A stretch of 64,000 bases of DNA from Agarophyton chilense (Eukaryota > Rhodophyta > Florideophyceae > Gracilariales > Gracilariaceae), in contig JARGXX010000068.1 of the NCBI GenBank assembly GCA_030374765.1, forward strand, positions 3,968,001 to 4,032,000, written 5' to 3'. The position numbers and the translations under genes are program-made. The notes beneath the pieces were generated by a model. That model was not told where the DNA came from and did no database searches. It saw only the letters and a program-made list of their open reading frames with translations. Below, one piece after another: positions 1-64,000 of the stretch. Numbering within the stretch: position 1 is the first letter of the stretch; each line of letters starts with the position of its first letter.

Positions 1-44
1 TTCAGGATTTAGGGGGACATGAAAAGGAGTGCCACACCTCCACA

Positions 45-3000
45 TCAGAAAGGAGTAACATGCATGGGGAATCGAACTCGAGCGTAGACTCGTTCCCTGT
101 CTGCCAAATATGTCCATCTCAGTTTCCGAAAGAGCGCCTCCCGAAAACGGACGATACTCTGTGCCTCCGGTTTCTTTGACGAACCGCTCCCAAAGTAAGT
201 ATCTAGTATTCGTAATGCAAACCCTAACTGCCCTCTCCGCACCTCTCTTAGCGCACCTAGCAGCGCCAGATCCTCACTAGTGGTAGATCCATCGCACACC
301 TCACTTTTGGATGAACCTGGCAAGGAGCCTTTCCCATCTAGCGTAACCCATCTTATCAAATCCTTGAACGCTTGCTCGCATCCGTCCGCATGCATACTCT
401 TCTTGCCGTTTTCGTTAGGACTCGAAGAAGTATCATGACACTGCCCATTTCCCCCACTCCCTTGGTCAGTTCTGTCCATGACCTGACCTGCCAGTGAGGA
501 CTGATATGGCAGAGAACGAAGGCAAAGCGCGCGAGCTTTGCGGAATGATGCTTCTATTAGCTGCGACCTTTTCGATTCAAATTGCTTTCTACGACTTACT
601 TCGTCGGGATTCTCCGTGTCAACCATCATCCCAAAATGAGCGGCAACCGCGGAGGGATTTAAAATCCTGCACACAGCGTCAGCAACTTGCTCTATGCGTT
701 CAACCGCTTCGCGGAAACCACCTGTTAGACCTTCCGTTCGATACAGTTTGGCCGCATTCACATCATGGCGCTCAAGATTCAAGAGAAGGAATTCAGGATC
801 TTCTTGATACTTATCAAGGAAAGAAGCAAAAAGAGCATCAAATGCTTGGAATTTGTTCTCCTTCAAAAACAAGCGTAGTCTCTTCAATCTCAGCTTCCGT
901 GCGGCATCTTCGATCCACTTGTCCGGGCCTTCATCTATTTTGTTAGGTTTGACTTCACTCCCTTCCGTATGATCAGACGATTCATCTCCGTTTCGAACTG
1001 AACCGTCAGAACTTGCTTTCACTTTGTTTTTTTCTCGAGATGCCTTGTTTTCTCCCGTTGAGGACGACGGAGAAGTCCCAATAAACAATTGCACTGGGTA
1101 AGAAGGTACATAATTTCCACGCCTGGAACTGCTGCTCGAAGCCGACAAAACCTTATCAATCGACATTTGGCCAACTGCAAGATCACCTACATTAGCCCAT
1201 TTTGGTAACGAAGACTTCTTTGGGACTGCAAAATAGAAAGCCCTACGCTCTCCACATTCCAAGGTTGTTGTCGCTTTTGAAGAACGTCGATCGTCAATAC
1301 CTAAAATCGCGGCATGAGAAGTATCAAATGCGTCTAAACTTATGGCATTTGGTAACTCATATTGAACCGTCATGCCTAGATCTCGAAGTCGCTCAAGAAC
1401 ATCCACTTTGTCGTGACGAAGATAAGCCGTGGCGCTGTACTCACCATTTCCAAGAGACATCTCGCGCGGATAAATATCTGAGGCAAACATGAATTGTTTG
1501 TTCCGATCATGGATAGTTACGTAAGGTCCACCTTCAACCTCAGCTTCATACACTGCGCCATTGAGACCTGGAAATAAAAGACGAACAGAACAAGAAGAGT
1601 CATATACTTCAAACTCATACTGCAGTTCTAATTGAAACATGATCCCCTTCTCCGGTAAAATATCTCGTTCAGCAAGGGCCTTCAACTTCGAAGACAGTGG
1701 GGCTAAAACGCGTTGTAATTTGCTCAAAGTTCCGCGAGGGGCATACCCCGATATGTAGCCCACTCCTCGAACATGAGATATTGGATCCTGAAGAAAATTA
1801 GTAACCTCCACGTGAGGAAAGCAGAAAGCTCCAAGAGAAGCGCATATGGAAGAAGGGTTTGGAAGAAGTCCACCGAAAGCAAGATCCACACTTTCAATAA
1901 TAGAACCTCCAGGTGAAGACCAGAGCTGCGCTAAGCATAACTCCATTGTACATCCACCTTTCACTTGTATGATGAACTCTTTAACCATTCCAGGTCGTAG
2001 GGTACAATATTGTCTCGACTCTAGTTCCCCACAGTGTTTGCGAGGACCAAGTTGTACAACGTGAACTTCAAAGCTTCTCGCGTCTGCAGTACCGGTTATC
2101 CTGCTACGTGTCGATATCTTCGTTTGAGTGATGTCGCTAGATTCACTTTTGGTCTTCTTGTGAACATCCATCTTCATTTTGTTCGTATCAGATCTCTGGT
2201 CTCCCATGGACCGTGCTCTGTTCCTTTTCACAAGTGGGAAACCACCCAATTCATCTGGTTGTGATGGGTTCGATGAGAGCTCTGAGAACTCAATGGCGCT
2301 CGCTTCCTCATTAATACGGCCTTGAATGCTCGAATGAAAGCCCGTTGTACTTGGTTCACCAGGTAACGATAGTGTTCCAGTATTTATCCGCAATAGCGCG
2401 TATGTAGCGCCAATTGGGGCATCATAAAACCTTCGGATAACAGAGCCAGGAGAAAACGAGAGATCTCGTAATGGTTTTATAGTTACACCATCAAACAAAG
2501 GCTCTGGTTTGTGAATTGCGATCGGTACTCGAAAGACTGGACCTCCATGCCCTTGACGCTCAGCTCCGCCAAATACCTTACCTACAACCTCAGCAAAATG
2601 AGCCCGCCCTGGTGTAAGCTTTGTCGGATCGATGCAAGCCGAAAATGATCGCCCTGCTCCCAGGAGAATCATCGTCGACGGTACCTCGACCCACGACGCA
2701 GAACAATGCAGGGAAATAGTAACTTCCATGTCCGCTAGGGCCTTTTTGGTTTCTATATTCTCTTCATCTCTGGGAACCATTTCAATTGATATGCTGGCTT
2801 TATGCACGGATTTTGTTTGGGCTTCACCACGGAGGTAAATTCCTCTAGTAGTATTAAGAGCACCGAACCCGGGGTTACTCGAGCTCTTACGTGCGGGTGA
2901 ACCATCTTCAACCCTAACTTTGATCCACCAGTCTTGTAGACAAAGTGATGAGTTTCCACAGTTTTCATGAGTACTGTAATAAACTCTGTGTTCCTCCGTG

Positions 3001-5048
3001 GTCGAACCGTTAGCGTTCTTCTTCTCTTGATGCTTCTCTCTGGCCGAATCTGACACTTCTAGTAGGGATGTCGCAACTGCTTCAGCTGCTCGGGTTCTAT
3101 TTTGGAAAGTACTCTGAATATCCGAGTCTCCGATCATGCTTCTTGACGACATATAACTCTCAATGTATTGACACGCCGCAAGAGCATCAACACTACCATG
3201 TCCGGCTGCGAACACTATATCATGATAATATTCCGAGTCAAAATTTGACTTGTGCTCTTCAACACGAGATTCTGCTGTAACATGCCTTGCATTGGGATCG
3301 AGACTATATGACGGGGATTTGAGGGGGCGAGCGGTGTTCTCAAGTGCACGACGAACCAGAGCAGATGTGTATGGGATACCTCTATTTTTCAGAAACGACA
3401 GAACGACTGCCACCGCACCCGCCGCGGAAGGTGAGGACATTGATGTACCATTGAGTAACATTTTCTTCCGTAGCATCCACAGCGGAACGGGAGCTATAGC
3501 ACCTCCAGGCGAGCAGATACTGACGCCCATCGCGCCATCCCAGGTAGGACCACGCGAGGACCATGTATATGGCAAGGCAACAACCGCCTCTGGCTCTCTC
3601 ACACAGGAAGAATCCTTGGTCAAGTTTCCCTCTCTTCGACCCCGGCCCTCATCTACGAATCCCGAATTTGTTTCGCGGTCTCCAAACTCTGAATGCAACA
3701 GGGAATAAGCCTGTGTCAGCATTGGTGGAGTCACGTATGCCCCGACCCCAATGATTGCGTCCGTAGTGCCCCCGGGCGCGGAGACCGATGATAGCCCTGG
3801 CCCCTCGTTTCCAGCTGAACTCAGAAATAACACGTTGTGTTTATGAACTAATGTCTCCACCAGACTCACGAAGCGACCTCGATTGACATCTCGAGAATGT
3901 TCGCCAAAACTCATATTACATACGTCAATTCGGATAGGATCAGATGACTCGACAACCGTCTCCAGCGGAGCCGTAGTCGAATTCGATTCCTCGCTTTCTT
4001 TCGACGTTCCTGTAGACGTTTTCTGGACACCATCACCAGAGAGGGAACCTTTCGAACCTTCGCGTCTTGGTTCATTCCGCAGAGGGACACTGTGTTTGAG
4101 AACATAGGCTAGTGCGCGCATAGCGCCTTGATGTGTTTCCATGCTAGACAAACGAGAGTCTCCTATTTTAAGACTAACAATTCGGGCTCCAGGTGCAAGA
4201 CCATTCAGGTGTGGGGAATCAGGGAAGTGGGCGGCAAGAATGCCTGTTACGTGTGTTCCATGGGAACCACCGTCAACAACGATGCTGACAAGATTCCCAT
4301 CTTCGTAAACGTTTACGCCGAAGTTCATCATGATACCACCTTCAAACTGAGAGTAGTTCCCATGCACAGCAAAGTCTTCCAAGATATCGCAATGATCCAG
4401 ATTTCCCTTCCCCGAAGTGTCGACTACCACACGCCATCTGGAGCCGTCGTAAAAGACAAGAACATCGTAAAGAGGACCGTAGTCGACGTAGGCCTTATCC
4501 ATGGAAAGCAAAACCGCCTGGCGGGCCTCCAATTCTTCGGCGCTGGGTTGAGCATTTTTACTTTCGCGTTGTTTGTATAGCTGTTGTCGCACATGATTGA
4601 GAGCAGCGCGAATATGTTTGTCCCATACAGATCGCCTTTCTTTCTTCAGCCGAGATATTAGGGTGTTTGGAAAGAGCTGGTAGCCTTGTTTGACGCCTAA
4701 CTTGAAGACCCTTGACGGGTTGAGATCGAGAATGTGCTGCGGAATAGTCAGAACACGGCCCGAAAGCGCGTTGATGGTATTTACAGAAGGTTGTAGAGTT
4801 ACTGAAGCTGTAGTAACGACATCGCCAGACGCTGTGCAGTCGACGATGTCCACGATTTTTCTCTGGTTGGTGGTGGTGTCCAAGAGGCCAGGCGCGCCAG
4901 GATCGACGCCTGTATCCAGGACGGCGACCGTAATGCCAGAGCCATCCACCCCAGTGGATTCGATTAGGCTGGAGACGCGTGTGACATCTTTTGGGATAAG
5001 ACTGGAGGGATGCGGGGCGGCTTGCGAGCGCGGGAGTTGAGAGGGCAT
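45..5048 (-). CDS. TPP2: Tripeptidyl-peptidase II (subtilisin-like serine exopeptidase)
   Basis: A single uninterrupted frame of 1,667 codons. The catalytic residues of an S8 subtilase are in order: Asp45 in VLDTGVDPGAPG, His263 in GSHGTHVTG, oxyanion Asn414 in SAGNEGPG and nucleophile Ser536 in LNGTSMSSP. The roughly 200-residue gap between Asp and His is diagnostic of TPP II. In other eukaryotes TPP II is a giant cytosolic complex that removes N-terminal tripeptides from proteasome products. The protein is about 400 residues longer than the roughly 1,250-residue animal enzyme. Extra length includes Ser/Thr/Glu-rich inserts near residues 328-370 and 455-490, a Lys/Ser-rich segment in the middle and another low-complexity stretch before the C-terminus. 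The first ATG of the frame is used as start. The gene diverges from the GT90 gene across 747 bp. Identification is secure; the inserts could in principle hide unspliced introns, but the frame stays open throughout. Confidence 0.95.
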   Translation of the reverse strand: MPSQLPRSQAAPHPSSLIPKDVTRVSSLIESTGVDGSGITVAVLDTGVDPGAPGLLDTTTNQRKIVDIVDCTASGDVVTTASVTLQPSVNTINALSGRVLTIPQHILDLNPSRVFKLGVKQGYQLFPNTLISRLKKERRSVWDKHIRAALNHVRQQLYKQRESKNAQPSAEELEARQAVLLSMDKAYVDYGPLYDVLVFYDGSRWRVVVDTSGKGNLDHCDILEDFAVHGNYSQFEGGIMMNFGVNVYEDGNLVSIVVDGGSHGTHVTGILAAHFPDSPHLNGLAPGARIVSLKIGDSRLSSMETHQGAMRALAYVLKHSVPLRNEPRREGSKGSLSGDGVQKTSTGTSKESEESNSTTAPLETVVESSDPIRIDVCNMSFGEHSRDVNRGRFVSLVETLVHKHNVLFLSSAGNEGPGLSSVSAPGGTTDAIIGVGAYVTPPMLTQAYSLLHSEFGDRETNSGFVDEGRGRREGNLTKDSSCVREPEAVVALPYTWSSRGPTWDGAMGVSICSPGGAIAPVPLWMLRKKMLLNGTSMSSPSAAGAVAVVLSFLKNRGIPYTSALVRRALENTARPLKSPSYSLDPNARHVTAESRVEEHKSNFDSEYYHDIVFAAGHGSVDALAACQYIESYMSSRSMIGDSDIQSTFQNRTRAAEAVATSLLEVSDSAREKHQEKKNANGSTTEEHRVYYSTHENCGNSSLCLQDWWIKVRVEDGSPARKSSSNPGFGALNTTRGIYLRGEAQTKSVHKASISIEMVPRDEENIETKKALADMEVTISLHCSASWVEVPSTMILLGAGRSFSACIDPTKLTPGRAHFAEVVGKVFGGAERQGHGGPVFRVPIAIHKPEPLFDGVTIKPLRDLSFSPGSVIRRFYDAPIGATYALLRINTGTLSLPGEPSTTGFHSSIQGRINEEASAIEFSELSSNPSQPDELGGFPLVKRNRARSMGDQRSDTNKMKMDVHKKTKSESSDITQTKISTRSRITGTADARSFEVHVVQLGPRKHCGELESRQYCTLRPGMVKEFIIQVKGGCTMELCLAQLWSSPGGSIIESVDLAFGGLLPNPSSICASLGAFCFPHVEVTNFLQDPISHVRGVGYISGYAPRGTLSKLQRVLAPLSSKLKALAERDILPEKGIMFQLELQYEFEVYDSSCSVRLLFPGLNGAVYEAEVEGGPYVTIHDRNKQFMFASDIYPREMSLGNGEYSATAYLRHDKVDVLERLRDLGMTVQYELPNAISLDAFDTSHAAILGIDDRRSSKATTTLECGERRAFYFAVPKKSSLPKWANVGDLAVGQMSIDKVLSASSSSSRRGNYVPSYPVQLFIGTSPSSSTGENKASREKNKVKASSDGSVRNGDESSDHTEGSEVKPNKIDEGPDKWIEDAARKLRLKRLRLFLKENKFQAFDALFASFLDKYQEDPEFLLLNLERHDVNAAKLYRTEGLTGGFREAVERIEQVADAVCRILNPSAVAAHFGMMVDTENPDEVSRRKQFESKRSQLIEASFRKARALCLRSLPYQSSLAGQVMDRTDQGSGGNGQCHDTSSSPNENGKKSMHADGCEQAFKDLIRWVTLDGKGSLPGSSKSEVCDGSTTSEDLALLGALREVRRGQLGFALRILDTYFGSGSSKKPEAQSIVRFREALFRKLRWTYLADRERVYARVRFPMHVTPF

Positions 5049-5795
5049 TTGGGCAAGAAATGGTGGAGGAGCACCGTGAGTATAGCGGACATCCTCCGCT
5101 GGAACAAAACCTCAAAGAATGCGGAAGCAAAGTGCAAAGTGTTCCGCTGATACCGCGATTTTGGCAAGTGCGCGCCTCGTCCAACACCAAGCATCCACGT
5201 GTCCATTGAGTACTGCTCTCAGCACCAAAACCCTTCTTGAAACCTTTCTTCGCCGAACAACGTTTTCACGAGACATTTTTGCGTTGCATTGCACCCAAAG
5301 CATGTGATATTCTTGTAACCCTCTTAACCGGCGGCAGATTGTGTATCTGCGGTATCAAAAGTACACAGCACACGCCTTCTCAGCGAATCCCGATTCTTTT
5401 TCAATCTCCTCTTGCGACAAGCACTTTCGCAGAGAAATTCTTTCCCTTGTACAAACAACACCGCAGGTGTCGACCGGGTCATTGGTCATCTTCTATCCAC
5501 GACAAGTCCAAACCCAAATAGCGATACGTCAACAACAGCTGGTGTAACGCACGCTAACTTTATCTCACCATGTTTCCTCTACACCCACGCTTGGAATTCG
5601 TCGTTTGGTCTGTGAACAGTCGTGACAACACGGCGCTTCTTTCGGGGCCATCACATTCTCTTCGAATTAATACTCTCACTTCTTCATTACCCACCCCGAC
5701 GTCCATCAAACAGTCTCAATGGCTTCCTTCGCGAACTTCTTCGCACAGTCGCATTGGTCGCCTCCGCGGGCTAAGTTCGGAATGCCAGGTCCAGC
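5049..5795. promoter_or_regulatory. Divergent intergenic region, TPP2 / GT90 gene
   Basis: These 747 bp separate two head-to-head genes and must contain both promoters and 5' leaders. Short overlapping open frames occur, but none has a recognisable protein. I see no obvious TATA-type element that I would defend. Confidence 0.4.
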
Positions 5796-7427
5796 ATGGG
5801 CAACTTGCAACCACAAGCCCATTCCGTCGGTACCATGGAATTCCGTGAGCTCAAAACATCATGGAGCGCAGCTGCAGATAGTTGCTTCATCTCTATGCAC
5901 CGTCGATTTCGTCGTATTCCTATGTTCTCTCTCGTTCTTCTAACTGTTTGTGCCATAGCTGTTTACACCGTTGAACATCCCCGCACGAGAGCTATGCACC
6001 CGATGCCTGCACTGAACACCCGAATACCGTCAAGTCCAAGTCCAGACCCAGCCTTTTCGATCAAAAAGGATCAGGATCCTTATCCGCTACGTTCCGCCCA
6101 AACCTCCTCTGCCGATGTTGCCGAGAAGGCGGATTTAACTAATCATTCTCCCGAAAAAAATACGAGCATGGGTGCCATTTCATTGAGTCGAGAGTTGCCT
6201 CCTGCAAACTCAACTGTTCGACGAACATATGCTCGGCTTGCGCGTTCATATTTATATCGATTCGAAAGGCTTGGGAAGATAACCAAAAGCTCCTACATGG
6301 AACCTTACTTAGACAACGAAGCTCAATGCAGCGGTTGTTTTCTTTTGCAAGTGAAGAATGGTTCGATCTTTCTTCATGATCGGCACGGAGTTCTTACCAA
6401 AATGGCGCCGTTCCGCACTCTGAGACTACGAGAAGCTGTCCGATGGATAGAATCCAGTGTATCACGGGGTATCGTTGACAATTTTGAGATGACAATTTCA
6501 ACCACCGACGGAGTAGCGACAACATCAAAAAACCATTCATATCGGATGCCCGCCCCCCAACGATCGAGACCTATCTTTGGAACCGTCGCCTGCAACGTTT
6601 CTGACAATATTCCATTTCCCCTAATGGTATCAGATGTGTTGAGAAGGGGAGTTCCGGACAAGTTTTGGGAAAGCCAGTCCGAAACCGTGGATGAATGGGA
6701 TGATGCGATAGACCATTTTGCACGTCTCGAAGTCGTTTCGGTTCCCTGGAACTTGAAGAAACCGCGTGCAGTTTTCCGGGGACGGATTCGAATTTCTGCT
6801 TTCTTGAACGATCGCGAGGATTTCGATAAGTCATGTGATAGAGTTGGAAGAACAGCACTGTGGGCTCGTGCTCACAAACATAAGGAGATGCTGAAGAAGT
6901 GGGCGCTCTCAAAAGCACTCGAGAGAAGACTGTGGCCATGGCCCACCACATGGTTCTTACCGAAGACAGAACCGCTTCTGGATGTTAAAGTAGATGGCAC
7001 ATGTGGAAAGCGAATCTATGTAACGGATAACATGCCTGTCCAGAAACAAGCCGAGTATAAGTATATCATTCATGTGGAAGGAAACTCGTTCTGGGCGGAC
7101 AGACTGCTACTGCTCATTTTTGGTTCAAGCGCCATTCTGAAACAAGAAACGCCGTGTGGCATGTTTTTTGAACCATTGCTGCAGCCGAATGTGCATTATA
7201 TTGGAGTGGACTATTGGTTTGAAAATATAGTGCGAAAGATCAAATGGGCCCGTAGACATGACCATGAAGTTTTGCAGATTGTCCGCAATGCTAGGCAATT
7301 TGCCACAAAGTATTTGTCAACATCGGGGATTCAAACATACGTTGATGAGCTTCTGATACAGTATGTTGAACTGCTGGCGGATAGAAGAATTCAAATAAGA
7401 AAAGGGGCTGTTAAAGTATATCCCTAG
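5796..7427 (+). CDS. GT90 / CAP10-like glycosyltransferase, type II membrane protein
   Basis: Frame of 543 codons. A single hydrophobic segment at about residues 41-59, with positive residues just before it, predicts a type II Golgi/ER membrane anchor. A Ser/Pro-rich stem follows. The lumenal C-terminal half (about 255-525) has the layout of the GT90 family (CAP10, POGLUT/KDELC): a PW-x-KK-x-RAVFRGR block near 318-330, the KYIIHVEGN block near 422-430, the EPLLQPNVHYIGV block near 459-471, and the KIKWARRHDHE helix near 481-491. GT90 enzymes transfer xylose or glucose to glycans or proteins in the secretory pathway; the substrate here cannot be told. The ATG at 5,835 (codon 14) has a strong ACCATGG context and may be the true start. 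The gene converges on the RING gene with 134 bp between stops. Confidence 0.8.
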   Translation: MGNLQPQAHSVGTMEFRELKTSWSAAADSCFISMHRRFRRIPMFSLVLLTVCAIAVYTVEHPRTRAMHPMPALNTRIPSSPSPDPAFSIKKDQDPYPLRSAQTSSADVAEKADLTNHSPEKNTSMGAISLSRELPPANSTVRRTYARLARSYLYRFERLGKITKSSYMEPYLDNEAQCSGCFLLQVKNGSIFLHDRHGVLTKMAPFRTLRLREAVRWIESSVSRGIVDNFEMTISTTDGVATTSKNHSYRMPAPQRSRPIFGTVACNVSDNIPFPLMVSDVLRRGVPDKFWESQSETVDEWDDAIDHFARLEVVSVPWNLKKPRAVFRGRIRISAFLNDREDFDKSCDRVGRTALWARAHKHKEMLKKWALSKALERRLWPWPTTWFLPKTEPLLDVKVDGTCGKRIYVTDNMPVQKQAEYKYIIHVEGNSFWADRLLLLIFGSSAILKQETPCGMFFEPLLQPNVHYIGVDYWFENIVRKIKWARRHDHEVLQIVRNARQFATKYLSTSGIQTYVDELLIQYVELLADRRIQIRKGAVKVYP

Positions 7428-7561
7428 CTAGCAACACGTAAAGGAAAGCTTGCGAGGAACGATCTAGTAGTGCACACGATTATTGACAGCTAAGAAGGAA
7501 ATACATTTCTTAAACCTAATACAAATATCATCGATATGTGAACCTATGCCTACAGAACAAT

Positions 7562-8485
7562 TCAGAGTATTTTCCTCACTGGAATCGGTCGATGTAGATG
7601 GGCCACGCTCAATACTCGTGACATGCGAACGTGGTAAACAATTCTTTTGGACATCTTCTTGACGGGCCGTGTCCATGTTGCGAGCGGATTTACGACATGA
7701 TATGTGAGTGGGCGAAACAATAACGGCATGGCTTGCAGAGCATGATAAACATCTTCCTTAAATTCCAAATTCGGGGAGGAGGTTTTGTGGAGGGGGAGCA
7801 GAGGTTGCAGCAGGAAAAGCCACATGCGTTTTGGAAGTGGGAAGGTTGATGGATTTGTTCTTAGTGTTGCATCCCAGTTTAGCATGAAATGAAACGAATG
7901 CCTTGGACTTAATAAGCAGGCCATGAGAAGAAAGTCTGGCCGCAGAGATCGAAGCGCAGATAGTGTTTGACGTGATGGCTGTGTTGGTGGCAACAGAGAA
8001 ATGAATGTAAGAATGCAAGTTTGATAAAATGTAGAAATGTGGTAACGTACCCTATCCGGAAGAAGAAAGACGTGCAAGCGCACCGGTGTGCTATCAATGA
8101 ACGCATTAGGGGCGAAACGGCTTTCGTACGGAACTTGACGCAGCGCCGGCGGCTTGGAAACGCTCACTGCCTTTGACGGAAACAGGGCACAGACAGTAGA
8201 AACATATCGCAGAGCAGCAGCATGGGCGTCCGAGCGAGAGCACACGACAACCTGTGCAACAGTGTCAACGACTCGGTTTTCATAGACAGCGCGCGCCTTG
8301 AGCAGGGAGGAAAATGACAGTGTAGTGTCGGAATCCAGAAGCTGAACGTCGTAAATGCGTGCACGACAGAGCGGACAGAGAGGCGTCTCGAGACGCGGAC
8401 AGCAGGCATGGCAAATGGCGACGTGCTTGCAGGGAAGCAAACGTGTTGTGACGGGGGCAGTAAGGCAGACGACGCAGTTGGACAT
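7562..8485 (-). CDS. RING-finger protein (putative E3 ubiquitin ligase)
   Basis: Frame of 307 codons. The N-terminus is a C3HC4 RING beginning at residue 4: Cys4, Cys7, Cys19, His21, Cys25, Cys28, Cys37 and Cys40, with the CPLCRARI ending typical of IAP/MUL1-type RINGs. RING domains of this class recruit E2 enzymes. The rest (about 45-307) has no fold I recognise and is rich in Leu, Pro and Arg. The stretch at 7,979-8,050 on this strand begins GTACGT and ends CAG, is 72 nt (24 codons) long and stop-free, so it could be a small in-frame intron; removing it keeps the frame. A RING at the very N-terminus is unusual, since IAP-like RINGs are usually C-terminal. Function beyond ubiquitin transfer is unknown. 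Confidence 0.75.
   Translation of the reverse strand: MSNCVVCLTAPVTTRLLPCKHVAICHACCPRLETPLCPLCRARIYDVQLLDSDTTLSFSSLLKARAVYENRVVDTVAQVVVCSRSDAHAAALRYVSTVCALFPSKAVSVSKPPALRQVPYESRFAPNAFIDSTPVRLHVFLLPDRVRYHISTFYQTCILTFISLLPPTQPSRQTLSALRSLRPDFLLMACLLSPRHSFHFMLNWDATLRTNPSTFPLPKRMWLFLLQPLLPLHKTSSPNLEFKEDVYHALQAMPLLFRPLTYHVVNPLATWTRPVKKMSKRIVYHVRMSRVLSVAHLHRPIPVRKIL
7979..8050 (-). other. Candidate in-frame intron in the RING gene
   Basis: On the minus strand the segment starts GTACGT after an AGG codon (phase 0) and ends ACACAG. It is 72 nt, in the size range of the other introns here (55-88 nt). Splicing it or not leaves the frame open, so sequence alone cannot decide. Confidence 0.4.
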
Positions 8486-9450
8486 GACGAGTTGGCAAAG
8501 AGAAGACTGCGCGCGCGCAAGAAAAGAAAGAAGTGAAGCAGCAAGACCTCACAGCGGTAGTTACTGTAGCAGTCAAAGAGGTGGCGGAGATAAGCGAGCT
8601 GACAAACTGTCAGATGTACTGAAAAGCGATAGGTTTGCGGCGGCAAGTAGTGGTCTACTATCTACGTTAAAAGAAGCGCGTAAGCTTTGGATGGTTTGGC
8701 TAGGCTCTATACAGCGGGCAAGCAGCGCTGATTGGAAAAGCCGCGGGGGCGGAAAACGTCGGCAGGGTCACAGGTACAGTCTGCGCGCGACGGCGCGTTG
8801 AAGGCGCACGAGGCGGCACAGACAGCGAACAGGGAGAGGACGCGCCGCGAGGAAATGTGTCGAGACGAAATCCGACGTGTGCCATGGAGAAAGGCACGCG
8901 CGGTCAAACTGTTGTCGAGCGCACGGTCAATGTAGGCGCGATTGGCGCCCCTCGCGTGCACCTGGAAGGGGTGAGACACGCGAAGACGCACGCGCCGTCG
9001 CGCGCGTGACTCGCGATGGCGACGGCGGTTCGCGCGAGCGCCTTTTTGCGCGCGCGGGAGCTGCCGTCGTCGTCGCTTTCGCCTGCGTGCCGCGTGGCTG
9101 TTTAGTCAAACAAACTGCTAGGCTGCCTCGCAACTTTGGCGATGCTGGCGCCATCGCCGCCTGCTAACGGCTCTGAACGACGGCGAGTAGATACCAAGTA
9201 AGTTGAGCGGGAACTGATCTGCCCCAAAGCTAACGATCGCGAGTTTCGGTTGGCGATGCCCCCAACCACCCCCCCCGCACGTGGCCACGTGTGATTGTCG
9301 TCCGCTGGCCCTGTTCGGCCAGATCCGTTCCTGTGTTTTGCAGCGCACAGGTGTGAGCTCGCCTGTAGACAGATCCCGTCCCCGTCGAAGCTTAACAACT
9401 CCATCGCCTCCGCCCGCCGTCATAGAATCAGCCGCGCACTTGAGGCCACC
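8486..9450. promoter_or_regulatory. GC- and CpG-rich divergent promoter region (RING / Tim22-like)
   Basis: About 965 bp between two divergent genes. The part around 8,740-9,120 is strikingly rich in CG dinucleotides (many cgcgcg runs), unlike the rest of the island. No convincing protein is encoded. It most likely holds both promoters and the leaders. Confidence 0.45.
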
Positions 9451-9987
9451 ATGCAACGCCGATCCGCCCTCACCCCCGCCCTCTGCCCCCACCCGCGCTC
9501 CGTGCGCCGTATGCCCGCCTTTGTACGCGCACAGGCCGCCCCGTCCCCCCCGCTCACCCCACAGCTAACGCTTCAGTCACTCACTCCCACAGAGCGTCTT
9601 CTCGAAGTTTTTCTCGCCACTTCGTCTAGCATGTTGAACGGCGGCGTCTTTGGTGCCATCTTTGGCTTCTTCTCCGGTTTGTGGACCAGTCGCGGCGCCA
9701 TGAAACCGGCCTTCGCAGAGGCCGGCAACAACCTTAGGTCCTGGGCCGCTATTTCTGCCGTGTATGCCGGCTTGCAGACTGCGAGCAAGGTCATTCGCAA
9801 CCGTGATGATCGATACAACTCTGTTATCGGCGCGTGTGGAAGTGGTGCTACCTTTTATGTTCGCTCGGGTCCGCGTGCTGCTGCCCAGGGCTGTGTTACT
9901 TTTGCTGCCTTGAGTTATTTGATTGATTCTTTGGTTGCGCCAAAGGAAGACCCTACTAGTGATGAAGCTATACTTCGAAAACGCTAA
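9451..9987 (+). CDS. Tim17/Tim22/Tim23 (PRAT) family-like membrane protein
   Basis: I choose the ATG at 9,451, which sits in a perfect GCCACCATG context and gives 178 residues; the frame is open upstream to an ATG at 9,295. The N-terminus is rich in Arg/Ser/Ala with no acidic residues (MQRRSALTP...VRA-QAAP) and looks like an organelle targeting peptide. The mature part has Gly/Ala-rich membrane helices (GGVFGAIFGFFSG) and then an R-N-R-D-D-R-Y-N-S-V-I-G-A block followed by GPRAAAQGC and FAALSYLID. That matches the Tim22-type signature (R-x3-D followed by a small-residue helix, then RAG/A...GC..FA). PRAT proteins form protein or metabolite channels in mitochondrial and plastid membranes. Whether this one is mitochondrial (Tim22) or a plastid OEP16/Tic-type member is open. 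Confidence 0.7.
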   Translation: MQRRSALTPALCPHPRSVRRMPAFVRAQAAPSPPLTPQLTLQSLTPTERLLEVFLATSSSMLNGGVFGAIFGFFSGLWTSRGAMKPAFAEAGNNLRSWAAISAVYAGLQTASKVIRNRDDRYNSVIGACGSGATFYVRSGPRAAAQGCVTFAALSYLIDSLVAPKEDPTSDEAILRKR

Positions 9988-10384
9988 TTTCGCTCTCTAT
10001 TTCACACTCACCATCGCTCCATCGTCCGAACACACACATATGCACGCCGATGCACACACACACACGCGCACGCAAACACTCACTCACATACACACACACA
10101 TAGTGCGCATGAAATGAATGCATGCTTACGCTTGTACCTATTGTAATTGGTCTCGGAACTACCCAGTTTTGTCACAATTATGCTCTGTCTGGCCGGAATG
10201 CATGGCAAGAAAACGCGTTTTCACTTACTTACCACCAACCGAATGTATGTTTCGTTTAATGCATTCCTATCCCCGAACGCTCTGTCGACATTTCATACTT
10301 CAATATCTCCCACACAACCAAGATGATTTGCGTTGAACAAAAACTATGCACTGCGTCTTGGTTTTCGGTCGAGTATGTCATGTT
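9988..10384. other. Convergent 3' intergenic region with a CA-rich repeat
   Basis: About 400 bp between the convergent Tim22-like and membrane RING genes. It carries a degenerate CA/CACG microsatellite at about 10,030-10,102. No coding sequence is apparent. Confidence 0.5.
10030..10102. repeat. Imperfect (CA)n microsatellite
   Basis: Runs of alternating ca, interrupted by tatg, gccgatg, gcg and ctcact units, directly downstream of the Tim22-like stop codon. It is visible by eye and is in the 3' UTR or intergenic. Confidence 0.8.
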
Positions 10385-10858
10385 TTACTGCCTCACAGGC
10401 TCCACCTCGGGCTTAATGTCAAACACGCTCTTTATGGAAAACCCGCAATCAGTACAAGTAGCAATATCTTGTTGTAAAGCATTTTTCATGCATCGCACAT
10501 GGGCGTAATCACCGCAAGGAATTTGTAGATACGCTCCGGTTCCATCTCCCAGACATATTCCACAGGTTAGCGCATCTATCCTCCCTTCATTTCGTAAATT
10601 GTTGCGCTTGGCGTTTGAAATTCGGTATTCATGGCAAAAGTGCTGGATTTCGTCTTCCCTCAATCTTCGCAACGATGAGCTCTCACTCTGAAAACGGGCT
10701 GCTTTTGTTATCTTTTCGTGTTCATTTACTTGGAATTTTGTTCTTTTGATCATGAGCACCATGAGTACAGCCGTTATCAATCCAGAAGGAAAGAAAAGTA
10801 GTTGCAGCAACCAGTCCAACGCTGTGGAACCAAATACGGTTTCGATAGTTTCGGACAT
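10385..10858 (-). CDS. Membrane-anchored RING-H2-like protein
   Basis: Frame of 157 codons. A hydrophobic helix spans about residues 14-37, followed by a basic, charged linker. Residues 99-138 form a RING-like zinc domain: Cys99-x2-Cys102, Cys115, His120, Cys123, Cys135-x2-Cys138. The residue where RING-H2 has its first His (C-x-H-x2-H-x2-C) is Asp117 here, so one canonical ligand is replaced by Asp, which can in principle bind zinc. The expected role is a membrane E3 ubiquitin ligase; the target is unknown. The length resembles small plant ATL-type ligases, though the TM-linker-RING spacing is all I can compare. Confidence 0.65.
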   Translation of the reverse strand: MSETIETVFGSTALDWLLQLLFFPSGLITAVLMVLMIKRTKFQVNEHEKITKAARFQSESSSLRRLREDEIQHFCHEYRISNAKRNNLRNEGRIDALTCGICLGDGTGAYLQIPCGDYAHVRCMKNALQQDIATCTDCGFSIKSVFDIKPEVEPVRQ

Positions 10859-11574
10859 CTTTTGCTAGACCTTGACCATCAGTCTGTGTGGGAGATCAGT
10901 TAATTCTTGTTTATTCTGTTGCTCAGAGATTCTGCCGTTTACGATGGTTGAAGAAGTGCGACCATCATCATCGAATCACCACGAACCGCTCTCCTGTAGT
11001 TGTTGTTAGCGAACTAACATTACTTGTTAACTGTTTTACGGCTAAAGCATATGTTTCAAGATTTTTGTTGCTTTGATTCTGATGAAGAGATAAAGATATG
11101 AATATTTCCAAGTTGGCCTGTTCAAACGTCAACACGAAAGAAAGGAATCACATTCTATGCCTGTCATAATTTCTGTCTGATCACTGCTGATGGTCGACCT
11201 CCAACTTAAAAATATTATGTGTAAGCAAAATTCTACTGCAAACCACAAGCTCTATTCATCCTGGTTTTGTCACTCCTGGACCCAAGAATTTTGGTGCTAC
11301 GCCTCATCCATCAGTGGCTCACCAATCTGCCCTTGCCCTAGTTCAAAGAAGAGATCAACGCTGTGGTAACCAAACGCATTCTATAGTTTAATGCTCCATC
11401 CTCAGGACGTAGTTGGGGTCACCATCAATTCTTCTCTAGCTGAAAAAATGCGCCTTGGAGATTTTGGTATCTATTTTCTACAATCTGGTTAGTGTCTTCG
11501 ATGATACCCAACGGGTTGAAAAAATACAGCTCTCTCTATCGCGATGTGTTGGCAAGCCTGGTTGAATCAGACAA
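10859..11574. other. Intergenic region, no gene seen
   Basis: About 716 bp of unremarkable sequence between the start of the membrane RING gene and the stop of the dehydrogenase gene. Both are on the minus strand, so the RING promoter and the 3' UTR of the dehydrogenase lie here. Confidence 0.4.
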
Positions 11575-12724
11575 TCATGATTGCGCTTGTGGATCAACAG
11601 TAACTTTGATAGATTTGGAGCCATCGCTGACCATGCCGATCGCTTCAACGACATCATCGAGAGGGTATGAGTGACTGACGATCCGGTCGGTTGGCATCAG
11701 ACCCTTTTTCAACATATCAATTGCATTCGCATATCCACGATCCCCAGAACAATGGCCTCCCTTGATGACAAGTTCCTTCGTATCACCGATTATTGTCCAG
11801 TCCACAGTAGTAGCCTTGCCAAACACAGAAAATTCAACCATTGTCGCCCCCTTTCTACAGCTCTGTAATCCCTGTATCACGCTGGATGGCGCACCAGCTG
11901 CTTCCATGTATACATCACATCCATATCCCGAGGTCATGTCCATCACTGTCTGAACGACATTATCTCTTGTCGGGTTAAGCACGACATCAGCACCGCATTC
12001 ACGGGCAATATCCAGACGCTTATCATCTAAATCGATTGCAACGAGACGAGAAGGACCACGGAGACGCCCAGCGGCCACCATACCCAAACCGATTGGTCCG
12101 CATCCACTAACGACAACAACATCCCCCAGTGCAATATCAGCTCTTTCGACCCCATGCACTGAACAGCTTAGAGGTTCTGTATATACCATATCAGAGGTAT
12201 TTAAAGAGTTGGGGAAAACATGAATGATAGCCTTGGCAGGAATTTTCATGAATTGTGCCATACCACCATGCACATTGGTGTGGAAGCCAAAGATATCATG
12301 CGGAGCACATAACCACCGCATGCCTTTCTTGCAGTAGAAACACTCTTTGCATGCTACGACTTGCTCAGCCGTCACGTATTGACCAACTTCAATACCTTCT
12401 CTGTTTGATACAAGAACCTGTCCGCAAAATTCATGCCCTGGGATCACCGGCGTTTGTACGTAGGCAGGACGTGTATCATCACCCCAGAACCTGGAATGTT
12501 GGTTAGAGAATCGAATGCGATAGCAGCGAGATAAATTTGACTTACATAGGCGCACCAGCATAACATTTTGCGTCCCCAGCACATATACCGCATCGCGTAA
12601 CCCGAAGTAGAAGTTCCCCGGGCAGCAGTTCTGGCACGCAAACTTCCTTCGTCTCGTAGTCCTGAACGCCGTTGCACAACACGGCGTTCATCGTTTTTGG
12701 TGGGCTAGTGTCGCGGACACTCAT
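11575..12724 (-). CDS. Zinc-dependent polyol dehydrogenase (threitol/sorbitol dehydrogenase-like, MDR family), two exons
   Basis: Two exons, 12,724-12,546 and 12,490-11,575, joined across a 55-nt intron, give 364 residues. The intron is GTAAGT...CCAG, phase 2. The join restores GAPM-FWGDD, a block I recognise from erythritol/L-threitol-type dehydrogenases, which supports the splice. Medium-chain dehydrogenase landmarks follow: catalytic-zinc Cys48 (in CGIC), His79-Glu80 of GHE, four structural-zinc cysteines at 107, 110, 113 and 121, Glu165 in YTEPLSC, and an NAD(P)-binding SGCGPIGLG turn near 188-196 with an acidic residue at the end of the second strand (VAIDLDD), favouring NAD. The reaction would be reversible oxidation of a sugar alcohol; the precise substrate is uncertain. 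Confidence 0.85.
12491..12545 (-). other. Intron of the polyol dehydrogenase gene (55 nt)
   Basis: Begins GTAAGT and ends CATTCCAG on the minus strand. The unspliced frame hits a stop at once (ATG-TAA), whereas splicing restores a conserved block. A possible branch site CTAAC lies upstream of the acceptor. Confidence 0.85.
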
Positions 12725-12859
12725 TTTTGACGGAGAAGTACGTGGGGTAGGTATGGTTCAGCTCTCGCCAACTTTTTCCGGAATGGGGCGCTGGTTTGAT
12801 ATGATAGAGAGGTTTCAGAAGGATTTTGACAAGTAGATTGATACCAGGTGTTGTGCAAA

Positions 12860-13213
12860 CTAATTATGGTTCTGAGTACAAGAGCGGTACGGCAGAGCTC
12901 TTATAACCTCCCCAACAACGTACTGGCCATGATTTGACGACTTCGTAGCGGGTACAGATTCGAGATTCTTCAACATCAAATCAGGGTCCGAAGAATTGAA
13001 GTATATGTGTCGGATTAACCATAATTCGCTCGGCCTCCGGCAATTTGTAATTACCAGTCTACGCTCAGCGAGTGCAGCACAGGTCGCATCAAGAGTTCGC
13101 TTTCCAGGCTGGCAAGCTCCAACAGAGATCTGCGAACAGCCGCAATAACTCTCGTTTCTCCCATTTGAGCAAGTTTCATAGAGGAATACAGTAGATAAAT
13201 TTGGTAATAACAT
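12860..13213 (-). CDS. Hypothetical small Cys-rich protein (uncertain)
   Basis: Open frame of 117 codons in the 656-bp gap between the dehydrogenase and the branching enzyme. Six cysteines fall in residues 15-57 and one near the end. No signal peptide, domain or family is recognised. The amino-acid mix is protein-like, but nothing else supports expression, so it may be a chance frame. Confidence 0.25.
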   Translation of the reverse strand: MLLPNLSTVFLYETCSNGRNESYCGCSQISVGACQPGKRTLDATCAALAERRLVITNCRRPSELWLIRHIYFNSSDPDLMLKNLESVPATKSSNHGQYVVGEVIRALPYRSCTQNHN

Positions 13214-13381
13214 TGCACTAGGTTTACCAGAGGCGATTAGAAATATACACCTCCCCTTCCATGATTAGAAATTGAGACCGGGTTCGAGGTGACCACACAG
13301 GTGTACCAGTTATCGCTTGAGCCCTACATATGCGGCTCGATTATCGCTATCTGTAGCCTTGGACAACAGAGAAAAGTTAGA

Positions 13382-15682
13382 CTATGTCTTGTTAACGACT
13401 GCCTTCTCACCGTCCGCACTTGACGCATTCTTTGAGCCGTTCAACTGCAGCGTGTCGTCAATTTTGGCTGCAACAGAGGAAACCTCCTCAACCTTCGTGC
13501 TAGCTTTTTCACCGTCTCCCATTTTCTCCTCCAGGCCATCAATGCCACTTTCTGTCTTCTTGGCAGCGTGACTTTCCCTGTCTCCCTTTTCCCTCTCTTC
13601 TTCCCAAGTCTCATAGCAGTGGTACACTTGACAAGTGCGCGCAGGGGTATATATCTGCAAATAGTACGGCCGATTATGCCACTGCTCCGTTCTAGTATTA
13701 TGGACCACATCCCAGTGTACCCGCCCATGTCCACCAGTGTTATTTCCATCTGAATCAAGAACCAGCTTATACCGACCTCCCCAATAGGTCCCAATTCGAT
13801 AATCACTGTATGACTGCGAGTGGTGGAAATTGAACACAAACAATAACCGATCACCTTTCTCAACAGCAATCACTTTGTCCCCTTCGTCCGAAAGTACTAC
13901 GTACTGATGAGCTTGGAATCGACAGAATGGGTGTGCACTATCCAGCGCATGGATTAGTTTCTCAAACTGGTACAAGTGCTTGTAGCGCAACCCCTCATTA
14001 TCACAGAGATCCCATCTGCGGCGCGCATGCTGATAAGAGTTACCGTTTCCTTCACGTGGAAAATCAACCCATTCTGGATGCCCAAACTCATTGCCCATGA
14101 ACGTAAGGTACCCCTCACCAGATAAGCACATGGTAAGCAACCGAATCATCTTGTGGAGAGCGATGCCTCGCTCAATTACAGGCGTAGGGTAGCCATCACA
14201 ACTCATGTCAGTATACATGGCAGCGTCCATCAGCCAGAACGCAATGGTCTTATCCCCGACAAGTGCTTGATCATGGCTTTCGCAATAACCAATGGTCTTT
14301 TCGTTCCATCGACGATTTGTGAGGGTGAAAACGATGTTTCCCATATTCCAATTTTCATCTTTCTGCTTCTCCAAAGTCTCGATCCACATGTCAGGAATAG
14401 CCATGGCGAGACGGAAATCGAAACCGAGTCCTCCTCGTTCTACAGGTACACATAACGTCGGCATTCCGCTAACATCCTCAGCAATTGTAACCGCAACATC
14501 CGGATAGAGGTCGTGTACAAGTTTGTTTGCGAGCATCATGTAAACGCATGCATCCACGTCAACTTGGAAACCGAAATACTCGCCATAGTTCCCGGTAAAT
14601 TGCACACCAATTCCAGAGTGCAAATAGAGCATCGATGTTACCCCGTCAAAACGAAAACCGTCGAAGTGGTATTCCTCCATGTACCATCTGAGGTTCGACA
14701 AAAGGAAGCGAATCACCTCCCAATGACCGTAGTTGAAAAGTCTAGAATCCCACAAAGAATGTCGGCCACGTTCGCCCTCGTGAAAGTAATGATGGTCAGT
14801 GCCATCAAAGTTGTTAATACCGTCCATAGAGTTGCTGGACGCATGAGAGTGAACCACATCCATGAGCACATACAAGCCAAGTTGGTGAGCTTTGTCGATG
14901 AGATACTTGAGGTCCTCTGGTTCACCACATCTAGAACTAATGGCAAAGAAATTGGTAACGTGATAGCCAAAGCTAGCATAGTAAGCATGTTCCATGATAG
15001 CCATAATCTGCAACGCAGTATATCCTGCGTCCTTGATGCGAGGCAACACATTATCGGCAAACTCGCGATACGAGCCGACCTTGAGATCGTTCGTCCCCAT
15101 ACCGATGTGACACTCATATATTCGAAGCGATTCAGGTCGCTTAACGTGGTCAGACCCACTCCACTTGAACTTCTCGGGTGGATCCCAAAACACGGTATCA
15201 TATAAATAAGTATTGGGGTCCTGTACGCAATAGGTGGCCCAGGCGGGATTGCGATCGAGCCATGGCCCTTGATGGGGCACGACGGCAGCCTTCACCTTAG
15301 AACCATGAGGGATAGGAGAAACGCCGGCCTCAGTCTCCGGAATGAAACAGGACCAGATCCCGAATTCGTCGCGCTCCATACGAATTGCGTGGCGATCCCA
15401 GTTGTTAAACTCTCCAAAGAAGTACATTTCACGAGCGCTGGGCGCCCACTCTCTGTAGCGGACGCCGCCCTCCACGCGGTGAATACCCATGGTCTCATAA
15501 CCCCTGGAGAACTGTTCTAACGATTTTTCGCTAGATTCTATGGCTGACAAGAGCTCATTGAACTTTGCATAGCGATATCGCAGGGCTTCCGCGAACGGTT
15601 CTAGATAACGATCGTCGCGAATACAAGCAGTGCCATCTTTCTTGTCCTTCCAAGCGACGTAGTGGAGGTTCTCTGATCCCAT
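13382..15682 (-). CDS. 1,4-alpha-glucan branching enzyme (GH13)
   Basis: One exon, 766 codons. An N-terminal CBM48-like domain (GVRYREWAPSA, FFGEFNNW near 73-95) precedes a GH13 catalytic barrel. The four conserved regions are intact: DVVHSH at 275-280, GFRFDGV with nucleophile Asp346, AED with acid/base Glu402, and ESHDQ with Asp471. GNEFGHPEWVDFP near 530-542 is typical of eukaryotic glucan branching enzymes. The enzyme cuts an alpha-1,4 chain and re-attaches it by an alpha-1,6 bond; in red algae it builds cytosolic floridean starch. The last roughly 70 residues (after about 695) are a Lys/Glu/Ser-rich tail absent from most homologues. The ATG of MGSENLHYV is the natural start. Confidence 0.95.
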   Translation of the reverse strand: MGSENLHYVAWKDKKDGTACIRDDRYLEPFAEALRYRYAKFNELLSAIESSEKSLEQFSRGYETMGIHRVEGGVRYREWAPSAREMYFFGEFNNWDRHAIRMERDEFGIWSCFIPETEAGVSPIPHGSKVKAAVVPHQGPWLDRNPAWATYCVQDPNTYLYDTVFWDPPEKFKWSGSDHVKRPESLRIYECHIGMGTNDLKVGSYREFADNVLPRIKDAGYTALQIMAIMEHAYYASFGYHVTNFFAISSRCGEPEDLKYLIDKAHQLGLYVLMDVVHSHASSNSMDGINNFDGTDHHYFHEGERGRHSLWDSRLFNYGHWEVIRFLLSNLRWYMEEYHFDGFRFDGVTSMLYLHSGIGVQFTGNYGEYFGFQVDVDACVYMMLANKLVHDLYPDVAVTIAEDVSGMPTLCVPVERGGLGFDFRLAMAIPDMWIETLEKQKDENWNMGNIVFTLTNRRWNEKTIGYCESHDQALVGDKTIAFWLMDAAMYTDMSCDGYPTPVIERGIALHKMIRLLTMCLSGEGYLTFMGNEFGHPEWVDFPREGNGNSYQHARRRWDLCDNEGLRYKHLYQFEKLIHALDSAHPFCRFQAHQYVVLSDEGDKVIAVEKGDRLLFVFNFHHSQSYSDYRIGTYWGGRYKLVLDSDGNNTGGHGRVHWDVVHNTRTEQWHNRPYYLQIYTPARTCQVYHCYETWEEEREKGDRESHAAKKTESGIDGLEEKMGDGEKASTKVEEVSSVAAKIDDTLQLNGSKNASSADGEKAVVNKT

Positions 15683-16514
15683 GGTGGATGCCAGAGACCG
15701 CAGGAGCGATAGCGAAGTAGGTACAGTGTAGGGAACAGAACGCAGTGAATAGTGCGCAGGGATTCAGAGTTGGGCACATGAAAGAGGTCAAGAGTCAGGG
15801 CTGAGCCAAGGGAAACAGCTGTATAGATATCTATGCGCCAGCACAACGAGCGGCTGTGCGCAGGTTGCCACGGAGATGACCACGTTTCCTGTTTGCAAGC
15901 ACCATTTGCAGCTGACTGCTGTGTGGCTATAAAACGGCGCAAGTGGCCCATAGATATTCCGTTGGATAAGGTTTTGACAGCTACAGCTGTGGACGATCGG
16001 CGAGCCCCACACAACGGCACGTGCCACGCAGGTGTTCCTCTGAGGGTCAGTGACACGATGAAGCGTCCTTGTCTTCTTCGGCTGGCAAGCTTGCCTCGAG
16101 AGTGTTCAGTTGTGAATCAAGGAGACGCTATCGGTTGGCTTGATCCGCACGGCACGGCGCCAATTGTATGCTTCGATGAATGGCGATGATTGTGGCAGTA
16201 ATCAGGATTAATTTCATTATCAAAACCCACCGGCGACACGTACATGCTTTTATCTTGGCACAAGAGCGGCTTTCCTGTGGAAACTTCTCACATCATGAAA
16301 ATCGCAAAGGCGTGGAGCCGGCTCCAAGTCTCCAGAAACAAGTTAAGCAACCTTATCATAAAACCAGCTTAGTTTCATACAGCACAAGCTTAGTATCATG
16401 CAGCACAACAGAAACTCCCGCATCGATGACGATTCGTTTACTGCGGAGCTGGTCAAATGGGAAAAAGGGAAAACATAAAAATCATGATGCGTTTGTAACG
16501 CGCGTGCCGGTGGT

Positions 16515-16552
<38 letters not shown>

Positions 16553-16913
16553 GAAGAACGCACTAGGTTTCTAGTAGAGTTGTTCTCGACCGCAGAAACG
16601 ATAACGGACCGCTCCGATTGCTCCTTGAATCTGGAGCCTGCACACGGCCGCACAGTGTGACAAATCATTCCCTCGCAGCATACGAAGATGTGAAACGAAA
16701 TGAGGCTCAGACTCAGAAGTATGGACGCTCCCAGATAGAGCAGGTCGTGATGAGAATCGAAGTACTTTGCGGAGAACAGTTTAAGAGGAAGTGCGAAAGG
16801 TTTTCTAACTAATTCCCCGTTTCGCCAAGCGCAGAACAAAGAAAAGGAGCACCACGACACCCTGTTCGATGCTGCTCACGTTTTTCAAAGAAGCATCTCG
16901 TTCTCTGATCCGG
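15683..16913. other. Intergenic region upstream of the branching enzyme, with (TC)n repeat
   Basis: About 1.2 kb with no supported gene. It must contain the branching-enzyme promoter at its left side and the 3' end of the metallo-hydrolase gene at its right. A pure (TC)16 microsatellite lies at 16,518-16,549. Confidence 0.5.
16518..16549. repeat. (TC)16 microsatellite
   Basis: Thirty-two nucleotides of perfect alternating tc. Confidence 0.95.
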
Positions 16914-18094
16914 TTAGCATCCCTTCTGCACCCCATATCCCAACCTTTGTAGTGCATTAGGAATCCATTCAAAGAAGGGTCCTCGCTCTTGCACAAATCC
17001 CAGTCCCGGAAAAGACTCATGGTACGCCATGACGAGGGCTTCCGTTTTGGCCAAATCGGTAAGAAGCTCCTCTCGCGACAAGTATGCCTTAGTACGGTTG
17101 GTTTCGGTGAAGAAACTCCATTCTGGATTTTGTAATTGATCCGCCTGTAAACATTACAAGAAAACAATAAACGTTAAGCATTGTTAGTTATTCGACACCA
17201 AGATAAATTTCAGATGAGTCGCTGTAGCTCACCGTTGACACCCATGCATCGCCGATGAACACCATTCTTTCGCCACCATTTTTTACTTCAATTGCGCAGT
17301 GGCCTGGGGCGTGTCCGAAGACTGACATGAATCGAATCCCCTCGACTGGCGAAGACTCATCTTCGTCCTCTGAGTTCACAGTACGCAATTTTCCAGCCTG
17401 CTCGTAGGGCGCAACTGTATCTCGGTAAAGCTTAGCAAACGCAGCTGGCTCACCAAAAACATGTATACATTAGTATCGAACATTAAAAAGGTAGGGCTTG
17501 TTCGCATGAGCGATTCTACTTACCAAGACTGTCCGCGTCAAGTAAAGACATCGGTGCGCTTGGAGACGGATTTGACCAAAACTCATGCTCTTTAAGACTA
17601 ACGAACACTTGAGCTCTCGGGAAAGCACGTTTGCCGTTTTTCGTCACAAGACCAGCCACATGGTCCGGGTGACCATGCGTGAGAAACACGAAATCAATTG
17701 AAGAAGGGAGAACACCAGCTGCACGAAGATTGTGCATCAGTACGCCACTATTCCGGAAAAGCGGAGCAAAGCTCGGCAGTTTCTCTGAAACCTGAAAAGA
17801 GCCCGTATCGAATATGGCTCTCCCAGCAGGCAGATCCACAATCAGCACATTTTGCGAGAGAAGCATCGGGTTCAGGGCGCGAAAGTTTTTTCTGTAAGAA
17901 CGAGCTAAGGCAGCGTCTGGTATAGAAAAGGGATTTAGAGCAACTTCAACCGGTCCGTCCGAAACGGCTATGCAATTCAGTGAGCCGAAGTCGAAGGCGT
18001 ATATCGTGGGATTAAGCGCACATGTGTAACTGGTAGCACTCCCTTTCCATATGAGGCAGGCCGCGACTAAAACAAGAGTTCTCAAGAGCTGCAT
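16914..18094 (-). CDS. Secreted metallo-beta-lactamase-fold hydrolase, three exons
   Basis: Exons 18,094-17,524, 17,444-17,233 and 17,144-16,914 join to 337 codons. Introns are 79 nt (GTAAGT...CCAG, phase 1) and 88 nt (GTGAGC...ACAG, phase 0); the joins give SLAAFAKLY and VSTADQLQN. Residues 1-20 form a signal peptide ending in an Ala-rich cut site. Zinc ligands of the fold are visible: H140-x-H142-x-D144-H145 in LTHGHPDHVAG, the FGHAPGH loop and the GDAW aspartate. The last exon has AYHESFPGLG, a block shared by quorum-quenching lactonase/MBL hydrolases. The substrate is unknown; secretion to the wall or medium is plausible. Confidence 0.85.
17145..17232 (-). other. Intron 2 of the MBL-fold hydrolase gene
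   Basis: 88 nt, GTGAGC...TTTACAG on the minus strand, phase 0. Splicing joins the zinc-ligand exon to the FPGLG exon. Confidence 0.8.
17445..17523 (-). other. Intron 1 of the MBL-fold hydrolase gene
   Basis: 79 nt, GTAAGT...GAGCCAG on the minus strand, phase 1. The unspliced frame stops two codons into it. Confidence 0.85.
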
Positions 18095-19875
18095 GGGCGA
18101 TTGGAATTGGAACGCCAGTTGCGTGTAAAAAGGATAGATAAGCGGGTGGGCGAGTTGACGACGTCAACGAAAGTTTGAATTTTACGCCTTTAAAGGGGGG
18201 TTTGTACTTCTGTGGAATTGACCATACGAGGACGGAGGCGCGTCGCTTCGAGTGAGTTTCTCTCTTTCGACCGTTCGGGGCTGGGCTGGGCTGGGTATTG
18301 ATTTATTGGCGACTCGTGTGGATGGGATTGAAGCTGTCATCGACAGACTGTGTCACGATTCAAGCCTATTATTGGCTGCTCTGTTCCTTTAAGGTCTGAC
18401 ATGCGAAACGTTGTTTGCGAGGAGATGTCTTCAGATTGGTTGTCGTATAGAAGATCCTGTCTGTGGTCTTGTGACAATCTTTGTGCGCCGCTTCCGTCCA
18501 GTGTTCGACGTCCGAACGTTTAAAGCACCGCGCGACTCGACGACCGAGTACAGTGGCCGAATTTAGAATGGCCGACCCCCGTTTATTTCCGTTTTCTCGG
18601 TCCGTTTTTGACTTCAGCCAGTCAAACAATGCCATTACTGTAGATACTGTACTTTAGCCAAAATATATAAACGGGCACAAGGAGAAAACAAATGAATTGT
18701 TCTTTACAGAATTAAATTGAAAAGGGTTATCTAGATCACGAAATTAGAATAAAACAGAAACTTTTAATAACCGTTGTAGCTGTGGGAGCTCACTACTCAT
18801 CGAATTTCAAACTCATTCCGCCCCGCCAACGCTCGTGGAAGCTCACTACTAGTACAGCTGTCCACGTTCCTCTGGTGTCTGGCCGGACACTTTTATAGCC
18901 TAGTCTATACGACCGCTGGCCTCATATGATGCCAAACTGTAAATTTAAAAGCTGATTTTTAATTATTTTGACCAGATTTTTTTCCTTTTTTGACCTCCAA
19001 ACAGTAAAGACTTGGTATAGCCTACTCAAAAGAATATGCGCTTAACGAAACTGCTTCCATGTGAAAGAATGCAAATTAAGGAATAAAACAGTATAGAATA
19101 TATGTTTAACTGATAAGCAGGCTAATTTCTATCTTAGAATATAAAACAGGTATTTTTCGGTGGAAAAACAGTGGTTACACTCTAAAAAATCGTTTTGAAG
19201 CTGTACATGAAACAAAACTACCTTTAAAAAAATAACCAATTTCGAACTGTCTCTCCGGTCGTATAGACACTATTGGTTGTCCCAGTAGCCTTACGTGTCA
19301 TCAAATAAAGAATTAACGAAACGACTATTCTGTACGGCTGACCTGGATTTCGAAAAAAACAATTAGAGTACATCGTCAATTGCGAAAATCTGTTTAACTC
19401 CTTGTGGTAGAACTTACCGAAAAAAAGGCCATTTGCTAAATTGCTTAGCCAATAGCTCACTCTTCAATTTTAAATTGCCTACCCAAGGTAAATCGCAAAT
19501 TGCGAAAAGATCGACGTACCGTAAATAAAACGGCCTTTCTTTACGCGATGATCACTAAAAAGCATTGACGTCCTATTCTCTTTCGTCACCGACTAAACAT
19601 GGACGTAGAGCGTCGCAAAGATCGTCGTATCACACTCAGAGCTCTACAAAGCCTTTGAAATTCTTTATTTATGTTCGTATTTCATTTTATTTCATTGAGT
19701 GAAGCCACGCAATGTTTACTGTGTACCAGAGCGTTTTGGTGGCTCAAATAGCAAACTTGTTCTCTACCCGGCTACATGGCGGGACTTCAACTTCCTTGGT
19801 GAAAATATCGTTAAAGTGTTTGACTTAGCACCCAATTCGATATTTGTCCGCTTCCTGTAATTATTTTGACGGGGC
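18095..19875. other. AT-rich gene-free stretch at the edge of the repeat tract
   Basis: About 1.8 kb. A short GGGCTGG triplication occurs at about 18,280-18,297. An 88-codon frame (18,369-18,635, minus) resembles nothing. From 18,650 the sequence is AT-rich with no coding signal. This is the transition from the gene island to the transposon tract. Confidence 0.5.
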
Positions 19876-19880
19876 CTAGT
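19876..19880. repeat. Target-site duplication of element 1 (left)
   Basis: CCTAG, identical to 30,063-30,067; length 5 as for Ty3/gypsy integrases. Confidence 0.9.
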
Positions 19881-20513
19881 GTCGTAAAATCATTTCTGGA
19901 GTATGCTACTGTCTTGTCTCGAGAGCGTGGTGACGGTCAACTGTAGGGAGCGTGGTGAAGCTCAACCTTAGAGGGTAGACGTAATAAACCTCGATGGTAA
20001 CAGGGCACCGTGAAAACTCGCAGGGGAAAACGGCGGGGAAACTAGCCTATACCGTGTAGATGAACGATGGTAGGCGTAGACGCGCGGAAAAGCTTGTGTG
20101 GTATTTGAGAAACAACGAACCAAGAGGTATAGTCGTGACCCAATTGATGCTTGTCATTATCAGACTAGGATGGAGGAGGTGCAGTTCCCTATATGCAGTG
20201 GACTGCACTCTCCAGATCACCAGGGAGGTGCCAGCAAGGCACGGTCTCTGACCTAGTGTCAGAGACCTGGCCAGCACTGGCTACAGTGCCAAGTGGCCAC
20301 TCCACTACTGTACTAAAATATATATAATTACAATTACAAGTACTAACAATTACTCAACCAGAAGGTACATGTCGACACTACACGTGGCTGACAACATCTA
20401 GAAGGTAACTCGCCTGGAGCTGCAGGGCCGATTATCCCTCGCATCCATCACTTACAAGGTCAGTGTAGTATATTGCCAACCTCAAAGGTCAGCCCTTCTG
20501 CCACTATACGACA
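19881..20513 (-). repeat. Element 1, 3' LTR (633 bp)
   Basis: Aligns end to end with 29,454-30,062. The two LTRs differ by many substitutions and a length change of 24 bp, so the insertion is not recent. It holds three exact ACC-N5-GGT motifs (19,989; 20,219; 20,479). Confidence 0.92.
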
Positions 20514-20530
20514 GACCCCCTTCCTCCCCG
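20514..20530 (-). other. Polypurine tract of element 1
   Basis: Minus-strand purine run (GGGGAGGAAGGGGGTC) directly abutting the 3' LTR; it would prime plus-strand DNA synthesis. Confidence 0.75.
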
Positions 20531-21150
20531 TGACGCACGCCCCGTGTCTCCTTCCATCAAACCATAGAGTTGTAGCGAGCGACAGCGGCGCAGGTATCGG
20601 AGTGTTGTCTGTGCGCGACGCGCGATCCCTTGAGGTTCAGAACTCGGAGCCAGTATCGGTTGGGGAGGCCGCGCGACGACGTCGGCGCACGAATTGAGCG
20701 ACAACCATTCAGGTAGGGACTGTCGTGAGGGCGATGCAGTGTAACTAGCGCGCTCGTGGACACCTTTTCGGTAGTGGCCCTGTTTCTTGCGATTCTGCTT
20801 CCGCATAGTCCACTGTCTTACAAATTTGGTATCGCACCCTTCCCAGTTACTCAAACTTCATTTCCCTCCTAGGTTTCTGCGCGCGCCGTCCCGCCTGGTC
20901 GTTCCCACGGCTCGACAACCCTTCAGGTATTGCTGCCCTTAATTGGCAGCGTCACGACCGTAACCGTGCTGTCCGGCTTTCCCTGAAGGTTTCGTGGCTT
21001 CTCGACCTTTCAGGTTTCGTCTAGCTTGTAAGGATTGACTCGTAGCGCCGGTGGGGCCTGAGCCTGCGTCGATACAACCATTGAGGTGTTGGCCTGGGTC
21101 CGTGGTGAAAGCTTCCGGTTGTGAGACCTTATTGGTATTGAGCGTCCCCG

Positions 21151-23617
21151 TTGGTAATTGCGCGACCTTTTTCCGGTTTTGCATTCCGGTTTACCCTCAA
21201 GGCGATGACAGGATCGCGCCGCCTCCTCGCACGCGTTCGAACCCGTTCGGTGCCACGTCGATGCACCTCGCGCCGCATCGTGGATTCGTCACCGATACCT
21301 CGAAGGGGTGGGTCGTCCCCACAAGTAGCATCAGCGCTCCAGAGACGTGAGATGCCGGTTATCATTGAGGTTGAAGAAGTCGGCGATTCCGAGGGGATTG
21401 ATACCCCTGCAGTTATGCCTTTAAGGTCGGATCGGTCCCGCTCCACAATACCTCAAAGGTCTGGAACCGCTCGCGACCGTACGCTGGCAACTGTTGCACC
21501 TGAAAGGTCGATTACGGTACTACCGGAAAGGTTGGATACGTTGCGCGTCTCCTCAGAACGGACCGAGGAGGCTCCACTTCAGAAGGATGAATACCCGCTG
21601 GTGTTCACCGCGGCGATGGAGGTCGAGTCATCACCTCGTTCTTCGGGTCGAGCTACGGCCTTCCCAACCATGTCAGGTAGCGGCCCCTCTCGTGGCCGTG
21701 GACGACGGGGTATTACCCAGAGGGTAACTCGCTCGACTTCTCGAACGCCTACCAACATTGGTTTTCGCAGCGTGCCTGTCCCCGCGACACAGTTCTCCCC
21801 TGGTACTCTGGCTGACCCATACCAACACAGTGGTGGACTTCCTCCGACAACACAAACCAATTGGGCTCACAATCTCGCGTTTGGTGCGGCGAACTGGACG
21901 ACGAGTCAGTATGGACCTTTTGGCAGTACCTTCGACCAAGTGACGCACAATGACCTGTTGAAGCACGATTGGCCTGTGGCGGTGGGGAATTCGTCATTGC
22001 CGGCAGCTCTTACCAGACCACAATTGAGTACCTACTTGGGTTTGTCCCGTTGGGACTGCGAGCGCCTTCGCTCCGTTCCATTGCTCTTGAAGAAACGGGA
22101 CCAAGAGTCTCAACCCCGTCAGGGTCGAATGGAATGTTACCAGAGTCGGCAGCTTTATACACCTTTGAGGTATTTCATCCCGCCGATATATCCGAGCGAC
22201 TTGCCGTATGTGCGCATCGAACCGGAGCTGGATTATTACCGTCGATTGGTGGTGCAAGTGTGCCAATACCCGTCTATTCCGGAAACTTACCTTCCGGTTT
22301 CACCTGACTTGGTTTCCCTGAATCGGCCTTTCACCACTATCAATTGGGCTGACCGTAGTAGGTGGGGCGAGAATGCAGCGACGGAGAGTCGAGTACTTCT
22401 TACAACCTACGAAGGCCAGACGCGATTGGTACGTGCTTCGACCGGAGTGGTGGGAGTCCCATGAGGTTCCATTACCGCGGAGCGTGCCCACTCCGCCGGT
22501 TTTGGCGTACTTCGGGAGTTAGATTTCCCGGAACCTAGAGCGGTATTACCTCATTTTGTCGGTTGCCCTCTCGGAGTGGACCGTCTTGGTTGCCATCCTG
22601 GCTCTGGAGGCCGCCTGTTACGGTATCGATTGGGATTGTCGCCATCGCGACTCTGACATATACCAAGATGGTGTTCAACCTGTAGGTCGCATCTTCTTCA
22701 TACCTCCGAGGGTTGCCCAGGATACTTTCCGATTTGGTTACGAGAACATCGTGGAGGGGACCGATCATACCGTGAAGGATTCGGACTCGTATCTCGAGCA
22801 GAACAAGAATTACCATTGGGATTCCCATCAAGGTTGGGAGGCTTTCGATCCCGCAACTTTAGAGATTGTGCCTCGCCACGCCCAATAATATCCTGGGGCG
22901 CCTCCTGTTTATAAAGCTCCTGCGAGCCCCGAACCTTATCACGGTACTGTGGAGACACCAGTTGGTCGTTATGCTGGTCCCTTCCCTTCCGAGCCGTTAC
23001 CTCAAGGTCATAAGTCGCCTATATCTACGGGTGTAACTCCTACTCAACCGAGCTCCTCGCGGGTTGCTGGTCCGGTTCGACCTCTGTTGGCGGGTATTGC
23101 TCGTCTTCCGCCTCAACCTATGATGGATTCTCCGGCCGTGGTCGGTTTGCTGGCTCGAATTCGCCAGTCTTTCGTCACAAACTTTCAGAGGGCTGGGCCT
23201 ACCTCCGTGGTTGCTGCATTAACGCTCCTTGAAGGTTTGCTGCCGCGCCATGCGCAATACATGAAGGCGCTGAACCAACTTGGTTAGTTCCGCAATCAGT
23301 GCCAGTTGGACATGTACCAACTGGCCACCCGTCAGGTTGCCAATCTGGCAAGAGTCTCCGCTGCTGCGCCATCTGATCCTTTGACGGATCCCCTTCTAGG
23401 TTCTAATTTAAACCCTGCGGTTTTGCAACCCGCTCCGGCGGTTCCTTTCGTTCATCCTCTTTTGGTTTCGACTCCTCTCCCCAGTGGCGGGGCTACCGCT
23501 CCTTCGCTACCTTCTAGGTCGATGGCTCCTAGCCTTTCTGCAAGTTTCCCTCTGTGGGTAGTCAATAACACGGGTTCTCCTGATCCCACGGCTCCTAAAC
23601 CGAAAGGTCCTTCTTAA
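21151..23617 (+). pseudogene. Element 1 antisense accessory gene (unknown conserved protein)
   Basis: About 820 codons on the strand opposite gag-pol, between integrase and 3' LTR. The first 437-codon frame (21,151-22,464) runs into the second frame at about 22,420-22,430, which stays in one frame to 23,617 apart from stops at 22,520, 22,886 and 23,285. That is one frameshift and three stops, a light load for a chance frame this long. The N-terminal part is Arg/Ser/Thr-rich and looks disordered. The central part (about 22,020-22,890) has conserved Trp/Tyr-rich blocks (PYVRIEPE; VPTPPVLAY; GRIFFIPP...GYENIV). The C-terminal part is Pro/Ala-rich. The same blocks occur in element 2's antisense gene. 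I recognise no known domain. A second in-frame ATG lies at 21,205. Confidence 0.7.
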
Positions 23618-23689
23618 AGTAAATTTTTGTCTCTTCTTGTCTCCTCTACTGTTACATTTGGTTGTTCTTTCGTGTCCTCCCATGTAGGT

Positions 23690-26600
23690 AATCTGAAACG
23701 CATATGCGTCCACCTTCTGCGGAAAACCCCGTCTTTTCTCCCCCTTCCTTAGGCCTGAGTACCACGAAGCTCTAAGGTTAGCCGTCGGCAGGCATCGTCT
23801 CCTTGCGTAGCCTTGATACGAATGTGTGGTTAACGCGCTCGACCTGTCCGTTCGTCTACGGGTGGAAGGCAGTAGTGAAATATTGCTTGATACCCAAGAG
23901 GTTACAGACTGCTTCGAAGAGCTTCGATGCCAGGTTTGAACCAGTACCGGTAAGTAGGTACAGTGGTGCACCATACGGTTAGACCCAATTTTTGAGTAAC
24001 GCGATCGCCAGCGTTGTTGACTTCGTATCCTTTAAAGGTATCGCTCTCGTGAGCTTCGAGAACCTGTCGGTGATCATTCGAATGTGCTGATACCCGTTCT
24101 TGGTCTTCGGAAGTGGTCCTAGAAGGTCTATCGCAACAAACTCGAGCGTACCCGCTGCTTGAAACAGCTTGAGATACTTTCGATTCTTTCGAATACCACC
24201 GCAGGTACGAACACAAGATTCGCATTGACCTACAAAGGTATAGACATTATGGGCCATATGAGGCCAATATAACTGTTGCCTCAAGTTGTAATACATCCTG
24301 GTGGCAACGGAGTGTCCCGATAGTCGTGGGTATTGCGCGAGATACAAGAGTCTCGGGCGCAGTGCCTTCGGAACCACCTTTTGAAGGCTACCACCCAAGT
24401 TTGACCTTCTCACGATGTACCCATTGCGGTCCACGTCGAACGGTGATCCTTTGAAACCAATTTGGTCAGCCAGGGTTCTGCAGTAGGCATCCTGGGCCTG
24501 TTCTCGTAGAAATTCCTCTAGGGTTACGGGCATGACGTTCGTTTCCTCTAGGGTCAGTATCTGCGTTGCCATGTCGGTGTTCCGCAAGGCACTTTCTTCA
24601 GGTAAGTCCCAACATCTTTCTAGGTGTTCGCCGGTACCATTTTGGTTTGATGACTCCAAAAAGCAAGGGATATCATCGTCCACAGGTTCTGTTTCTAACC
24701 CTGAGGTGTTTAAGCGTGACATAGCATCAGCTTTGTTGTGCTTGACACCTGGACGGTACTGTACGTCGTATTCAAACTCCGACAGTCTCAACCTTCAACG
24801 GGCAAGTGTACCAGACGCATCTGCGAGTCCAACGATGCACGTTAAGGCGTCTTGGTCCGTGCGCAACGTAAAGCGCTCACCATAAAGGTATGGAAGGAGC
24901 ATCAACATGCTCCACACTACTGCTAGACATTCCTTCTCGGTTACCGTGTAGTTCTGCTCCGCCTCACTCATAGCGCAGCTCCAGTACCCTATAGGTAATT
25001 TGTATCCGTTGTGCTGCTCCTGCATGAGACAACAACCAATTTGGGCATGGGATGCATCTGCATCCAGCTTGTACAGTAGACCTGTTCTCGGTAACGCTAA
25101 GATTGGCAGCGATAACAGCGCTCGTTTCAATTCCTCAAAGGTATCCATTTCGTCGTTCGATAGATTCCCAAACCGTTCAGGTTCACCTTTCTGGAGCTTC
25201 TTGTTGAGGGAAGCCGCTATTTTCGTGAATCCCTTCACGAAGCGACGATAGACGTTGCATAATCCTATGAAGGATCGTACGTCTGTCTGGGATCGTGGAA
25301 ACTTGACCTCCTGTACGCCTCTAATGATGCTCGGCGCAACCTCTAGGGTACCAGGGCCTATGATGTGGCCCAGGTATTGAACCGTTCTGGTAAAGAAGAC
25401 TCATTTGCATAGCTTCAGCGTCACCCCCGCCTCAGCTAGGAGGGTTTGTACGGTGCGTAAGTGAGAAAAATGCTCTTCTACCGATCTGTAGTAGATGATT
25501 ACATCATCGATGTATACCACGGCGGTTGTCAACTTAACCTTCGAAAGGATGATGTCCAGCGCCCTTTGAAAAGTGGCTGGAGCATTGCGCAACCCAAATG
25601 GCATCCGCATGAAGCGAAAAAAACCTGCATGGCACGTGAAGGTCGTTTTGACTCGATCTTCATCACCTACAGGTACCTGCCAATAACCACAATTTTCATC
25701 CAACGTGGTAAATATCCGCGCATCTTCCAAGGAGTCGATTCACTCATCCATTCTAGGTATCGGGTACGAGTCCCTGACGGTCACGCTATTGAGGCTCCTA
25801 TAGTCCACATAGAACCTCATACATTTATCCCTTTCTTCTGCACCAGAACCACGGAACTAGCCCAATCTGAGTTGGCTGGTTCAATTACACCTTCTTGGAG
25901 CATTCGCTCCACTTCTTTGAGTTCTACTTCTCTCGCCCTCGGACCTGCACGGTATGGTTGCTGGTAAATCGTCTCCGAGTCAGGGAGGAGCTCGATGCGA
26001 TGCTGTGTGGCCTTAATTTGGCCCAGATGGCCTGACCACATACTTTCAAACTCCTCCAGAAGGTCGAGAATACAGCCCCACAGTTCGCCGTTATCTTCAC
26101 GGATCTGGTCTGTATCTTGCCATTTCCTCTCAAGGTCAGGTTCCTTTTCTTTGTCTACCGATACCTTATCGGTTAGCTTTGCTTCCCAGTTCGTATTTAT
26201 CGATACCTTTGTGGTTCGGGATGCATTTGCGCACCCCCCTTCCTTATCGAAGGCGACCTCGCCGAGATCAGTGTGAGCTACGGTGAAGACCTCTTGTGGT
26301 GCCGGTAGTGCGATGCCTACATTGGTATTTTTCGGCAATTTCACATCGTGACTGCTGAAGTTACTTAGACACACGTTCAAGGGTTGATTTGGGATGCTTT
26401 CGACAATTCCGTTGGCCATCAAGGTGAGTTGTCGATGTTCCAACCTCGGATGGTTTTGTAGTATGTCCAGCCTGGGGGTCGCACACGACACCGTACCAAT
26501 ATTTGGTGCGTTGGCGGGATAAAAACCTGTTTGGTAATGCGAACTTTGTTGGAGACCGTTTCGGTGGATATCGTCTGCTTCGGTTTGACGAACCATCCCC

Positions 26601-27096
26601 AATTTGTTTCCGTATTACCTAAAATGGCAATTCGTCCCCCTTGACGTAGGGCGACGGTATGGGAACCGGTAAGGATTGCTTTGACATGTCTGTCGATGAA
26701 GTTCGTACCTAGTAGGCAGTCTGCTGGTAAACGGTCGACAACAAAGAATTTCAGTCTTACGTTGAGGTGTCCGAGCTGAACCACAGTGGTGAGCATACCT
26801 CGAAGGTTTAATGGGCGCTCATTTGCATCCACCAGCGGGTTGTCGTCGGGAGGTCGGCTCAAGTTCCGAAGTACCGCCTCAGGTATGACGCGGGAGTTCG
26901 GGACGTTTGGGCCTGCCCCCGTATCCAGCACGCAGGTGGCCGGAACCGCAAGGCGATCGGAGAAACACATTGAAGCACGTACTTTATAGTTCTTGTACTT
27001 CATATGACAAACTGGACCTGGTTGTGACGTGTTCTCTTCCACCTTCAAGGTTCTGGGTATCGATTGGCCTTCCACTTGTAGGTTGAGTCCGGCCAT
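23690..27096 (-). pseudogene. Element 1 protease-RT-RNase H-integrase (pol)
   Basis: Order along the minus strand: an aspartic protease with VLDTGAGPN (26,419-27,096); a linker and RT start (25,817-26,602); RT palm with the YIDDV active site (25,401-25,730); RNase H with KLDADAS and the VTEKECLAVVW helix (24,795-25,238); and integrase with a zinc domain ending CESCVRTC and a catalytic core with VAIDLLGPLP and ITDRFSK (23,979-24,791). A shifted frame continues to the HPQTNGQVER block near 23,830-23,860. Protease-to-RT junctions are frameshifted; RT to integrase stays in one frame with a few stops, one of them TGG to TGA between RNase H and integrase. The domain order RT-RNase H-integrase makes it Ty3/gypsy. 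Confidence 0.9.
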
Positions 27097-27122
27097 TACG
27101 CCAACCGTTCGGTCTTTTCCTC

Positions 27123-29315
27123 CTATACGGGAGGGGTTGAGTTCAAGTGTGATGTTTCCTTGATGGTATTGACCTGTAGCGGTGTACGGGGTTGGAACCT
27201 ATTTGGTGCTTGCGTTGAAGACCCATAGAGGCGTTGGTGATTCTGCATGCGAGCCTGAATCAACTGGTTTCTCATCCCTGGAGGTAACTCAGCGCAATTG
27301 TTTGCCAAATGGTCTGTCAAGAGACAAAACCAGCAAACAAAGCCTCCAGTTTTGGGGTCTCGCGTTACCATTGAGGAGGGCTTCGAAACCTGGTTGGTAG
27401 GAGCAGTGGCGTAGGATGTGGATGGCGAATTATGGGAGCTCGCTCCCGGCATCCTATGCGAGCTCCCCAAAGTTGGCGGCGATTGTACCGAATTTGGTGT
27501 ACGCGTTGACGACCAATTTCCTACCGTCGAAGGTTTAGAGAACCGACCCTGGGTTGCTACCAAGTGGATAGCGGTCCCTGGAGGTACTTCGATGTGCGAG
27601 CTACCCTCTGAGGTTGTTGTGTCTTCAATTTCCAAGACTGACCTTTTCGATTTATCCTTCGAGGTTGAAGGCACGGCTGGTCTCTTTCCGAGCCGAAGGG
27701 TATCCCCAAGGCCCTTGGAGTATCGAGCCAGCCCATTGCAGTCTACGTTTCGGTTAGCGCCAGGGTAATTGCGTACCTGGGAACAGATCGCTTTGTCAGC
27801 ATTGTCCGCAAATAGAGACTTTAACCTCGAGGTAGTGAACACATTACCGAAGCGGGTTGCCAGATTCCACAGCGCGAGCGAAAACTCCGATTCGGTTTGC
27901 CCAGACCTTTGATGGTAGGCGAGGACTTCCGAATAAGCCTCTTGGATAACCTCATCGGTGGCGTATGTTTCCAAAAGGAAATTGACCACTTCTGGGTATG
28001 ACTCCAACATCTCTGTGCCATCCGCATCACTTGCTAAGGTATTGCCGCAGAGCCTACCCTGCAGCAAGTAGTATGCTTGTCCTTTCAGGTAAAACTGAAA
28101 TAGCCACATATCAGCGCTTTCGGAAAACCCATTTTGGTCACATGCAAGCTTGAAATTCTGTAGAAACTCAATCACCGCAATAGGATCCGTACCTGTGAAG
28201 GTTGTGTCACCCATTTGGAAACTGAGCTTCTTGTGATGCTTAGTAATCTTCTGAGCAACCTCTTGGGTATATTGAGAAGACTTGTTGATCAACCGATAAG
28301 TCCTGTAATCAACCGCTTTGGTGAACATATCGTTCAACGGTTGGTGCACCTCTAGGTCCATTTCGGTGCCCGACTCAGAGTCGGGCGACTCATTGTATCG
28401 CTTTTTACCCTTACGGGTCTTTTTCGACGACTTTTTCGTCAAACTGTTCGGTTTTTTCTTCTTCTAACCTTTACGGTCATCATCCGACGATGAACTCGTA
28501 TAGGAGCTGGAGTCTGACGAGTTGGGGTCTGAATCATCCTCTCGATTCTTTCCCCTCTTCGTCCTCCTCTTCTTTGCTTTTCGGTTTCTTCGTCGCTCAT
28601 CCAACCAGGCAGACGAATCCTCCTTGGGATCACCTCCATCGGTATCCTTTTGAACGAAACCAGTAATTGGTGGCAGATAAATGTCTTGAGGATCTACCTT
28701 CCCCGGGACCTCTTGACGCTGCCTTGGAACTTGTAGGTACTCCCTATCAGTAGGTAAGTATTTGGAATGAGTGGCATGACCCATTTGGAACCCTTGAGGT
28801 ATGCGCTTTGCGATGGTCACATGTGTAGGTCGGGATTCTGCGAATCCCTCGGAAACCCAAAGGTCCTGCACAGCGCGGTAAACATGCTCCCTAGCATCTG
28901 TAAAGAGATACAGTTTCACCATTTCAGGTATCCTGTCCGATAGCTCTTGAGCTGCTCGGTCAACCCCAATACGGGTAAATGCATCGACGTCCATTAAGGG
29001 CGGAACAATCCGGGTATCCGACTTCTCCTTTACGGTTAATGCATCCTCGAACGCGAGGGTAACAAGGGCTTTCGCTCGCTCTTCGAGCTGAGGCCAAAGC
29101 TCCTCCGCTGCAACCTCAATTGGTAATTACCTTTGAAGTTCCGTTGCTATAGGCGGCGGACCATGTACCTTTACGGTTTTGTCCCGAGGGTGCTGGAGCA
29201 GCTCCTCGGGGTTCTCCAGAATCAGTTGAGCCAATGGGGCTCCTTTAAAACCTTTATCGCTTGGCGGGGCGCTCGCACCACCCGTATTCCTTTTAGGTCG
29301 TTCCATTTGGGACAA
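27123..29315 (-). pseudogene. Element 1 gag
   Basis: One reading frame of about 730 codons from 29,315 to 27,123, broken by two in-frame stops at about 29,127 and 28,464. The N-terminal third is charged, followed by a Lys/Arg-rich then Ser/Asp-rich segment. The capsid-like part contains FTGTDPIAVIEFLQNF and LFQFYLKGQAYYL. A canonical zinc knuckle CWFCLLTDHLANNC (C-x2-C-x4-H-x4-C) is near the C-terminus, identifying it as the nucleocapsid-bearing structural protein. Confidence 0.85.
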
Positions 29316-29436
29316 ATAGTGGTATCCTGTATTGCTTTGCGGGATTTACTGAAACCAAATAGGTGTACGAGCGTCCAATCCTTCTCGGAATCTCGTGTGA
29401 ACTGTGAAGGTACGACGAAACATAAAAATAACTTCT

Positions 29437-29450
29437 AAGTCGGGAGACCA
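29437..29450 (-). other. Primer-binding site of element 1
   Basis: Fourteen bases that on the minus strand read TGGTCTCCCGACTT, 3 nt from the 5' LTR. It begins TGG, as needed to pair with a tRNA CCA end. The same 14 bases occur in elements 2 and 3. The primer tRNA is not identified, and it is not initiator Met. Confidence 0.8.
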
Positions 29451-29453
29451 AAA

Positions 29454-30062
29454 TGTCGTACAATCAGCTCTGTGGTATGCTACTGTCTTGTCTCGGGAGC
29501 GTGGTGACGCTCAACCATAGAAGGTAGACGTAATACACCTCGATGGTAACAGGGCACCGTGAAAACCCGCAGGGGCAAACGGCGGGGCAACTAGCCTATA
29601 CCGTGTAGGTGAACGATGGTAGGCGTCGACGCGCGGGAAAGCCAGTGCGGTAGTTGAGAAACAATGAACCAAAAGGTATAGTCGGGACCCAATTAATGCC
29701 TGTCTTTATCAGACTAGGGTGGAGGAGGTGCAGTTCCCTATGTGCAGTGGACTGCACTCTCCAGATCACCCGGGAGGTGCCAGCAAGGCACGGTTTCTGA
29801 CCTAGTGTCAGAAACCTGGCCAGCACTGGCTACAGTGCCAGATGGCCACTCCACTACTGTACTAAAATAGATACAATTACAATTACAAGTACTAACAATT
29901 AGTCAACCAGAAGGTACATGTCGACACTACAAGTGGCTGACAACACCTGGATGGTAACTCGCCCGGAGCTCCATGGCCGATGATCCCTCACATCCATCAC
30001 CTACAAGGTCAGTGTACTATATTTCCAACCTCGAAGGTCAGCCCTTCTGCCACTATACGACA
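29454..30062 (-). repeat. Element 1, 5' LTR (609 bp)
   Basis: Starts TGTCGTA and ends TACGACA in plus orientation. It holds five exact ACC-N5-GGT motifs, more than the other LTR. Confidence 0.92.
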
Positions 30063-30067
30063 CCTAG
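30063..30067. repeat. Target-site duplication of element 1 (right)
   Basis: CCTAG, matching the left flank exactly. Confidence 0.9.
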
Positions 30068-30288
30068 TCATATCCAATTTGCCCAAATTGAATTCAATCA
30101 CATGGACTGCGTCGTTGAATTTGAGAGCTCTCGATTTGCGATTTGGAATTTCAGGAGCGACTGAATCTCTGGGTCCTGTGTCAATGACGCGTGTTCCCTA
30201 ATAACCGGAAAGATGTGGTAGTAGTCATTGCTGCAAGCGCAAATATTCCGGTTCTTGTACAAAATCGTGCACAAAACATCCATTTTCT

Positions 30289-30614
30289 CCGAAAGAGGAT
30301 GATGGAGATGAATCGAACAATGGCGGTAGCGACTGCAAGAAAAAGCGTCGAAGAAGTATACCTAACAACTATATGGAAAAGAGATTTGACCATTTAGATC
30401 ATCGCTTGCGCACGTTTATGCCGCGCGCATCAATCTCGATCGAGAACGGCTGGAGTACGACAAGAAGCTGCATAAAACGGGCAAGGGGAAGAGTGCTGCC
30501 AAACTTGAAATTGAACGACAAGTAAGGAAAGAAGAGCGCGAGGCGCAATAGAAGCTCGACCTTCAAAAGCACAAGATGCTTATCGACGCAATGTTCTGTA
30601 AAATGGTCAGATAG
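30289..30614 (+). pseudogene. PIF/Harbinger accessory (Myb-like) ORF remnant
   Basis: A plus-strand coding-like stretch with one frameshift near 30,400 and a stop near 30,545. It encodes an acidic Asp/Asn segment, a basic KKKRRR nuclear-signal-like run, then a charged amphipathic coiled-coil-like tail (INLDRERLEYDKK; EIERQVRKEEREAQ). This arrangement is seen at the C-terminus of Harbinger Myb/SANT partner proteins. It lies beside the transposase remnant, pointing towards it. The identity is inferred mainly from that neighbour. Confidence 0.4.
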
Positions 30615-30936
30615 CGGCCTGATGGGTGCGCTCATTACGAGTCCAATGTGGTAGTGCGCGACGTCGTACCTCGGTTTATGCGCTCCTCGTATACTTTTAT
30701 CTCGCCCCGCAAAGGGCGCTGGTAGATCTATTGTTCGTCCTTCGTTTATGTAAGGGTTATTTCTAATTTTTATGTCTGAGGTATTCATCTACGGTTGGAG
30801 GGATATAAGCAAAGTACTATGATATTGTATTACGGTACATATAATATCTCAAGATTGTTAATAGCATAGCGCATAGGAACAAGTCTCCAACAGGAGACTA
30901 TTCAACTTTCATCTTCCTTCGATAGTTCTTTGTGCT

Positions 30937-31632
30937 CTAGTCAAGCTTGACCTCCTTTAAGAACCATTTGACAGTCAGCCGGACCGACAACATGGGCTTC
31001 TTGAAGGTCTTCTGCCACGATGCGAGCTGCACATCTTTAAAATGGGCTTTCAGAAACAATCTCTTGTTGTATTTCGCATACTTTTATACACAAAACTGCA
31101 TTGCATCAACCTCCAGTAGAGACTACAGTTGTATGTTGATGTCACTTTGCACGTAAAGCATCTTTTCATGCTTTCTGCGTTCTATTGGTTCTGCGGAATG
31201 CAGAACAAACCCATCCGGGGCGTTTAGGGCTTGGTACCTAAGAGCATTCTTGCGCTTGGGGCCGTTATAAGCCACATTTTGCACTGCAGACTTGTTCGGA
31301 CGCGCTATCGCTATCACTGCTCCGTCTATGAACGCTACGCAGTTTTCTAGGGCGTTTAATTTTTCAAAAACTGCCTTAAAGTACATCTGCGCTCGCTCTG
31401 CTATAACGAAGGGGCTGATGTCTCGTACTATTTGATGCTGAGGATCCCCCAAAAATTTCTCTACCCCTTGCCAAAATATTTCCGAGAGTTGTGCACCATG
31501 CTTGCCAAAAACAGATTCCAGGTCACGCCACAGCGAGGAAGAGGCCATGCTACGAAGCACTACGCAGGTTACAAGCGCAGAGTCAGAAGTATACCCATTT
31601 TGCGATGTCCTAGACTCGTTTGAAGGACACAA
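30937..31632 (-). pseudogene. PIF/Harbinger DDE transposase remnant
   Basis: The N-terminal half (31,632-31,123) includes ENCVAFIDGAVIAIARP (first catalytic Asp), then YNGPKRKNALRYQAL and PDGFVLHSAEPIERRKHE, the hallmark order of the DDE_4 domain. It stops at 31,123. A further piece (about 31,080-30,937) encodes KKPMLSVRLTVKWFLKEVK, which matches the C-terminal RxSVEWxFkeiK block of the family. The middle (second Asp to Glu region) is missing, so the gene has an internal deletion and is dead. Terminal inverted repeats could not be found by eye. Confidence 0.75.
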
Positions 31633-32997
31633 AAAAGCCTCTACTAAACGTAGAACGTCGTTTTTGCAGAAGCAAAAGAGCGAAAGGCAGCACAGATCTG
31701 CCAGAGCGGTGAAGTTGAAAGAGAAGGCGCTCAGAGAAATAAATCTTGTGCCGAAAAAATTTTTTCATGTTCTTTTCGTTGCAGCACGTAGAGCTCCGCC
31801 AGTGGCATCAGAGCTGATTTACTGCTGGTAAGAGACCACGGGTGTGTGGTCCTGCGTCGGGATATGATGTTAGCGCTCGCCATTCATGTCTGTCGGCATA
31901 CGCGTGCCAACGACATAGAGTGGTCTCGCTGTCGACCGGCTAACATAGCTGTAGGGGTGTGGTAGGATACGCTGCGTCTGTGAAGTAGTACAGATCACTG
32001 GCGTGAAGGGTTGCGATCAAATACTCACAAGCTTGCCGGCAACAGATGTTGCGTTAGTGTCTATTCTGTCTGATCTCTTGCCGAGAAAAGCACTTTCGCT
32101 GTATTGGGATTTCGGCAATTCCATTTCACCGACAAGCGAATTGTAAAGCAGAAAAGCTCGTGGCGTAAAGCGTTCATTATATGAACGGATTTGGAAATAA
32201 CCTAGTTAAATTAATCATATGAGATACCACAGAGTTATTGGACGTTAGCATTGTGATAATCTACAATTAGCAGAGTATTCAGTAACTTTATTAATAGTAT
32301 TCCTTATATAAATTGTTCAAAGCTGTCGATAGTTCTTATGTGCTATAGTTCTTATGTGCAATAGCTCTAGAAGTTTTCAGAATCCAAGCACTTAAAAGTC
32401 ATTGGATATGAGCGCATGACACGTAGAAGCAAAAGCACCGGGCCGCTTTTAGGAGACTACACTATTGGATTTCACCGTTCTTACGGTATGAAACGTTCGA
32501 AGGTCAATACGGCTTGAAACCAGGCAGAAAACTGTTTGAGTTATTCGATAATCTCCGCAGATAAACGAGACAAATTGGGAAAGTTCACACCGTTTATTTC
32601 CAAAGGTGGCAGTCCAGCTTGGAATGGTCAGGCGAGCCAGAGAGAAGGAACGATGCGTGTACACACGAGATAATATTCCAGGTATGGATCTATGAAAGAA
32701 ATAAGAGATTGGCCTGACAATCCTTGTACACTTACCAAAGAACAACAAACCAACAAAACCAACACATAGGACACAAAAAAAGATGTAATTGACAGCGAGA
32801 AATAAAAAAATCTTCAGAAAAAGAGCTATAGCGGAGATTTGATTAACACAAAAGCTAAATGTTCTTCTTAGCCGATAGCAACTTCAGAATTTCTATCAAA
32901 CACCAAGATGGTAGTAAATTGTTTGTTGGTTGACCGCTGTATTCTTCACCCATGGCCAAGTGCCCTTTATTTTACCGAAAGTCAAAGGAGCTACTGT
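31633..32997. other. Gene-free spacer between Harbinger remnant and copia element
   Basis: About 1.4 kb, increasingly AT-rich; nothing coding or repeated is recognised. It may include the outer flank of the Harbinger element. Confidence 0.4.
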
Positions 32998-33002
32998 ACT
33001 GT
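32998..33002. repeat. Target-site duplication of element 4 (left)
   Basis: ACTGT, identical to 38,267-38,271. Confidence 0.9.
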
Positions 33003-33361
33003 TGTGAGACGACTGTGGCTGTCGCTCATGATTACTTAGGGCAAATGAATGTACCAGAAAGTGCAAGAGTGGAAGTGGTTCAGGACAAAGGATTCCTGCG
33101 CGTCGGTTCTGCTGCCTCCGCGATTGTTTACTGCTCGGGGTCTAGCTTGCCGCTTTTATCCCCTTTCTATCCCCTTGCTTGCGTGTCCGTTCGCTTTGGA
33201 TACGCTGGGGTTGCATTCTGCTTGTATGACCTTTCGCAGTCATGGCGCGCACCACAGAGCTGACAATTATGCTTGGTATATTCGTAATGCAGTATTGCTA
33301 CGAGCTGCATTTAGCGCATGCTTTACATCTCAATTTGATTTTATCAGTTTAAGCTCTCACA
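33003..33361 (-). repeat. Element 4, 3' LTR (359 bp)
   Basis: Starts TGTGAGACGAC, ends AAGCTCTCACA. It matches 37,897-38,266 closely. Confidence 0.93.
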
Positions 33362-33478
33362 CACCCCCAAGTTGCATGAGCTTTATAATGCAACTCACGT
33401 CCAACTCTTGCTGTCGAGTTCAAAAGAATGATGCGGAGGCAAGCATAGCCTGCCTGTTGCTGCAATTTTGTTCAGCAA

Positions 33479-36400
33479 GCGGTGAGAATCGGGGTTGCAC
33501 TTAGTCAACGCATCGGCTATGTGGACCCTCCCCTGCACCCATCGTAGCACATCTAGTTCTCTTGCTTCAAAAGAATCCCTGATACGCTGTACTGTCTGAC
33601 GGAGACGAAAATCTCTACCTTCATGCAATGTAGTTATCGTGTCGAAGAGTCCTTTTGAGTCAACGTTCAGGATGTGTTTGAAATCATCTACTGAAGATAT
33701 AGAGTTCATTGCGCACTTTAAGTAAAACCCACGATCATCTGCCTCAGTGCATGCCAAAATCTCAGCCCCGTAGGAAGAGTAAGACACTCTGCGCTGCTTT
33801 CCACTTGCCCAATCAATTATGTGGTAGATGGTGGCATCTCCACTCATTGTGCGCAATCGACGGCCTGTTATAAATCCAGTTTGTCCATAGAGCTGCGACG
33901 AAGTGACATTGAAAGCTGCATCTGAAAATGTTAACACTTCCGCACATTTGACTATTTCTGGTGGTCGCTTGTATATCAAAACAGAGTGTAGCTTCTTTAC
34001 CGCTACCAGGTTCTTATTGGCTTCGATCAAATCATCTACTCTAAAGTGAGGGAGCCGCTGCTGCATAGCTGATCCGATGAAAGCGGCTTGCGGAAGTGCT
34101 CCGCTGCCAAGCCATATTAGTTCACCAGCCATCTTGCGGTATGCTCTTTTCTCGTATTCGGATGCCTTGTCGTTCATCATGGTTCTGCGTTGAGCACTGA
34201 TGTTCAGCGGTTTGATAGGTTCTGAATACTGTTGCATGGATAGCTTGATGCTGAAATCTTCCGACTGCTCTATCGTACATCCATTAAACTGTACTTCGTC
34301 GTCTACAATTGACTTACTAATTTGGAGTCTTCCTGATATTTCTTTTGCAAAAGCATGCATGGTTCCGACATCACCAGCCATAAGCAGATCGTCGGTGAGC
34401 TTTGCAATTAGCAGAGTAATGTCTCCATCATGGTTGCGACGCAAGAACAGCTGACTAATGCCATACACTCTTTGAAATCCGGCCTCTTCCAATAGCCATG
34501 TTTCTATGACTTGCGCCCATTGCCTACCTGCCTCGCTGATTCCGTATGGGAGTTTAACGAGTTTCCATAAAAAACCCCGTTTGTCTCTCCACTCAGTTGG
34601 CGGTCGGACGTACAGGTCTCGCGAGATTGGGCCGCTTTGGAGGTATGCATCTTTCACATCAATGCATCCGATCTTAAGCTTCAGTATCGTTGCCAACGAT
34701 AACATCATGCGTATGACGTGGAATTGGGCGCTGGCAGAATCATTCCGGATGTTTCCCTTTTCTTGATCTCTGTTGCCATGTGGGCACAGTCTGGCTTTCA
34801 TGCGCTTGCGCCCTTTTTTCTCGCGTTTAACTTTATAAACGATGTGAGAGGTGATGACATTCGAGTCATGTGGTACAGCGTGTTCTGGCACTTTGACATA
34901 AGCATCTTTCCAGGCTGTCTCTAACTCTTCTGCTACAGCCTTATCCAATATCCACTGCGGTGCACAGTCCATCTTTTTCCTAGTAACTTGCACACCCCCA
35001 GTCACCTGGAATATATCATCTAAGACCCTCTGCTCATCCGACTGTAGCTCAGTATTCGGAGTTACGGGCTTTTCATTCGGGAGCGATCCGATATCTCGCT
35101 CTGTGTCGCCAAAGACGGCCTTAGTGAAAAGACTCGTACGGAACTCGGGAGCTGTTGTCGTATGTTCATGGTCTTCCTCCGGGCCAAAAATGTCCAACAT
35201 TAACTGCGCTGGGTCCTTCGAGTAACGCTGAACCAAATTCCCTTCGTCATTGGGTAATTCTTCTTGATGACCAGAAGTTGGGGTGTCGTCGGCAAGCTGT
35301 CTTCAAGTATACCTTGTTAAAGTTCCGCGGTTAGCTCTCCTTCTGGTACCAACCGAATGTGCTCGTATGCCACCTGCATGAGGGGGTCCTTTATCCGAGC
35401 GACGGCACTTGACAAAGAACGGCGTTGCGGATATTACAGTTGCTCTTATCCATCGAACAGTGTCATTCTGTTTCGACGTGTTGTAATAGACCCAAATCTT
35501 GGATCCCTATTTCAATGCTGAGAGTGGTATTAGGTTATTATCACGTGAACGCATCAGTTTCTGCAGCGCTCGGGTGGCTGTCATGTGCTTGTGGGCTTCT
35601 AGGATGTCCGTAGGTACATGATTGTCGGGAATACCTAGCAATGATGGCGAATATCCTCGAGCTAGTTGAAAGGAGCTCAGAGTCGAGCGTCCGTGAAACA
35701 GATTGCACAAAAATGATGCGCGAGCCACGAGAGTTTGCGGGGATGCAGTTGTTTGTTCACGAGATATCTTCTCGAAGATTCTTTTGAACAATCCGTTATT
35801 ACGTTCTACTTTACCATTCTTCGATGATGAGCGAGACGGGCATTCTTGGATTTTGATGCCGTGTGCCGTAAGAATCTTCTTGAGAACTGGTTTGGTAAAT
35901 CTTGGGTCGGCGCTGAACGTACGTGGTGCGCCATGGTGATATATCCATTCGGTTTCGAGTTTGTCGGCCATCTCCTGGGCCGTTCGCTTCGCTACAATAA
36001 CTCTCTCACCGTAGTTGGTGCCTGCATCGATCATGTTCAGTACCTCGTATTTGTCCTCAGATATATAAACGACTAAGAAGTCTGCCTGCATTGACTGGTT
36101 GAAATCTTCGTTCACGTGGCTGAGCGAAATCTTCTTTTTGTGTGATGGTCTACCTGTCGAAGCACAAATGTCACACGAGCTACAAATTGTATCACACACG
36201 TTTGACAATTCAGGGCTCAGTTTGCCGGCGTCTTCTAGGATAGATCTCATTTCATCAGCCGTTGCATGAGTAAACCTGTGCAGTTTCTTAATAGCGTTCT
36301 TGTCAATTCGTGAGTTTCGTGTCGTGCTGCCTAATAGCCTTTTCATCGAGGACTGTTCATGCGCCACGACATCAATACGGAGGCTTTCATTACGGTCGTC

Positions 36401-36796
36401 ATCAGACGCAACGTAAGTAAAGAACACTCTCTCATGTGTATCAGTTGGCCTCTTTATGGAAACAGTCGGAGGATCAGTGCGATTCATAGTGTCGCAGTGC
36501 TTCTTAACATCCAATCCAAGTATAGTCGGGGAAGTGCCTTCCATAATGTCAAACGGCAGTGCAGTCGGGCGACCGTGAATGTCATTGATAACCAGTGTCC
36601 ACGTAGCAATAATCGGTTTTGCGTTTGCTGCAACATCACCCCACCCATGAAAGTAATGGTTGCGTGGAGGGTCAAGAATGAGGGAATATCCAAGTGCGTC
36701 ACATAGTGCCGTAGCATTATCGATGCCACTTGTTGACGTGGGTGCTCCTTCATCAAGAATAGGATTGAGCTCCAGCGGGAGCCTGCCAGACCTCAA
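33479..36796 (-). pseudogene. Element 4 integrase-RT-RNase H (pol)
   Basis: The first part (36,796-35,507) has the integrase zinc domain (RFTHATADE, CDTICSSCDIC) and DDE core residues (QADFLV, the SADPRF Asp, NGKVERNN Glu). The same frame resumes at 35,236 after about 90 codons that include stops. It then gives RT with IGCIDVKDAYLQ and LVKLPYGISEAGRQW, an LTDDLLMAG active-site block instead of the usual YVDD, and RNase H with SYSSYGAEILA and GFITGRRLR. The end lies near 33,500 by the 3' LTR. The order integrase before RT is diagnostic of Ty1/copia. The divergent RT box suggests an atypical clade of the kind reported in red algae and marine eukaryotes, from memory of the family only. Confidence 0.88.
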
Positions 36797-37887
36797 CGCC
36801 GAAAAAGCGACTTCTTCGCGTGGTCAGTTGTATCCATCACTGGATCGATCTTTTCTGGTGGAGGATCGTCAATCGCTTTTGATATAGATCCGTTGGAACT
36901 TTTAGCTTGTCTGCGTCGGCGTAGTATTTCTTCCATACATTTCTTGCGGTCTTTATACCAATGTCCAAGCTCTCCGCATGCGCGGCACGGGTTTTCCTCC
37001 TTGAGTTTTTTCACGAAACCTTCCCGGCCTGGCTGCTGAGCAAAGACACGTTTCCCTAAGAGCGAACGACTTGCAGAATCTCTCAAATTGCCGACGCTGA
37101 ACTCCTGTTTATCATGAACATGGGAAAGTGATGCGGCTGCTGCATCCAAGGTAAACATCTGACATGTGTCACCTACTCTTTGTTTATGCTGCTGAGTCAA
37201 TCTTTTTGCCTTCTCTATAATGCCGCTTCCCGTAGCGGAATTTTCCAAAGTACTGATCATCAAATTCAATTCCGAGTGTGATAACAATAGGCATAGTTGC
37301 ACTTGCCTACTTGAGTGGGACATATCGGCTGTGAGTTGAAATATAATAGAGTTCATTGTATCCGCAGTCAGCCGCGCATTGCGGAGCATGAGTATCGCAA
37401 ACTGCCTCGTAAACGATTCTTGAGTGCCGGCAGTATGGTTCTTGTATTTTGCCACTGCTCCCTTGAAGCGTGCTGCATAGGAAGAAACCTTTTCACCATC
37501 CTTTCTTTCACAATTGTGTACGGCAGTGAGAAGATCTAGCTCTCTCTTGACTACTTCTGTAGGAGAGTCTGTTGCAATTGTTTTAATTACAGACTCGATC
37601 ATGTGTTCATTTCCTATATCAGTTTCATCAAAGTCCAATGAGAGATCTCCTGCAGCTTCAGCTTCCCTTAGCAGTTCCTTAGCCGTAGCGTCGCAGCGTA
37701 GGTAAATAAGCCTTCCTGCGCCACGTCAGAATGCCTTGAATTTTGTGTCATATTCTGCAAATGTGGAAATCAACTTCATCCATGTACGCAGAGACTGGCG
37801 ATAATCAACCTTAGAAGTGACGTTGGTAATGAACATTGGGGCCTCGTTCATACTTCCACCTGATCTCGGAGAGCATTCACCCTCTGG
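36793..37887 (-). pseudogene. Element 4 gag
   Basis: The frame runs from an ATG inside the primer-binding site (MGPEGE...) through one in-frame TGA at 37,726 to a stop at 36,793, roughly 360 codons. Helical capsid-like sequence (TWMKLISTFAEYDTKF; SSYAARFKGAVAKYKNH) is followed by a zinc-knuckle-like CRACGELGHWYKDRKKC in which the last Cys is displaced. The next frame (integrase) overlaps it by 4 nt in the -1 frame beside a CTTTTTC run, so -1 frameshifting is possible. Confidence 0.8.
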
Positions 37888-37896
37888 GCCCATAAC
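37884..37896 (-). other. Primer-binding site of element 4: half-tRNA initiator Met type
   Basis: The plus strand reads CTGGGCCCATAAC right up to the LTR boundary with no spacer. This equals the 5' half of the anticodon arm of eukaryotic initiator tRNA-Met, ending in the anticodon loop. Drosophila copia is known to prime from a tRNA-iMet fragment cut in this loop, so the same mechanism is inferred. The complementary strand supplies an ATG (ATGGGCCCAGAG) that could also start gag. Confidence 0.8.
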
Positions 37897-38266
37897 TGTG
37901 AGACGACTGTGGCTGTCGCTCATGATTACTTAGGGCAAATGAATGTACCAGAAAGTGCAAGAGTGGAAGTGGTTCAGGACAAAGGATTCCTGCGCGTCGG
38001 TTCTGCTGCCTCCGCGATCGTTTACTGCTCGGGGTCTAGCTTGCCCCTTTTATCCCCTTGCTATCCCCTTGCTATCCCCTTGCTTGCGTGTCCGTTCGCT
38101 TTGGATACGCTGGGGTTTCATTCTGCTTGTATGACCTTTGGCAATCATGGAGCGCACCGCAGAGCTGACAATTATGCTTGATATATTCGTAATGCAGTAT
38201 TGCTACGAGCTGCATTTAGCGCATGCTTTACATCTCAATTTGATTTTATCAGTTTAAGCTCTCACA
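37897..38266 (-). repeat. Element 4, 5' LTR (370 bp)
   Basis: Same ends as the other LTR; it contains three tandem tatccccttgc units where the 3' LTR has two. Confidence 0.93.
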
Positions 38267-38271
38267 ACTGT
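38267..38271. repeat. Target-site duplication of element 4 (right)
   Basis: ACTGT, identical to the left flank. Confidence 0.9.
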
Positions 38272-38939
38272 AGTATCTACACTGTGGTGTGCCACAAGAA
38301 AATCATTCTAAAGTTAACGAATAAAATATTTGTTCGTCACACCATACAAGTGTATAGTAGTACGATGTTATTAAATTAATCCTAATTTTCGATATTTTCA
38401 TAAGTACTGTTCGCATAACACCTGCTGTTCGAGTACAGTACCAAGTGTAGCTTATGAATTCCCTATATCGACTTTTGATACGTTTCGATCATTTGATTCA
38501 AAGTGCATCTCAGTACCAAGGAGCTGATCTTTATCTTACATTCCAATTCTTCGTTTCAACCCTGGAAGGGCCCTTCTTCTGGGTTTCTTTGATGAGAGAC
38601 AGAACTCTAACGTCTTAGTGGCGATTTCCATCTTTAAATACTTCATTACAAAGTTGTCTGTATACTTAGAAAGGCGGAGCCACTCACGTGTATGTGTTTT
38701 CCCTCATTATATTTTACTTCTCCCCACTCTAGAAGCATTTCGTTTGGAACTGTTGCATTACCATATCTAGTAAATAATTCGATGTGGAGTCTATGAAAAC
38801 TTGCACTCGCTTTCATAATGGCGAGGATGGAACCGAATCTCTGTTTGTTTTGAAGATTTCGATAAGGCTGGTTCTACCCTCGTCATGAAGGTACCCCTTA
38901 GGACCTTAAACACATCACTGTCAGACTGGACGCTTTCGT
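38272..38939. other. Spacer right of element 4
   Basis: About 670 bp, AT-rich, nothing recognised. Upstream parts of the decayed gag element may be included. Confidence 0.35.
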
Positions 38940-40690
38940 TTTCCTTGTTGAAAGCCCTCAATTATGGTTAAATCCCGTCTTAGGCCTTCGCTGAACCTTC
39001 CGTAGCCTGGGCATATCTCCCCGACCAAGAATCTGTCCACATCCTTCAAGAATTTTCCGTAAAACACCAGGTGCACATTCTCTGTGCCGCCGATAATTCA
39101 TTTTTAGGGGAATTTCGTTCTCGCCGTTGGGTAGTCGAGAACATCTCTGCTAAGATATTCGAAGAAGTTATTCGCATCTATTTTTCAGAGATGAACTAGT
39201 TGTTGGAGTGTCTCGGTCGACGGGCTACCTTAGTTGATGGGGTTGAGACCGGCATTACTCGCGTTCGAGGCCATATGGAGACTTCATCACAAACCATTTT
39301 GATGGATGAGCCATTCCAGACCGAGCCAGTTGCTAAGTCGCAGCGCGACAAAAAAACCGGCAAAGGTAAGAACCTCCATAGGACGAAGCCGAGTGGCGAA
39401 GATCACGGTTCTGACCCATCGATCTCGTCGGATTCTGCTCTGAATCACTATAACAACTCCCACTCATCCAATACCACCTCTGGTGGCCGACCCCGAGAGC
39501 GTCCATCCCACTCAAAGTAATATGCAGTCAGCCAGGGTGTTGTCACATCCTGTTCGAAGGGAAGGAGGCTCTCCGGTGTAAAGGAGCTGAAGCCGTCAAG
39601 CCCGATGTATCAAAAGATTCTGTCGTATTGATAATACTAGCTAGGGAATTCTTCAATGGATAGAACACCTGGTAGAACGGACATAGTAAAACACTGTAGG
39701 GCAACGCTCACTGCCCATCCAGAACTTTTCCGGAAAAGACATCGTTATGGTGCTCGAATTTCTCATCCACCTTGTCGCTCATTCTGGTGTAAGAGGGATT
39801 CGTAAGTGACAGACCTACCTTTACATACATTTTTTTAACTGGGCGTGGCTGGAGATCGGTAATACTGTGCTAGAGGTTCTTCACGTGCTTGCTCAGGATA
39901 GAGTAGGGGTGTGCGGGAGATATTCAGTACCTGATACGTTCATAAATGAAGAATGCGGCCATTTAGTAGACAATCCTCTCTTCGTCAGAAATACTCCTGC
40001 GCCTTGGAGAGTCTTAAAATGAGTATGAGGTACGCCCTGACAAAGATTTTTTACAGATGTGGGATCTTATACCCCACTAGGCAACGCGTCACGATTTTCA
40101 TCGATGGACTCGACACGTCCATCAAGACCTTTGTTCTTCGATCCAGCGAGAACAAGCAAAAGCTGAACTACTTCAATCTATCCCGATACACTCGCTCTGA
40201 GGGGAACGCAATCCGTGCATGGGGTTCTGTTTTCAGGACAAAGGAGGCATAAGAGTTGTTCGTAGACAGTTGATCTTCGTCAATCTCACTGGTCCCGGAT
40301 AAGCACCTCTAAGAGAGATACGACGAAGTGAAGCTCACACAAGAAAATTGGTCTATCCCGACTATAGAACTCCCATCGACGATAGACACTTCGTTTGAAA
40401 CGGCTGAAGAAAAGCTGATGGTGTATGTCGACCCTCACCCCGTCACAGCTCCTCGGCTCCACTTTTCAAACCAAGTTTCTTTTTTATCAACGGCCTAGAT
40501 GTGGAGATAACCGCCATGAGGTTTTATTCATCAAAACTCGGAACGTTAGCCAAACGTCGAGAATGTTGACACTTATTTTCCATATGTGATACAGCAACAG
40601 TACACCTCTCGAGAATCTCACACCTTCTTTGAGAAGGTTCCAAAGATGATTGTAAACAAAGAGTCTCTCACATTAGAGGAGAAGCCATCC
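38940..40690 (+). pseudogene. Highly decayed Ty3/gypsy-type gag
   Basis: Plus-strand fragments that line up in order with the gags of elements 1-3. They are a 106-codon charged/Ser-rich frame (39,200-39,520), an NFSGKDIVMVLEFL block at about 39,724 (compare FSGSDPIAVLRFL and FTGTDPIAVIEFL), and a frame at 39,953-40,252 with TKIFYRCG, FIDGLDTSIKTFV and LSRYTRSEGNAIRA (compare LATRFGNVF, FADNADKAICSQV and LARYSKGLGDTLR). Many stops and frameshifts; no LTR seen for it. It is an older relative whose 3' side is cut by element 2 at 40,700. Confidence 0.6.
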
Positions 40691-40699
40691 GTGACAATT

Positions 40700-41145
40700 T
40701 GTAACGCAATGACTGGTAGGTCGGCATACGGGTTTCAACCTTAGGTAGCGTGGTAGAGCGGGTCCTAAGGTTCGAATCCTTGACGGCAGCACTCCCAGAG
40801 TAATTGGAAAAATGGGCTGGCGTTTACTGACTAGTCCTACAGGTCGGAGCTCCGGAAACGATGGCTTGAAGACCAATTGGTAGAACTAATATACCAAAGG
40901 GCGTTATTCAGTATCCTAACAGTGCCTACCTTACTCTAAGGAAGAAGCGTCACTCGAGCCAAGTAAATAACAATGGGGAGGCACATGGATCTCCCTGGCA
41001 CTGTAGTGCTAATCTATTACACTAATTAAAATAAAATAATTATCTAAATGAGTCCAGCTGAGGTCGGCCAGTCCACGTGGTCTCTATAAGATCCCTCAGG
41101 TCCCGGGGGCCTACAGAGCTCAACCATTATCGTTGCTCCTTCACA
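40700..41145 (-). repeat. Element 2, 3' LTR (446 bp)
   Basis: TGTAACGC...CTTCACA in plus orientation. It carries the tRNA-like segment at about 40,740-40,795 with loop TTCGAAT. Confidence 0.92.
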
Positions 41146-41559
41146 TATATCCCTCCTTGGGATTCGACGGCCACGGCGAAGTCGAGATTGCTTCATGATT
41201 GACCCATGGGACGTGAGCGCTTAATTGCTCCTAGTACTATTGGGCGCGACGGGACGTCGCGTCGGCATCACCTGCGCGGGTACCAGGCAGCATGAGCTGC
41301 CCATTGGCGCCAGGGTGGCAATTATTTTGCCTAAGGACTGAAACTCGCGCGCTCCGGGGACACTGGCCATAGGTGCATCGCCGGCGCATTCCTCGTGGCG
41401 CGGTAGCGCGATAGTCCCTTGGCTTATTCTCCCCTGACGATCATTGGGCCCTTTCTTAGTCCCCGCTCTTCCTTTGGCGACCCTCCGCACTTCGTCCACC
41501 GTGGTTTACGCATGACAGTCCGCTCAGGTCAATTTCGTCGTCTCGTCTTCTCATCGTGA

Positions 41560-43659
41560 TATTTTTAATTTGGTCGCGCGCGGTGCAGAACTCGCCTTAT
41601 AAGTCCGTCGGATATGCCGTTCTCCATCCGGACTATGTCGCTTCCGTCGGTTGTCCTATCCACTTTCTGGCAGACCAGCTTGTGGGCAGGGACACCATTG
41701 CTTCGAACAACCGAGCGGGGAGCTCCTCGGGATACCAAGTGGCCTACGAATGTCCCGGGGACCGCTATGACCATACCCTCGGACGAAAACCACGGGCATT
41801 GCGTCATGCCATTTTGCCGTCCTCTGTGGGAGAATACCACCGGTTTTGTCATATGTATCTCGATGCCCAAAGGTGTGCCAAGATACCCGAATTCTGGATG
41901 GGGTGCAAGAACGCGCGCAGCGTCTCGTGATATAACCGGTGGTTGCATTGTCCTGTGGATCCGCGTTCGGCGACGCGATGTTGCAGCCTCATCCAAGCGA
42001 ACATGCCGTACGTCCGCTGCAAGGAGGAAGCAGAATACCAGTTCAGGGTGAACAAACACCTTTCGGACCTATACACCGATTTCATCTCGCCTCATGTGCG
42101 ATTCCATCCCACGGGTCACAACCTCTTGGCTCTTATGTGCTTCCGGCTGTCGTATGATCTCCTGTTATGCATGTCCAACCGGGTCTATTAGAACGAGATG
42201 CACGAGCCCGATGGTCGTTTGCGTCAATACCTGGTGTTCTTCTTCTGTTGGCACCAGGTGGAGTTTCACGACATGAGCGCAGACAAACGTCGTCCATTGT
42301 ATCTTTCGCTCTTCCACGAGGATGAGAACAAATGGTCCATGTATTGGCGTTTTTCGCCGCTCCTGTTCGTTCCCACGCCGTCTGTGGTAACGTACCACTC
42401 GTCCCAACTCATGGGCGACGACAATGACCGAAGGTCGTGGCTGTCCTGGCAGGTACTCTTCGTTGACTTCGGCGTGATGTCCCTCATGGCCTTCTGTATA
42501 CTGCGAAGTACGGAATCCGTGGTAATGTCCGTTCGAAGGATTGGAAGGTGTGGCACGATGAGGACATACACGGTACTCGAGGTCGGCTAATCACGCTCCC
42601 GGACATCATGATCCACTTCTTAAGGAACCTCGGCATCCAGAATATAGTCCGTAGGACGGAGTTCGAGGTCGAGGAGACTGAGGCCGTTTGGATCGTGTCC
42701 TACAGATGGAGTGGGGCAAGACTCCCTGGTTTCTTTGGTATGACCACGATACCAACTCGTTCACGCCAATTCCCCTACACCCGCAGGGTCGGGACGACGC
42801 TCGTGCCTATCCAGCCAAGCCTTTAAGGAATCAACAATCGGAAATCTCGAGGCGTCATGTGCCCGACTATTATCCGAAGGCGATTGGTTTCGATCCCGTG
42901 TGCTTCGAGCCTGATGTGGAAGCCACGCCGTTGGTTCCTGCTGGTATGTCCGATGGAGAATCCTTCGGTGAAGATCCCTTCGTCCTACCTGTAGAGGGCG
43001 TCCATTCTCCGGTGGAATCCACCGTGGTGTTGCCGACCGCTTCCCCTCTTCCAGCTCCTCTGGGCGCTGCTTCTCCTGATGAACTCTCATATGAGCCGCC
43101 TGTCACACAAGTGGACATCCCTCCTGGCGAGATTATTGTCGAAGCAGAAGGTTCTGTAGGTGATGCGCTGGCTCAAACGTCCACTGGGGGCGTCAAAATC
43201 GCTCTCTTCTCTCCGTTGCCACCGTTTCCCACTTCGGTCACGGCTTCGGCTTCAGATCTCCGTAATGTCTGCCGTACCGTTGGTATTACTACCTAGATGG
43301 ACATTGCGACAGTCCTGAGAGAAGCTTGCTCCTGGAAGCGTCGCTCAGAGCGCTACGCCGCGGTTGTCGAACAGGGTCGGGATCGAAAGACCGCCATGGA
43401 CAATATCCTACAGTAGAATGCCCAAGTGATGTCCCAGAGAGTTACTGCTGACTTGGATGCCCGGTATGGTTTAAATTTGAGCGACCGGGAGACTTCCGAT
43501 TGTGACAATAGTGTTTCAGGTGAATCTTCGCCCAAGAAGCGTGCTCGGCTCGCTGGGGCCGGTCCTAGAGGCCCAGTTGGCTCTTCGGGTGACCCTAGTC
43601 CCCGTTTCACTTCTGCAGGTTCCAATGAAGACGATGGGGTTACTCCTGCACCACCCTAG
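41560..43659 (+). pseudogene. Element 2 antisense accessory gene
   Basis: Plus-strand gene opposite to gag-pol, between chromodomain and 3' LTR. Segments in changing frames are 41,943-42,4xx (MPYVRCKEEAEYQFR; LYLSLFHEDENKW; FVPTPSVVTYHSS), about 42,490-42,720 (YGIRGNVR; GRLITLPDIMIHFLRNLGIQNIV), and one frame 42,688-43,659 with a stop at 43,294 and another near 43,415. That last frame has WFLWYDHDTNSFTPIP, a long Pro/Val/Asp-rich stretch, then basic SSPKKRARL. The blocks match element 1's antisense gene in order. It ends about 120 bp from the end of pol, tail to tail. Upstream (41,220-41,560) coding similarity to element 3 continues. No known domain. Confidence 0.65.
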
Positions 43660-43780
43660 TGAGTTCGGTTGGTGTTTGGAGCGCTTTTGCGAACCTTATT
43701 ATCATGGCGAGAGCTGTTGGGTCTCTGTTAGCTAGTCAAATAAAATAATGCTTGTACTTTCTTGAGGTCGCTCCTGTATC

Positions 43781-46700
43781 TCAAACGTGTGTGCCCTGCG
43801 GCGGTTTCCAACCTTGAGAGCGTCGCCAGTCTTCCTCAGGTGTCGCCGAGGACTGGCTTTGTTCCCTGATGCGGGCGCTCCGACGAACCTTCGTGCTCCG
43901 GTGAGCCGTCGTGCTCCGGCGAACTGTCCTGTCGGGAGTCGTTTCGAGAAGCTTTTTGGTATTATACGGGCCAATGGTTGCCCCCTCCTGAAGGCTGAAC
44001 TCCGTGCGGCCGATTTTGCGCCAACAGCGGGCGATAAAACTAGCTAGAAGGGTTTGAGGCTCTTGCCAAGTGTCTTCCTTAGGTGTGTAGCCAAACCAAC
44101 GGACGCGGTAGTGCATAGTTACATCTTCTCTCCAACCGGCGGAGATGATGCGCTCAATCACCTACTCCGGTTCGTGTTCATTCTCCGGCAGGAGAGTGTC
44201 GTCCAGAGAGGTGACTCCATCCGATTCAGTTGGAAGAGATAGTTCATCGTCATTGGCATTGGTCATCGGGTCCATGGGGCTATTCGAGTCCGCGGGAACT
44301 GCCTTAGGGGGTGCGGGGACTTGATCGTCGACCTAAGATTGTAATGATTCCGTTGGGCCAAGGGACTGGGACTTTGCTGATTCGGGGGAGCTGGGAGCTC
44401 GGGTCACCCGATCAATCGATATGATGTCCTGTAGGCCGTCAATTAGTAATGTATTGTTGTGTTGATTGGCCTTAAGGACTTTGCATGATCCCGTAGAGCG
44501 TGGTAAGATCTTCCGCGTAGTGCCCTCGAGGTTCTCACTGTACTTCGGTGGCCAGTCCAGGTAAACAAGTTCTCCTTTATTAGAAGTCGGTGTGTTCCAA
44601 ACTGTCTTGTCGAAATTGATTTTGTAGCGCCGTTGGGCTTTGGTTAGTACAGCTCTGGCCGATAGGATATTTCGGTCGATGCCTCGGCGCGAGTAGCTCT
44701 TCGCCTGGGTCGGGGTCATACCTTCGGTTATGTTCTGGGGTATGATAGACTCCTGAAGGTCAACAGCTATCGGCGGCAGCGATCTCGTTAACTTCAAGTC
44801 GAAAGGCGTTGTCCCCGTGGAAGAGTGCACCTGCATGTTGTAGGCATAAACGAGTGGCTCGACGTAGTCGTCCCTGTCCAATTGGTGCTCCGATACTTAG
44901 TTTGCCAATCGGTCAAAAAGGGTGCGTTTGAAGCATTCGGCTTGGCAATTGGTTTGCGGGTGGAACGCCGTGGTGGTCACATGTTGGATACCTAAGGTAG
45001 CACACAAAGGTGTGCGAAGAATTTGGATACAAACTGGCTGCCGTTTTCTGTAAGGAGGTAGAGTGGCATGCAATATGGACATACCCAGTGGGAGAAGAAG
45101 GCCGTGGCGAAATCCCTGGCTGTTGTCTTTCCTAGGGGTAAGGCTCGGGTAAGTTTTGTAAACCTATCGGTTATACCAAAACAAACCGTTTCCCGTTGGA
45201 CGACTTAGGCAAAGGCCCATGTATATCCATTGCGACAAATTCCATCGAACCTGCAGTGGGGAAGAGCTTCAGTTTGGCTTGATGGTTGGCGCGAGAACCT
45301 CGGATCTGTGCGCACGATGCACATTTTCGTGCGGTTTGCAATAGGTCCTGCGCCATTACTGGTCAGTAGAAGAACTTCTTTAGGGTCCGGTACATTCGTT
45401 GGCCTCCAGAGTGAACATCAAAGCAAGGAAAATAGGCAAGATATAGGAATCACGCCCATATTGAACTTGGTTTTACTCGTTGGACTGCGCCACCCAGCGG
45501 TCAGCGGCGACAAAGTAGTCCAAATCGTTCATAGTCGAATAGGCATCCAGAGGTTCCTACCAATTGGGCTGTTTCCTTGCAGTGCTCGTCTTCGACCTGC
45601 GCCTGTAAAAGTTCTTCAATAGTTATAGGGAGGAGCTCTTTTTCCTCCGGGGCTATCGCGTTAACCTTAGGTGGTGTCGAATTAGGCAGTACTCTCTCCC
45701 AGTCCAATAGTTGTACTTCTTTCTCCTTTAGCTCAAGATCATCCAATTGGACCTTACCCATAAGGTCATCCATTTCCTTATAACCCTGAGGTCTATCATC
45801 TGTAAAGGGTGTAGGATTTAGGTGCTCCAATGGAGTGTCATCAGTTCCGTCGGTATTGATTCGAGAGAGGGCATCTGCTGCCTGTTGTTTGATGCCTGGC
45901 CTATAGGTTATCTCGTAGTCATATTCTGACAGCCTGAGACGCCACCGAGCGAGGTTACTTGATGCATCGTTCTTATTGAGTAGCCAGCGGAGTGAATTGT
46001 GGTCTGTCCTAATTGTAAACCCATTTCCCTCGAGGTATGGACGGAGTGTTAATACGGACCCATATGATGGCTACACATTCCTCTTCGGTAGTACGGTAGT
46101 TTCGCTCCGCACTGGTGAGCGTTCTGCTCCAGTATCCAATAGGTCCAGAGTCCTTCGCTGACTTTTGTTTCTGTAGCAGTGTAAAACCCACTTGGACATC
46201 AGAGGCATCTGTATCCAGGACAAAAGGCCTGTTGGGCTTTGGTAAAGCCAATATAGGTGGGTTCAGAAATTTGTCCTTTAAGGTCTGAAATGCATCATAC
46301 TGGTCGTCGGTAAGGGCTTTGAACTCCGAAGGTGTTCCCTTCTTCAGAATTGCGTTGAAAGGGGCCAAGATTTTAGGAAACCTATGGACGAACCGTCGGT
46401 AAACATTGCACAAGCCCACGAAGGATCGTAGTTTCGTGTGGGTTCTGGGAGGTTTAGCCTGACGGATCGCATTGGTGGTCCGTGTGGCTACCTTTAGCTT
46501 TCCTGGGAGGATGATTTGACCGAGATAGTCCACCGAGGCCTGGAAGAAGGCGCATTTGCAGAGTTTCAGTGTTACTCCAGCGTCTTAAAGGATTGTGAGC
46601 ACTTTCTGCACGTGGCGAAGGTGTTCCTTTACGGTCCGTCAGAAGATTATAACGTCATCCAAATAGACCAAGGCCCATTTATATTTGACTCTGGACAATA

Positions 46701-48151
46701 TGATGTACCTTTTCCGTTGGAAGGTTGCTGGTGCATTCTTTGAACCAAAGGACATACGAGTAAATCTGAACAGACCTTCATGGGTGGTAAAGGTTGTCAG
46801 CGCTCTCGCATCTTCGGCCAAGGGGATTTGCCAATATCTGGCGTTAGCCTCCAGTGTGGTATATACGACAGCTTCGTCTAAGGAATCCAGACAGTCACCA
46901 ATGCGGGGTATTGGGTATGAGTCCCTCTTGGTTACTGCGTTCAGCTTCCTGTAGTCGACACAGAACCCAACGGAGCCATATTTCTTCGCCACGAGGACAA
47001 GGAAACTCGCCCATTCGGATTGCTTTGGAGGCGCCGGCTCTATGACTTGAGCTTTGCGCATCTTGTCCGTCTGGTCGGCGACAAATTCCCTACCATTAAG
47101 GCCTGTACGGTATGGGTTCTAGAACTGTGTTCTAGCATCATTCTGAAGGTCAATGCGGTATGTGGTGGCTCTAATTTTGCCCAATCTACCTGACCACATG
47201 GCCTGGTATTCCCTGAGAAGATCAAGTGCCTGGGGCCTATAGGATTCGAATTCTGTGCCAATAGAGACCGTCCCCTTCCATACGTCGACTTCCTTGTCGA
47301 AAGTTGGCGTGGCAAGGTTATCCATTCGGGCCTTCATGATGGCCACGGGCGCGAGTAGAGTGATTCTAATCACTGTACCTTTAGGTAATCGTGCGAGTTT
47401 ATTTCAGAACTTGCTGATTGTGACCAAGAAGAACCTGTTAGAGTGGATGTCCATTACTTCATGGGCCATCAGGGTAGGGTGCTTCAAAACCGTTTTCGAG
47501 TGGTTCTAAATCGTTACGAGACCTGAGAACTAGTAATGGACCGATACAACGATTTGGGTCATCGGTGGTATCGTTATGGCCTTTGAAAGGCGAACCTTAT
47601 TGGACTTCATTTTATTGGAGATAATTGCTCGTTTGCGGTTAGCTTCTGGCCCTGGGGCGGAGTCACTTATGGAGATGGAAGGTGCGCGGTAGAACGCAAC
47701 TTTCCTAGGGCCTGGAAAAATGGATTTAATGTATCCATCGATAAAGGAGGTCCCTAGGATTGCCTCAGCGCCCAAGTTAGGACATACAAGAAACCACGTG
47801 CGAACTTTGAATTTTTCTACCTGGAGGTGAAATGGTACTATCCCTTTAATGTCCATTGGTCTACGTGATGCATCGGTAATCTTTGGGGTCCTTTTTGCCT
47901 GAACGAAATCTTGCCAGCCAAATGAGAATAGCTTAGGATGGAGCGAACTGGGAAGCGCCAGTGTGCAATATGGCTGTGGTCACTCGAGAGTTGTTGAAAC
48001 GAATTACAAAGGTTACTCGAACCTTATAGTTCTCTTTCCTGAGGATACAGACAGGGTCGTTACTGTGTTCCAACTCTGGTTCATCTTGAGTAGCCCATTC
48101 TGGGTGGTTTGTATTTGGAAGGGAAGATCTCCTTGGCTCATGACCGTCCAA
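43781..48151 (-). pseudogene. Element 2 protease-RT-RNase H-integrase-chromodomain (pol)
   Basis: Protease (47,530-48,151) has HTGAS where the catalytic DTG should be, so it is inactive as written. RT (46,639-47,061) keeps YLDDVIIF. RT thumb and RNase H lie at 46,009-46,533 (VLDTDASDVQVG; TTEEECVAIIW). Integrase pieces lie between 45,830 and 44,333 (zinc-domain CAQIRG..., FVAMDIHGPLP, HPQTNCQAE, and LVYAYNMQVHSSTGTTPF). The C-terminal frame 43,781-44,161 has a chromodomain, IERIISAGWREDVTMHYRVRWFGYTPKEDTW, the aromatic cage-type fold that in chromoviruses reads histone H3K9 methylation. It is followed by an Arg-rich tail. Numerous frameshifts and stops. Confidence 0.9.
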
Positions 48152-48201
48152 TTGGTTGAGGCAGGGGCTTAGAAAGGGAGGATTTGCCTAGCTTCGACCC
48201 T

Positions 48202-50437
48202 CTAAGAGATTTCCGGTTGGGTTTCTGTTTCTTCCTGAGGATTGGATTCTTCTTTGGGGTCGTCCATACGGTTTACAATGGCGTGGACCCATGGGGCTTT
48301 CATATGAGTATCCGGAGGCGTGTCATAGCGTGAGCTTCTAGGGGTCCTTGTAGTTCGTTGCTTTACCTTGTTACACTTTCCTTCGAATCTCCGCACCCCG
48401 TCATTCTCTACCCTTAGCGCTAGTAGGTTTTTATGTGCGTTCTCAGGCAGATATCTCGTGCAGTAACAAAGTTGGCCCATTGAAAGGCATAAAAAGCAAG
48501 CCGTTGGGGAGCGAACAAAAACGATCTTGCGGAACGGAAAGGGAGGATACTTGGGTGTGGGTGCTCCAGTGATCTCGGTAGTTCCCTGGGAGGTATAAGA
48601 TGGGGGCCCGAACGGAGGAGCGCTGAAATTGACCGCGAGGACATCTCCCGTGTCGGCGTAATGGAGTGATGCATCCATGCCCGATCCCGTGGAGCTAACC
48701 AAATGGGCTTGGTTGGGTTTACGCAATAGGGTTGCGTGTCCTCTGGATAAGTCATCATTCCGCCTGGAAGTCCTGTAGGTTTTACCATAACCTCTCGGCA
48801 TAAGTAACGAGCCTTCAGAAGAAATGGTGTGGGTTTTCCGTGTGGTAATTACGGACATGTGTCCGAATGGCAGGGAATAATCCCTTGATGAAGTGACGTT
48901 TGAGCCGTCATTCGATGAATACATTTCCACATCGGTAAGCGTTCTTCCATAGGTCGTCTGCGAAAGCCGACTCGGTCATGTTGGAGCTCTGTCTAACGGA
49001 AATTACTTCCTGGTAAGCATCCATTATAACGTCATCCGTGGCGTAAGTTGCCAAGAAGTAATGAAACACATGAGGATATGACCTGATGAGCTCACGGTCT
49101 TGAGCATCCACGAGGTCAGTTGTGCCAGATTGCTTCGAAACCACTCGGTTAGACGTCTGTCCTGTAGGAAAGAATTGGAAAAGGTGCAGAGCGGCGCCCT
49201 CGTGGACACCGTGGTGATCGCAGGCAGTACGGAACAAACAAAGAAACCTAAGGACAGCGATGGGATCGGAACCTGAGAACTTGTCCGCAATGGTTAGTTG
49301 CATCCGTTTGGTCCATTTGACGAGTATTCGAGCCACCGAACTAGAATATTTCGCGAACCGGTCATCGAGCCGGTAATTCCGGTACACTAGAACCTTAAGG
49401 AAAAGTTTGTTGGTTGTTGTCAGTGGTTTAAGGCCTCGAACGGCAGCCTCATCCACTTCCGAGTCGGTCGTTTCGGTCGAGACCGATTCCGAATCACTCG
49501 TGTCCGAATGGGCTTTTCTTTTGCTTCTTCTGTTCTTCTTTCTCCTGCGGTTACTTCTTTTCTTTCCAGCAGAATAGGGACCTAAAGGATAGATTTCTTT
49601 ATCAGATCCGATGGATCCCTGAGGTCGCTTTCCCTCATATAATCCGCCAGGTGGTGCAAGCGATCTCACTTCTAGACGCGGAGCCTCTCTTCTGCTCCTA
49701 GATTGTCCCTCCCTTGGATTCTCCTGATGGTGTTACCGGCGAGGTGCGGGTAATACCGCCACTCCTGGGGTTTCGGTAGGGGGTTGCCATATGGAAGCCA
49801 GATGGTTGACTTGTGAAGCGGTCCTAGGGACCGCGTTGCCTGACTGGCTGGTGACTGCCCCTTGGATGGCCTGAATGAGGGAGTCTAAGAATAGCTCAGA
49901 CTCCATGACCTTGGGGACGATTCGCGTAACGAGGTAATCGGAGTGGTCCGCGATCGCTGTAGCGAGTCGCATGTCCACAATGGAATCGAAGTGGGCTGAG
50001 CAGAGCTCACGGAGACGGGGCCAGAGAACGTCGGTAAGCCCTGTGGGAATATTCTCTCTAATTACTTCGGTCTTACGGGGTTCTCCTTGTGGTGTTCCTG
50101 GTCTAGAGGTGGCCCTGGCGAGGCGTTATCATAAACGCGCTGCTACCGTTGGTTCTCGGCGAATCATTTGAGGGTCCTTAAGGGGAGTCAGTACTCCTTG
50201 TGGCTGGCTTCTCGTGCTCCTGCGGTTGCTAACATTATCAACCTGGGGTTCAGGCGACATCATTGGTGTTGCATTGGCAACTGTTCCTGCCGTGGGAGTT
50301 CTATGGTCTGGTCGGTTGGGTGTGTTTCCTGCGTCCATAATGGGGGCTGCTTCTGTTCTTCTGGTATGTTGGTGAAATAAACCACAGGTTAGAATCAGGA
50401 TAGTTCTTCTTCCAGTGGTCCGTTCAAATATTCTCAA
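48202..50437 (-). pseudogene. Element 2 gag
   Basis: One frame from 50,437 to 48,908 interrupted by stops at 50,129 (a tandem stop pair) and 49,733, then a frameshift into 48,930-48,202. Contents in order: Thr/Pro/Arg-rich N-terminus, a helical VLWPRLRELCSAHF-type region, a Lys/Arg- and Ser/Asp-rich linker, capsid-like FSGSDPIAVLRFLCLF, and a degenerate zinc knuckle CFLCLSMGQLCYC in which the His is replaced by Gln. The same stops and the frameshift occur at the same places in element 3. Confidence 0.82.
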
Positions 50438-50445
50438 AGGATTTT

Positions 50446-50459
50446 AAGTCGGGAGACCA
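50446..50459 (-). other. Primer-binding site of element 2
   Basis: Minus strand TGGTCTCCCGACTT, 3 nt inside the 5' LTR, identical to elements 1 and 3. Confidence 0.8.
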
Positions 50460-50462
50460 AAA

Positions 50463-50908
50463 TGTAACGCAATTATTGGTGGGTCAGCGTACGGGTCTCG
50501 ACCGGTAGTAGCGTGGTAGAGCGATTCCCAAGGTTCGTATCCTCGACGGCGGCACTCTCAGAGCACTTGGTGCAATAGGCTGGCGTTTACTGCGTAGTCC
50601 TAAAAGTCGGAGCTACGGAAACGATGGCTTGAAGACCAGTGGGTGGAACTAATGTACCAAAGAGGGTAATTTAGTATCCTAACAGTGCCTACCTTACTCT
50701 AAGGGAGAAGCGTCACTTGAGCCAAGTAAATAGCACTGGCGAGGCGCTGGGATCTCCCTGGCACTGTAATGCTAATCTATTACACTAATTATTATAAAAT
50801 AATTATGTAAATGAGCCCAGCGGAGGTCGGCCACCCCTCGAGCCGTCTATAAGATACCTCAGGCCCCGGCGGTTTACAGGACTCAACTGTTATCTTTGCC
50901 CCTTCATA
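50463..50908 (-). repeat. Element 2, 5' LTR (446 bp)
   Basis: TGTAACGC...CTTCATA in plus orientation; the last bases have mutated from CACA to CATA. It is nearly identical to the element 3 5' LTR except in the outer roughly 100 bp. Confidence 0.92.
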
Positions 50909-52793
50909 GGCGGCACCATAGCGTCACGCAAAAAATTGCTTCCAGCCTCTTGAAATCTCTCGCGATGGGCCGTTTTGACATTACTTTTCGACTCGCTACA
51001 CCTGAGCACGCCCCTGCATCATTTCGAGCACTACCTAACGGGCTTGTTTTGATTTCTTTGAGCTCCACTCAGCCTAAGTATTGGTAGGCACGCCACCGGA
51101 GCGTCGCACTCTGTCTTGTTGAGGTGTTACCGCCGCTCGCTCTGCAGAATGGCGTCGACACTGACTCGCAGCCGGAGCAGTCGCATTAAATGCCATCCAC
51201 TGCGCATAGCCGGCGTACTTCTTCTCCTCCACCCGCTTTGTCTCACATCCACCCAAAAAATACGGCACGACACCTGTGCGCTGTTTTTCTTCCGATTATT
51301 GCGTTTGAAAGACAACAGCGCATCAGCAGACATCTTTACGGTACTGATGGTTAGCGTACGCTCGAGCACTACAGAAACGTTTTCGGGAGTGAGTTGGCCC
51401 ACGCCAAGGAGCAGACCCCGGAGAGTACATCGGGCACCGTGATCGTTGCCTCACTGAGACTGAGAGGAGCTGGTATATTTACTTGATGGCTTCCTTGATA
51501 TGGGGGCTACGAGAAGAGGGTTTGGAAGATGTTATGGTAACCTGTAAGCAGTCTTAATCTCAATTCAATTTTTTCAATTGATTGGAGGTTGTTACGTCGT
51601 GCTCGTTGCCGAAGTGCTCGTTCTATCGACAGTAGCGGATAAGGTGAAACCTCTACCTATCATTCCCACAAAAATGGGGAGTGAGATAGTCTGTCAGAGT
51701 TGTCTCTTTGCTTTGCGCACCTTGCGCACTTCCTGCGCCTCTCCAAGAAGAGCCGCCCCGGGAGAAAGGCCGACGACTAAGTAAAGCGAACTGGCGTCTG
51801 ACGGATGAAGCGTGACTGGGAGGAAACGGCCAGACAGAACAATTTGTTGCTGCCAGCTTCCTAGCTCCCATCCTTCCTGCGCCTGAGTGAATAGCGCCCG
51901 AGCGAGCACGACGCCACAACAGCGATCACGATGTCTAATATTCCCACACTTTCACAACAAATCCCCCCGAAGGCGAAACCAATATCCCTAATGCCACTAT
52001 TGATGACTATAGACATCAACACAAAATTTCGTCAATTAGCTGAAACACAGCTATTGATCAGTATAGTGATCAATAGACCCCAATTTCGACGTTGTTTGCC
52101 CGCTTCGTGCAACAGGCTTTAAAAACTTGCGGAGAAAAAATACTCCAGCTGTATCCAGTGCGCTGATAGGAATCAGCTTTATTTTCAACCTTCCAAAACG
52201 GTCAAGGGACAACTGAGTTGTGCCATTTTGATCTAAGCGAGTTCTTAGATGGATACAATTGGCTCCGACGTTGTAGCGGGCGCTGCTATCTCCACAGATG
52301 CAGTGCTGCAGGGCACCGTCAGCGATGTGCTTTCTGGTAGAGTCGCAAAGTGCTCAAATGGTCCGTCAGGCCCTCGTGAAAGGCGGAGAGGATCTTTATC
52401 AACCCGAAAACCACGCGGGCGAAGACGCGGATCAGGTCGGGGTAATAGGATTTGAGGTTCTCAGAAAAAGAGACATAAATCACCAGATGCTAGCGATGGT
52501 TGGACTATACAGTCAGATCTATGTTCTACAGTTCATGTGCAGGACCATTTTTTGGGCAACATGATAAAGTGTCCGGCAAGACTTTTTCGCAGTTCTGCAG
52601 TATCTAACATGCGTGTTCAGTGCAATGCTCGCAAAATTGGTCCAACAAGATATTAGTTTGTGGTTCTGCTCGTTGATAGCCAACCGAAACAGCTCACGGA
52701 TTGGCTAAATGAGTCTATGAGGCTTCAAGACTTTCAACAGAACCCGTCGAGCTCAGCGGATATGTACCGGTATTTGGCTGTGTTCTTGATATC
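50909..52793. other. Spacer of the element 2 / element 3 inverted repeat
   Basis: About 1.9 kb between the divergent 5' LTRs. Short frames exist (for example 52,249-52,564) but none is recognised. It would form the loop if the arms pair. Confidence 0.45.
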
Positions 52794-53239
52794 TGTGAAG
52801 GAGCAACGATTACGTTTGAGTCCTGTAAACCGCCGGGGCCTGAGGTATCTTATTGACGCCACGAGAGGTGGCCGACCTCAGCTGGGCTCATTTACATAAT
52901 AATTTTTTATTAATTAGTGTAATAGATTAGCATTACAGTGCCAGGGAGATCCCAGCGCCTCGCCAGTGCTATTTACTTGGCTCAAGTGACGCTTCTCCCT
53001 TAGATTAAGGTAGGCACTGTTAGGATACTAAATTACCCTCTTTGGAACATTAGTTCCACCCACTGGTCTTCAAGCCATCGTTTCCGTAGCTCCGGCTTTT
53101 AGGACTACGCAGTAAACGCCAGCCTATTGCACCAAGTGCTCTGAGAGTGCCGCCGTCAAGGATACGAACCTTGGGAATCGCTCTACCACGCTACTACCGG
53201 TCGAGACCCGTACGCTGACCCACCAATAATTGCGTTACA
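52794..53239 (+). repeat. Element 3, 5' LTR (446 bp)
   Basis: TGTGAAGGAG...GCGTTACA. It is nearly identical (reverse complement) to 50,463-50,908 except for its first roughly 100 bp. Confidence 0.92.
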
Positions 53240-53242
53240 TTT

Positions 53243-53256
53243 TGGTCTCCCGACTT
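53243..53256 (+). other. Primer-binding site of element 3
   Basis: TGGTCTCCCGACTT, 3 nt after the 5' LTR. Confidence 0.8.
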
Positions 53257-53264
53257 AAAATCCT

Positions 53265-55500
53265 TTGAGAATATTTGAACGGACCACTGGAAGAAGAACT
53301 ATCCTGATTCTAACCTGTGGTTTATTTCACCAACATACCAGAAGAACAGAAGCAGCCCCCATTATGGACGCAGGAAACACACCCAACCGACCAGACCATA
53401 GAACTCCCACGGCAGGAACAGTTGCCAATGCAACACCAATGATGTCGCCTGAACCCCAGGTTGATAATGTTAGCAACCGCAGGAGCACGAGAAGCCAGCC
53501 ACAAGGAGTACTGACTCCCCTTAAGGACCCTCAAATGATTCGCCGAGAACCAACGGTAGCAGCGCGTTTATGATAACGCCTCGCCAGGGCCACCTCTAGA
53601 CCAGGAACACCACAAGGAGAACCCCGTAAGACCGAAGTAATTAGAGAGAATATTCCCACAGGGCTTACCGACGTTCTCTGGCCCCGTCTCCGTGAGCTCT
53701 GCTCAGCCCACTTCGATTCCATTGTGGACATGCGACTCGCTACAGCGATCGCGGACCACTCCGATTACCTCGTTACGCGAATCGTCCCCAAGGTCATGGA
53801 GTCTGAGCTATTCTTAGACTCCCTCATTCAGGCCATCCAAGGGGCAGTCACCAGCCAGTCAGGCAACGCGGTCCCTAGGACCGCTTCACAAGTCAACCAT
53901 CTGGCTTCCATATGGCAACCCCCTACCGAACCCCCAGGAGTGGCGGTATTACCCGCACCTCGCCGGTAACACCATCAGGAGAATCCAAGGGAGGGACAAT
54001 CTAGGAGCAGAAGAGAGGCTCCGCGTCTAGAAGTGAGATCGCTTGCACCACCTGGCGGATTATATGAGGGAAAGCGACCTCAGGGATCCATCGGATCTGA
54101 TAAAGAAATCTATCCTTTAGGTCCCTATTCTGCTGGAAAGAAAAGAAGTAACCGCAGGAGAAAGAAGAACAGAAGAAGCAAAAGAAAAGCCCATTCGGAC
54201 ACGAGTGATTCGGAATCGGTCTCGACCGAAACGACCGACTCGGAAGTGGATGAGGCTGCCGTTCGAGGCCTTAAACCACTGACAACAACCAACAAACTTT
54301 TCCTTAAGGTTCTAGTGTACCGGAATTACCGGCTCGATGACCGGTTCGCGAAATATTCTAGTTCGGTGGCTCGAATACTCGTCAAATGGACCAAACGGAT
54401 GCAACTAACCATTGCGGACAAGTTCTCAGGTTCCGATCCCATCGCTGTCCTTAGGTTTCTTTGTTTGTTCCGTACTGCCTGCGATCACCACGGTGTCCAC
54501 GAGGGCGCCGCTCTGCACCTTTTCCAATTCTTTCCTACAGGACAGACGTCTAACCGAGTGGTTTCGAAGAAATCTGGCACAACTGACCTCGTGGATGCCC
54601 AAGACCGTGAGCTCATCAGGTCATATCCTCATGTGTTTCATTACTTCTTGGCAACTTACGCCACGGATGACGTTATAATGGATGCTTACCAGGAAGTAAT
54701 TTCCGTTAGACAGAGCTCCAACATGACCGAGTCGGCTTTCGCAGACGACCTATGGAAGAACGCTTACCGATGTGGAAATGTATTCATCGAATGACGGCTC
54801 AAACGTCACTTCATCAAGGGATTATTCCCTGCCATTCGGACACATGTCCGTAATTACCACACGGAAAACCCACACCATTTCTTCTGAAGGCTCGTTACTT
54901 ATGCCGAGAGGTTATGGTAAAACCTACAGGACTTCCAGGCGGAATGATGACTTATCCAGAGGACACGCAACCCTATTGCGTAAACCCAACCAAGCCCATT
55001 TGGTTAGCTCCACCGGATCGGGCATGGATGCATCGCTCCATTACGCCGACTCGGGAGATGTCCTCGCGGTCAATTTCAGCGCTCCTCCGTTCGGGCCCCC
55101 ATCTTATACCTCCCAGGGAACTACCGTGATCACTGGAGCACCCACACCCAAGTATCCTCCCTTTCCGCCCCGCAAGAACGTTTTTGTTCGCTCCCCAACG
55201 GCTTGCTTCTTCTGCCTTTCAATGGGCCAACTTTGTTACTGCACGAGATATCTGCCTGAGAACGCACATAAAAACCTCCTAGCGCTAAGGGAAGAGAATT
55301 ACGGGGTGCGAAGATTCGAAGGAAAGTGTAACAAGGCAAAGCAACGAACTACAAGGACCCCTGGAAGCTCACGCTATGCCACGCCTCCGAATACTCATAT
55401 CAAAGCCCCACAGGTCCGCGCCATTGTAGATCCTACGGAAGACCCCGAAGAGGAATCCTATCCTCAGGAAGAAACGAAAACCCCATCGGAAAACTCTTAG
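53265..55500 (+). pseudogene. Element 3 gag
   Basis: Colinear with element 2 gag: frame 53,265-54,794 with stops at 53,571 (TGATAA pair) and 53,967, then a shifted frame 54,772-55,500. The 253-codon capsid frame (54,033-54,794) differs from element 2 at only one or two residues, although the downstream pol genes differ at roughly a quarter of residues. The knuckle region reads CFFCLSMGQLCYC, again without His. Confidence 0.82.
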
Positions 55501-55526
55501 AGAGTCGACGCGAGGCAAATCCTCCT

Positions 55527-58500
55527 TTGTTAAGCCCCTGCCTCGACGAATTGGACGGTCATGAGAATAGGAGCTCCTCACCTCCCAATAGAAACCACCC
55601 ACAATGGACCGCTCAGGATGAACCGGAATTGGAACACAGTAACGACCCTGTCTGTGTACTCAGGAAAGAGATTTACAAAGTTCGAGTAACCGTGGTACTT
55701 CGTTCCAATAACTTTCGAGGGACCACAGCCGTATTAGACAAAGGCGCTGGTCCCAATTTGGTCTATCCTAGGCTACTCCCGTTTGGCTGTTACCAGTTCG
55801 ATCAGGCAAGGAAGACCCCCAGGATTACCGATGCATCACGTAAACCAATGGACATTAAAGGAATAGTACCACTTTACCTACAAGTAAGACAAGTCAAATT
55901 CCGCACGTGGTTCCTTGTATGTCCTAACTTGGGCGCTGAGGCAATCTTAGGAACCTCTTTTATCGATCGATACATTAAGGCCATTTATCCAGGCCTTAAG
56001 GAAGTCGAATTCTACCGCGCACCTTCCATCTCCATAGCTGGTTCCGCCCCAGGGCCAGAAGCTAACTGCAAACAAGCGGTTGTCTTCGAAAACACGAATT
56101 CCAATAAGGTTCGCCTGTCAAAGGCCATAACGGTACCCCTGATGACCCAAATCGCTGTATCGGTCCATTCCCAGTCCTCAGGTCTCGTAACGATTCAAAA
56201 CCACTCGAAAAAGTTTCTGAAGCACCTTACCTTAATGGCCAATGGAGTAATGGACAACCACCCCAACAGGCCCTTCTTTGTCACAATCAGCAACTTCAGA
56301 GATAAACCCGTATGGTTACCTTTACGTACAGTGATTTGCATCACTATACCCGCGCCCATGGCCATCATGGAGGCCCAACTGGATAATCTTTCTACGCGAA
56401 CTCCCGACGAAAAAGTCGACTCTTGGGAGGGGACGGTCGCTATCGGCGCAGATTTCGAATCCTATAGGCCCCAGGTACTTGACCTCCTCAGGGAATACCA
56501 GGCCATGTGGTCAGGTAGATCGGGCAAAAATAGATCCACTATAAACCGCACTGACCTTCAGGATGATGCTAGACCACAGTTCCAGCACCCATACCGTCCA
56601 GGCATTAATGATAGAAAATTTGTCGCCGACCAGATGGACAAGATGCGCAAAGCTCTATGACTCATAGAGCCGGCGCCTCGAAACCAATCCGAATGGGCGA
56701 GCTCCCTTGTCCTCGTGGCGAAGAAAGATGGCTCCGTTAGGTTCTGCGTCGGCTACAGGAAGCTGAACGCAGTAACAAAGAGGGACTCATATCCAATACC
56801 CCGCATGGATGACTGTCTTGATTCCTTAGGCGAAGCTGTCGTATATAGCACCCTGGGCGCTAACGCCAAATATTGGCAAATCCCTTTCGTCGAAGATGCG
56901 AGAGCGCTGACAACCTTTACCACCCATGAAGGTCTGTTCAGATTTACTCGTATGCCCTTTGGTTCAAAGAATGCACCAGCAACCTTAACGGGTAATGTAC
57001 ATCATATTGTCCAGATTCAAATAGAAATTCGCCCTGTTCTATTTGGATGACGTTATAATCTTCTGACGGACCGTAAAGGAACACCTTCGCCACGTGAGGA
57101 AGGTGCTCACAATCCTACAAGACGCTGGATTAACACTGAAACTCTGCAAATGCGCCTTCTTCCAGGCCTCGGTGGACTATCTCGGTTAAGTCATCCTCCC
57201 AGGAGAGCTAACGGTAGCCACACGGACCACCAATGCGATCCGTCAGGCTAAAACTTCCAGAACCCACACGAAACTACGATCCTTCTTGGGCTTGTGCAAT
57301 GTTTACCGACGGTTCGTCCATGGGTTTCCTAAAATCTTGGCCCCTCTCAACGCAATGCTGAAGAAGGGAACACCTTCGGAGTTCAAAGCCCTTACCGACG
57401 ACCAGTATGATGCATTTCAGACCTTAAAAGACAAATTGCTGAACCTCTCTATATTGCCTTTACGAAATACCAATAGGGCTTTTGTACTGGACACAGATGC
57501 CTCTGATGTCCAAATGGGTTGTGCACTGCTACCGGAACAGGAGTCACTGAAGGATTATCGACCTATTGGATACTGGAGCAGAACGCTCACCAGCACGGAG
57601 CGAAACTACAATACTACCGAAGAGGAATGTGTAGCCATCGTGTGGTCCGTATTGACACTCCGTCCATACCTCGAGGGAACTAGGTTTACCATTAAGGCAG
57701 ACCACAATTCACTCCGCTGGTTACTCAATAAGAACGATGCATCAAGTAACCTCGCTCGGTGGCGCCTTGGGCTGTCAGAATATGAATACGAGATAACCTA
57801 TGGGCAAGGTATCAAACACCAGGCAGCCGATGCCCTCTCGCGAATCATTACCGACGGAACTGATGACACTTCATTGGACCACCTAATTTCTACCCCCTTT
57901 ACAGATGATGAACTTCAGGGTTATACGGAAACGGATGACCTTATGGATAAGGTCCAATTGGATCATCCTGAGGTAAAGGAGAAAGAAGTATAACTATTGG
58001 ACTGGGAGACAGTACCGCCTAATTCGACACCACCTCAGGTTAACGCGATAGCCCCAGAGGAAAAAAGTTCCTCCCTGTAACTATTGAGGAACCCCTCCAA
58101 GCGCAGGTGGAAGACGAGTTCTGCAAGGAAACAGCCCAATTGGTAGGGACCACTGGATGCCTATTCGACTTTGACCGATTTGGACTACTTTGTTGCCGCC
58201 GACCGCTGGATGGCGCACTCCAACGAGTAAAACCAAGTTCACCATCGGCACGATTCCTATATCTCGCCCATTTTTCTTGCTTGGATGGTCACTCTGGAGG
58301 CCGACAAATGTACCAGACCCTAAGTAAGTGCTTCTACTGGCCACTGATGGCGCAGGACCTATGGCAACCCGCACGAAACTGTACATCGTGCACACATATC
58401 CGAGGGTCTCGCGCCAACTATCAGGCCAAATTGAAGCTCTTCTCCGTCGCAGGTCCGATGGAATTTGTCGGAATGGAGATACATGGGCCTTTCCCTAAGT

Positions 58501-59720
58501 CGTCCCACGGGAAAAGGTTTGTTCGGGTTTTAACCGATAGGTTTACAAAACTTACCCGAGCCCTGCCCCTAGGGAAAACAACAGCAACGGATTTCGCCAC
58601 GGCCTTCTTGTCCCACTGGGTATACCTATATGGCATACCATTCTACCTCTTTACGGATAACGGCAGCCAGTTTGTATCCAAATTCTTCTCACACGTTTGT
58701 GCTACCTTAGGTATCAAACATGTGACCACCACGTCGTACCATCCGCAAACCAATGGCCAAGCAGAACGCTTCAAATGCACCCTTCTGGACCGATTGGCAC
58801 ACTACGTGTCGGAGCACCAATTGGACTGGGACGACTACGTTGAGCCACTGGTTTATGCCTACGACACGCAGGTTCACGCTTCCACGGGGACAACAACGTT
58901 CGCCTTAACGCTAACGAGAGTGCCCCTGCCGATAGCTGTTGAACTTCAGGAGTCTATCATACCCCAGGACATCACCGAAGGAATGACTCCAATCCAGGCA
59001 AAGCGCTACTCGCGCCGACGCATCGACGGCATTGTCCAATCGGGTAGATCTGTACTGACCAAAGCCTAACGGCGCTACAAAGATAATTTCGACAAAGCCG
59101 TCTGGAACACACTGACCCTTGGGAAAGGAGAACTTGTTTACCTATGCCGGGCACCGAAGGACAGTGAGGAACTCGAGGACACTACGCGGAAGCTTTTACC
59201 TTGCTCTACAGGACCATACAAGTCCTTAAGGCCAATCAACATATTATTAAGTTACTAATTGACGGCCTACAGGACACCGTATCGATTGATCGGGTGACAC
59301 AAGCCCCCAGCTTTCCCGAATCACCGAAGTCGCAGTCCCCTGGCCCAACGAAAACACGACGAGCTCAGGTAGATTCTCAAGTCTCCACATCCCCTAAGGC
59401 ATTTTCCGCGGACCTTACTACCCCCTTGGACCCGATGGCCATTGGCAATGACGATGACCCATCTCTTCCACAGACTCCGATGGATTCGCTCTTTGGAATC
59501 GCACTCTTCTTCCGGAGAATGAACACAAATCAGAATATGTGATCGAGCGCATCATCTCCGCCGGTCGAGGAGAAGATAGAACTATGCCCTATCGCGTCCG
59601 TTGGTTCGGCTATACACCTAAGGAAGACACTTAGCAAGAGCCCCAAACCATTCCGGCTAATTTTACTGCCCGCCATTGGCACTAAATCGGCAGCACGGAG
59701 CGCGGCCTTTAGGAGGGGCA
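55527..59720 (+). pseudogene. Element 3 protease-RT-RNase H-integrase-chromodomain (pol)
   Basis: Protease and linker frame 55,527-56,660 with LDKGAGPN where DTG is expected (Thr to Lys). RT 56,715-57,050 (GYRKLNAVTKRDSYPIP, FGSKNAPAT) is shifted just before the YLDD box near 57,040. RNase H is in 57,286-57,993 (VLDTDASDVQMG; TTEEECVAIVW; IKADHNSLRW). Integrase 58,107-59,069 is the longest intact stretch: CTSCTHIRGSR, VGMEIHGPFP, FTDNGSQFVS and HPQTNGQAERFK keep the DDE pattern. The chromodomain (about 59,545-59,690) has stops. More complete than element 2 in integrase, worse in the chromodomain. Confidence 0.9.
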
Positions 59721-59799
59721 ACCATTGGCCCGAATAATTCCAAAACGCCTCTCGAAAGGCCTCCCGACACGACGGTTCGCCGGAGCACGACGGTTCGCC

Positions 59800-60960
59800 A
59801 CAGCGCCCGCATCAGGGAACAAAGCCAGTCCTCAGGTGACACCTGAGGAAGACCTGAGAGGCTCTCAAGGTTCCGACGCCGTTCCGGGGCACGCACGTTT
59901 GAGGAACACAGGAGAAACTTTGGAAAAGCACAAGCCTAACTTTATTTGGCTAACTGGAAGACACCTAACAGCGCTCGCCATGATCTGAAGGTTCGCAAAA
60001 GCGTTACGAACACAAACAGGACTCATTTGGGTGGCGCAGGAGTAGCCCGTCGTCCTCATTGGAACCTGAATAGGCGAAATCGGGGCTGGAATCACCGGAG
60101 AAGCCTACTGTACCAATAGGACCGGCACCAGCGAGCCGAGCACGCTTCTTCGGCGGAGATTCCCCTGAAGAAGAATTATTGTCACCCTCTGAAGCCTCCT
60201 GGTCGCTCAGGTTTAGACCATACTGGGCATTTCAGTCGGCAATAACCCTCCGGGACATCATTTGTGCATTCTGCGGCAGGAAATTTACCATAGCGGTCTT
60301 CAGATCTTGACCATGTTTGACAGCTGCGGCGTAGCGCGCCAAGCGACGCGCTCAGGAGGAAGCTTCCCTCAGGACTGTCGCGATGTCCATGGAGGCAGCA
60401 ACACAAATGGCACGGCGGAATGGCATGGCGCACTGCCCGCGAGTTTCTTACAATGGTATGTTTATAATGGTCCCCGGGGCACTCATAAGCCACTTGGTAT
60501 CCCAAAGGGCTCCCCGCTTGGTCGCTCGAAGCCATGGCGCCGCTGCCCACAGGCTGGTCTGCCGAGAAATGTATATGGGAACCGACGGAAGCGACAAAGT
60601 CCGGAGGGAGAGTGGTATATCCGACGGGCTTCTAAGGCGATTGCGGCATCGCGCGCGACCAATGAAAGAATACCGCGACGGGAAGGAGGAAAGATGAAAC
60701 CAAATCGGGCAGGATGAACGACGTGACCCCAAATGGACGAATTGCGCACCGTTGTTCATGGCGGACGACGCGCGTAGGGTCGCCAAAGGAATAGCGAAGG
60801 ATAGGAAAAAAGGCAAGGACTCCCCTCCCCGGTGCCCGTTCAGTACCTTAGGTGGATTAATTGCCAACCTGGCGCAAAGGGTCAGCTCTTGCGCACTGGT
60901 ATCCCCGAGGATGGCGGCGATGCGACGCCCCGTCGCGCCCACTGTTAACGAGAGCAACAA
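59800..60960 (-). pseudogene. Element 3 antisense accessory gene, internally deleted
   Basis: Minus-strand gene opposite to this element's gag-pol. The 5' part is a 170-codon frame (60,960-60,448; GATGRR near its start, LATLRASS in the middle) matching the 41,23x-41,8xx region of element 2. At about 60,390 it jumps to sequence matching 43,29x of element 2 (MDIATVLREA...; ARYAAAV; then SPPKKRARLAGAGP near 60,120). So the conserved Trp/Tyr-rich middle is deleted. The remaining tail has stops. Confidence 0.6.
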
Positions 60961-61162
60961 ACCCCGGACTAGTCATAAAACGCCGACATGTCGGGCACTG
61001 CACCGCTCGTGTCCCGGCCATTAGAACGATGAGGATCATAACGTTCCGACCTAGAACGCAAGATTGGAGGTTCACCCATAGGTCCAATTAGAGCCAGACC
61101 CCCAGGAAGGTGTGAGGCAATTCTGACTTCGCCGTGACGGTCTAATGCTAAGGAGGGAGTTA

Positions 61163-61608
61163 TGTGAATGAGTAACGATAACGGTTGAACCCTGTAAGCT
61201 GCCGGGGCGTAAGGGATCTTACAGACGCCACGAGGGGTGGCTGACCTCAGCTGGGCTCATTTAGATTATTATTTTGTTTTAATTAGTGTAATAGATTAGC
61301 ATTTCAGTGCCAGGGAGATCCCAGCGCCTGGCCAGTGTCATTTACTTGGCTCGAGTGACGCTTCTCCCTTAGAGTAGGGTAGGCACCGTTAGGATACTAA
61401 ATAACCGCATTTGGTATATTAGTTCCACTAATTGGTCTTCAAGCCATCTTTTCCGTTGCTTCAACCTGTAGGACTACGCTGTAAACGCCAACCCAATGCA
61501 CCAAGTGCTCTGAGAGTGCCGCCGCCAAGGATTCGAACCTTGGGACCCGCTCTACCACGCTACTACCGGTCGAGACCCGTACGCCGACCCACCAGTCATT
61601 GCGTTACA
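61163..61608 (+). repeat. Element 3, 3' LTR (446 bp)
   Basis: TGTGAATGAG...GCGTTACA. It carries the best-preserved tRNA-like segment (61,511-61,566). Confidence 0.92.
61511..61566 (-). other. tRNA-like segment inside the chromovirus LTR
   Basis: On the minus strand a D-arm-like TAGCGTGGTAGAGCG is followed directly by a T-arm-like hairpin, CCAAGG / loop TTCGAAT / CCTTGG, then CGGCGGCAC. T54-T55-C56 and A58 positions and the GC closing pair match a true T-arm and a Pol III B box (GGTTCGAATCC). The anticodon arm is absent. Copies occur in all four LTRs of elements 2 and 3. Confidence 0.55.
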
Positions 61609-61900
61609 AGTACTGTTGGAACCGCTGTTGTTCATCATCGCAGGCGGTAGATCAACCTGAAGAGCCTGAAGAATACGCCAGGATCTCGGGAGGGGCGGCC
61701 GACTGGTCGAAGGAAAAGCTTGCAGCGGACCGTCTTCAGTTCAGCCAGATTGTTCGCTCTTCAAAGATGAAACTGCGAAGGTGTTTGTACATCGGCGAGA
61801 CCGGAAAGAAACCAGCTAACCTGGTACGGTTTTATGCCCATTTTCCGGCTCTCAGTCCACCATGACTCCGGTTGCTTTGCGCCTAAGGAAAGAGATAAGG
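61609..61900 (+). other. Unidentified coding-like fragment right of element 3
   Basis: A plus frame through 61,609-61,865 encodes EEPEEYARISGG, DWSKEKLAADRLQF and CLYIGETGKKP, which looks protein-like, but I cannot assign it. It begins at the LTR boundary, so it may be the interrupted target of element 3. Confidence 0.3.
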
Positions 61901-63547
61901 AGTTTAAGTCCATGAGGGATGGTTCGTTAGGACTTAGGTACGTTTCGCAGATGTGCGACGTATGACAAACACCACATTACGTGGAGTATCATTGCCCATT
62001 TAGACGACCTGCGCATTTCATTTACACGTACTCAGTCGCCGTAGGCCCATGAGATAGGAATGACTTGAACACACGTAGCAAGAAAGGTTAAGAAGTGGCT
62101 GCCAGCATTGCTGGATATTTTAGATATTTACCTTAATTTTTTATACTTATGCAGGCCGATGTACTACAATACCTAGTACTATTTTGTGCCTCGGCGAATT
62201 CGCCAGCCGATCAAGTAAACTTCTGATCCAAGGGTTCTTGGCTTCAGACTTGTTCGCCTTCGCCATTACTCACACCACCGAAAGGATAGCCGCCGCAACT
62301 GGCGACCTTTCTATCCCTTGTCTTTCAACTGGTGTTACACTGGAACTGTCGGAGGCTCGTTATAAACATCTTCTTTTGATTCTAAACCCACTACTGAGTT
62401 TCTTCCTCTCTTTCTCATTCTCTAATTTCCCCTTTATTCTACCCTCACTCTAGTGGTTTCTGTTGCTCTTTTTGTCAGTATTTTTTTTGATGCCCTCGTG
62501 ACTTTAGGCTTTCGACACCTTGTTGTTGCTGTAATCTACACAGTGGAATCTTGACCTCTCCGGAAAATACACTACGCAGGTTTTATGGTTTCTACTTTTT
62601 CTTTTTAATTATCCTCTTTTTGCGTGAAGTTAAGACTCTAACTGAAACACAGAATTAGCTTTGCTCAGCTAATAAGGCTCCGCCCGCTGATTTACATTGT
62701 TGAGAAAAAGATCCGGTAGTCGGTTTATCTCGAGGCATCGCACCTAAAAGACATCCTATGCTATCCAGAGACAAATGGTTTTCAGATTACTAATGAAGTT
62801 CCAAACGATGGAGAGCTGCTTCCTGTTACGTATGGAGATGAAATTTAGACTAATACTAGTTCAAGCATTCTTACTATGACAGGCAGGAATACACTAAACT
62901 CTTTGGTGAGAGTTAATTAGACCAGATGGGCAAGGCAAAATGTGTCCCTGTCTTTGAATGGTCCAATGCATATGCAGCAGTGAAAAGAGAGGGGACCGGT
63001 TGGGATTTTTATCCTGGTTTCGAGTGGTTCCTTGGCACCTTCTCCGTTCCAGTTATTTATTTAGATGTTTTCTGTTGCTCATATAGGAAAAGTATTCAAT
63101 CCACCGACTTTTGGTTAGAAGGTGAAGATCTAAACCCAGTGGAAATCTGAGATAGAGGTATGATATAAGTTTGATATAAACTCAGAGATATAATTTGGAT
63201 ATATTTCACCGACGTGTTTCAGATAAAGGGTATATATAGATTTGATATGTTTAAGTTCCTTAACAGATTTGTTTTTAATGTTTGTTTGATAAATTTCGGA
63301 TACCCCTGGGATTTTTTTAAGAGAAAGGCCAGATGTCGTTCTACTATTACAAAGATAGAGGCCAGTAATCGCATCGAGATTTCTCCGTGGAGACAAAAGG
63401 GCAAAATTGATGCGGTTATGATGAGCGCTGAAACAACTTTGGATAGGGCGGTTATTTTTACTTATAAGCAGGACAGACCTGCATTATCGGGAGCTAGTCC
63501 AAAATAATAGCAGGGTATGATAACGAAAACCCTGTAGCACCTAGTGG
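61901..63547. other. AT-rich region, no gene recognised
   Basis: About 1.6 kb. Broken coding-like scraps (for example around 62,720-62,850 and 62,926-63,150) suggest decayed transposon DNA, but no family can be named. A run of ATATAA/GATAT-rich sequence lies at 63,150-63,250. Confidence 0.35.
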
Positions 63548-63943
63548 GTGCATCTGATTATTCCTATTTTTCCACCACACCACTCTGCTTCGTATCGACG
63601 ACGACTTGATGCTCACCCTTCCACAACACGGCGCCGCACTTATTCACTGACCGCACATGAAGTTTCCACCACCCGTACTGTACTTTCTTGCATCGTGCCG
63701 CGCTTAGACCACTTTCCTCCCATGTTCAAGAACCATAGTGTTGTGCACTTTAAACTGCGGCACGTCGAACCCCAGGAACGAGGACGCGCCACCGAACGCC
63801 AGCCCTACCTAGTTGTATACAATGGATACCATCAGAGATCAGGAATCCCAATGTATGAAATTCATTTCATTCAGCAAAACGGTCCAAGCGCATCGTCTGG
63901 ACATCAAATGCGGCGAGCTCTCTCTCGAAATAGTTGGAGATAA
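63548..63943 (+). CDS. Hypothetical protein (uncertain)
   Basis: Open frame of 131 codons. An ATG within it at about 63,722 starts a more protein-like stretch (VHFKLRHVEPQERG; PYLVVYNGYHQRSGIPMYEIHFIQQNG). The first half is His/Ser/Arg/Thr-rich and may be leader. No domain is recognised and the window ends soon after, so a downstream exon cannot be excluded. Confidence 0.25.
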   Translation: MHLIIPIFPPHHSASYRRRLDAHPSTTRRRTYSLTAHEVSTTRTVLSCIVPRLDHFPPMFKNHSVVHFKLRHVEPQERGRATERQPYLVVYNGYHQRSGIPMYEIHFIQQNGPSASSGHQMRRALSRNSWR

Positions 63944-64000
63944 TGGAAATTTCAATGGCTCCGCTACATGAGATTCATGATCTAAAGTTTCTGAGCACCC

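What the first reader, a model, noticed from the sequence alone, without database searches (positions are those of the whole stretch)
19881..30062. Element 1 is saturated with a dispersed split palindrome ACC-N5-GGT
Scanning by eye I counted about 45-50 exact ACC-N5-GGT sites over 10.2 kb, where 2-3 are expected by chance. There are also some 40 near-variants with N4 or N6 spacing and many single-mismatch forms. Examples start at 19,989; 20,219; 20,479; 20,704; 20,762; 20,918; 21,005; 21,077; 21,126; 21,241; 21,450; 21,498; 21,522; 21,715; 22,161; 22,441; 24,456; 25,339; 26,780; 26,797; 29,167; 29,354 and 29,537. They occur in both LTRs, in the non-coding leader of the antisense gene, and in genes on both strands and in several codon phases, so codon use or a tandem array does not explain them. 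The spacer is AT-biased. This looks like a dense array of binding sites for a dimeric protein.
Basis: seen in the sequence. Interest (0 to 1): 0.88.

Follow-up and report, generated by a model that had tools for sequence, protein, structure and literature searches.

The report
Retrotransposons packed with tiny palindromes
A mobile element in what looks like a red-seaweed genome carries the same short mirror-image DNA mark about every two hundred letters, and related elements that share an unusual reversed gene are packed with their own, differently sized mirror marks, which looks like a self-recognition code not described in the papers searched.

Summary
Element 1 (19880-30062; Ty3/gypsy-type LTR retrotransposon, gag-pol on minus, antisense gene on plus) holds 55 ACC-N5-GGT against 6.2 expected from its ACC and GGT counts (maximum 14 in 300 third-order Markov sequences). 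The excess stops at the LTR edges, covers LTRs, leader and genes, and recurs in 6 of 6 fetched copies; host genes and a copia-type neighbour lack it.

It is one case of something broader. Four other gypsy-type families of this genome with a homologous antisense gene are also saturated with short perfect inverted repeats, of many different sequences, each family with its own arm/spacer length (6/3-4, 4/4-5, 4/4, 4/3). All 15 ORFs tested there exceed 200 synonymous-codon shuffles. Four gypsy elements without a detectable antisense homologue show no comparable excess. Arms are Watson-Crick (no clear G-U enrichment), short arms are GC-richer (3 of 3 families tested), longer pairing is avoided in element 1 and L049, and positions turn over between families.

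Best reading: family-specific sites, read as paired or dyad-symmetric nucleic acid, probably by the element's own antisense protein, comparable to VANC self-tagging. The arrays are shown; reader and function are inferred.

The parts
19880..30062 (-). Element 1: Ty3/gypsy-type LTR retrotransposon, gag-pol on the minus strand
   Evidence: LTR pair 88.5% identical, ends TGTCGTA...TACGACA, 5-bp target duplication; protease-, RT-, RNase H- and integrase-type Pfam matches in gypsy order; 96 antisense-gene candidates scored in the genome (capped list)
19875..19879 (.). target site duplication CCTAG, left
30063..30067 (.). target site duplication CCTAG, right
19880..20513 (-). left LTR (3' LTR in gag-pol sense); ACC-N5-GGT at 19988, 20219, 20479
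29454..30062 (-). right LTR (5' LTR in gag-pol sense); ACC-N5-GGT at 29537, 29600, 29768, 29945, 29999, 30028
21042..23617 (+). antisense gene between integrase and 3' LTR, interrupted in this copy; uninterrupted 875-aa and 818-aa frames exist in copies L042 and L040
   Evidence: tblastn of L042 frame on the window: 21042-21329, 21151-22395, 22388-23614; ORF lists
27123..28994 (-). gag region (two ORFs, 28464-28994 and 27123-28442); no Pfam match, named by position
23979..27096 (-). pol region: aspartyl protease (26419-27096, below Pfam cut-off), RT (25401-25730), RNase H (24795-25238), integrase zinc domain (23979-24791)
19988..30038 (.). array of 55 ACC-N5-GGT: 19988, 20219, 20479, 20704, 20762, 20918, 21005, 21077, 21126, 21241, 21450, 21498, 21522, 21715, 22161, 22441, 22580, 22662, 23201, 23274, 23327, 23509, 23892, 24456, 24636, 24747, 24879, 24986, 25172, 25339, 25381, 25516, 25943, 26163, 26205, 26525, 26555, 26780, 26797, 27041, 27197, 27388, 27949, 28258, 28312, 28467, 28790, 29167, 29354, 29537, 29600, 29768, 29945, 29999, 30028 (plus 20 N4, 28 N6, 11 N7)
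40695..50909 (-). Element 2: another gypsy-type family, CC-N3-GG 109 and CC-N4-GG 117 against 51.5 expected; possible antisense gene 41997-42775 (+), homology weak
52793..61609 (+). Element 3: relative of element 2 in inverted orientation; CC-N3-GG 100 and CC-N4-GG 103 against 46.7
   Evidence: RNase H and integrase Pfam matches
33003..38266 (-). copia-type LTR element (RVT_2), negative control without the array

Best explanation
Element 1 belongs to a group of gypsy-type retrotransposons, in what is most likely a gracilarialean red alga, that carry an antisense gene between integrase and 3' LTR and are saturated, in coding and non-coding DNA alike, with short inverted repeats whose arm and spacer lengths are specific to each family. 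In element 1 the repeat has a fixed sequence (ACC-N5-GGT, half-site ACC(T)); in the sister families L048, L049 and L053 the arms are nearly free in sequence but must pair, and L050 lies between (C-rich 5' arms). SHOWN: the arrays, their family-specific geometry, their excess over composition and synonymous-codon controls, and their presence in the families with a clear antisense homologue and absence from the gypsy elements without one.
For: (1) Element 1; copies. (2) Sister families with a homologous antisense gene, stems at the best loop against loops 14-60 of the same DNA: L048 6-bp/3 nt 43 against 2.5 (z 24), L049 4/4 174 against 37.2 (z 24), L050 4/4 123 against 38.3 (z 15), L053 4/3 146 against 35.6 (z 19). 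Antisense homology: L048 v N-family 1e-12, L042 v L048 8e-8, L053 v L050 6e-98 and v L042 3e-11. (3) Negatives, 4-bp stems with loops 3-5: gypsy L045 z 1.1, L046 -0.3, L047 -1.8, L054 -1.0; copia-type -1.7; host 0.8; no antisense homologue at E < 0.1 in those four. (4) 15 of 15 ORFs tested in the four families exceed all of 200 synonymous-codon shuffles. (5) Arms in L048 have 73 different sequences among 75. (6) Shorter arms GC-richer, longer arms less so, in 3 of 3 families tested. (7) Pairing beyond the arm avoided: element 1 11 v 30.7, L049 45 v 83.0, p 4e-6. (8) G-U pairs not clearly enriched. (9) Positions at homologous coding sites coincide about as chance predicts (obs/exp 86/121, 185/153, 70/122, 350/356, 494/425, 509/454). 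(10) The three families with 4-bp arms have the closest antisense proteins (35-39%), L048 and element 1 are more distant; only six families, so weak.
Against: No direct evidence that the antisense protein binds anything: no Pfam match, no PDB sequence match, low-confidence model (mean pLDDT 51) without a significant fold match. Element 1 itself shows no pairing beyond ACC/GGT at inner positions (17 v 17.7), so it could be an ordinary sequence-specific site. Avoidance of longer pairing is not seen in L050 (85 v 73.6) and is not significant in L048 (12 v 18.2) or L053 (59 v 66.3; 5-bp arms 9 v 13.8). No compensatory double changes among close copies (0; about 0.5 expected by chance in one comparison). 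Reduced divergence of arms is partly expected from choosing intact sites, so it does not prove selection. Element 2/3 antisense homology is weak (7e-5 with composition correction off; not found at E<=1 with it by the window-genome antisense queries), and its motif excess is the weakest. RNA against DNA is unresolved. Some strand asymmetry of flanks or loops in L050 and L053 is unexplained.
Confidence: 0.45

Rival explanations
1. Dispersed RNA stem-loops: packaging signals read by Gag, or genome-scale RNA structure hiding the transcript from host defence.
For: Hairpin-like geometry with length/GC compensation; dispersed degenerate stem-loop packaging signals are known, also in a reverse-transcribing virus (abstract of PMC7612645). 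In the L048 family single G-U pairs in gag-pol sense exceed A-C pairs somewhat (38 of 12.2 v 29 of 14.0 in L048; in L051, read in reverse, 40 of 12.3 v 23 of 13.5).
Against: G-U stems are not enriched in L049, L050 or element 1, although RNA would tolerate them; flanks and loops are mostly strand-symmetric; arrays follow the antisense gene, while gypsy elements without it, which also need Gag and packaging, lack arrays.
Confidence: 0.2
2. Self-folding small RNAs: because both strands fold, siRNAs cut from the element would form hairpins and load or pair poorly, protecting it from RNA silencing.
For: Both-strand function would explain the Watson-Crick strictness and the mostly strand-symmetric surroundings and the spread over the whole element.
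Against: A 3-bp ACC/GGT arm would hardly fold; avoidance of longer arms and family-specific geometry are unexplained; no small-RNA data were available.
Confidence: 0.1
3. A mutational process: template switching during reverse transcription or repair turns imperfect inverted repeats into perfect ones.
For: Yields Watson-Crick arms of free sequence without G-U; the decline of divergence in arms does not exclude it.
Against: Arm length peaks sharply at 6 in L048 and 4 in L049, extension is avoided in two families, element 1 uses one fixed sequence, and gypsy elements with the same kind of RT but no antisense homologue show nothing.
Confidence: 0.12
4. An ordinary array of binding sites for a host or element homodimeric DNA-binding protein (element 1 only), unrelated to the sister families' repeats.
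For: Fixed ACC/GGT half-sites, strand symmetry, no inner pairing in element 1, even spacing (CV 0.69, 3 gaps under 20 bp v 15.9 expected).
Against: Spacer varies from 4 to 7; base pairs just outside the site are avoided (11 v 30.7); sister families with the homologous gene have the same kind of array with different rules.
Confidence: 0.13

Closest known systems
VANC anti-silencing proteins of Arabidopsis VANDAL transposons (passages of PMC5735166; abstract of PMC10398659)
   Same: Element-encoded, fast-diverging protein family with family-specific short target motifs carried many times by the element itself
   Different: VANC motifs (YAGTATTAY; [quoted passage not shown] here the sites are dispersed through coding and non-coding DNA and in sister families have no common sequence. 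The elements are LTR retrotransposons; homology to VANC was not compared directly (no Pfam match at all).
Antisense ORFs of plant Retand/Grande/RIRE2 gypsy elements (passages of PMC11963269)
   Same: Antisense gene between pol and 3' LTR in gypsy elements, function unknown, DNA binding proposed there
   Different: Those encode the TRP28 domain (PF04195); the red-algal antisense proteins match no Pfam family. [quoted passage not shown]
Genome-scale ordered RNA structure of RNA viruses (abstract of PMC3950689)
   Same: Base pairing spread over a whole genome without conserved sequence
   Different: Here no clear G-U enrichment, exact short arm lengths per family, and strand symmetry
Dispersed stem-loop packaging signals (search listing; abstract of PMC7612645)
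   Same: Many degenerate short stem-loops dispersed through a genome and read by one of its own proteins
   Different: Those share a loop motif in RNA (RGAG in HBV); no shared loop motif is evident here and the sites are far denser

Membership tests
VANC/VANDAL-type anti-silencing system | element encodes a protein homologous to VANC | tested here: not met
   no Pfam match for antisense proteins of five families or their homologues; no direct comparison with VANC made
VANC/VANDAL-type anti-silencing system | family-specific motif repeated in the element | tested here: met
[quoted passage not shown]
   sites dispersed and in ORFs
VANC/VANDAL-type anti-silencing system | protein binds the motif and removes silent marks | not testable with these tools
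   needs experiment
Ty3/gypsy LTR retrotransposon | LTRs, PR-RT-RH-IN order | tested here: met
Retand-type antisense ORF (TRP28) | antisense ORF between pol and 3' LTR | tested here: met
Retand-type antisense ORF (TRP28) | TRP28 domain PF04195 | tested here: not met
   Pfam scans without a match
GORS / RNA packaging stem-loops | pairing at RNA level, G-U pairs tolerated on the functional strand | tested here: inconclusive
   no G-U enrichment in L049, L050, element 1; modest in the L048 family
Homodimer DNA-binding site array | fixed dyad-symmetric half-sites | tested here: inconclusive
   met in element 1; not met in L048 (73 of 75 arms distinct)

The most novel reading that the evidence does not exclude
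A self-recognition code made of nucleic-acid geometry rather than sequence: each retrotransposon family is marked about every 35-130 bp by Watson-Crick inverted repeats of a family-specific arm and spacer length, read by its own antisense-encoded protein, so that the mark can sit anywhere, even inside genes.
Probability: 0.4. Interest if true: 0.95.

Novelty: categorically new. Interest (0 to 1): 0.85.

Why it matters
Whole-element saturation with short inverted repeats of fixed arm and spacer length but free sequence, differing between families and tied to an antisense gene, does not fit VANC motifs, RNA genome structure or packaging signals as described in the papers seen. It gives a concrete hypothesis and a ready target for a long-open question, what the antisense genes of gypsy elements do, and would be a way for a mobile element to tell itself from its host without a fixed sequence that the host could easily counter.

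Tried and rejected
Codon usage or protein sequence as the cause: rejected by synonymous shuffles (in element 1's own ORFs 4 of 5 exceed all 200 shuffles, 23979-24791 does not). Composition: rejected by Markov sequences and by loops 14-60 as control. Tandem array: no, sites are dispersed.

Strand asymmetry of element-1 mismatches (TCC..GGT 24 v ACC..GGA 7; AAC..GGT 16 v ACC..GTT 7) looked like an RNA signal but is not convincing after background correction and overlap with N4 sites. Helical phasing: a 9.5-bp period in L049 (p 0.025 against gap shuffles over all periods), nothing convincing in L048, L050 or element 1. RNA against DNA energies: inconclusive; a simple hydrogen-bond score did better in two of three families. 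A motif EM was confounded by coding periodicity (it also scored L047 and L045). Compensatory changes: none seen, copies too close. Structure and fold search of the antisense protein: uninformative. No negative elements beyond L045-L047, L054 and the copia-type one could be fetched.

Papers: eight searches of the held library were answered, none on exactly this feature; absence from print is claimed only for those searches.
Full report
WHAT IT SITS IN. The window is G000:C68:3968001-4032000 of an 80-Mb, 135-contig genome. The closest named relative of the antisense protein family is Gracilariopsis chorda BWQ96_10156 (42% identity to the L050 protein), so the host is most likely a gracilarialean-type red alga (inference). 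Element 1 spans 19880-30062: LTRs 19880-20513 and 29454-30062 (88.5% identical), ends TGTCGTA...TACGACA, target duplication CCTAG. Gag-pol is on the minus strand with protease-, RT-, RNase H- and integrase-type Pfam matches in gypsy order (the protease match is below Pfam's cut-off). The plus-strand gene between integrase and 3' LTR is interrupted in this copy; copies L042 and L040 have single frames of 875 and 818 aa.

THE OBSERVATION. 55 exact ACC-N5-GGT in the element, 12 in the rest of the window; 6.2 expected from ACC and GGT counts; Markov order 3 mean 6.4, maximum 14 of 300. N4, N6 and N7 are also raised (20, 28, 11). Nearly 40% more GGT than expected have CC at -7/-6 on each strand. 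Sites cover LTRs, leader, antisense and gag-pol regions in all phases and stop at the element's edges. They are more evenly spaced than random (CV 0.69; 3 gaps under 20 bp against 15.9 expected). All six fetched copies show the N5 peak.

ELEMENTS 2 AND 3. Another gypsy-type family in the window, present as an inverted pair, has CC-N3-GG and CC-N4-GG in excess (109 and 117 against 51.5; 100 and 103 against 46.7) instead of N5. Host genes and the copia-type element (RVT_2) show neither.

SISTER FAMILIES. Searching the genome with antisense proteins (capped lists) led to more families. One stretch each was analysed: L048 (C5, one period of a tandem array), L049 (C34), L050 (C68), L053 (C1). All are gypsy-type by Pfam (L053 by integrase domains and a 66% DNA match to L050 over 4,973 nt). 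Their antisense proteins are homologous to each other and to that of element 1. All four are saturated with short perfect inverted repeats: L048 6-bp arms with 3-4 nt spacer (75 against about 5), L049 4-bp arms with 4-5 nt (292 against 74.5), L050 4-bp arms with 3-5 nt, best 4 (294 against 114.6), L053 4-bp arms with 3 nt (146 against 35.6). In L048, 73 of 75 arms are different sequences, and density is similar in coding and LTR/leader parts (4.0-9.9 per kb, except 0 in a 155-nt gap). L050 has C-rich 5' arms. 15 of 15 main ORFs tested exceed the maximum of 200 synonymous-codon shuffles (these are the main non-overlapping ORFs I chose, not all listed).

NEGATIVES. Gypsy-type L045, L046, L047 (one tandem period each) and L054 (6 kb, cut at one end) have no antisense homologue (best E 0.16-0.38, or no hit) and no comparable excess of 4-bp stems with loops 3-5 (z 1.1, -0.3, -1.8, -1.0); weaker signals there reach z 3.5 at isolated geometries (L045 6-bp/3 nt 8 v 2.2; L054 5-bp/6 nt 16 v 6.9). 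L047 has a 287-aa minus-strand open frame without homology, so 'no antisense gene' there means no homologue.

NATURE OF THE SITES. (a) Watson-Crick only: stems with G-U are not enriched in L049, L050 or element 1; in the L048 family single G-U in gag-pol sense is modestly above A-C. (b) Arm length and GC trade off: in L049, 4-bp arms with 3 or 4 GC are 7.5 and 20 times over shuffles, 5-bp arms only with 2-3 GC; L050 and L048 show the same trend. (c) The base pair just outside the arm is avoided in element 1 (11 v 30.7) and L049 (45 v 83.0); not in L050 (85 v 73.6) and not significantly in L048 or L053. (d) Flank and loop composition is mostly the same on both strands; exceptions at p<=0.002 in L050 (two) and L053 (one), and one at p 0.03 in L049. 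(e) In element 1 no pairing beyond ACC/GGT: there the site is a fixed sequence. (f) Positions in homologous coding DNA of different families coincide about as chance predicts, so density is kept while positions turn over.

SELECTION? Motif cores in element-1 copies diverge by 0.031-0.046 against 0.057-0.095 in flanks and 0.059 for ACC/GGT elsewhere; arms in L048 and L049 relatives diverge less than the rest. Part of this is expected from choosing intact sites, so it supports but does not prove selection. The stronger argument is a family-specific geometry that persists through turnover, ORFs included.

MECHANISM. Correlation with the antisense gene (5 of 5 families with a clear homologue, plus elements 2/3 with weak homology, against 0 of 4 gypsy elements without) points to the antisense protein as reader. 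It has no Pfam match, no PDB sequence match and a low-confidence model, so binding is inferred. By function the nearest analogue is VANC (passages of PMC5735166); by anatomy the antisense ORFs of plant Retand elements (passages of PMC11963269). Membership in either fails a tested feature. Whether the paired form is DNA or RNA of both strands could not be settled.

VERDICT.

Noticed in passing
window 43515-61609: Elements 2 and 3 lie head to head; one stretch of 2956 nt (47954-50909 / 52793-55748) is 97% complementary while the rest is 81-93%, as if part had been homogenised.
   Followed up: no
G000 contigs C5, C49, C28, C105: Tandem arrays of LTR elements with period of one element (9734, 6523, 5759 and about 6343 bp), some on small contigs, read from hit spacing.
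   Followed up: partly
L042 7243-9041: Transposase-like ORF (DDE_1, HTH_Tnp_Tc5) inserted in an element-1 copy.
   Followed up: no
L040 7026-9552: Part of an N-family (L049-like) element, 94% identical to L049 over 2.5 kb, nested in an element-1 copy.
   Followed up: partly
window 19880-30062: GG-N12-CC slightly raised (72 v about 50), with similar bumps in elements 2 and 3 (66, 60), not in host genes.
   Followed up: partly
L049: Distances between inverted repeats show a 9.5-bp period (p 0.025 against gap shuffles).
   Followed up: partly
window 1-19500: Host genes in single long ORFs: tripeptidyl peptidase II (45-5048), glucan-branching-type enzyme (13382-15682), zinc alcohol dehydrogenase family (11575-12582).
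   Followed up: no
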